Of a stretch of 33,118 bases of DNA, positions 1 to 33,118 are shown piece by piece (the first letter of the stretch is position 1; each line of letters starts with the position of its first letter). Below the pieces are notes generated by a model, which was not told the DNA's origin, ran no database searches, and saw nothing but the letters and a program-made list of their open reading frames with translations. A program made the position numbers and the translations under genes. The stretch is from Oscillospiraceae bacterium. Its GTDB lineage: Bacteria; Bacillota; Clostridia; Oscillospirales; Oscillospiraceae. The DNA is taken from contig JAFQBN010000027.1 of NCBI GenBank assembly GCA_017416685.1, forward strand, positions 1 to 33,118, given 5' to 3'.

Positions 1-573
1 CCCCATCGGTGCATCAATGGTTCCCGCCCCCGGCTGCGGCGTCCCCTCGCACACCGCCAAATAGGTGCGCACAAAGTCCGGCGTGTGCAGCTGCAGCTTC
101 AGCCGCTCCTGCCCATGGGCGTGTTTGGCACATACCAGCAGGCCGGAAGTTCCCCGATCCAGCCGATGGACCGGATGAAAATCCGCCTGCTGACCGGTTT
201 GAACGAAGTGGTACACCAAAAAGTTACCCAGTGTATCATCGTAATGCCCCGGCCCGGGGTGAACAGACACCCCGGCGGCTTTGTTCACCACTACGATGTC
301 CTCATCCTCGTACACAATGTCCAGCTCTCCCTGTGTCGGGACAACACCGCTGCGCCGCTCCGGGTCGGAAAGCCGCACAGACAGCACCTGCCCCACTTGA
401 GGTACAAACCGGGTGTTCACCCGCTTTCCATCCGCCAAAATACCGTCGTCCAGCCATTTTATGCGTTTGATCACCGTGCCGGACAGGTGCAATCGGCTGC
501 GCAGCAGCGTGTCCACGCGCACGCCCGCGCAGTCCTGCGTTACCGCAAATTCCAGCCTGCGTTCCCGTTCCAC
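1..573 (-). CDS. RluA-family rRNA/tRNA pseudouridine synthase (5' part, runs off the window)
   Basis: The first 191 codons are present and the 3' end lies outside the window. The likely start is a GTG at 573, nine bases after AGGAGG (583-588). An in-frame stop at 595-597 excludes a longer protein. Residues about 17-60 resemble an S4 RNA-binding domain. The catalytic domain begins near residue 84 and shows the family motif HRLDRGTSG (residues 136-144), whose Asp139 is the expected catalytic aspartate. RluA-family enzymes isomerise specific uridines of rRNA or tRNA to pseudouridine. The RNA target (RluC, RluD or other type) cannot be told from this part. The gene is divergent from hemW. Confidence 0.9.
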   Translation of the reverse strand, partial: MERERRLEFAVTQDCAGVRVDTLLRSRLHLSGTVIKRIKWLDDGILADGKRVNTRFVPQVGQVLSVRLSDPERRSGVVPTQGELDIVYEDEDIVVVNKAAGVSVHPGPGHYDDTLGNFLVYHFVQTGQQADFHPVHRLDRGTSGLLVCAKHAHGQERLKLQLHTPDFVRTYLAVCEGTPQPGAGTIDAPMG

Positions 574-604
574 ACCGCCGCACCTCCTGCAAGTTTATAC
601 TCCA

Positions 605-633
605 AGGATAACACGGCCCGCTCCCGGTTTCAA
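605..633 (-). promoter_or_regulatory. Promoter for the rluA-family gene
   Basis: Read on the minus strand, TTGAAA (633-628) is followed after 17 bases by TATCCT (610-605). The expected transcript start lies about 25 bases before the GTG start codon, leaving room for the AGGAGG site. The -35 box directly abuts the -35 box of the hemW promoter. Confidence 0.6.
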
Positions 634-662
634 TTGCATTTTCCCCGCTTTTTCGATATAAT
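634..662 (+). promoter_or_regulatory. Promoter for hemW
   Basis: TTGCAT (634-639), a 17-base spacer, and a perfect TATAAT (657-662) lie about 30 bases before the hemW start codon. This is a sigma-A-type promoter. The ribosome site AAGGAAG follows about seven bases before the ATG at 694. Confidence 0.75.
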
Positions 663-693
663 TGCGTTATAAACCCGCAAAGGAAGTGTCCCC

Positions 694-1896
694 ATGGCCG
701 ACCAACTCGGTATCTATATTCATATTCCCTTCTGCCGCAGCAAGTGCGACTACTGTGACTTCTACTCCCTGTCCGGCCGCGAGGCGGACATGGACAAATA
801 CCAAAAGGCTCTGCTGGCCCATATCAGAGAGACCTCCCCCCACGCCAAGGGCATGGAGGTAGATACCATCTACTTTGGCGGCGGAACCCCCAGCTATTAC
901 GGCGCTCCCCGGCTCCGCGCCCTGCTGACCGCTCTGCGCAGGCAGTTCCGTGTCCGCAAGGATGCCGAAATCACCGTGGAGGCCAATCCCGACAGCGTGG
1001 ACTTCCGTTCCCTGAAGCGGCTGCGCCGTGCCGGGTTCAACCGTATCTCTCTGGGTATCCAGTCCGCCTGCGATGCCCATTTGCACAACCTCAACCGCCC
1101 CCACAATTTCCTGCAGACCCGGGATGCGGTGGATGCCGCCCGCAAGGCTGGGTTCGACAACCTGAGCGTGGACCTCATCTACGGTCTGCCCGGTCAGGAT
1201 ATGGCCGACTGGCAGAACACACTGGACCAAACGCTCGCGCTCAACCCCAACCACCTGTCCTGCTACGGCCTGAAAGTAGAGGATGGAACCCCCCTGTCCC
1301 TGCGCGTAGCCGATGGTCTCTCCCTTCCCGACGACGATTTGCAGGCAGACATGTACCTCTATACCGTGGACCGCTTGACTCAAGCCGGTTATCAGCAATA
1401 CGAGATTTCCAACTTCGCCCAACCGGGCATGGAATCTCGCCACAACCTGCGCTACTGGCTCACCCGGCCCTACATCGGCTTCGGCCCCGGCGCACACTCC
1501 GACTTCGGCGGCCGCCGATACAGCTTCATCCGGGATTTGGACGGCTATATCAGCGGCGTTCTGGGCGGAAAGACCGTCATCGACTCCTCCGACCTCATTC
1601 CCGACCGGGAGCGCGGCGGTGAATACCTGATGCTCCGACTGCGCACCACCCGCGGCATCGAAGAGTGGGAGTACCGCCGCACTTACTTTATGAACTTCGC
1701 CCCGCTGGAGGAGCTGCTCCGCTCCTACGAGCGTCTCGGCTTCGCCATGCAAGAAGATGGCCGCTGGCGGCTGACTGCCAAGGGTTTTCTTCTTTCAAAT
1801 CAGCTCATCGGTATGCTGATGGAAAAGCAGGAGCAGTCCTGTTTGGAAACGCTTCTGCCCCGCCTGCGGCGCGAACCGCTCTCCAACAAGGAATAA
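694..1896 (+). CDS. hemW: HemW-type radical SAM protein (heme chaperone)
   Basis: This 400-residue protein has the radical-SAM cluster motif CRSKCDYC (Cys14, Cys18, Cys21) directly after the HIPFC-type N-terminus of the HemN/HemW family. A GGGTPS element near residue 63 and the HNLRYW element near residue 250 fit HemW. The length is close to the usual 380 residues, with a short extra C-terminal tail. HemW was long annotated as oxygen-independent coproporphyrinogen III oxidase. Characterised HemW proteins bind heme and the [4Fe-4S] cluster and act in heme delivery rather than as HemN. The gene has its own promoter and ends at a strong hairpin terminator. Confidence 0.9.
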   Translation: MADQLGIYIHIPFCRSKCDYCDFYSLSGREADMDKYQKALLAHIRETSPHAKGMEVDTIYFGGGTPSYYGAPRLRALLTALRRQFRVRKDAEITVEANPDSVDFRSLKRLRRAGFNRISLGIQSACDAHLHNLNRPHNFLQTRDAVDAARKAGFDNLSVDLIYGLPGQDMADWQNTLDQTLALNPNHLSCYGLKVEDGTPLSLRVADGLSLPDDDLQADMYLYTVDRLTQAGYQQYEISNFAQPGMESRHNLRYWLTRPYIGFGPGAHSDFGGRRYSFIRDLDGYISGVLGGKTVIDSSDLIPDRERGGEYLMLRLRTTRGIEEWEYRRTYFMNFAPLEELLRSYERLGFAMQEDGRWRLTAKGFLLSNQLIGMLMEKQEQSCLETLLPRLRREPLSNKE

Positions 1897-1900
1897 CGAA

Positions 1901-1940
1901 ACATCCCCGGCCAAAGGCGGTTGGCCGGGGATGTTTTATT
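1901..1940. terminator. Bidirectional terminator between hemW and the phage block
   Basis: A perfect 14-bp stem (1901-1914 with 1921-1934) has a six-base loop and is followed on the plus strand by a T-rich tail. On the minus strand the same stem follows the last phage gene and has a short TTT tail. It can therefore end both converging transcripts. Confidence 0.85.
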
Positions 1941-2499
1941 ATTCTACCATCTTCTCCAAATCATCCCAGCGCAGCTGCTGCAATTCCCGCCAGGTCATGT
2001 TCCGTTCCTCCATCTGCCTCCATGTCTGATACCAGAACATGTACCGAACCAGCAAATGGGCCGGCAGAATCTCTTCCACCAAGACCCGAATGCGTTCAAA
2101 CTCCTCCGGAATGCCCGCCACATCGGGAAACCGCACCTCCACGGTGTTGAACTGCTGTGATTCCCTCACCCGGGCGTTCACCCCACAGCCCGCCAGCGTA
2201 TGGTTCATCGCCTCACAGGTAAAACTGTCCCCGCCAATACGGGTCAGTGCCGCCAACGCCTGTGCCATCTGCTCCGGCTGTCGGGCCGCAGGCCTTCTGG
2301 CGAATAACCGGGCCACCTGGTCCAGGCCCTCTTCCCGGGCCGTCACCAGATTCATCTCCCGTTGTACCCGCTCCAGTTCTTTCTCCAGCCGGTCCATGGC
2401 TTCACCCACGCATTCCAGCTCCGCCCCCAGACAGGATTGGTCCAGCCTGTAAACACCCAAGGGCTGCAGCAGTGCCTTCATGTCCTGTGCATAGCTCAT
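1939..2499 (-). CDS. DUF2313 phage baseplate protein (XkdU/YmfQ-like)
   Basis: This 186-residue protein matches the DUF2313 pattern that follows baseplate J in Mu- and PBSX-type clusters: an N-terminal helical part (Glu/Arg-rich helix near residues 35-60) and a C-terminal half ending in a run of Trp and Arg residues. Family members cap the baseplate wedge next to J. The ATG overlaps the stop of the J gene by four bases (ATGA), so translation is probably coupled. It is the last gene of the block. No tail-fibre gene follows, and the stop codon lies next to the hemW terminator. Confidence 0.75.
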   Translation of the reverse strand: MSYAQDMKALLQPLGVYRLDQSCLGAELECVGEAMDRLEKELERVQREMNLVTAREEGLDQVARLFARRPAARQPEQMAQALAALTRIGGDSFTCEAMNHTLAGCGVNARVRESQQFNTVEVRFPDVAGIPEEFERIRVLVEEILPAHLLVRYMFWYQTWRQMEERNMTWRELQQLRWDDLEKMVE

Positions 2500-3542
2500 G
2501 ACATTTCCTCCACACTCAGCCCCCTGAGGACCGGCAGCTGTCCGCGCTCCACCGCCACATCCTGCTCCGGCAAAACCAGCGCGTAATTTTCAACGCCGTC
2601 AACGGCGTAAATCAGATTGCCCAGCTTGGCCCGCAGCACGTGTTCTCCCAGCAACCCACCGGAAAACCATTCGCGTACCGCCTGCTTTACCTGCTCAGAG
2701 ACCTTTTCAAACTCCTGTGCGGTAACACGGACCGTCACGTCCACAGGCACAGTCTCCGGCCCCATCACCGCCACATCCACCGCAATTTCGCGGTTCTCCT
2801 CCATTTTCCGTCCAATTTCCGTCAAAAGCGCCTGCTCCGGCACACCGCTGCGCGATGTTACCACCACGTCCACGGTGCCAACGCCGCGCCGTTTCGGAAT
2901 CGCTACCGCCGCCGCAACGTCCTCAAAGCTTTCTGCCATCTGCTCGTAATAGGCACAGTTTGCTCCGTTGGACAGACGTGCAAAGCTGTTCAGGATCCGA
3001 ATTCGCAGCTGCTCGTCACTCTCCCGGTCCGCCCCCTGCGACATCGCCGCAGGATTACTGCACCCCGTGATCCCCACCGGAGTCACCGCCAGCACATTCA
3101 CACTTCCCGCACTCACGTTGCCCGCGCTGCCGGCCTGCAGCGCCTGTACCGGAATATCCACGTATGTTTCCCCCGCCGGCAGTACCCCGTCCTGCTGCGT
3201 TTCAAATCGCACAAGCCCCTGTGTCATACACACCGTTCCTGCGGGAATATTTCTGTCGCTGTCATTGGCGGGATCGCCGTAAAAACGCACCGTCCCCCGG
3301 GCATATTCCGCCCCCTTGCGCTCCATAGCCCGTAATTGGGCGTGATAGTCCAGGTACTCTCCCGCAGCCGTCTGAGGGAAGCACTGTCTGTTCACCCAGT
3401 CCGCCTGCGCGTACAGCGCATACAGCTGTGCCGCCACAGCATACAGCCGGGCGGACAGATCCGCCCCCTGGGCAACCTCCATCCCGGTCCGCGCGGTAAA
3501 ATCCGCCAGCATCTGTGTATAAAGCTCCTCAATCGTCTTCAT
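2496..3542 (-). CDS. Baseplate J-like protein (XkdT-like wedge)
   Basis: The 348-residue protein has the baseplate J family layout. Its N-terminal segment (TIEELYTQML, residues 3-12) is followed by a jelly-roll-like region with the AGSAGNVSAG turn motif near residues 137-146. The middle segment with ESDEQLRIRIL near residue 174 is typical of the family. J-family proteins form the baseplate wedges that trigger sheath contraction. The start overlaps the upstream gp25-like gene by 14 bases. Confidence 0.88.
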   Translation of the reverse strand: MKTIEELYTQMLADFTARTGMEVAQGADLSARLYAVAAQLYALYAQADWVNRQCFPQTAAGEYLDYHAQLRAMERKGAEYARGTVRFYGDPANDSDRNIPAGTVCMTQGLVRFETQQDGVLPAGETYVDIPVQALQAGSAGNVSAGSVNVLAVTPVGITGCSNPAAMSQGADRESDEQLRIRILNSFARLSNGANCAYYEQMAESFEDVAAAVAIPKRRGVGTVDVVVTSRSGVPEQALLTEIGRKMEENREIAVDVAVMGPETVPVDVTVRVTAQEFEKVSEQVKQAVREWFSGGLLGEHVLRAKLGNLIYAVDGVENYALVLPEQDVAVERGQLPVLRGLSVEEMS

Positions 3543-3897
3543 CTGTCACCTCTCCAACCGGTACCGAAACCGTTGCATCATGTCCCTGCAGCTCCAAACG
3601 CACATCCACCTGCGCCCGGCCCTTGCTCTCGGTGTAGACCACTTCTTTCACCGTAACCTCCTCGCCTTCCAGCGCCTGAGCCACATACTGCGCACACAGG
3701 CTTCGGCGGGCGCCGGGTTTCTCTCTGCACAGGGTGTGCAGCTTGCTGCCCAGCTCCGGCAGAAACGGAAACGCTCCCCTGCGTGCCGTCAGTTTGAACA
3801 GCACCCGCTGCAGAAGCGCCTGCTCCCCGTGTACCAGTTCAAAGCCACCCGCGCCGTTGGGAATCAGATCCCCATCCTTCATCTGCCACTCTGTCAT
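3529..3897 (-). CDS. gp25/W-like baseplate wedge protein (DUF2634, XkdS-like)
   Basis: This 122-residue protein has the gp25/DUF2634 arrangement: a strand-rich N-terminus, then ALLQRVLFKLTARRGAFPF (about residues 27-45), in which the Arg-Gly-Phe turn is the usual signature, followed by the LGSKL element. The C-terminal half is a strand-rich domain. Proteins of this type initiate sheath assembly on the baseplate. The ATG follows the upstream stop codon without a gap, and baseplate J follows as in other contractile tails. Confidence 0.8.
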   Translation of the reverse strand: MTEWQMKDGDLIPNGAGGFELVHGEQALLQRVLFKLTARRGAFPFLPELGSKLHTLCREKPGARRSLCAQYVAQALEGEEVTVKEVVYTESKGRAQVDVRLELQGHDATVSVPVGEVTDEDD

Positions 3898-4308
3898 TTA
3901 TGTCCCCTCCTGTTGGGCCAGCGCCTGCTGCACCGCCGCCTCGATCATTGCCTCCAGCGGAATGCCGTTGACCAGCACCGCGCCGTCCAGCCGTATGTGT
4001 CCGTTCTCATCCAGCTTAACGGAACACTCCGGCCCAAACAGTTCCACTTCACCGGGTTTCAGACTGTTTTCTTCCGCCTCCTGCTGTGCCACGATACAGG
4101 CCGCCTCCGCATCCGCTCCGGTTTTGATCACCAGCACCTGCTGCCCGCTCTGCGGTTTCCAGCGGTATCCGCCCGGAGTGGCCACCGGCAGCTGCTGCTG
4201 ATATCCGTCCGCATATACGCCTGTCCTCTCACCCTGAGCTGTCACTATGCCCACCCGGGCATCATGCTCCTGCCTGCCGGCATATCTGCCCTGCTGCGAG
4301 ATCCACAT
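3898..4308 (-). CDS. gpV-like baseplate spike or XkdR-position protein
   Basis: The likely start is the ATG at 4308, six bases after GAGGTG. A GTG at 4317 is possible and would add three residues. In the 136-residue protein, residues about 15-70 look like the OB-fold domain of gpV/gp5 spikes (strands around VGIVTAQG and QQVLVIKTG). A short strand-rich tail follows (CSVKLDENGHIRLDGAVLVN), which resembles the small beta-helix of a spike tip. It stands where PBSX has xkdR (DUF2577). Role inferred: central spike below the hub. It is much smaller than typical gpV. Confidence 0.6.
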   Translation of the reverse strand: MWISQQGRYAGRQEHDARVGIVTAQGERTGVYADGYQQQLPVATPGGYRWKPQSGQQVLVIKTGADAEAACIVAQQEAEENSLKPGEVELFGPECSVKLDENGHIRLDGAVLVNGIPLEAMIEAAVQQALAQQEGT

Positions 4309-4318
4309 TTCACTCACC

Positions 4319-5272
4319 TCACAGTATCACGTCCGGGGGCAGCAGTTCCAGTCTGGTCCTGTATCCGCCCCCGTCCATACTTACCACAGCCCGCGCCACC
4401 CGCCATTGCCCATCAACAGCCGGCTCACCCCGGTCCACCTGTATCAGCTCTCCGGGCCACGCCGCAAAGGAAACGGGCAGTTCCATTTCCAGCTCCAGCT
4501 GCCGCTGTCTGGATTTCTCCAGCTGATAATTTCCCTGATAGCGCATGGCCTGATATTTGCTCTTCTCCGGCATTGTGAACATTCTGCGGCTGCATCCGCC
4601 GCTGTCCTGAAACTCCCGGTTAGCTATTTTTTCTACTTTGGCGGACTTTCCTCTGTCCCGCACCCAGACCTCGCTGAGCACCCCGTAACGGCGGTATTTT
4701 GTCACAAGTGCCGTCACCGGAGTGTGCCGGTCGATCTTCCGAACCGCACCGTCATCCCAGCCGGCCAAAATCAGCCGTCCCTCCCGGTCAAACCGCGGTG
4801 TCACGCCGCCGTAAAAACGTGCAAACTGGTACAGCACCGACCACTCGCTGCTGCCCGCCGAAACGGAGAATCCCCGTACCGCGGGCAGCGGCTCCTGCTG
4901 CGCCACCTCAATGCCATAGGGCAGTACGTGGTCACGCAGAATATCCTCCGCCTCTGCCAGCGCGTACTGCGCACTCTGGGCCTCGTTATCCAGCAGCAGG
5001 GCCGCAAGCCCCCGCCCGCTGACCTCCAGTCTGTCGCCCGCGCCGTCCCGGGTGACCACACACTCGTCCACCACGCCTGCAAACACGGTCTCATCACCCT
5101 CCCGAGCCTCAAACCGGACCGCATCTGCAAGGGTCCTTTCCTGCCCCGCTTTCCAAAGACACACCACCCGAAAGCTGTCGCAGGGCGTGGCACAGCCGTA
5201 GTCCAGTTCCCACTCCAGCATGGCGGGCAGCAGCCATCGCGTTCCGTCAGCTGTCAGCAGCCACCCTTTCAT
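4319..5272 (-). CDS. Baseplate hub protein (XkdQ / gpD-like)
   Basis: The start is the ATG at 5272, which overlaps the LysM gene stop by four bases. A longer open frame upstream lies inside that gene in another frame and is not real. The 317-residue protein has an N-terminal strand-rich domain, a central part with the LLDNEA and YQFARFYGG elements, and a C-terminal barrel-like segment, as in XkdQ and late-control gpD hubs. Such proteins form the trimeric hub connecting tube and spike. Position between the LysM protein and the spike agrees. Confidence 0.75.
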   Translation of the reverse strand: MKGWLLTADGTRWLLPAMLEWELDYGCATPCDSFRVVCLWKAGQERTLADAVRFEAREGDETVFAGVVDECVVTRDGAGDRLEVSGRGLAALLLDNEAQSAQYALAEAEDILRDHVLPYGIEVAQQEPLPAVRGFSVSAGSSEWSVLYQFARFYGGVTPRFDREGRLILAGWDDGAVRKIDRHTPVTALVTKYRRYGVLSEVWVRDRGKSAKVEKIANREFQDSGGCSRRMFTMPEKSKYQAMRYQGNYQLEKSRQRQLELEMELPVSFAAWPGELIQVDRGEPAVDGQWRVARAVVSMDGGGYRTRLELLPPDVIL

Positions 5273-5829
5273 TTGACCACCACTTCCTGCCCCACCCGGA
5301 TCAGGTTGGGATTTTTGATGTCGGGGTTGCGCTTGAGCAGCTGTTCCATCGTCACCCCGTAGCGCTTGGCAATGGCCCATAGTGTGTCTCCTTTTACCAC
5401 CTTGTGGATCACCCTGTCCACAGATTCCGTCTGCCCGCTTTCCCGCTTCTCTTCCAGTTTCAGCTTTCCGTCGTAAACGTCCAGTTCCTCCCAAAAGGTA
5501 AAGCTGTAGCTGACATAATCCGGTCTTGGCTCCTGCTTCAGTGTCAGTTCCACAAAATAGGCATTGGCCGCCTGCCACAGGGGATGGATCAGCGGTCCCG
5601 CACCCTCCTTGTAGAACACGTTGGCCAGCGCGCCAAACTGAGCATAGGCATCCTTGCCCACAAACTCACCCTCGCCGCGCATGACCCGTCGGGTCCTTCC
5701 CAGATCCTGCAGATGGTACAGCCCGAACGGCACCTTGTCCACCGCCATCTGCCGCTCGTAGTCAATGGTGTACACCTTGGGATTATGGGGCCAAACATAA
5801 TCCTTATATCTCATCGGGCTCAAATCCAT
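5269..5829 (-). CDS. LysM-domain tail/baseplate protein (XkdP/gp53-like)
   Basis: The 186-residue protein has an N-terminal domain with the FGLYHLQDLGRTRRVMRGEG segment (about residues 35-54), seen in XkdP-like proteins. It ends in one LysM domain (about residues 142-185) with the usual GDTLWAIAKRYG and NP..IKNPN..RVGQ features. In contractile phages this protein sits at the tube-baseplate junction and its LysM may touch peptidoglycan. A GAGGTG site precedes the ATG. In PBSX it directly follows the tape-measure gene, but here it follows a 150-residue unknown gene. Confidence 0.82.
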   Translation of the reverse strand: MDLSPMRYKDYVWPHNPKVYTIDYERQMAVDKVPFGLYHLQDLGRTRRVMRGEGEFVGKDAYAQFGALANVFYKEGAGPLIHPLWQAANAYFVELTLKQEPRPDYVSYSFTFWEELDVYDGKLKLEEKRESGQTESVDRVIHKVVKGDTLWAIAKRYGVTMEQLLKRNPDIKNPNLIRVGQEVVVK

Positions 5830-5849
5830 ATTTTCACCTCGTTATCCTG

Positions 5850-6302
5850 TTAAAACAGCCCCAGCGGGCCATCATACCGCCGCGCATCCCGCTCGAATAC
5901 CGCATCCAGCATACCCGCAAGCTCCCGCCGTACCCCCGGCACCGCCGCGGCCGATCTGCGCATATCCTGTCCGCCAGCCGCCTGTGCCACCTGCGCGTAT
6001 TCCCAACTCCGTTTCCGCGTCTCCTGCTGCACCCTCCCCCGGGCCACCGCCCGTTCCAGTGCCGCCAGCCGTGTTTCCGGATCCGCTGTCCGCTTTCGTG
6101 CAGTCGTTTCCTCCGACCGGGAGCGCGCATCCCGCTCCTGTACGTCGCTTCGTTCCGCTCCGATCTTTTTGCTGTCCGGCTGCCGCGAGCCACCCTCATC
6201 GGTAGCCCCCCGGTATCCCGTCCTCATCCGTCTCCACGCAAAGGGCTCGTTTTCATTCTCTTCCTGCTGCTCGTCCAGAAGCAGATCCAAATAGTCGGTC
6301 AT
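5850..6302 (-). CDS. Unrecognised 150-residue phage protein in the tape-measure position
   Basis: I do not recognise this family. It starts with ATG overlapping the stop of the frameshifted tail chaperone by four bases and ends 20 bases before the LysM gene, exactly where the tape measure normally lies. The N-terminus is acidic and leucine-rich (YLDLLLDEQQEENENE, residues 4-19), followed by an Arg/Trp-rich stretch. The second half (about residues 75-150) looks helical and highly charged. There is no signal peptide or membrane segment. Tape measures are usually several hundred residues or more. This protein could be a very short tape measure, a relic of one, or an unrelated assembly factor. 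Confidence 0.55.
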   Translation of the reverse strand: MTDYLDLLLDEQQEENENEPFAWRRMRTGYRGATDEGGSRQPDSKKIGAERSDVQERDARSRSEETTARKRTADPETRLAALERAVARGRVQQETRKRSWEYAQVAQAAGGQDMRRSAAAVPGVRRELAGMLDAVFERDARRYDGPLGLF

Positions 6303-6927
6303 TTCTGCCTCCCTCGCTTCATCCGTTCAAACCGGGCCGAGTCAAACCCCTCATTGACCGACCCTTCCCATGCCGCCAGCGGTGCGCCGCACCCAACGCA
6401 TCGCTCCTCCACGGCCTTGTCCCGGCAGGCAGGACACAAGCCCCCCAGTTCTTCCTCATCATCCAGCATCAGATTGAGTGCGCACCACAGAAAGTCCCGG
6501 TCCTTCATGGTTCGGACCCGTTCCTCCGTGGGCAGGGCTGAAAAAGTTCGCAGCACGCGCCAGTACAGCCGCTCCTCCCGGGCGTGCTCCAGGCTTTTTT
6601 TAGCCGGTCCGCCTCCTCGTCATCCACCTTCGGTCCGGGATTGACCGTCCGGTTAAACCGGGCCCACCGCCCCGCCAATCGCTCGATCTCCTCCACCGTC
6701 AGCTCTGCCAGCACCTGCGTCCCGTCCCGGAACTGCGGCGCTTCACCGCACAGCACCGCTCTGGCCAGCAGGCATGCGTTGGCACACAGCGCCATCTCCC
6801 GTCCGTCCCCGGCCAGCTGGCGGGCCTCGGCCCGGGCCTGCAGCACCTCAAAGGCGCTCAGCAGCCGCAGCTGCCGTCCGTCCTCCAGCTCCAGCCGCTC
6901 CGGCCCGTTCAAAAGCCCCCACTGCAT
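6299..6927 (-). CDS. Tail assembly chaperone, long form made by -1 frameshift (G-GT type)
   Basis: Ribosomes that slip back one base at 6595-6601 leave the short-form frame after 111 codons. They continue through 98 codons to the stop at 6299, giving about 209 residues. The second frame reads sensibly straight from the slip point (SLEHAREERLYWRVL onward) and has no start codon with a ribosome site of its own. It contains two CxxC pairs in CPACRDKAVEERCVGC, a likely zinc-binding knuckle. Tailed phages commonly make such G/GT pairs between tube and tape measure, where they bind the tape measure and recruit tube subunits. The stop overlaps the next ATG. Confidence 0.8.
6505..6927 (-). CDS. Tail assembly chaperone, short form (XkdN-like)
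   Basis: The unshifted product is about 140 residues from the ATG at 6927; a GTG at 6933 is an alternative start. The protein is mostly helical, with LTVEEIERLAGRWARFNRTVNP near residues 72-93 and an acidic DDEEADRLKK end before the slip. It lies directly after the tail tube gene, the normal place of tail chaperones. The roughly 29 residues after the slip site are low-quality sequence rich in Cys, Pro and Arg. This fits the idea that the conserved sequence continues in the -1 frame. Confidence 0.8.
   Translation of the reverse strand: MQWGLLNGPERLELEDGRQLRLLSAFEVLQARAEARQLAGDGREMALCANACLLARAVLCGEAPQFRDGTQVLAELTVEEIERLAGRWARFNRTVNPGPKVDDEEADRLKKAWSTPGRSGCTGACCELFQPCPRRNGSEP
6552..6601 (-). 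promoter_or_regulatory. Programmed -1 ribosomal frameshift signal
   Basis: The slippery heptamer A AAA AAA (6601-6595, minus strand) is in the right phase relative to the chaperone frame (codons CTA AAA AAA GCC). After a six-base spacer, AGCACGC (6588-6582) can pair with GCGTGCT (6558-6552). This 7-bp GC-rich stem is extendable by two pairs across a bulge. Heptamer, spacer and downstream stem match the classic arrangement for -1 frameshifting. Confidence 0.8.
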
Positions 6928-6929
6928 GC

Positions 6930-7319
6930 TCACAGCTCCATCTCAATGCGCTTGGAAGCAACCACACTGACCTCTTCCAGCACCATCTCGCCAAGGCCGG
7001 CCTTCTCGCTGATGCTGCTCCACTGACAGCCGGAGTAAATGATCCGTCTGTCCGGTTTGCAGATGACCAGCGAAAAACCCTCCAGCCTGTAAAAGTCGAT
7101 GCCGTCGCGAATGGCCTCGTCGGTAGCATACAGCCGGGTCAGCTTCAGCTCATGCTTCACCGGTCCTGCCACCGTGGCCACAGGCTGCTTTTCACCGAAG
7201 GCCTCCACCGTACTGCTGGTCTTGGACGCCTTGGCACTGTAGCTCTGCACCACAGCCACCTTTTTGCCGTCCACCTCCAGATAAATGTCGCTGCTGGTAG
7301 GAAAACCAGTTACCGTCAT
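6930..7319 (-). CDS. Tail tube (core) protein, XkdM-like
   Basis: The chosen start is ATG 7319, six bases after AGGAGG, giving 129 residues. The protein is strand-rich with one central helix, beginning MTVTGFPTSSDIYLEVDGKK. It matches XkdM-type tube proteins of contractile phages in length and in its place after the sheath gene. Tube proteins stack as hexameric rings inside the sheath. The EAFGEKQPVATV region near residue 40 resembles the family's loop segment. No defects are seen. Confidence 0.82.
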   Translation of the reverse strand: MTVTGFPTSSDIYLEVDGKKVAVVQSYSAKASKTSSTVEAFGEKQPVATVAGPVKHELKLTRLYATDEAIRDGIDFYRLEGFSLVICKPDRRIIYSGCQWSSISEKAGLGEMVLEEVSVVASKRIEMEL

Positions 7320-7330
7320 GTTCTCCCTCC

Positions 7331-8383
7331 TCAAACTGTAATGTGTGCGCTGAGCCAGATCTGGTTAATACCGTGAGTCACCGTAAAGGCGAAGTCCACA
7401 AGGCAGCGAGTAGGCTCCTCGCTGTCCTGTACCACACGCACCCCGTCGTAAGCGGTGATGATCTCCCGATCCAGCTTGTTCTCCAGCTCCAGCACCACCT
7501 GCGAGCGAATAGCCCCCCGGCTCTGCGCCGTATTCTTCGCTCTGCGAAAGCGGCTCTTCAGGGCATTTCGGATGGTGGGGATCACATCATCCACCACCAG
7601 AACAGACGACAGATCCCGCCATGTGCTGTCCAAAGCACCCGCGGTCGTGGTACGGGTGGTCACGCCGCGCACCACACTTATCTCGCCGGCCACACTCTCC
7701 GCCGCAGTCACACCGCCGCGGATCAGCACGTCCAGTTCACTGTCGCTGTAAGCCGCACTCAGCCCGTGCAGGCCCATCAGCTGCGCACCGCCGAGGGGTA
7801 CCGCCGGGTCAGCAAGACCCGCCACCGCACCTGCCATCGCCGCCGCCAGTTCCACACCGGACAGCACGTTGCCCGCGTCATCCACACAGCCCGGTGCCGC
7901 CAGCACCACACGCTCACTGTTCAGCGCTGCGGCCCGCGCCACCAGCGCATCCACAGCTTCGTCAGCACCGCCGGCAACCACGGCGATGCGCTCTCTCTGC
8001 GCCGCGGAGGCGGTCTGCACACTGTCCCGCAGCGCCTGCTGCACCGCAACATCGGTGCTGTCACATACCACCACCGCCAGATTTTCCTCCGCCTCCATGG
8101 CGGCAAAGGCCGCGGCGTAGTCCTCACCCTCCACGGGGAATACCGTCACCTGCGCCGCACCGTTCTGCAGCAGCAAACGCACCAGCGCCGTGGCATTGCC
8201 CGCCTGCTCCGGTCCAAAGGCCGCCACCGCCTGTTCATAACGGGTGATGGTCCACATCTTCTTTTCCGGATCGGTCATCTTCACCGACAGACCTGCATAC
8301 TTTCTGCCCGCGGAGCCGCTCACCGCCGCGGACGCCTCGTAATCGGTGTATACGCCCGGCCTTTCATGCGCCGTGATACTCAT
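7331..8383 (-). CDS. Contractile tail sheath protein (XkdK-like)
   Basis: The ATG at 8383 follows AGGAGA by nine bases and overlaps the preceding stop (ATGA), giving 350 residues. The N-terminus carries ERPGVYTDYE, close to the sheath signature GVY. The C-terminal third has VVDDVIPTIRNALKSRF and the conserved end with DFAFTVTHGINQIWL. Sheath proteins polymerise around the tube and contract on infection. The length is shorter than PBSX XkdK but normal for compact clostridial sheaths. An alternative TTG at 8392 lacks a ribosome site. Confidence 0.88.
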   Translation of the reverse strand: MSITAHERPGVYTDYEASAAVSGSAGRKYAGLSVKMTDPEKKMWTITRYEQAVAAFGPEQAGNATALVRLLLQNGAAQVTVFPVEGEDYAAAFAAMEAEENLAVVVCDSTDVAVQQALRDSVQTASAAQRERIAVVAGGADEAVDALVARAAALNSERVVLAAPGCVDDAGNVLSGVELAAAMAGAVAGLADPAVPLGGAQLMGLHGLSAAYSDSELDVLIRGGVTAAESVAGEISVVRGVTTRTTTAGALDSTWRDLSSVLVVDDVIPTIRNALKSRFRRAKNTAQSRGAIRSQVVLELENKLDREIITAYDGVRVVQDSEEPTRCLVDFAFTVTHGINQIWLSAHITV

Positions 8384-8877
8384 CCGTTCCAATCTCCTCT
8401 CAAGGTAAAATCAAGGATGTCCGCCGCCTCGTAGCCGCTTGCCCACAGCCAGCCATCACAGCTCACCGCGCAGCCCAGCCGCAGCAGACCTTCCTTCTGG
8501 TCAAATTTGATCTCTTCACAGGTCAGCTTGCGTACCGTCAATCCCTCGGGCCGCTTGTCGTGAAGCACCGCCACAAGCTTTTCAAGCAGTCCCCTGCACG
8601 CCCCGGCACCCGCCCCGGCGGGAGCCAGAATATCCAATCCGAACTCCAGCTTCGCCTTCTGTCCGTACCACTCCACGACCTCCCCGGTCGCCTCGTCCAG
8701 CCGCTGACCCAGATAATTCTGCATCCCCACCGGCCCGCAGTCCATTTTGGTCAGGGACACCAGAACCTGCGCCCCCTCCAGCCTCTGTCTGCAGCTCCCG
8801 GGCCAGCAGGCTGTCGCCGGGATCTCATGATCCCGCAGGAACTGCGCCATTCTCTCCTGCAAATGCTCCAGTTCCAT
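8380..8877 (-). CDS. Neck/tail-terminator-like phage protein
   Basis: The start at ATG 8877 is coupled to the upstream stop (TGATG). The 165-residue product has an N-terminal helix (MELEHLQERMAQFLRDHEI) and an alpha/beta remainder. Its place immediately before the sheath gene is that of PBSX xkdJ-like or tail-terminator/tail-completion proteins. I do not recognise a named domain, so the function is inferred from position only. Confidence 0.6.
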   Translation of the reverse strand: MELEHLQERMAQFLRDHEIPATACWPGSCRQRLEGAQVLVSLTKMDCGPVGMQNYLGQRLDEATGEVVEWYGQKAKLEFGLDILAPAGAGAGACRGLLEKLVAVLHDKRPEGLTVRKLTCEEIKFDQKEGLLRLGCAVSCDGWLWASGYEAADILDFTLRGDWNG

Positions 8878-9212
8878 CACAGCACCTCCTGCTCTCTGCG
8901 GTCGAATACCGCCCACCAGTGGGTCAGTTCCCCACCTGCATAGACCGGCTGCGCCGTGCGCATGCGGTAACGTATCCCATCCGCCTCCAGCCGGCAGCTT
9001 CCGCCGTCCAGCCGTATCTGCGCCGGACCAATGTAAGTAAATTTATCCTGCACCACCCAACCCAGCGCAGTGGGGGCGGCTTTCGCCGTCCCCCGCTCCC
9101 GCATGGGCTGAAAGCAGGCCCGGATGCTGATGCCGTCCGGGTGCTGTGGGGTGTAAAGTGTCATCTCGCGGCCCAGCCGCTCCAGTTCTCTTCCGATCTT
9201 CTCCTGCATCAT
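8877..9212 (-). CDS. Head-tail joining protein (XkdI/minor capsid-like)
   Basis: Translation most likely starts at the ATG at 9212, overlapping the upstream stop by one base (TGATG). A longer in-frame extension to 9422 lies inside the neighbouring gene and reads as non-protein. The 111-residue protein has an N-terminal helix with MMQEKIGRELERLGREM and a strand-rich C-terminal domain, as in head-closure proteins such as SPP1 gp16. The assignment rests mainly on size and position between connector and neck genes. Confidence 0.55.
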   Translation of the reverse strand: MMQEKIGRELERLGREMTLYTPQHPDGISIRACFQPMRERGTAKAAPTALGWVVQDKFTYIGPAQIRLDGGSCRLEADGIRYRMRTAQPVYAGGELTHWWAVFDRREQEVL

Positions 9213-9568
9213 CAACCATCCACTCCGCAGAACATAAAACTCGTGTCCCGCAGCCAGCTGCTCATGATCTGCTCTGCCTGTCTGCGCAGCGCGCGGGCCC
9301 TCTGCCCGGCATCGCCGCTGTACACGCTGACATCCCCGGCAGTAAAGCGCTCCGCCTGTCCCACAGACCGGCTCACTTCCAATCCGGCAAGCGCCAGCCA
9401 CGCGCCAGCCAGTACAAAGCACTGTCCGCAGTCCTCCGGCTTCACGCCCTTGCGCAGCCGCTCCTGCAGCTGGCGACAGGCCGCTTCACACAGCCCGTCC
9501 AGCACCCCGAATTCCTGCTCCTCCACCCGGCCCAGAGCCCGGGCAAGCTCCGCCATCTGCCGGACCAT
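9212..9568 (-). CDS. Head-tail connector/adaptor protein (XkdH-like)
   Basis: The 118-residue, mostly helical protein follows the capsid gene with a TAATG start-stop overlap. All-helical adaptors such as HK97 gp6 or SPP1 gp15 occupy this place and bind beneath the portal. It is rich in Arg, Leu and Ala and has several Cys residues. No specific motif was recognised, so the call depends on size, helical content and gene order. Confidence 0.55.
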   Translation of the reverse strand: MVRQMAELARALGRVEEQEFGVLDGLCEAACRQLQERLRKGVKPEDCGQCFVLAGAWLALAGLEVSRSVGQAERFTAGDVSVYSGDAGQRARALRRQAEQIMSSWLRDTSFMFCGVDG

Positions 9569-10581
9569 TACACACTCAGCACCTTGGCCGCGTCGCCAAA
9601 CAGCTTGGCAAAGCCGCTGATGCTGGTAATGGCAGCGCGCTCCAGCTGACGGTCAATGAGCTTATCGTACTCGATCATCACGTCGCTGCCCTTCACCATC
9701 TCCAGCGCATAATTGCGGTCCAGACCAATAATGGTGTTGGCGGGCAGAGCGCTGGTACGCAGCAAAGTGGCACCCAGAGGGGTAGTCAGCTTGCCGGTAC
9801 CCTGGAAATTCAGACCGGTTGCGGGGTTCTGGAACTCAGGCAGCTTGAGCATCTTGACCATCATGTCGTTGCTCACCAGCAGGGTGTTCATCTCATAGGG
9901 GTCAAATTTGGCCCAGAAATCCACCAGATCCTCATAGGTCAGCACGCCCTCACCGGCCGCCTGATACACCTGAGCAGGATTGTTGTTGCCGTCACCGTTC
10001 ATCAGCACGTCGATAGCATCCTCCAGATGCATGCGGTTGATGTGCGCACCGATCTGACGCAGGGTAACGGAAAACAGATCCAGCTTCTGGTGACGGATCG
10101 CCTCGTAGGAAGCCACCAGCATACGGCCACGCTTATGCAGCTGCACCAGATTGTCCTGCACCTTCACGGTGGTGCTGGGGATGGCAGCGCCCTCCTCCAC
10201 GCGGCGCAGCGCCTTGGCGTCGTCGCCGGTCTGGGCGGTAATGGAGCGGTAGTCCATACCGTCAAACTTAGTCACCGCGGCAGTAATAGCGGGCAGCATG
10301 TTCTGCTCCTCCATGCCCTGACGGACGGAGCGGGCGATGTACTCGGGGAACAGCACAGCGGAGTCGGCACTGCGGAAGAACTTCTCCACCACGTCGCTGC
10401 CCGCGCCCTTCACCTTGATGTCAAAACGCTTGAGCTGGCGCTGGAAGGCATCCAGACCCTCCATGGCCGTTCCCTTGTACTGCTGATCGGGGTCCATGCT
10501 CTCCAGCACCTGAGTAAAGGTGCGGCCCGCCTCATGGTACATGCCCTTCTCCAGCTTCAGATTATCAAACTGATAAGCCAT
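9568..10581 (-). CDS. Major capsid protein (HK97 fold, XkdG-like)
   Basis: The 337-residue protein has the layout of HK97-fold capsid proteins of PBSX type: a helical N-arm, then FPEYIARSVRQGM near residue 78, a central spine helix and a beta-rich C-terminal domain with SVLFP/LGATLL-like elements. Its length is typical. A strong site (GGGAGGAAAT) precedes the ATG. It is placed between a small decoration-like protein and the connectors, as expected. There is no long N-terminal delta domain, although a protease is encoded upstream. Scaffold function may instead reside in the C-terminal part of the protease. Confidence 0.85.
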   Translation of the reverse strand: MAYQFDNLKLEKGMYHEAGRTFTQVLESMDPDQQYKGTAMEGLDAFQRQLKRFDIKVKGAGSDVVEKFFRSADSAVLFPEYIARSVRQGMEEQNMLPAITAAVTKFDGMDYRSITAQTGDDAKALRRVEEGAAIPSTTVKVQDNLVQLHKRGRMLVASYEAIRHQKLDLFSVTLRQIGAHINRMHLEDAIDVLMNGDGNNNPAQVYQAAGEGVLTYEDLVDFWAKFDPYEMNTLLVSNDMMVKMLKLPEFQNPATGLNFQGTGKLTTPLGATLLRTSALPANTIIGLDRNYALEMVKGSDVMIEYDKLIDRQLERAAITSISGFAKLFGDAAKVLSV

Positions 10582-10599
10582 TTCTATTTCCTCCCTTTC

Positions 10600-10938
10600 T
10601 TACAGGCAGATAACGGCCTTGCCGTCCTGCTCCACCTGAACCACCAGCGCCTGAACGCCGTCCTCGGCAGCCTTTACGCCGCCCTTGCCGTCAGCGGCCA
10701 GTTTCACACGGCCCAGCTCCACCTCACCGGTGACCTTGACGTGCATAAAACCACCCACCTGCACGGCCACAGCGCCCTTGCGCACCTGACCGGCCACGCC
10801 GCAGAACCCATCGCCCTCAGCGCAGGCACCCACCGTGCCGTTTCCGGTCACCTTGACCACCTGACCGTCCTCCACGCCTTCGTCGGCGTAAAAGGTAGCC
10901 ATCACATTGCCAATGTCGTCAAACGAAATTTTGTTCAT
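10600..10938 (-). CDS. Small capsid decoration/stabilisation-like protein
   Basis: This 112-residue protein is almost entirely strand-like, with many Gly and Val residues and repeated turns (DGQVVKVTGNGTVGA, GGFMHVKVTG). Small beta-rich proteins between protease and capsid genes often decorate or stabilise the head, for example DUF2190- or gpD-like proteins. It has its own AGGAGGA site. The role is inferred from fold type and position. Confidence 0.6.
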   Translation of the reverse strand: MNKISFDDIGNVMATFYADEGVEDGQVVKVTGNGTVGACAEGDGFCGVAGQVRKGAVAVQVGGFMHVKVTGEVELGRVKLAADGKGGVKAAEDGVQALVVQVEQDGKAVICL

Positions 10939-10993
10939 CCTTGCTCCTCCTGAATGATATTTATCCTGAAGCGGTCACCCGCCGGGATACAAA

Positions 10994-11911
10994 TTAAATC
11001 AAAAACGCGCCGTCCACCGGCTTTTCCTGCTGTTTCATGCCGTGGTCCAGCTGGGTCACCAGCGGAAAGCGCTTGGCCGCCTTGTCCGCGTAAACGCGCC
11101 GCAGCTCCAGCAGCTCCTTCTCCCCCAGCTTTTCGGCAATGGCTTCCATCACCTCATGGTCCACGCCCTCACCGGTCAACCCGTTCAGCCGCACCACCTC
11201 ATTGCGCAGGGCAGACAGATAGCGTCTGCCCAACTCCGCCTGCTTCTCCAGCTGCTCCACCTCATGGGCCCAGCCTTCCTGCCCGGCCAGTTCCTTCATT
11301 TCGGTGTAACCCTTGTGCTTGAGTACACCGGCCTTTGGCTGGGCAGGCACCGCCACAAAGGACCACTCAAAGGCGTCCGCCGCACCCTGCAGACTGGTGT
11401 AGCACAGCTTTCCGTCGTAAACCTCGCCCTTTCGGTGGGCGCAGCTGCCCGCCTGCTTACCGCACACGGAGCAAACCGCCCGTTCCACCGCGCAGCCAAC
11501 GCTGACCTCACGCAGAATGCCGCCCTCCAGCTGTGCGATCAGTTCCTCGTTGCCCGCCGTGCGCAGAACATAGGCATATCCCTTCACATAACGGCAGCCG
11601 TCACCTGCCGCCGTCAGCACACCGGGTTCTTCTACCACCTCGGTGCGGTACAATCGGGCCGTCTGCCCCGCCGCCGTCCACTGGTGGTCAAAAATACCCG
11701 TCTTGCCCACAAACAACTTGGCCAACTCCTCCAGCGTACCGCACTCAAACCGTTCGCCGTCCCGATCGATCTCGTTGTCACACAGCCGCACCGCAAAGGT
11801 GTACACCTCCTGCGCCGCCAGCTGCTTCCGACTGAACTGATTGATCAGTTCCAGCTCTGCATCGTCAGGCTGCGCACTCAGCGCACAGCTCGCCTGCTTT
11901 TTGATGTTCAT
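10994..11911 (-). CDS. Prohead protease with C-terminal scaffold-like region
   Basis: The first 195 of 305 residues resemble U35/HK97-type prohead proteases. A likely catalytic His76 lies in FDHQW, Ser137 in LREVSVGC and Glu182 in EWSFVAVPAQP, in the usual spacing. An inserted Cys/His cluster (Cys147, Cys150, Cys157, His159) looks like a zinc knuckle. Residues about 200-290 are helical and charged and may act as a cleavable scaffold. The start overlaps the portal stop (ATGA). AGGAGG is only one base from the ATG, so initiation probably depends on coupling to portal translation. Confidence 0.75.
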   Translation of the reverse strand: MNIKKQASCALSAQPDDAELELINQFSRKQLAAQEVYTFAVRLCDNEIDRDGERFECGTLEELAKLFVGKTGIFDHQWTAAGQTARLYRTEVVEEPGVLTAAGDGCRYVKGYAYVLRTAGNEELIAQLEGGILREVSVGCAVERAVCSVCGKQAGSCAHRKGEVYDGKLCYTSLQGAADAFEWSFVAVPAQPKAGVLKHKGYTEMKELAGQEGWAHEVEQLEKQAELGRRYLSALRNEVVRLNGLTGEGVDHEVMEAIAEKLGEKELLELRRVYADKAAKRFPLVTQLDHGMKQQEKPVDGAFLI

Positions 11912-13053
11912 TCCTCCTGCACGTCCCCTTTCAAATTTTCGGCCTGACGGCGGTACAGCTCCGCCCGGGCCTGCTCCACCTCATCCTGCAGCTTGATCTG
12001 GCTCCAATGGACCTTTACACTGCCGCCAAAGCCATTCAGCCGCAGCCAGATCTCACAAATGCGCTCCACCACCGGCTCCAGACTTCTTCGGATAGCCCCG
12101 ATCTCGCTGGTCATCAGGTCAGCCTGCTGACTGCTCATACGCTCGGTGCTGGACCAGGACAGGCCCAGCATAAAGGGCGGAATGCCGGTTCGTGCGATCA
12201 GCTGCTCCAAAATCTGCCGTACCGGCACCTCGCTGTCCAGCACCTGATTGTCCGCGCCGATGACCCGGATGTCCACATCGCCCATAGCCACAAAATCCCG
12301 CACGCTGCCCTGACTGGTGGCCTGCATGGCGCGGCTCCATTCCCGGGCCACCTGCTCACATCGCTCCCGGGCATAGAGTTCGTCCCCCTCGCCGTTCTTG
12401 CACACCACGGCAAAGCGCACGTTGCCCACCCGCTCCCAGTTCAGGCCGATGGCCTGATAAATTTTCATCAAAATCTCGGTCATGAAGGGCATGGACCGCA
12501 GCAGAGATACGCCGTAGGGATTGCCCACCTCCGGTTGGAACGGCGTGAACAACAGCAGTTCCTGACAGGGAAACGGCTCTGGCTCGCCCACACCTGCGCT
12601 GCACAGTTCAAACTCCAGCGGCGACTGCCCCTGCCGAATGACCACCGCCGCCGGGTCGCACCATAAAAGGGCCGCCACGTCCCGCCCCTGACGATCGGGT
12701 ACGATCTCGCCCACCGCTCTGCCGCAGGTCAGCATACTGTCCAGATACCCGTCCAGAAAAGCCTGCAAACCGCGTTGTCCCCGGCCGGCCGGCACGGTTT
12801 TCAAGAACCGTGCCAGCCCCTCCTGCGCTTTTCTGTCCTCCGTTTCCACCTCCACGCCGCCACACAGTCGGATCAGCTTCAAAATGGCGGCATCCACAAT
12901 AGGTACCGCCTCCCGGATGGCCCGGTACAGCCTGCTGTCCGCCTCCTGCAGCGGCACATACCGCTCCAGCGCTCCAAAGGGATGCTTAGGGTTGTCTCTC
13001 ACCTGCACCGCAGTCCCCTGTACCGGGGTCTGCTTTTTCTGAAATAACTTCAT
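11908..13053 (-). CDS. Portal protein
   Basis: ATG 13053 is preferred because AAGGAG lies seven bases before it; a GTG at 13071 would add six residues. The 381-residue protein has portal-family features. These are a mixed alpha/beta N-terminal half, the GNPYGVSLLRSM segment near residue 196, and ARTGIPPFMLGLSW near residue 285 followed by a long amphipathic C-terminal helix rich in Glu, Gln and Arg. Portals form the twelve-subunit ring through which DNA is packed. It lies directly after the large terminase, as in other tailed phages. Confidence 0.85.
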   Translation of the reverse strand: MKLFQKKQTPVQGTAVQVRDNPKHPFGALERYVPLQEADSRLYRAIREAVPIVDAAILKLIRLCGGVEVETEDRKAQEGLARFLKTVPAGRGQRGLQAFLDGYLDSMLTCGRAVGEIVPDRQGRDVAALLWCDPAAVVIRQGQSPLEFELCSAGVGEPEPFPCQELLLFTPFQPEVGNPYGVSLLRSMPFMTEILMKIYQAIGLNWERVGNVRFAVVCKNGEGDELYARERCEQVAREWSRAMQATSQGSVRDFVAMGDVDIRVIGADNQVLDSEVPVRQILEQLIARTGIPPFMLGLSWSSTERMSSQQADLMTSEIGAIRRSLEPVVERICEIWLRLNGFGGSVKVHWSQIKLQDEVEQARAELYRRQAENLKGDVQEE

Positions 13054-13067
13054 CCGTTCGCTCCTTT

Positions 13068-14366
13068 TCACATTCTGCTCCGCCGGCTCACGCTTCCGGC
13101 AAATACAGGGGGTTGTCCCCCCTGCCCCTCAACGATGGTCGCCGCGAAATACCGGATGTCGTCCATGGCGTGGTCGTCCTGCTTGCGTACCCGGTCTCCC
13201 GTCCCGTCCTCTTCCCATCGGTAAAGGCCAAACTCCCTTATGGCGTCGTCACATCCCCGGCAAATGATCAGCTTTTCGCACCGCAACAGCTCCGCCGTGA
13301 CCCGCACACCGCTCAGCACGTCATTTTTCGCCTTCATCACCCGCCAGCCGTCCCGCCGCAGCACCTCTATGAAGCTGGCCGCCGACGGGTCCACCACCAC
13401 CCGCCAGATGTCCCGTCCTCCGGCCAGTGCCGCCAGCTTCTGTGCATACTCGCCGTCCGTCATCTGCCGCCCGGCCAGCTTCGAATCGTAGTAATACTCC
13501 TTTACGCGATACCACACCCCGTCCCTCAGTCCCCACAGGCCAAAAGACGCCGGGTTGATCGTGCCGTAGTCGCAGGAGATACACCATCGTTCCATCTCCC
13601 CCTCCGGCGGCTCGGGACAGTTCTCCTCTTTGAAAAAGTCGTAAACCAGACCCTCCGCCGCCACCCATTCGCCCAGTACGAACCTGCGGTAAAAGGTCCC
13701 CTTGAACATCTGCTCGTACCGCCTGCGCACCTTGTCGGACAGGGATGGGTTGTCCTTCATCGTAAAGTGCAGATACAGGGCGTTTCTCTCCTGCGCCCTG
13801 CAGATCCACTCCTTGTAAAACCAGTGCTGCGGACCCTCCGGATTGCAGGAAAACCACAGCTTCGCTCCCTCCACCGAGCAGCGGGCGCAGGCCTGCTCCA
13901 CAAAGGAGCGGGGCATCAGCACCACCTCGTCCATCAGCACCCCGGCCAGAGTCAGGCCCTGTATCAGGTCGGCGCTGCTCTCGTCCTTGCCGCCAAACAG
14001 GTAAAAGATGTTCTGTCTTTCCCCACAGGTGACACTTATTTGGTTTCGGCTGAACAGCTGCTCACACTCGAACCCCCGCTGGCGCAGGATGGGCAGCAGT
14101 TCCCGCAGCAGATTGCGCCGCACCGACTCGATGGTCTTTCCGCACAGGGCAAAGGCCTGCCCGTCAAATCGGGCCATGGCCCAGTTGAAAAAAGACAGCC
14201 CCATACAAACGGTCTTGCCGCTTCGCACCGCGCCATCGCAAATCACCGCATCCCAGCCGCGCCGGCTTCTCCACCAGCTCATCACCCGCTTCTGTTTGGG
14301 GGAAAGCTCGCTGAATTTTTCATTGGGACTCTGTCCGCAATTTGGTCTCGTCGCGCCCTTTCCCAT
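13068..14366 (-). CDS. Terminase large subunit (XtmB-like packaging ATPase/nuclease)
   Basis: The 432-residue protein has all the landmarks of TerL. Walker A is GAVRSGKT (residues 45-52), Walker B is LMDEV (Asp146-Glu147), and the coupling segment WFSCNPEGP starts at residue 171. The RNase H-like nuclease has probable metal ligands Asp266 (SCDYG), Asp326 (VVDPS) and Asp402 (AMDDIRYF). Nothing looks inactivated. It begins the block, with ribosome site GAGGTG. No small terminase gene precedes it, which matters for which DNA it could package. I see no convincing promoter in the 149 bases upstream. Confidence 0.9.
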   Translation of the reverse strand: MGKGATRPNCGQSPNEKFSELSPKQKRVMSWWRSRRGWDAVICDGAVRSGKTVCMGLSFFNWAMARFDGQAFALCGKTIESVRRNLLRELLPILRQRGFECEQLFSRNQISVTCGERQNIFYLFGGKDESSADLIQGLTLAGVLMDEVVLMPRSFVEQACARCSVEGAKLWFSCNPEGPQHWFYKEWICRAQERNALYLHFTMKDNPSLSDKVRRRYEQMFKGTFYRRFVLGEWVAAEGLVYDFFKEENCPEPPEGEMERWCISCDYGTINPASFGLWGLRDGVWYRVKEYYYDSKLAGRQMTDGEYAQKLAALAGGRDIWRVVVDPSAASFIEVLRRDGWRVMKAKNDVLSGVRVTAELLRCEKLIICRGCDDAIREFGLYRWEEDGTGDRVRKQDDHAMDDIRYFAATIVEGQGGQPPVFAGSVSRRSRM

Positions 14367-14515
14367 AAATTCACCTCACACAAGTGGTAAAATTCCGGCA
14401 AAAGTTGTACGTCGGAGTCCCCATAAGCAAAAACTTTTTGAAAAAATTTTTCCTCGCATACTCTCCCAGTCTCCTCCACATCCTTTTGGCAGAATAAACA
14501 TTTGGAGGAATCTGC

Positions 14516-15640
14516 ATGAAACGCATTCTCGCCGTCTGCCTTGCCCTCTCCCTGTTCACCCTTCCCATCAGTGCCGCCCCCAAAATCGATGCGCCCGCCG
14601 CTCTGCTCATGGAAAAGGATTCCGGCACCGTACTGCACGAAACCAACGCCCATGACCGCCGCGCCCCGGCCAGTGTCACCAAAGTCATGACCATGCTCCT
14701 TATCATGGAGGCCCTCTCCTCCGGCCAAATCGCCCCGGACACCCCAATCTCCGTCTCTGCCACCGCCGCCGGCATGGGCGGCTCCCAGGTCTACCTCGCC
14801 GAGGGGGAGCAGATGAGCGTCCACGAGATGCTCAAATCCATCGCCGTCGCCTCCGCAAACGATGCCTGCGTTGCCATGGCAGAGCACCTCTGCGGCAGTG
14901 AGGAGAGCTTTGTGGAGCAGATGAACGCCCGTGCCGCCCAGCTGGGCATGACCGACACCCACTTCGCCAATTGCACCGGCCTGCCCGCCGACAACCACTA
15001 CTCCAGCGCCCACGACATCGCCCTCATGTCCCGTCAGCTCATTCTGGACCACCCGGATATCCGCACCTATACCACCATCTGGATGGACTCCATTCGCGAT
15101 GGTGCTTTCGGTCTGTCCAACACCAACCGGCTCATCCGCTTCTATCCCGGTGCCACCGGTCTGAAAACCGGCTTCACCGATACCTCCCTGTACTGCCTGT
15201 CCGGCACCGCCGAGCGTGACGGTATGGAACTCATCGCCGTGGTTCTGGGCGCTTCCACCTCCGAGGCCCGCTTTGAAACCGCCAAATCACTGTTGGACCA
15301 CGGCTTTGCCAATTTCGCCCTCACCGATGTCTACCCGGATCCCCCTCTGCCCCCCATCCCCGTCCTTTTGGGCCAAACCGACCATGTCCAGCCTCAGCTG
15401 GAGCGTGAATGCCGCCTGCTCCTGCCCCGCAGCAGTGCCGGCAGTATCACCACCGAACTGACTCTCGCCCAGGATGTTCAGGCCCCCGTGGAGGCCGGTC
15501 AGCACCTCGGCTCCATGCAGGTCCTGGTGGACGGTGAACTGCGGGATACCATTCCCATCGTGGCCTCCTGCGCCGTAGAACGCATCTCCTTCCCTGCCAT
15601 CTTCACCCGCCTGCTCCGCCATCTTTTTATGGCCGGCTGA
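14516..15640 (+). CDS. D-alanyl-D-alanine carboxypeptidase (DacF/PBP5-type, S11 peptidase)
   Basis: The 374-residue protein has a signal peptide (about residues 1-20, ending ISAAP) and all three active-site motifs of S11 enzymes: SVTK (Ser53, Lys56), SAN (Ser113-Asn115) and KTG (217-219). The C-terminal beta domain (about 270-355) and a final amphipathic segment (FTRLLRHLFMAG) would hold it on the outer face of the membrane. It trims the terminal D-Ala of peptidoglycan stem peptides. GGAGG lies seven bases before the ATG. It is divergent from the phage block and is read as a chromosomal gene, not a phage lysin. Confidence 0.9.
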   Translation: MKRILAVCLALSLFTLPISAAPKIDAPAALLMEKDSGTVLHETNAHDRRAPASVTKVMTMLLIMEALSSGQIAPDTPISVSATAAGMGGSQVYLAEGEQMSVHEMLKSIAVASANDACVAMAEHLCGSEESFVEQMNARAAQLGMTDTHFANCTGLPADNHYSSAHDIALMSRQLILDHPDIRTYTTIWMDSIRDGAFGLSNTNRLIRFYPGATGLKTGFTDTSLYCLSGTAERDGMELIAVVLGASTSEARFETAKSLLDHGFANFALTDVYPDPPLPPIPVLLGQTDHVQPQLERECRLLLPRSSAGSITTELTLAQDVQAPVEAGQHLGSMQVLVDGELRDTIPIVASCAVERISFPAIFTRLLRHLFMAG

Positions 15641-15649
15641 ACCACAGTC

Positions 15650-15685
15650 CCGGGGGTCGGAGAACGTCCATTCTCCGACCCCCGG
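15650..15685 (+). terminator. Strong hairpin after the carboxypeptidase gene
   Basis: A perfect 15-bp GC-rich stem (15650-15664 with 15671-15685) with a six-base loop begins ten bases after the stop codon. There is no clear T-tract after it, so it may work as a weak terminator or as a stabiliser of the mRNA 3' end. The rest of the 223-base gap holds the glg promoter and a short palindrome at 15789-15803. Confidence 0.55.
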
Positions 15686-15748
15686 TCCAAACCCACCTCA
15701 AATTTCGTAAAAAGCCTAATATTATTACCCCTCGCGCCTGTTCTCCCC

Positions 15749-15777
15749 TTGACGAACCCTTTACATCGTTGTATAAT
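15749..15777 (+). promoter_or_regulatory. Promoter of the glycogen operon
   Basis: TTGACG (15749-15754), a 17-base spacer and TATAAT (15772-15777) form a near-consensus sigma-A promoter. The expected transcript start gives a leader of about 80 bases before glgB. No riboswitch-like structure was recognised in that leader. Confidence 0.85.
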
Positions 15778-15863
15778 TTATATAAATTAGGAAAGTTTTT
15801 CCTCGGTTCAAATTGTATGTTATAACCACATTTTGTTATCTCCCCCGGAATTCAGGTGATTTT

Positions 15864-17753
15864 ATGACAAAAAAGCGCGCTATTCCCTTTGATTTGACCA
15901 CTTTTTTCCACGGTCACAGCACCGATGCCTGGCGCTATCTCGGCGCCCACCCGGTAGACGGCGGCTTCCTCTTCCGTGTCTGGGCGCCCAATGCCCACCG
16001 TGTCAGTGTTTTCGGTCCCTTTAATAGCTGGGACCCCAACGCCGCCCCCCTGACCCGCGGGGACAACGGCATCTGGGAGGGTTTTCTCCCCGGCCTCACC
16101 TGCGGCCAGCAGTACCAGTACGCCGTGTGGGACTCCCCCGACCACTACGTGGGCAAGGCTGACCCCTACGCCCTGCAGTCCAGCCACACCGCCAGCGTCA
16201 CCTGCGACCTGACCGGTTATGCGTGGGGCGATAAAAAGTGGTTCACCCACCGCCGCACTCACCCCTGCTACGACCGCCCCATGAATATTTATGAGGTCCA
16301 CCTCGGTTCCTGGCGCCGTACCGGCGAGGGCGAATGGCTTTCCTACCGTGACATCGCCAACCTCCTGGTCCCCTACGTCAAGGAAATGGGCTACACCCAT
16401 GTGGAGTTCATGCCCATCACCGAGCATCCGCTGGACATGTCCTGGGGTTACCAGTGTACCGGCTACTTCTCCCCCACCGCCCGCTTTGGCGAACCCCATG
16501 ACCTGATGTACCTCATCGACCAGCTCCATCAGGCAGGCGTAGGTGTCATTCTGGACTGGGTCCCCGCCCACTTCCCCCGGGATGCCTTCGGTCTGTACCA
16601 CTTCGACGGCACTCCCACCTATGAATACGCCGACCCTCGCAAGGGGGAACAGCCCGAATGGGGTACCAACTGCTTCGACTGGGGCCGGAACGAAGTGCGT
16701 TCCTTCCTGTTCTCCTCCGCCATGTTCTGGCTGGAGCAATACCACTTCGACGGTCTGCGGGTAGATGCCGTGTCCTCCATGCTCTATCTGGACTACGGCC
16801 GCGGCCCGGAAAACCGAACCACCAACGGCTACGGCGGCCACGAGAATCTCGAAGCCATCAGCTTCTTCCAGGCCCTCAATACGCTGATCTTCTCCGCCCA
16901 CCCGGACGTGCTGATGATCGCGGAGGAGTCCACCGCCTGGCCCAAAGTGACCGCTCCGGTCAGCGACGGAGGTCTCGGCTTCAACTTCAAGTGGAATATG
17001 GGCTGGATGAACGATGCCTGCCATTACCTGAAAATGGACCCCATCTACCGCCAATACCACCACAGTGACCTGACCTTCTCCCTGATGTACGCCTTCTCGG
17101 AAAACTATATCCTGCCCATCTCCCACGACGAGGTGGTGCATATGAAAGGTTCCCTTATCGGCAAAATGCCCGGGGACGACCCCATGAAATTTGCCGGTGT
17201 CCGGACCTTCTACACCTATATGCTCACCCATCCGGGCAAAAAGCTGATGATCATGGGCAGTGAACTGGGCCAGTTCAACGAGTGGCACTACGAATACTCC
17301 TTGGACTGGCACCTGCTGGACTACGAACCCCATCAGAAGATCCATGAATTTTTCAAATCTGCCAACCAGCTCTATCTGGAACAGCCCGCCCTGTGGCAGC
17401 GGGACCGGGACTGGGGCGGCTTTGAGTGGCTGGATGCGGATGATGCCAGCGGCAATACCGTCTCCTTCCTCCGCCGGGACAAGGCCGGAAAGTCCTTGGT
17501 GGTCGTCTGCAACTTCTCCCCTGTCCCCCGGCCGGGTTACCGGGTGGGTCTTCCCTGTGCCGGCACCTACCAATCGGTGTTCGATACCAATTGGTCCCGG
17601 TTCGGCGGCAGTGACCCGGGCGAGGGGTTCTCCCTCCCCTCCCAGCCGATCCCCTGGCAGAATCAGGCTCAATCCCTGCAGTTTGATCTGCCCGCCATGT
17701 CCTGCGTGATCTTCCGTTGTACCCACAAAGCTCCCGCAAAAAAGAAAGCTTGA
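15864..17753 (+). CDS. glgB: 1,4-alpha-glucan (glycogen) branching enzyme
   Basis: Starting at ATG 15864 (AGGTGA four bases upstream) the protein has 629 residues, normal for GlgB. Residues about 30-110 form the CBM48-like N-terminal domain. The GH13 barrel follows with the nucleophile Asp301 in GLRVDAV, the acid/base Glu354 in IAEES and Asp422 in SHDEV. The elements [14 protein letters not shown] and DWVPAHFP are typical. It cuts alpha-1,4 chains and re-attaches them as alpha-1,6 branches in the cytoplasm. It is the first gene of the glg operon; glgC starts ten bases after its stop. Confidence 0.95.
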
Positions 17754-17763
17754 GGTGACCGAA

Positions 17764-18968
<1,205 letters not shown>

Positions 18969-18972
<4 letters not shown>

Positions 18973-20084
18973 CCAACCTGCACGGTATCATCTTCGCCTA
19001 CCACTCCAATGACTCTCTGGGCGAGCTTTCCAAACCCCGCAACACCTGCTCCCTGCCCTACGGCGGCCGTTACCGCCTCATCGACTTCATGCTGTCCAAT
19101 ATGGTCAATGCCGGCGTCAGCGACATCGGCCTCATCGTCCACGAAAACTATCAGTCCCTTCTGGACCACGTGGGTTCCGGCAAGGACTGGGATCTGAGCC
19201 GCAAGCACGGCGGTCTGCGCATCCTGCCCCCCTTCAGCACCGCAGAAAGCGCCCACCACACCTATTCCGGCACACTGGACGCCCTGACCGGTGTGTCCAC
19301 TTATCTCAGCAGCATCAGGCAGGAGCATGTAGTCCTGGCCTGGGGCGATATGGCCCTCAACATCCCCCTTTCCGCGGTGTATCAGCAGCACGTGGAGCGG
19401 GGCAGCGACGTCACCATGGTCTGCTCCGACCGCCATTACGGCGTCCCCTCCTCCACCCAGTACCTGACCACCACCAGCGACGGCCGGGTTCTGGACGTCC
19501 TCACCTACCCCTCCACCGCCCCCGAGGCCGCAGAGTTCCTGAGCATCTGCATCCTCTCCAAATCGCTCCTGCTGGAGCTGATTGAGGACTGCGCCACCCA
19601 CGACGTGCATACCTTCACCCGGGGCGCTCTTCTGCCCCGTCTGGGCGAACTGAATATCCATACCTATACCCATACCGGCTACGTAGCCCGTTTCGACAGT
19701 GTCCGGGACTATTTCGACCGCTCCATGGACCTGCTGGACCCCGACGTACGCCGCCAGCTGTTCCTGCCCGATTCCCCCATCCGCACCAAGGACCGTTCCG
19801 ACCCCTCCACCTACTACAGTCCCGACTCCAAGGTGACCAACTCCCTGATTGCCGACGGCTGTGTCATCGAGGGCAAGGTGGAAAACTCCATCATCTTCCG
19901 CGGTGTAACCGTGGAAAAGGGCGCTCACGTTCGCAACTGCGTTCTTATGCAGGGTACCGTGGTCAAAGCCGGTGCCGACCTTGCCTACGCTATCGCCGAT
20001 AAAAACGTAACGGTGGAGACCGGCCACTGCCTGCTGGGCAACGCCGCTTTCCCCATCGCCATCGGCAAAGACTCCACCGTATAA
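18969..20084 (+). CDS. glgD: GlgD, regulatory subunit of ADP-glucose pyrophosphorylase
   Basis: The 371-residue protein is a shortened GlgC homologue. It keeps the [17 protein letters not shown] segment and the C-terminal hexapeptide repeats. At the N-terminus, where GlgC has GGQGSRL, it reads [12 protein letters not shown], so the nucleotide-binding loop is missing. This is the normal state of GlgD in Bacillota, where it is described as a modulating partner of GlgC. It overlaps glgC by four bases. Confidence 0.92.
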
Positions 20085-20086
20085 TT

Positions 20087-20141
20087 GTAGGGGGCGGCGT
20101 CCCCTACGCCCCCTATCTCATATCTCTTATCTCTTATCTCA
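20087..20141 (+). repeat. Hairpin plus four tandem heptamers between glgD and glgA
   Basis: Directly after glgD, TAGGGGGCG (20088-20096) can pair with CGCCCCCTA (20107-20115). An alternative 7-bp stem (20087-20093 with 20101-20107) excludes the first. Four tandem copies of TATCTCW follow (20114-20141). This looks like a small dispersed intergenic repeat inserted in the operon, just before the glgA ribosome site. Confidence 0.6.
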
Positions 20142-20158
20142 TAAAGCGAGGTAATCCT

Positions 20159-21595
20159 ATGAACATTCTCTTCGCCGCATCCGAAGTTGCTCCCTTCATC
20201 AAAACCGGCGGTCTGGCCGACGTTGCCGGCTCTCTGCCCCCGGCTCTGGCCCGAGCGGGACATGACGTCCATGTCATCCTCCCCCTCTACGAGGGCATCG
20301 GAGATGATTGGCGCAGCCAGATGACCTTCCTCAAGCACTTCACCGTCACCCTGGCTTGGCGCAGCGCCTATTGCGGCGTGTTCCAGCTGGTCCGGGACGG
20401 TGTCACCTACTGGTTCGTGGATAACGAGAGTTACTTCAAGCGTGACTCTCTCTACGGTCACTACGACGATTGCGAGCGGTTCGCCTTCTTCTCCCGCGCC
20501 GTGCTGGAAACTGCCGGTCAGCTTAACTGGCCCGTGGATGTCATCCACTGCAACGACTGGCAGACCGCCCTCATCCCCGTCTACCTGTTGGAGGACCGCT
20601 ACCGCATCCCTCAGCTGTCCCATGCCAAGACTGTCTTCACCATCCACAACATCGAGTACCAGGGCCGCTTCGGCAAGCAGGTCATGGACGATGTCCTCGG
20701 TCTGGACTGGAGCTATTATAACGACGGCATGCTGGCCTGCTACGAGGATGTAAACCTCATGCGGGGCGCCATCATCGCCGCCGACTATATCACCACCGTC
20801 TCCCCCACCTACGCCGAACAGCTTCTCGACCCCTACTACGCCCACGGTATGGAGGGTGTCATCGGTGAAAACCGTCATAAACTGCAGGGCATCCTCAACG
20901 GCATCGATACCGAACTGTACGACCCTGCCGCCATGCCGGGTATCGCCCAGAACTTCACTCCCCGGGCCCCCGTCACCGGCAAACGTGCCTGCAAGGCCGC
21001 CCTGCAAAGCGCCGTCGGCCTGAACCCCGACCCCAAGGTCCCCGTCATCGCCTGTGTGTCCCGCCTTGCCGGCCATAAGGGCTTCCACATGGTCACCGAG
21101 GTGCTGGACCGGATCATGTCCCTGAACGTGCAGATGGTGGTCCTCGGCACCGGCGAATGGCAGTATGAAGAAGCCTTCCGGAACGCCCAGGCCTGCTACC
21201 CCGGCCGCTTTTCTGCCCAGATCATGTACTCCGCCGCCCTGTCCAATGTCATCTACGCCGGCGCAGACCTTCTGCTCATGCCCTCCGTGTCCGAACCCTG
21301 CGGACTGTCCCAGATGATCGCCATGCGCTTCGGCACCATCCCCGTGGTGCGGGAAACCGGCGGCCTGCGGGACAGTGTCCCCCCCTACAATAAGTACACC
21401 GGCGAGGGCCGCGGCTTCTCCTTCGCCAATGTGGACAGCGCCGACCTATTCCACGTCCTTGCGCAGGCGGTGGAACTCTACCACACCGATACGAAAGCTT
21501 GGCGGAAGCTTCAAAAATCCGGCATGACCGCCGACTTCACCTGGAACAACTCCGCCAAGCTGTATCTGGATATCTACGGTAACCTGTTGGGCTGA
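20159..21595 (+). CDS. glgA: Glycogen synthase (ADP-glucose, GT5)
   Basis: The 478-residue protein starts MNILFAASEVAPFIKTGGLADV, the classic GT5 N-terminus with the ADP-glucose-binding KTGGL motif near residue 18. HNIEYQGRFG lies near residue 162 and the C-terminal SVSEPCGLSQMIAMRFGTIPVVRETGGLRD block holds the catalytic Glu and the second KTGGL-like loop. The length is standard. It extends alpha-1,4-glucan chains in the cytoplasm. It is the last operon gene, 74 bases after glgD, with GAGGT before the ATG and a terminator downstream. Confidence 0.95.
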   Translation: MNILFAASEVAPFIKTGGLADVAGSLPPALARAGHDVHVILPLYEGIGDDWRSQMTFLKHFTVTLAWRSAYCGVFQLVRDGVTYWFVDNESYFKRDSLYGHYDDCERFAFFSRAVLETAGQLNWPVDVIHCNDWQTALIPVYLLEDRYRIPQLSHAKTVFTIHNIEYQGRFGKQVMDDVLGLDWSYYNDGMLACYEDVNLMRGAIIAADYITTVSPTYAEQLLDPYYAHGMEGVIGENRHKLQGILNGIDTELYDPAAMPGIAQNFTPRAPVTGKRACKAALQSAVGLNPDPKVPVIACVSRLAGHKGFHMVTEVLDRIMSLNVQMVVLGTGEWQYEEAFRNAQACYPGRFSAQIMYSAALSNVIYAGADLLLMPSVSEPCGLSQMIAMRFGTIPVVRETGGLRDSVPPYNKYTGEGRGFSFANVDSADLFHVLAQAVELYHTDTKAWRKLQKSGMTADFTWNNSAKLYLDIYGNLLG

Positions 21596-21710
21596 TTGCT
21601 CCGCCAAAACAAAGGCAGCCGCCTTAAGCACAGACATCGTCCCATATCACAGCAAGGCTTTCCGCGTCTGCAAATCATACCGGGCGTTGTTGTTTTCCAG
21701 CAAAAAAGAA

Positions 21711-21745
21711 CACCCCACAGTCCGTTGGACTGTGGGGTGTTTCCT
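21711..21745. terminator. Bidirectional terminator between glgA and the SLH protein gene
   Basis: A perfect 13-bp stem (21711-21723 with 21727-21739) with a GTT loop has a T-rich tail on both sides: TTTCCTTT on the plus strand and TTCTTTTTT on the minus strand (from the A-run at 21702-21710). It lies between two converging genes and should stop both. The rest of 21596-21768 holds nothing I can identify. Confidence 0.88.
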
Positions 21746-21768
21746 TTGGGATGCAGGAAGCCCAATGC

Positions 21769-24700
21769 TTAAATATTACGCAGGTAGTTGGTCAGCATCT
21801 GCGCCGTCTGGGCACGGGTAGCCTTTTCGGTGGCATTGGCGAAGGGGACATTCTCCAAAATGCCCATACCTTCCGCCCAGCGCAGGGCGTTGGCGGCCCA
21901 GTCGCTGTGGCCGCCGACACGGCTCAGATCGCCGCTGCCGCCGGGCGTGTTGGAGTAGTTCCACAGGATAACGGCAACCTGTTCAATGGTCACGGCATCC
22001 TCCGGCTTGAACACACCGCCGCCGAAGCCGCTGACCACGCCGCGGTTACTGCCCCAAGTCACGGCATTGTTGAACCACTGGCCGGCAGGCACGTCGGAGA
22101 AGCTGTGCTTCAGGCCGTTCAAGGCAGGCTGACCCTCCTTGTTGTACAGCACCTGCACCACCATGGCGCGGTTCAGGGTATCGTTGGGGCCAAACTTGGT
22201 GGCATTGTAGCCGCTCATGATGCCGTTGGCCACGGCAAAGCTGACGGCATCGTAGTACCAATCGCTCTTCTGCACGTCAGCAAAGCTGATGTTATCAACA
22301 GAGCGGTTCAAAGGCTCGGTCAACTCCACAGCATAGAAGTCATCCACATACAGGCAGTCGCCCACAGCCTTGGTGGCCTCGGCCTGACAGAACTGGACGG
22401 CGCAAACCTCACGGATGACATCCTCCTGCTCCACAGGCAGCTGCTTGTTGTTCTTATCCAAAGGATAGATGGTCTGATCGTGCTTGATCTTGATGTCACT
22501 GACCACCTTGCCGTTGACGCTCAGCTTGCCCATGTCAGCGGCGATATCAAAGCTGATGGCAATGTCGTTCCAGGTGCCGGGTTCCACCTTAGCCACGGGA
22601 ACCTTGCCGTCCTCGTAGCACAGGCTGATGGTGCCGTCGCCGGCGATGGCCACGGTGGCCAGCGCCAGCACCAGATAGTCAAAGCCGTAGGCAGAGCGCA
22701 GTTCAAACGTGAACTCGTCCTGATTGCTGGCAGGTGCCATGATCTTGGCACCCACGGTGCCCCGCTTCATGGCGGGCACCTGGCGCACGGCGTTGGCCAC
22801 AACCACGCCGGAGGCGTCCACCACCTTCATGGCCTGCAGACCGGAGGTGGAAGCCTCCCGGGTCAGCTCGATCTTGCCGTCACGGTTGATGAGCCAGCCC
22901 ATGTACTTCAGGGAGGCGTTCTCGAAGTCCTCGTAGCCGCCCTTGGTGCCATTGATCATCTGGTCAAAGTCCTCGAGCAGCATACCCACGGTGGTCTTTC
23001 CCATGTAGTTGACATCGTTGTAGATCTGGTCGTACCAGGCGGTAAACAGATCCTTGCCGTCGGGCGAGATGGCAAGACCGGGCTGGGTCATGCGGTTATC
23101 CTTGTCGTTGATGCTGTCAAAGGAGGTGGCGAAGGTCACGTCCAGATACTTGTCGTAGGTTTCGAGGTTGTCGCTGGACAGACCCACGAACATAGGCGAG
23201 CGCAGATAGGTGGTGGTACCCTCGCTGGTTCGGGTGCCGTGGATGATCAGGTGGTCGCCACCGTATCGACCCAAGGCGGGAGACGTGTTGGAGGAGGGAA
23301 CCTTAGAGTAATCCGCGGTCCAGGTCTTTCCCTGGTCATAGGAGCGGCCCTCGTAGAAGTAGAGGTTGCCGTACTGCTGGGCGCGCATGATCAGGTACAG
23401 GCTGCCGTCATCCAGCTGGGCAAAGCCGGTCTCGGAGAAGCCCTGCTCGGGCAGCATGACCAAGGTGCCGTTGTAGTCGGCAATGCCCGTTTCGGCCAGA
23501 TCCATGTACAGGTAATTGTCGCTTCCGGTCCAGGTGTTGCCGCCGTCGGCGGAGTAGGTGGCCGCGACCACGCTCTTGCGGCTGCCAACGGTGGTGTCAC
23601 GGTAGTAGTGAATGATGACGTAGTCCACGTTGGGGCCGGCGCCGTCGGCGTCCTTCAGCTTCAGGCCGTCACAGACGGTGATGGCGCGGGAGATGTGCGC
23701 GGGCGGGGGATTCTGCAGGATATAGTCGTCCTCCGCCACCTTTTCCCGGTTGGGACTGGAGATATGGCGGGGCTTGGACCAGGTGTAGCCATAGTCATCG
23801 GAATAGCTCAGCAGCAGGCGGTAGTCATCGTCCTCATAGACGCTGCCGGTGTAGCCGATGATATACAGGCGACCCTTGTCACCCACGTCGGGATCCCAAA
23901 TAAAGCCACCAAAGCCGGAGGCGCGCATCACGCCACTCTTAATCATGTTGTAGTCGTCGTAGACGATGATGGGCTTGGTGCTGAAAGTGTGGCCGCCGTC
24001 GGTGGAGCGGTACACCGCGATGTCGGCATCGTAGGACTTGCGGCGACCCACCACGATGACGTCGCCGTTGGGGAAGGTGAAGGGACGGCCGTGGGAGGTC
24101 ATAGCCTCGCTGGTGGCGATGCCCTCGGCGGTCTCCTTAGAGATGTTGATGAGGGCCACGTTGCCGTACGCCACCTCGAACACAGCCTCGGGGTCGGAGA
24201 AGTCGCGGGCCGTGCTGCAACCCCACTGGGCGGTGATGGTGGCGGGCACAGCGGGCACACGGACATAGAAGCCGTCCTTGCCGTTGTACCAGTGGGCGGC
24301 CATCTTGCCGTCCACGGTGAAACGGAAGTCGCTGGCATCGGCCTTGTGCTGGCCGGCCTTAGCACCCAAAGAGGCGATGGAGATGAACACGGGGGTGTCC
24401 TTCTCGCCGGTGGTCACCTTGACCTCCGCCTTGTGGGCAAAGGTGCCTCCGGCGCCGGGCAGGAACAGCTCGTTGCTGACCGTCATCATGGACTGGATGG
24501 CGTTGTAGAAGGTGGGGTCGCCCAGGCCGCTCATATCCATCACGTCGTGATAGGTGTGCACCTTGACATAGCGGGCGGTCTCATTCAGGTTGTACAGGGT
24601 GTACTCCTTCCCGTCCTGATGGAGCAGCCAGCCGGTCACCTTGGTAAAGTTTTTGCCGTCGTCGCTGACGAACACGCCCAGGCTTCGCTGCGCCACGCGG

Positions 24701-27700
24701 GAGTACTCGTCCAGGTCGTACAGCTTGATGGTGTTAAACTGCTTGGAGGCACCCTGGTCATACACCAGGCTGTTGTGGTTGGTGTCGAACCACTCAAAGC
24801 TGTCAGCCGTGAAATCGGATGCGCTGCCGGTGGCAGGGGTGGCGTCGTCCACGATGAGTGCCACCTTGCCATTGGCGTTGCTGCCCTTGATGGTCAGGGA
24901 GATGGACTTGCTCTGCCCGGCATCGCCGTAGACGGCGGTGGCGATCAGGTCAAAGGCCACAGGCTTGGTGCTGCGGGTGATCACGCCGGTGTCCATGTTC
25001 ACGTTGGCGGCGATCTGACCGGTGGTCTTGTCCACCGCCTTCCAGGTCACAGGGACGGTAATGCCGCTGGCGGGGAACACCACCTGCTTGGGCAGGTTCA
25101 GCCGGACGGCATCCTCGGCGGTACCCTCTGCCAGCACCCGCTCCACAGTCAGGGAGTCCAGCGCGGTATCCACGACGGCTTCCTCGCCGGCGTAGTAGCT
25201 CTGCGTCCACAGGGTGTTGAAGATATCCACGTTGATGCCCAGATACTTGCCCGCGTCGTTGGGCAGGGCATCGCGGTTCAGGGCGTCCACACGCAGCTGA
25301 GGGAAGGGGAAATCGTCCACGATGGTGAAGGTGGTGCGGTCCAGCTTCTGGAAGGTCTGCACCCACTTGCCGTCAATGTACAGGTTGGGGATATCGTTGG
25401 CGTCCACGTCGACGGTCATGGTGAACCGGTCGCCCAGCTTCTTGCCGATGGGCACAGACTGCACGATGGAGTAGTACAGCATATCAAAGACGATATTGCC
25501 CTTGCCGTCGTCACGCAGGGCAAAGCGGCTCAGCAGGTCCCGCTGACGGATCTCCCAGCACAGGCTGCGCCAGGCGAAGGAGCCGGAAATAACGGGCAGG
25601 GTGTGGGGCTGCAGCTCCACGGTGAACTCGTAGGCGTGACCCAGCATAGTGGGGAAGGCAATGTGACCATAGTTGTCAATGTTGGCGCCCAGATCGGGGT
25701 CGGTGTGCAGCCGCTGATAGCCGTCCGCCTGATCCCAGAAGGTGCTCTTGGCGCCGTAATCGCGGACGGTGTAGTCCTTTGCGGCAAAGTCGCTGGCGGC
25801 ATCACCGATGACCACGCTGGTGCCCACCAGCTCCAGGGCGCCGTACAGCTTGCTGGTGCCGCCGGCGTTGGTCACCTTGATTTCATAGTTGGTTTTGCTG
25901 CCCATCCCGGACAGACCCACCTCGCTCTGAGGAATGGCCCACTCCAGATGCTGACCCAGCAGGTACAGCTGTCCCACGGTGGCAGTACCCGCCTGCAGGT
26001 CGGCGGTCATGGTCTTGCCGCCCAGGGTCAGCTCCACCTTGTCCGCACGGGTGGCGGTGAAGATTTGGCCGCCCAGATACAGGTTCTTGGCATCCCACAT
26101 GAAGCCAAACTGTGCCGCGGGAGCCTTCTTGTCGCCGGCGGCCTTGTAGGGGTTATACCACTGCAGATCCTTGATGGAGCCGTCCAACTTCACGCCGGCC
26201 ACGTCCAGGTAAGCCACGGCGTCGTTCTTGCCGTCACCGGAGGCGGGGGCGTAAATGGTCTGCTTCAGCACCACGCCGCCGCCCAGCTTCACGTCGAAGG
26301 CGCGGGTCTTGCCGCCGGCGGTGATAGCAAAGGGCATCTTCTGTCCGGCAGGGGCGGCCTGATGGATCAGATTCAGAGGAATACAGATCTCGTACTGGCC
26401 CTTTCCGTTGCCGGCGATGGTGCTGCCCATGGTGTAGCCCAGCTCGAACTTGGGGCTCTTGCCCAGCTTGGCCGTGGCCTTCACCTCGCCAAAGGCGAAA
26501 TTGACGCCACTTTCCCGGCTGTCCAGGGCAATGTACAGATTTTCCTCATCACACAAAAGGCCGAAGCGGGTGTCAGCCACGGCATTACCCATATCCCAAA
26601 AGGACTCGTTGGCGGCGCCGTCCAACAGCAGACCACCCTTGGTCACCTGATTGCAGACCATATGCGCCGCGGGAGCCGCCTGGGCCAGATACATATCGTG
26701 TACCAGCACGTCATTCTTGCGGGTGGCGGTCTGGTCACGCCGGCCGGTATTGGTCCAAATGAACATACCGTCCCGGCTGCCGTCCCGGCTGGTGGTGGGG
26801 AATTTGGCCACGCTCTTGCCGTTGACAAGAACCTCGGTGGCAAACTCGTCGTCGGTGACCAAGCGGATATTCACGTCCTTGGCGGGCAAATCCAGACCGG
26901 TGTCGAACCGCTTGGCGAAGGAATGAGAGGTCTCGAACTGGGACACGTAGATGTTGCCCGCGGTGTCGGCGTAGAAGCCGTGGCTGGTCAGCAGGTCGGT
27001 GCCAATCCACACGGTAAAGCCGGTGCTACCCCAATAGGCATCCTCGCCGTCGGCCACCACGATTAGGTCGTTGAAGTCCACGTTCAGCTCGATCTCACGG
27101 CCCTTGGCAAAATCAAGGCCGGGGGCAGAGCGGGAAGGCGTCCAGCTCACGCGGCCGTCCTTGCCGGCGGCGGTCATCGTGTTGGTCTTAAAGTGCAGGG
27201 AGCCGTTCTCCTCCACCACATAGGACTCGTCGTTGACCTTGCCCAGCTCCTTGGCGTAGGTCTTGGATGCGGTGTCAGAAAAGTCGTCGGCCATCAGCAC
27301 GGCCTTGTAGGCGAAGTTCAGGCCGCCCTGAAAGCGGTCGCCGCCCACCGTGATCGCGAAGTCCATGGTCTGGCCGGGGTCATAGCTCATGCCCAGCGCC
27401 GCCAGAGTGATCTTCACTTCGGCAATGCCCTTGGCAGGGTCAACTGCGGCAGAACCGGCATTGACGCCGTCCACCGTGACCGTGCCGGCAGACAGGTCGA
27501 TGGTCGCGGTGGCACCGTTCAACGTCACCGCCACGTCGGTCGCCTTGGTCTGCAGGGCGAGATACAGGTTCTCCTGATTGCACAGCAGGGCGGCAGGGGT
27601 GCTGCCGATTTTCTCGTTCAGCAGCCAGTTGCCGTCGTCCAGCTTGCCATCCACATTGACAGTGCCGTACGTGTAGTAGGAGTTCAGCGTGCCGGTGCTC

Positions 27701-27786
27701 TCCGCCGCCGCCACAGGCACAGCCGTGGTGGACAGCATGGATACCAGCATCACCAGTGCCAGCAGGAACGATGCTACTTTCTTCAT
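21769..27786 (-). CDS. Giant secreted surface protein: CBM9-like domains, sialidase-type beta-propeller, three SLH domains
   Basis: The ATG at 27786 follows GAGGAGGAAATAAC and encodes 2005 residues. A signal peptide (about 1-28, ending VAAAES) is followed by a CBM9-like domain (40-165), a laminin-G-like domain (165-370) and two more CBM9-like segments (375-505, 510-660). Next come a second laminin-G-like domain (685-880), an Ig-like segment (890-968) and an F5/8-type segment (1005-1080). A sialidase-type propeller (about 1205-1600) has four Asp boxes, at 1261-1268, 1329-1336, 1412-1419 and 1482-1489. A third laminin-G-like domain (1615-1820) precedes three SLH domains (1830-1880, 1893-1943, 1955-2003). 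SLH domains fix it to cell-wall polymers. It probably binds and cleaves a complex glycan; substrate unknown. True sialidase activity is not established. Confidence 0.85.
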   Translation of the reverse strand: MKKVASFLLALVMLVSMLSTTAVPVAAAESTGTLNSYYTYGTVNVDGKLDDGNWLLNEKIGSTPAALLCNQENLYLALQTKATDVAVTLNGATATIDLSAGTVTVDGVNAGSAAVDPAKGIAEVKITLAALGMSYDPGQTMDFAITVGGDRFQGGLNFAYKAVLMADDFSDTASKTYAKELGKVNDESYVVEENGSLHFKTNTMTAAGKDGRVSWTPSRSAPGLDFAKGREIELNVDFNDLIVVADGEDAYWGSTGFTVWIGTDLLTSHGFYADTAGNIYVSQFETSHSFAKRFDTGLDLPAKDVNIRLVTDDEFATEVLVNGKSVAKFPTTSRDGSRDGMFIWTNTGRRDQTATRKNDVLVHDMYLAQAAPAAHMVCNQVTKGGLLLDGAANESFWDMGNAVADTRFGLLCDEENLYIALDSRESGVNFAFGEVKATAKLGKSPKFELGYTMGSTIAGNGKGQYEICIPLNLIHQAAPAGQKMPFAITAGGKTRAFDVKLGGGVVLKQTIYAPASGDGKNDAVAYLDVAGVKLDGSIKDLQWYNPYKAAGDKKAPAAQFGFMWDAKNLYLGGQIFTATRADKVELTLGGKTMTADLQAGTATVGQLYLLGQHLEWAIPQSEVGLSGMGSKTNYEIKVTNAGGTSKLYGALELVGTSVVIGDAASDFAAKDYTVRDYGAKSTFWDQADGYQRLHTDPDLGANIDNYGHIAFPTMLGHAYEFTVELQPHTLPVISGSFAWRSLCWEIRQRDLLSRFALRDDGKGNIVFDMLYYSIVQSVPIGKKLGDRFTMTVDVDANDIPNLYIDGKWVQTFQKLDRTTFTIVDDFPFPQLRVDALNRDALPNDAGKYLGINVDIFNTLWTQSYYAGEEAVVDTALDSLTVERVLAEGTAEDAVRLNLPKQVVFPASGITVPVTWKAVDKTTGQIAANVNMDTGVITRSTKPVAFDLIATAVYGDAGQSKSISLTIKGSNANGKVALIVDDATPATGSASDFTADSFEWFDTNHNSLVYDQGASKQFNTIKLYDLDEYSRVAQRSLGVFVSDDGKNFTKVTGWLLHQDGKEYTLYNLNETARYVKVHTYHDVMDMSGLGDPTFYNAIQSMMTVSNELFLPGAGGTFAHKAEVKVTTGEKDTPVFISIASLGAKAGQHKADASDFRFTVDGKMAAHWYNGKDGFYVRVPAVPATITAQWGCSTARDFSDPEAVFEVAYGNVALINISKETAEGIATSEAMTSHGRPFTFPNGDVIVVGRRKSYDADIAVYRSTDGGHTFSTKPIIVYDDYNMIKSGVMRASGFGGFIWDPDVGDKGRLYIIGYTGSVYEDDDYRLLLSYSDDYGYTWSKPRHISSPNREKVAEDDYILQNPPPAHISRAITVCDGLKLKDADGAGPNVDYVIIHYYRDTTVGSRKSVVAATYSADGGNTWTGSDNYLYMDLAETGIADYNGTLVMLPEQGFSETGFAQLDDGSLYLIMRAQQYGNLYFYEGRSYDQGKTWTADYSKVPSSNTSPALGRYGGDHLIIHGTRTSEGTTTYLRSPMFVGLSSDNLETYDKYLDVTFATSFDSINDKDNRMTQPGLAISPDGKDLFTAWYDQIYNDVNYMGKTTVGMLLEDFDQMINGTKGGYEDFENASLKYMGWLINRDGKIELTREASTSGLQAMKVVDASGVVVANAVRQVPAMKRGTVGAKIMAPASNQDEFTFELRSAYGFDYLVLALATVAIAGDGTISLCYEDGKVPVAKVEPGTWNDIAISFDIAADMGKLSVNGKVVSDIKIKHDQTIYPLDKNNKQLPVEQEDVIREVCAVQFCQAEATKAVGDCLYVDDFYAVELTEPLNRSVDNISFADVQKSDWYYDAVSFAVANGIMSGYNATKFGPNDTLNRAMVVQVLYNKEGQPALNGLKHSFSDVPAGQWFNNAVTWGSNRGVVSGFGGGVFKPEDAVTIEQVAVILWNYSNTPGGSGDLSRVGGHSDWAANALRWAEGMGILENVPFANATEKATRAQTAQMLTNYLRNI

Positions 27787-27821
27787 GTTATTTCCTCCTC
27801 GGTTTGTAACTTGCTGCCTTA

Positions 27822-27830
27822 ATTCTAGCA
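27822..27830 (-). promoter_or_regulatory. Possible extended -10 promoter before the SLH protein gene
   Basis: TGCTAGAAT (27830-27822, minus strand) fits an extended -10 box, about 36 bases before the start codon, but no -35 match is seen. The 100-base gap could equally be a leader within the operon transcript. Confidence 0.3.
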
Positions 27831-27886
27831 TAACCGGCCATGGCAGGCCCAGGCCAAACTATGGACAAACAAGCAAATGTTTCCTC

Positions 27887-28492
27887 TTACCGCTCACGGG
27901 TCATGGGGATGGGAGACAGCCCCTCGGGGCGGTCGTACAGCTGGCAGCCGCAATCGTCCAGATGGTTCAGCTTAAAGCCGTTGGCCTTGTACGCCTCGTA
28001 ATCAAAGGCATTCAGCTCGTCAATGGCGATCTGGTGGAAGCGGTCAAAGTCGGGCCACCACTCCCAGCCGCTGCCGAAATCGTTGTACAGGTAGGCGTCG
28101 GCGCACTGCTTGCCCAGCTCCGGGGTCACATAGAACGCGCCCATGGCCAGCACGTTGACGCCGTTGCCGGAGATGGCGCGGAAGGCGGCGGGGACAGACT
28201 CCACCACGCCGGCGTGGACGCCGGGACACTTGCTGGCGGCGATGTGGATGCCCATACCGGTGCCGCAGAAGATCATGGCGCGCTCAAACTCCTGCTCGGC
28301 GATCATGGCGCCCACGCGCAGGCCGATGCGGTGGAACATCAGCTCGGTATCGTTGGGGTCGGAGTCGGCCTTTACACCGATGTCGGTGATGGTCCAGCCC
28401 TTCTTTTCCAGGTACTCCTTGATGGCCTCCTTCAGGGGGTAGCCGGCGAAATCGGCGGCCATGAGCAGTTGCTTGTCTTTAACCAGTTTCAT
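27887..28492 (-). CDS. RpiB/LacAB-family sugar isomerase, possibly DhuI-like
   Basis: ATG 28492 (GAGGAGG upstream) gives 201 residues. It has the RpiB-family features: a substrate-binding Asp in AADFAGYPLKEAIKEYL near residue 12, IFCGTGMGIHIAASKCPGVHAG with the catalytic Cys in the CGTGMG loop, and NVLAMGAFYVTPELG. It is about 50 residues longer than ordinary ribose-5-phosphate isomerase B, with a C-terminal extension after residue 150 rich in Trp, Phe and Cys. The family also contains LacA/LacB and DhuI, which isomerises a 4-deoxy-5-keto-uronate from unsaturated uronates. The operon context makes a catabolic sugar isomerase more likely than a pentose-phosphate one. The substrate is not decided. 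Confidence 0.7.
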   Translation of the reverse strand: MKLVKDKQLLMAADFAGYPLKEAIKEYLEKKGWTITDIGVKADSDPNDTELMFHRIGLRVGAMIAEQEFERAMIFCGTGMGIHIAASKCPGVHAGVVESVPAAFRAISGNGVNVLAMGAFYVTPELGKQCADAYLYNDFGSGWEWWPDFDRFHQIAIDELNAFDYEAYKANGFKLNHLDDCGCQLYDRPEGLSPIPMTRER

Positions 28493-28512
28493 TGTCAGTT
28501 CCTCCTCGAAAA

Positions 28513-29235
28513 TCAATTGTTCAGTATGGTGTGCACCAGCTGCCAGGCGAACAGCTCGTGCATTTTGCGCGTGGGATGATTCAAGCCGTTACTCAAAAGT
28601 GCGGTGGTGTCCACACCCTTTTCGTACATGTTCTTCCAGATGGCGTAGCAGTCGCAGAGGATAACGTCCTCTTCCCTGCACACCTGGCGGGCGGCATCGA
28701 TATAGGCGTCAAACACGCCGCCCAGCTGCCGCTCCACAAACATAGGCCCATGGGGTTCCAGAATGTCGCCGGGGCCTACCAAATCGCAATGGGTGTTCAG
28801 CATATTGGGGGTCATGAAAATAACCTCGATCCCGGCCTGTTTGGCGGTGGTGAAGATGTTGCGCAGGGCGGTGGTGTACTTCTCGATGCCCTCATAGCCG
28901 TAGTAACTGTCATTCAGGCCGAAGCACACGATAAGAAGGTCCGGGGACATGGGCAGCACATCCTGCTTCAACCGCTCAAAGCCGAGAGGGGCCTGACCGC
29001 CGTTAACGCCGGCATTGAAGATGGCAACGGGGGCCTGGGGCCAAAGCATGGCCAGCAGACCCTTCAGCTTTTCGGAGTAGGCCTCGGTGCTGTCAAAGAC
29101 GCACTTCATTTCGTTGTTCTTTTGGTAAACCTCAAACACGCCCTGGGTAACGCTGTCGCCCAGCAGGGCGATCAAGGGGGTGCGATTATGGTCATTATCT
29201 TTGGTTTTCTGATTCAAAATTTCCGTGAAACGCAT
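28513..29235 (-). CDS. SGNH/GDSL-family hydrolase (probable carbohydrate esterase)
   Basis: The 240-residue protein starts at ATG 29235, six bases after AAGGAGGT. It has block I GDSVTQG with nucleophile Ser28, block II around Gly76 (NAGVNGG), block III GLNDS with Asn108, and a block V-like NGLNHPT with His220. The Asp normally found a few residues before that His is Asn216 here. No signal peptide is seen, so it should act in the cytoplasm. In this operon it may remove acetyl groups from imported oligosaccharides. It lies 12 bases after the GH78-like gene, and its ribosome site overlaps that gene's stop. Confidence 0.78.
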   Translation of the reverse strand: MRFTEILNQKTKDNDHNRTPLIALLGDSVTQGVFEVYQKNNEMKCVFDSTEAYSEKLKGLLAMLWPQAPVAIFNAGVNGGQAPLGFERLKQDVLPMSPDLLIVCFGLNDSYYGYEGIEKYTTALRNIFTTAKQAGIEVIFMTPNMLNTHCDLVGPGDILEPHGPMFVERQLGGVFDAYIDAARQVCREEDVILCDCYAIWKNMYEKGVDTTALLSNGLNHPTRKMHELFAWQLVHTILNN

Positions 29236-29247
29236 GAAAATACCTCC

Positions 29248-31335
29248 TTACTCGTTCAAAAGGTTGTATTTGCCGTACAGATAGATGGGCATGCCCGACC
29301 AGCCGTGGCACAGGGAACAGGCCTGATTGAAGTCGCCGCCCTCGCCGTTGACCACTTCCCAGAACGAGGTGGCACCGCTGAAAAGCATATGCCCCCACGT
29401 TTTTTCCACATCCCGGCGGACGAACTCGCGGTACTTGTCGTCCTCCTGCAGCAGCACATCGTACTGGTAGGTGCGGGCGCTGAGCATACAGGGGATCATG
29501 TCCGGCTTGAGCATGTTTTCGATGACGATAGGGCGCAGTTCCTCGGGGGTGGCACCCACGTACAGGGGCAGCGCCTGCAAAAAGGCGTAGTGGCCGGGGT
29601 TGGCGCCGTCCGTGCGGGCCATGTAAAGGTTCTGCTCCGGGTCGAAGAACGCCTCATGCAGACGGACATTCAGCTCTTTGTGCAGCCCATCGTAGTGGGC
29701 GGCCAGCTCGGGCTGCACCACCTCGCACAGACGGGCAAAGCAGCGGAAACTGTCCGAGGCGAAGGCGTTGAGCGCACATTCGTAGGGGGCGGTTTCCAGG
29801 AAGTACTCATTGCCGGACAGGCCGGCGTTCCACGAATAGAAGTTCCAGTACTGCCTGCCCACAAAGCTGGGCAGCAGGCCGCTGTCGTCCATCTGCCCCT
29901 CCAGCATCTCCGCAATGGTCTTGGCCACGGGGAACATCTCACGGATAAAATCCTTGTCCCCGGAATACTCCATGTACTCCAGCAGCTGACGGATGTAGAT
30001 GGTGGTAAAGGAGGGAATGGTGATAGGGAACTTGCCCGGGGCGCCGATTTCCAGATGACCGTCGGCGCGCAGGTTCTTGCCCAGCAGGCGCAGGGACTCC
30101 CGCGCCACGTTAAACTCCCCATCAAAGGCGTAGTAGCCCGCCAGCATCTGCACGCGGCTGTCGAAGGTGTACAGGGACTGTTCCCGCCAAGGGCAGTCCT
30201 CGTGATGCTCGTGAATGCACAGGTGCAGGGTGCGCACCGCCACATCGTAAATCCGGTGGTGCAGACCGTCCCGGATGGGGTTGGGCTTGATGCTCATGGG
30301 GTAGTCGAAGAAGCGGATGCCCGCCGTGTGCAGCACGCCGCTGCGGCTGGCAATATGTACCTGCAAATAGCGCAAACCCATGCGCAGGAAGGGGTCGAAG
30401 AACTGATTTCGGCCGGCCTTGGCGTGATAGCTGACGGTAAAGTTGCGGTTGCTGATCCGGGAGCGAACACGCAAATCGTCCACGTGCTCACCCCAGCCGA
30501 TGAGTACATCGCACGCCTCGGGTACTTCGAAATCCAAATTCAAATAACCGGCCGATTCCTGCCCCATGTCAAAGAGGAAGTAGACACCGTCGGCAGCCTC
30601 GTCCTCCTTCACCTGCCATGCCGTGCCGTTGTCGGTGGCGGTCAGCAGCTCCCGCTTGGTGCGGTTGGAGAGGTAGTCGCACAGCAGGGTTTTGGACATG
30701 GGCGTGTGGCTGTGGTCGGCCAGGAATACACCCTGAGTTGTCAGCCGGCCGGAGGTCGCCTCGTCCAACACGCACTTTTTGATGGGTCGGGGGAACAGGT
30801 GCTTTTCCTTAGCCACTAAGACACTTTTCCGGTAGGGCAGCTCCTCGGTGCAGGCATCGTACTTGAACACAAAGCCCAGCACGTCGTTGGCCACCTCCAT
30901 ATTCCCATCCGCATAATGGGTATTCTTCCGGGACAGAACGTCGGGGTTGCTGGTCAGCAGACAGGCATCCCCCTGCCAAAGGGCAAAAATCACCCCGGGA
31001 ATCTGCTTTTGGACTGTGAGGAAGTCCTTCCCCGCCACATAGTGGACAATGCGCAGGGTGTTCTCCCCCGGGGTAACAAAGCCGGAAATATCCAAGCTAT
31101 CATAGACCTGATAATCCTCGTAGCCGGGGTACTGGCCGCAGTCCACAAACCGATCGTTGACGTACACGGCGTACCGGGTGTGGGCGCACAGGTGGAGGGT
31201 CAGGTTGGCGGTGCTGTCCACCCGGAATTGGGTCTGATAGTCAAAATAGGTGTTTACAACATCGGTGCATATATCTGCCGGAAAAATCCAATCCGCCTGT
31301 TGAAAAATCCGTTCGGTATCAACGTTCAAACTCAT
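29248..31335 (-). CDS. GH78-like alpha-L-rhamnosidase family protein
   Basis: The 695-residue protein has beta-sandwich N-terminal domains (about 1-345), an alpha/alpha six-hairpin barrel (about 350-690) and a C-terminal ATSFWE...HGWSG block (Glu660, His677). These are hallmarks of GH78 and relatives. The motif at 380-386 reads DCPWREQ, where typical GH78 enzymes have DCPxRDE. The usual general-acid Glu position is therefore Gln386, with Glu385 beside it. It may be a divergent subfamily with other specificity. There is no signal peptide, so it is probably cytoplasmic, acting on imported oligosaccharides. It is the first gene of the operon, with AAGGAGG before the ATG, and is divergent from the araC gene. 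Confidence 0.8.
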   Translation of the reverse strand: MSLNVDTERIFQQADWIFPADICTDVVNTYFDYQTQFRVDSTANLTLHLCAHTRYAVYVNDRFVDCGQYPGYEDYQVYDSLDISGFVTPGENTLRIVHYVAGKDFLTVQKQIPGVIFALWQGDACLLTSNPDVLSRKNTHYADGNMEVANDVLGFVFKYDACTEELPYRKSVLVAKEKHLFPRPIKKCVLDEATSGRLTTQGVFLADHSHTPMSKTLLCDYLSNRTKRELLTATDNGTAWQVKEDEAADGVYFLFDMGQESAGYLNLDFEVPEACDVLIGWGEHVDDLRVRSRISNRNFTVSYHAKAGRNQFFDPFLRMGLRYLQVHIASRSGVLHTAGIRFFDYPMSIKPNPIRDGLHHRIYDVAVRTLHLCIHEHHEDCPWREQSLYTFDSRVQMLAGYYAFDGEFNVARESLRLLGKNLRADGHLEIGAPGKFPITIPSFTTIYIRQLLEYMEYSGDKDFIREMFPVAKTIAEMLEGQMDDSGLLPSFVGRQYWNFYSWNAGLSGNEYFLETAPYECALNAFASDSFRCFARLCEVVQPELAAHYDGLHKELNVRLHEAFFDPEQNLYMARTDGANPGHYAFLQALPLYVGATPEELRPIVIENMLKPDMIPCMLSARTYQYDVLLQEDDKYREFVRRDVEKTWGHMLFSGATSFWEVVNGEGGDFNQACSLCHGWSGMPIYLYGKYNLLNE

Positions 31336-31384
31336 GGCCTCCTTGATGCGGTAATTCAGTCGTTTTTTTACGCTATTCTTTATT

Positions 31385-31414
31385 TATTATGGAAAAACAA
31401 AGAAAAATTGTAAA
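31385..31414 (-). promoter_or_regulatory. Likely promoter of the GH78-SGNH-isomerase-SLH operon
   Basis: On the minus strand TTTACA (31414-31409) is followed after 18 bases by ATAATA (31390-31385), set in an AT-rich stretch. The leader to the start codon at 31335 would be about 45 bases. It lies in the 170-base region shared with the araC gene. Confidence 0.5.
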
Positions 31415-31469
31415 TGTTCCTCGGTGCCGCTTACATATCCAAATGTGACATATTTTTGGAATGTTCTGG

Positions 31470-31499
31470 TTGACAACCGGGATCGGGCGGTCTTATAAT
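31470..31499 (+). promoter_or_regulatory. Consensus promoter of the araC-family gene
   Basis: TTGACA (31470-31475), 18 bases, then TATAAT (31494-31499): both hexamers are perfect. The start codon lies only seven bases past the -10 box, so the transcript is expected to start at or next to the ATG. Confidence 0.8.
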
Positions 31500-31505
31500 G
31501 CGAGC

Positions 31506-32243
31506 ATGATGACACTACAAAGCCTCTTTGGCGCAAACGAGTCCTACACCCACGAAAATTGGGAATACCGGGATGTCTATGTGGGGTTTTCGCGGCTGTA
31601 TTACATTCTGGACGGGGAAGGCTATTACGAGGAGAATGGCAAAGCAACGAGATTTAAGAAAGGTTATCTTTATCTCACCCCCGTCAAACGGAAGTTCTCG
31701 CTCTACGATAACCCCAAAGACCAGCTGCTGCACACCTACAGTCATATATTCACCACTCCGGCGGTCAACCGTTTCACCGAGATTGAGGTCAAACCGGGCA
31801 CCCTTCTGGCCGATGCCGTGGCTCTGTACCGCAAGTATATCCACGCCGACGATGCAACACTGTCCCCCGTCATTCAGCTGTTGTTGTCCTGCATGGAGCA
31901 GGCGCCCACCGGCCGCACCGTGGCAGAGAAAACCAAGCTGTATCTGGACGCGCTGACCGACTTCTCCCTGGATATGGCCACCCTGTCCCATGCCATTGGG
32001 TACAGCCGGGAACACATCACCCGCAGCTTTTTGGCCACTTATCACATCACCCCCAAGCACTACTTTGAGCAGGGTCGGATGAACGCCGCCCTCCGGCGGT
32101 TGATGGATGGCAAAAAGGTCTTTGAGGTGGCGGAGGAAATGCGCTTCTCCTCCCCCTACGCCTTCAGCAAAGCCTTCAAGCGCCACTTCGGCCTGTCTCC
32201 GAAAGAGTATCTTGCTACTCTGACCAGATGGAGTCAAAAATAA
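31506..32243 (+). CDS. AraC-family transcriptional regulator
   Basis: The preferred start is the ATGATG at 31506, giving 245 residues. An upstream ATG at 31461 would read through the promoter. The N-terminal half (about 10-130) is a cupin-like sensor with VYVGFSRLYYILDGEGYY, typical of sugar-responsive AraC proteins. The C-terminal AraC DNA-binding domain (about 145-242) has the first helix-turn-helix around LDMATLSHAIGYSREHITRSF and the second around EVAEEMRFSSPYAFSKAFKRHFGLSPKEY. It is divergent from the carbohydrate operon and is its probable activator. Repeats between the two promoters are candidate binding sites. Confidence 0.88.
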   Translation: MMTLQSLFGANESYTHENWEYRDVYVGFSRLYYILDGEGYYEENGKATRFKKGYLYLTPVKRKFSLYDNPKDQLLHTYSHIFTTPAVNRFTEIEVKPGTLLADAVALYRKYIHADDATLSPVIQLLLSCMEQAPTGRTVAEKTKLYLDALTDFSLDMATLSHAIGYSREHITRSFLATYHITPKHYFEQGRMNAALRRLMDGKKVFEVAEEMRFSSPYAFSKAFKRHFGLSPKEYLATLTRWSQK

Positions 32244-32268
32244 ATATCCCCCCGCATAGGCGGGTGCT

Positions 32269-32305
32269 CGTAAAACAGTTAAACCAAAAATTTAACTATT
32301 TTACG
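32269..32305. repeat. 15-bp AT-rich inverted repeat after araC
   Basis: CGTAAAACAGTTAAA (32269-32283) and TTTAACTATTTTACG (32291-32305) pair over 15 positions with one mismatch, with a seven-base loop. It sits at the change from GC-rich host-like sequence to the AT-richer tnpV region, 26 bases after the araC stop. It could be a terminator, an operator or an element-end site. Confidence 0.6.
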
Positions 32306-32338
32306 GCATCTGTCAGACGGGGTTGGCTAAACAAAGTT

Positions 32339-32377
32339 AGCGATACTTGGTTTGATAACCGAGTATCGCTTCTTTTT
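32339..32377 (+). terminator. Hairpin with T-tract upstream of tnpV
   Basis: AGCGATACT (32339-32347) pairs with AGTATCGCT (32362-32370), with four further inner pairs (GGTT with AACC) and a T-rich tail (TCTTTTTT). It may end the araC transcript or attenuate transcription into tnpV. A small upstream stem (32326-32330 with 32337-32341) overlaps its first arm. Confidence 0.75.
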
Positions 32378-32408
32378 TACCCGTAAAAACGCTTTTGTGG
32401 AGGTACAT

Positions 32409-32774
32409 ATGATGCAGGAACTGAACTATATCCGTTGTGGTGATTACTATATTCCCGATATTCGTTTACCGGAGGAAAACAGACCTATTGGTCGATGGGG
32501 ACATATGCACAGAGATTACATTAAGGAGCATAATCCTATTCGCTTTAACAATCTGTGCCTTAGCGGTGAGCTGTGGACATACCTGGCTGATTTGAACGAG
32601 CAGGCACAGAGCCGCCTTGAACTTATCATCGAGCAAATGAAAGCCGCCGAGGGCGTGACGGAGCACATGAAGCAGCACGATCAGATAGCGTGGGTTGGAG
32701 CCATGAATAGCATCCGCAACCGAGCCGAGGAAATTGTTCTGCGTGAGATGATCTACGAGGAGGATGCAGTATGA
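32409..32774 (+). CDS. tnpV: TnpV-family transposon protein
   Basis: The start is one of two adjacent ATG codons (32409 or 32412) after GGAGG, giving about 121 residues. The sequence follows the TnpV family pattern: GDYYIPDIRLPEE near residue 10, the PIGRWGHMHRDYI segment, LCLSGELWTYLADLNEQAQ, then EGVTEHMK and WVGAMNSIRNRAEEIVLREMIY. The family is named from the clostridial transposon Tn4451 and is frequent on conjugative and mobilisable elements. Its role is unclear. Base composition is visibly more AT-rich than the rest of the window, which suggests horizontal transfer. Confidence 0.82.
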   Translation: MMQELNYIRCGDYYIPDIRLPEENRPIGRWGHMHRDYIKEHNPIRFNNLCLSGELWTYLADLNEQAQSRLELIIEQMKAAEGVTEHMKQHDQIAWVGAMNSIRNRAEEIVLREMIYEEDAV

Positions 32775-33031
32775 GAATCCTTGAAGAATTTTGGTACGGC
32801 AACATCGAGCCAACAGAATACGATACTTCTTCTAAGGAGTACAAGAAACTGTTGGAGCTGATTTGTAAGAACGAAGAAAAGCTCCAAGCCACCATGACGG
32901 ATGAGCAGAAAGAGCTGTTTGAGAAATGTACAGATTGTGTGCGGGAGTATCAAACTATCACAGACTGTTTGTTATTCCAAAACAGCTTTAAGCTTGGAGC
33001 AAGAATGATGTTAGCGGTCATGGAAGAATAA
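32771..33031 (+). CDS. DUF6809-family small protein
   Basis: The 86-residue, mostly helical protein overlaps tnpV by four bases (ATGA). Its start (ILEEFWYGNIEPTE), the central ELFEKCTDCVREYQTI and the end FKLGARMMLAVMEE match the DUF6809 pattern. Such proteins regularly follow tnpV in clostridial mobile elements. The function is unknown. The pair forms a two-gene operon closed by a terminator. Confidence 0.75.
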   Translation: MRILEEFWYGNIEPTEYDTSSKEYKKLLELICKNEEKLQATMTDEQKELFEKCTDCVREYQTITDCLLFQNSFKLGARMMLAVMEE

Positions 33032-33048
33032 TCGAATATACCAAGTAG

Positions 33049-33082
33049 GGACTTGTGCTCAAATCGGGCACAAGTCCTTTTT
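33049..33082 (+). terminator. Terminator after the tnpV/DUF6809 pair
   Basis: GGACTTGTGC (33049-33058) pairs with GCACAAGTCC (33068-33077), with a nine-base loop and TTTTT directly after the stem. The last 36 bases of the window hold no recognisable feature. Confidence 0.88.
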
Positions 33083-33118
33083 GCTTCCACTCAAGCAAAA
33101 AACAGATTAGATATTCTC

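What the first reader, a model, noticed from the sequence alone, without database searches (positions are those of the whole stretch)
1939..14366. Structural-genes-only PBSX-like particle cassette, possibly a domesticated or gene-transfer-agent-like element
Seventeen genes in PBSX order give a packaging motor, head, neck, contractile tail and baseplate, with no visible frame breaks and many start-stop overlaps. Nothing for integration, regulation, replication, lysis or host recognition is present within the block or its flanks in this window. PBSX itself packages host DNA, and gene transfer agents also keep compact structural blocks without integrase. Intact frames with host-like composition argue for selection rather than simple decay. 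Being GTA-like is inference.
Basis: partly seen in the sequence, partly recalled or inferred. Interest (0 to 1): 0.75.

Follow-up and report, generated by a model that had tools for sequence, protein, structure and literature searches.

The report
Inherited virus-like particle in gut bacteria
A gut bacterium carries a compact set of virus-shell genes that its relatives share by descent, kept intact by selection but stripped of what a virus needs to spread, so it looks more like a bacterial tool for packaging its own DNA than a dead virus.

Summary
The block (1939-14366, minus strand) is 19 ORFs, not 17: terminase large subunit, portal, XkdF-like, capsid, neck, contractile sheath/tube, chaperones, a very short tape-measure-position ORF, and baseplate. 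It is not a decaying prophage. The capsid gene is present once in 39 of 41 same-genus genomes listed. Gene order is the same in 27 of 27 genus loci and 58 of 58 other distinct loci having both ends. The conserved neighbour is dacF (29 of 30 genus loci with room; L068 is the exception), not hemW. Block and rpoB trees share 23 of 33 splits in the family and 29 of 50 across the order. dN/dS is 0.04-0.26. TerL catalytic residues are invariant in 104 of 104 distinct sequences. The small terminase lacks its DNA-binding part in the window's genus and is gone from the window's genome. In other families the tail shrinks or disappears while the head stays, which argues for DNA packaging rather than tail-based killing. 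Best reading: an order-wide, vertically inherited, PBSX-type, GTA-like element. Packaging and transfer are inferred, not shown.

The parts
13068..14366 (-). terminase large subunit (XtmB-like)
   Evidence: Pfam Terminase_6N 1.3e-10 and Terminase_3 2.3e-7, PHROG terminase large subunit; G45, R48-T52 (Walker A), D146-E147 (Walker B), D266, D326, D398, D402 (nuclease) invariant in 104 of 104 distinct sequences (motif names recalled)
14367..14515 (.). short intergenic region towards dacF, where other genus members carry terS; no terS here
   Evidence: terS profile A2 finds nothing in G000 or G029 at E<=1 and one strong hit in each of the 5 other genus genomes searched. TerL N-terminus MGKGATRP resembles terS starts MGKASTQP and MGKQSRAP, suggesting an in-frame deletion fused them (inference)
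11908..13071 (-). portal protein (XkdE-like)
   Evidence: Pfam Phage_portal 3.5e-7, below its cut-off; PHROG portal 4.5e-161
10994..11911 (-). XkdF-position protein, possible head maturation protease (inference)
   Evidence: PHROG_16951 2.4e-116, unknown function; H76, S137, C147, C150, C157, H159 invariant in 33 sequences
10600..10938 (-). small head/virion structural protein
   Evidence: PHROG_4588 virion structural protein 2.1e-19
9568..10581 (-). major capsid protein (XkdG-like)
   Evidence: Pfam Phage_capsid_4 1.8e-15, PHROG major head protein 1.3e-111; one copy in each of 37 same-genus genomes
9212..9568 (-). head-tail connector position (XkdH-like)
   Evidence: position; no family match
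8877..9212 (-). neck protein position (XkdI-like)
   Evidence: position; no family match
8380..8877 (-). tail terminator position (XkdJ-like)
   Evidence: PHROG_25177 2.4e-33, unknown function
7331..8392 (-). contractile tail sheath (XkdK-like)
   Evidence: Pfam Phage_sheath_1 1.3e-10 and Phage_sheath_1C 1.1e-9; PHROG tail sheath 1.4e-44
6930..7334 (-). tail tube position (XkdM-like)
   Evidence: PHROG_27038 5.1e-58, unknown function; PHROG_985 virion structural 3e-6
6505..6933 (-). tail assembly chaperone, zero frame (XkdN-like)
   Evidence: position; -1 frame relation to the next ORF
6595..6601 (-). A7 slippery heptamer for a probable programmed -1 frameshift
6299..6556 (-). cysteine-rich C-terminal extension of the chaperone, probably made by -1 frameshift
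   Evidence: weak DZR_2 match 0.003, below cut-off
5850..6302 (-). tape-measure-position protein, only 150 aa, conserved termini (MTDYL... and RDARRYDG)
   Evidence: an ORF of 91-289 aa (median 194) found at this place in 96 of 102 distinct loci with tube and xkdP; 72 of the 96 have the C-terminal motif; no family match
5269..5829 (-). hub/LysM protein (XkdP-like)
   Evidence: Pfam LysM 3.5e-17 and DNA_circ_N 2.4e-6
4319..5272 (-). baseplate hub (XkdQ-like)
   Evidence: Pfam Gp44-like_2nd 1.3e-6; PHROG baseplate hub 9.9e-43
3898..4317 (-). baseplate/spike position (XkdR-like)
   Evidence: PHROG_25991 1.3e-22, unknown function
3529..3897 (-). baseplate wedge, gp25-like (XkdS-like)
   Evidence: PHROG baseplate protein 4.1e-7 and baseplate wedge 1.4e-4
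2496..3542 (-). baseplate J (XkdT-like)
   Evidence: Pfam Baseplate_J 2.5e-50
1939..2499 (-). baseplate, Mu gp48-like (XkdU-like), last gene of the block
   Evidence: Pfam Phage_Mu_Gp48 5.7e-6, below its cut-off; PHROG tail 1.2e-15
14516..15640 (+). dacF-like host D-Ala-D-Ala carboxypeptidase: conserved divergent neighbour, not part of the particle
   Evidence: Pfam Peptidase_S11 7.1e-73; divergent and within 1.5 kb in all 29 genus loci holding both genes; absent beside terL in L068
694..1896 (+). hemW-like host gene, neighbour only in the window's close relatives
   Evidence: L051, L052, L053; L090; named by eye

Best explanation
The block is a domesticated, vertically inherited particle operon of PBSX type that works like a gene transfer agent. 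Shown here: one copy per genome, fixed gene order, one site in nearly all genus members, purifying selection, and a phylogeny that tracks the host at family and order scale. Inferred mechanism: the operon is read from the dacF-terL side. XkdF, capsid, portal and the small head protein build a head. TerL, without a pac-specific small subunit, fills it with host DNA. A ribosomal frameshift makes the two forms of the tail chaperone, and a very short tape-measure protein (150 aa here) sets a short contractile tail, roughly 20-30 nm at 1.5 angstrom per residue (recalled rule). The LysM hub and baseplate meet the cell wall of a relative and deliver the DNA. In the window's genus, lysis and receptor binding must come from genes elsewhere. 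Delivery to recipients is the least supported step.
For: Capsid gene once in each of 37 same-genus genomes, in 39 of 41 distinct same-genus genomes listed. In both misses (G246, G397) the contig ends 0.24-0.51 kb beyond dacF, where the block would start. Same order and strand in 27 of 27 genus loci and 58 of 58 other distinct loci having both ends. dacF divergent next to terL in 29 of 30 genus loci with room. Block vs rpoB: Mantel r 0.62-0.86 for 11 genes over 30-36 genomes, 0 of 499 permutations each; 23 of 33 splits shared against a label-shuffle mean of 0.24 and maximum of 3 in 500; order scale 29 of 50 against 0.18 and 2 in 300. dN/dS 0.037-0.264. 20 of 1838 gene copies with a mid-match stop, 17 of them xkdN. 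TerL catalytic residues 104 of 104. The A-run accompanies the -1 frame relation in 61 of 62 loci and is absent in the 15 same-frame loci, i.e. translation of the tail chaperone looks selected. terS of the genus matches only positions 57/61-128 of the 141-position Terminase_2 model (two members), no HTH upstream of terL in 30 genus loci at E<=0.01, terS gone genome-wide in G000 and G029. [quoted passage not shown] PMC6854486, passages). In other families the sheath is gone while capsid and portal stay. GTA-like packaging was reported for an Oscillospiraceae genus with no strong candidate cluster reported in its MAG (PMC12946183, section 9).
Against: No particle, packaged DNA or transfer was tested. 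The capsid is not found in 256 of 400 sampled family genomes; some misses may be assembly gaps, but genomes rated 100% complete in one or two contigs (G156, G183) lack it, so it is dispensable. Mantel r falls to 0.36-0.80 when only one genome of the window's genus is kept, and 4 of 27 and 6 of 32 supported block splits conflict with rpoB. One genus locus, L068, lies beside other host genes, and other genera have other flanks, so the site is not fixed family-wide. TerS keeps an HTH in 19 distinct family loci and in 9 of 18 other-family TerS examined, so its loss is clade-specific. Loss of TerS in the window's lineage may be the start of decay: RcGTA needs its TerS. One de-tailed relative, L330, shows no terL match in the stretch held. 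No lysis gene or fibre was found for the window's genus; the only Phage_holin_4_1 in G000 lies in a separate prophage-like region. Endolysins and fibres elsewhere in the genome were not searched. PBSX itself packages host DNA but does not transfer it (PMC12946183, section 10; PMC7667829, passages).
Confidence: 0.62

Rival explanations
1. A phage-tail-like bacteriocin (tailocin, like PBSX's killing role): the contractile tail kills relatives and the head is a passenger.
For: Contractile sheath, tube and baseplate are complete and conserved. PBSX is described as acting as a tailocin (PMC12946183, section 10).
Against: Capsid and portal are more constrained than sheath and baseplate J (dN/dS 0.037 and 0.046 against 0.105 and 0.142), though TerL (0.129) is not and the tube is 0.069. 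No fibre is present. 8 of 17 loci from other families keep head and baseplate genes but lack a sheath, and 5 of 17 keep the head module without a recognisable J gene, which a tailocin would not do.
Confidence: 0.15
2. Vertically inherited particle with packaging but no transfer, for example DNA-loaded decoys or a stress-lysis product (PBSX-like), so not a gene transfer agent in the strict sense.
For: PBSX is the published case of packaging without injection (PMC7667829, passages; PMC12946183, section 10). No receptor-binding gene was found beside the block in the window's genus.
Against: Baseplate, hub and (where present) sheath are conserved, which a packaging-only particle would not need. 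Some genera keep a CBM5/12 protein next to the baseplate.
Confidence: 0.15
3. Ordinary defective prophage remnant, recently inserted and decaying.
For: No integration, regulation, replication or lysis genes recognised; terS lost in the window's lineage.
Against: Same site in nearly all genus loci, congruent trees at family and order scale, purifying selection, intact frames. A gene of a prophage-like region of the same genome is found in 7 of 60 relatives, itself included.
Confidence: 0.04
4. A satellite or chromosomal island that depends on a helper phage and packages itself.
For: Compact block with its own terminase.
Against: No integrase or repressor recognised in the window, one site in nearly all genus members, tree congruence with rpoB.
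Confidence: 0.03

Closest known systems
PBSX of Bacillus subtilis
   Same: Order of functions (terminase, portal, XkdF, capsid, sheath, tube, chaperone, tape measure, LysM XkdP, XkdQ-U baseplate), contractile tail. The gene order of PBSX is recalled; no PBSX sequence was compared.
   Different: No fibre (XkdV), regulators or lysis genes in the block; tape-measure position 91-289 aa in 96 distinct loci against about 1330 aa (recalled). Vertically inherited across an order, with no DNA-binding small terminase in this genus.
FpGTA of Faecalibacterium (PMC12946183; abstract, sections 9 and 10 and passages read)
   Same: Gut Clostridia of another family; [quoted passage not shown]
   Different: FpGTA is split in two loci in some strains, described as podovirus-like, with scaffolding, fibre and lysis genes. 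The window block is one locus with a contractile tail. Common origin is suggested by the de-tailed and head-only relatives found here, but FpGTA sequences were not compared.
RcGTA and CcGTA (alphaproteobacterial gene transfer agents)
   Same: Inherited structural cluster; TerS without DNA-binding domain (RcGTA) or no known TerS (CcGTA); short tape-measure gene (RcGTA, recalled).
   Different: Different phage ancestry and non-contractile tail (recalled); transfer shown there, not here.
Faecalibacterium phage FP01 (PMC13432834; passages read)
   Same: PBSX-family TerL and contractile tail genes in a phage of a gut Clostridia host.
   Different: Lytic phage with replication and lysis genes; its head genes carry other families (scaffold PF06810, portal PF05133).

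Membership tests
Gene transfer agent | Derived from a tailed phage: structural and packaging genes present | tested here: met
Gene transfer agent | Maintained by vertical inheritance in the host lineage, under purifying selection | tested here: met
Gene transfer agent | No genes for integration, replication or self-propagation in the cluster | tested here: met
   ORFs of the window and flanks of the genus loci visible
Gene transfer agent | No small terminase with a specific DNA-binding domain (reported for known GTAs, PMC11841831 passages) | tested here: met
   Window: no terS at all. Genus: TerS without the N-terminal part, 0 of 30 loci with an HTH. NOT met in 19 other distinct family loci and 9 of 18 other-family TerS
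Gene transfer agent | Particles contain random host DNA | not testable with these tools
   needs cultures or virome reads
Gene transfer agent | Transfer of DNA to recipient cells | not testable with these tools
   needs cultures
PBSX-like element | PBSX order of packaging, head, contractile tail and baseplate genes | tested here: met
   families and order; the PBSX order itself is recalled
PBSX-like element | Full-length tape measure, fibre, regulator and lysis genes in the element (recalled features) | tested here: not met
   150-aa ORF at the tape-measure position; no fibre, lysis or regulator gene recognised in the block
FpGTA | Homologous proteins in the same gene arrangement | not tested
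   FpGTA sequences not held; only its description was read
Tailocin | Tail genes retained, head genes lost | tested here: not met
   portal and capsid present in all 27 genus loci having terL and xkdU
Defective prophage in decay | Frame breaks, relaxed selection, sporadic presence | tested here: not met
   contrast

The most novel reading that the evidence does not exclude
One ancestral PBSX-type phage was domesticated before the families of this gut-bacterial order split, and has been kept since as a gene transfer agent. In different families it is being whittled down step by step: tape measure shortened, small-terminase DNA-binding domain lost, then the small terminase itself, and in other lineages the contractile tail, leaving heads with a baseplate or heads alone. 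FpGTA of Faecalibacterium would be one such de-tailed descendant, and this block the missing agent behind the GTA-like packaging reported in Oscillospiraceae.
Probability: 0.4. Interest if true: 0.9.

Novelty: new variant of a known kind. Interest (0 to 1): 0.8.

Why it matters
GTAs are hard to find by sequence, and the well-studied ones are mostly alphaproteobacterial. The 2026 human-gut study found GTA-like packaging in Oscillospiraceae but, of four MAGs searched, reports a strong candidate operon only in a Faecalibacterium one. If this block is that agent, DNA exchange in a common group of gut commensals has an inherited machine with carriers that are named isolates (Pseudoflavonifractor capillosus, Flintibacter muris, Oscillibacter valericigenes; names), so the question becomes directly testable. 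The order-wide series also gives a natural experiment on which phage parts a DNA-packaging particle can lose. It further suggests that many contigs filed as viruses are host operons: 335 stretches in the viral collection encode a relative of this capsid.

Tried and rejected
Rejected: a recent prophage remnant (shared site, tree congruence, dN/dS); a tailocin as the main function (head genes kept, tail lost elsewhere); a mobile island (no integrase recognised, one site in nearly all genus members). Rejected as a universal hallmark: loss of the TerS DNA-binding domain. Rejected: the idea that the holin in G000 belongs to this system (separate prophage-like region). Led nowhere: PDB sequence searches with capsid and TerS profiles (no match for the capsid, only chance-like ones for TerS); a scan for a 9-A run in the window (none; the run there is 7 A); structure prediction (switched off). 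The organism names behind the other families (f14, f23, f26) could not be learned, so the link to Faecalibacterium was not tested. The first rpoB comparison used an antisense frame as query and was discarded and redone. In one search only 6 of 39 loci were read because of a file-naming error; redone. The HTH profile was built with 2 of 9 segments cut at the wrong place; redone with nearly the same outcome. dN/dS was not computed for the tape-measure-position ORF.

Counts and dropped rows. 22 of 143 family-set loci are the same contigs fetched twice; searches counted them, so I give the recount on 121 distinct loci: order 58 instead of 76, stops 20 of 1838 instead of 28 of 2194, TerL 104 instead of 125, short ORF 96 instead of 115. 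The HTH scan was not deduplicated: 122 loci, 20 family hits at E<=0.01, 19 distinct, plus L087. Of the 96 short ORFs the 24 without the motif include some in a wrong frame (L281 and L148 look so). Of 32 genus loci with terL, 29 have dacF, 2 (L062, L084) start at terL, and 1 (L068) has other genes. In one search, 236 genomes without a match are not listed; I take the two same-genus misses shown as complete because misses are listed by kinship. Tree tests used 36 of the 46 genomes searched for rpoB and 53 genomes, those with rpoB and enough block genes. One search compared six pairs; one value (orf8380, L052/L053) was lost to saturation and the highest was 0.52 (orf9212, L059/L060). One search covers 17 loci of other families plus 2 of the window's family; L087, L089 and L334, cut or with few matches, are not in that count.
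Full report
WHAT IS THERE. The window is one whole contig (G000:C27) of a 1.86-Mb genome. Between hemW and dacF lie 19 minus-strand ORFs, 13 of 18 junctions overlapping with my start choices. Pfam and PHROG matches give terminase large subunit, portal, capsid, small head protein, sheath, hub/LysM, baseplate hub, gp25-like wedge, baseplate J and a Mu gp48-like protein. Head-tail connectors, tube and chaperones are assigned by position and by PHROGs of unknown function. No integrase, repressor, replication, fibre or lysis gene was recognised in the block.

WHO CARRIES IT. In whole genomes the capsid is present once in each of 37 same-genus genomes and TerL in 36 of 37 (the miss, G034, has a contig starting inside portal). 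With the family sample the genus count is 39 of 41. In both misses, G246 and G397, the contig ends 0.24-0.51 kb beyond dacF, where the block would begin, so they may be assembly or binning losses. In the family sample 144 of 400 genomes and 49 of 106 genera have it, in the order 71 of 394 genomes and 42 of 168 genera, in the class 11 of 391, of which 8 belong to the order and 3 outside it are weaker (E 6e-53 to 2e-22). So it is nearly order-specific, almost always single-copy, and absent from many lineages, including genomes rated 100% complete. Control: a gene from a prophage-like region of the same genome hits 7 of 60 relatives, its own genome included.

SAME LOCUS, SAME ORDER. Of 36 genus loci, 27 hold both block ends and all 27 have the same order and strand; so do all 58 other distinct loci with both ends (an earlier count of 76 held duplicates). 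Of 32 genus loci with terL, 29 have dacF divergent next to it, two start at terL, and one, L068, has other host genes there. glgB and glgC lie beyond dacF where the contig reaches. The xkdU side is variable: hemW only in close relatives, other host genes elsewhere. In other genera the flanks differ. One family locus, L296 (G304), has capsid before portal; it lacks an xkdU match and so is not among the 58.

VERTICAL INHERITANCE. Block-gene distances follow rpoB distances for all 11 genes tested: Mantel r 0.62-0.86 over 30-36 genomes, none of 499 permutations as high; within the genus alone 0.73-0.92; with only one genome of the genus kept 0.36-0.80, with 0-2 of 499 permutations as high. Trees of 36 genomes share 23 of 33 splits (shuffle mean 0.24, maximum 3 of 500); 4 of 27 supported block splits conflict with a supported rpoB split. 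Across families, 53 genomes share 29 of 50 splits (shuffle mean 0.18, maximum 2 of 300); 6 of 32 supported splits conflict. In that tree the window's family forms one clade.

SELECTION. dN/dS between the window and its nearest relative L051 is 0.037-0.264 for 18 block genes and 0.034-0.125 for four host genes. In five further pairs all values obtained are below 1, the highest 0.52. Stops in the middle 80% of the match occur in 20 of 1838 gene copies in distinct loci, 17 of them in xkdN, 16 of those at 79-93% of the match and one at 36%. TerL Walker and nuclease residues checked are invariant in 104 of 104 distinct sequences (motif names recalled).

THE TERMINASE TRAJECTORY. Other genus members carry a gene of about 100 aa before terL. 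The two given to Pfam match Terminase_2 only from model position 57-61 to 128 of 141, so the N-terminal part, the helix-turn-helix region of phage TerS (PMC6854486, passages), is missing. An HTH profile finds no match at E<=0.01 upstream of terL in 30 genus loci, but finds 19 other distinct family loci, mostly Oscillibacter/Dysosmobacter type by record title (sequences of nine). Of 18 other-family TerS, 9 have the HTH (the profile's own members) and 9 do not; Pfam agrees on the nine of those it was given (L328, L331, L336, L326, L341 match from model position 1-19 on; L324, L339 from 64, L325 from 43; L329 none). So the domain is probably ancestral and has been lost more than once. In G000 and G029 no terS was found anywhere. 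The window's TerL begins MGKGATRP, like terS starts, which suggests that a deletion fused the terS start to terL. [quoted passage not shown]

THE TAIL TRAJECTORY. At the tape-measure position 96 of 102 distinct loci have an ORF of 91-289 aa (median 194); 72 of the 96 end with a RDARRYD-type motif (136-289 aa), and the tube-to-xkdP interval never exceeds 1557 bp. That it is the tape measure is inferred from position. The chaperone pair is in -1 relation in 62 of 77 distinct loci and in one frame in 15; an in-frame A6 precedes the xkdN stop in 61 of the 62 and in none of the 15; the window itself is about 60% G+C. In the window the run is A7 at 6595-6601. In 17 loci of other families, 4 keep sheath and tube. 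Eight lack a sheath but keep xkdP and J (L335 without an xkdU match); L325 (34 bits) and L330 (about 60 residues) keep a tube-like remnant, and L330 shows no terL. Five have the head module without recognisable J. In L324, L088 and L327 only about 0.7 kb separates capsid and xkdP, too little for a sheath. L324 and L325 are both followed by an hflX-like gene (by eye). TerL is found in 16 of the 17. Heads persist while tails go, which is the best argument that packaging is the selected function.

EXTRA GENES ELSEWHERE. In some other genera of the family a CBM5/12 protein and a Phage_holin_4_1 follow xkdU, and in L297 an M15-type peptidase does. They were not seen at this place in the genus loci visible. 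G000 has one Phage_holin_4_1, in a prophage-like region on C38; of 13 genus genomes searched, 4 have any.

LITERATURE. Full-text searches for gene transfer agent with Oscillospiraceae (2 papers), PBSX with Flavonifractor (0), PBSX with Oscillospiraceae (2), gene transfer agent with Oscillospirales (0) and three broader ones (one search listed 25 of 1,862) turned up no description of this block in that open-access library; most subscription papers and preprints are not covered. PMC12946183 (abstract, sections 9 and 10 and passages read) reports GTA-like packaging in Oscillospiraceae (Onthomonas sp., 3 of 25 events) and, of four MAGs searched, a strong candidate operon in a Faecalibacterium one. 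It calls FpGTA podovirus-like and the second Gram-positive GTA-like system after PBSX.

VERDICT. Domestication and vertical inheritance are shown. GTA-like packaging is the best-supported function but is inferred. Transfer is open. The order-wide reductive series, and common descent with FpGTA, is the boldest reading the data allow.

Noticed in passing
L341 (MT835508.1) and L342 (MT835769.1), public phage records: Both are filed as 'Bacteriophage sp.' from human faecal samples, but by eye L341 is a piece of bacterial chromosome (ribosomal-protein operon) carrying the head module, and L342 carries the block with metabolic-looking flanking genes. Either contamination or host DNA recovered from particle fractions.
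   Followed up: partly
Viral-contig loci L170-L249: 335 stretches in the viral collection encode a relative of this capsid (best 80 held); many of the contigs are 12-14 kb, about the size of the block, so a host operon seems widely counted as proviruses.
   Followed up: no
L336 (G674, another family), about 12350-18105 in block orientation: The head module is followed directly by glgB-glgC-glgD-glgA-like genes (by eye), the operon that also neighbours the block in the window's genus. Ancestral synteny or coincidence.
   Followed up: no
L330 (G606, another family), 16246-17496 in block orientation: A dacF-like gene lies on the same strand about 320 bp after xkdU, while in the window's genus dacF is divergent from terL. 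The same locus shows no terL match.
   Followed up: partly
L068 (G018), 1-5400: The only full-length genus locus without dacF beside terL; an ATP-synthase-like gene (by eye) and others lie there instead, so the block or its neighbourhood has moved in this genome or the contig is chimeric.
   Followed up: partly
15 same-frame loci, e.g. L070, L073-L075, L078-L080: xkdN and its cysteine-rich extension lie in one frame and the A-run is gone, as if the frameshift had been replaced by a fusion in some sublineages.
   Followed up: no
L376 (G000:C38:30000-48000): A separate prophage-like region with tail-type genes, a holin and, by eye, an IS200/IS605-type transposase gene in the window's genome.
   Followed up: partly
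L141, L148, L166, about 320-390 bp upstream of the terS/terL start: Oscillibacter/Dysosmobacter-type loci share an upstream same-strand ORF of about 195-215 aa (9 loci, duplicates included), a candidate accessory gene of the block.
   Followed up: no
window 21769-27831 (-): ORF of 2020 aa with a signal-peptide-like start, probably a large secreted protein; an antisense ORF of 1771 aa is likely spurious.
   Followed up: no
window 31001-33000: G+C falls from about 0.60 to 0.47-0.51 near the contig end, at an AraC-type regulator-like ORF (31461-32243 +, by eye).
   Followed up: no
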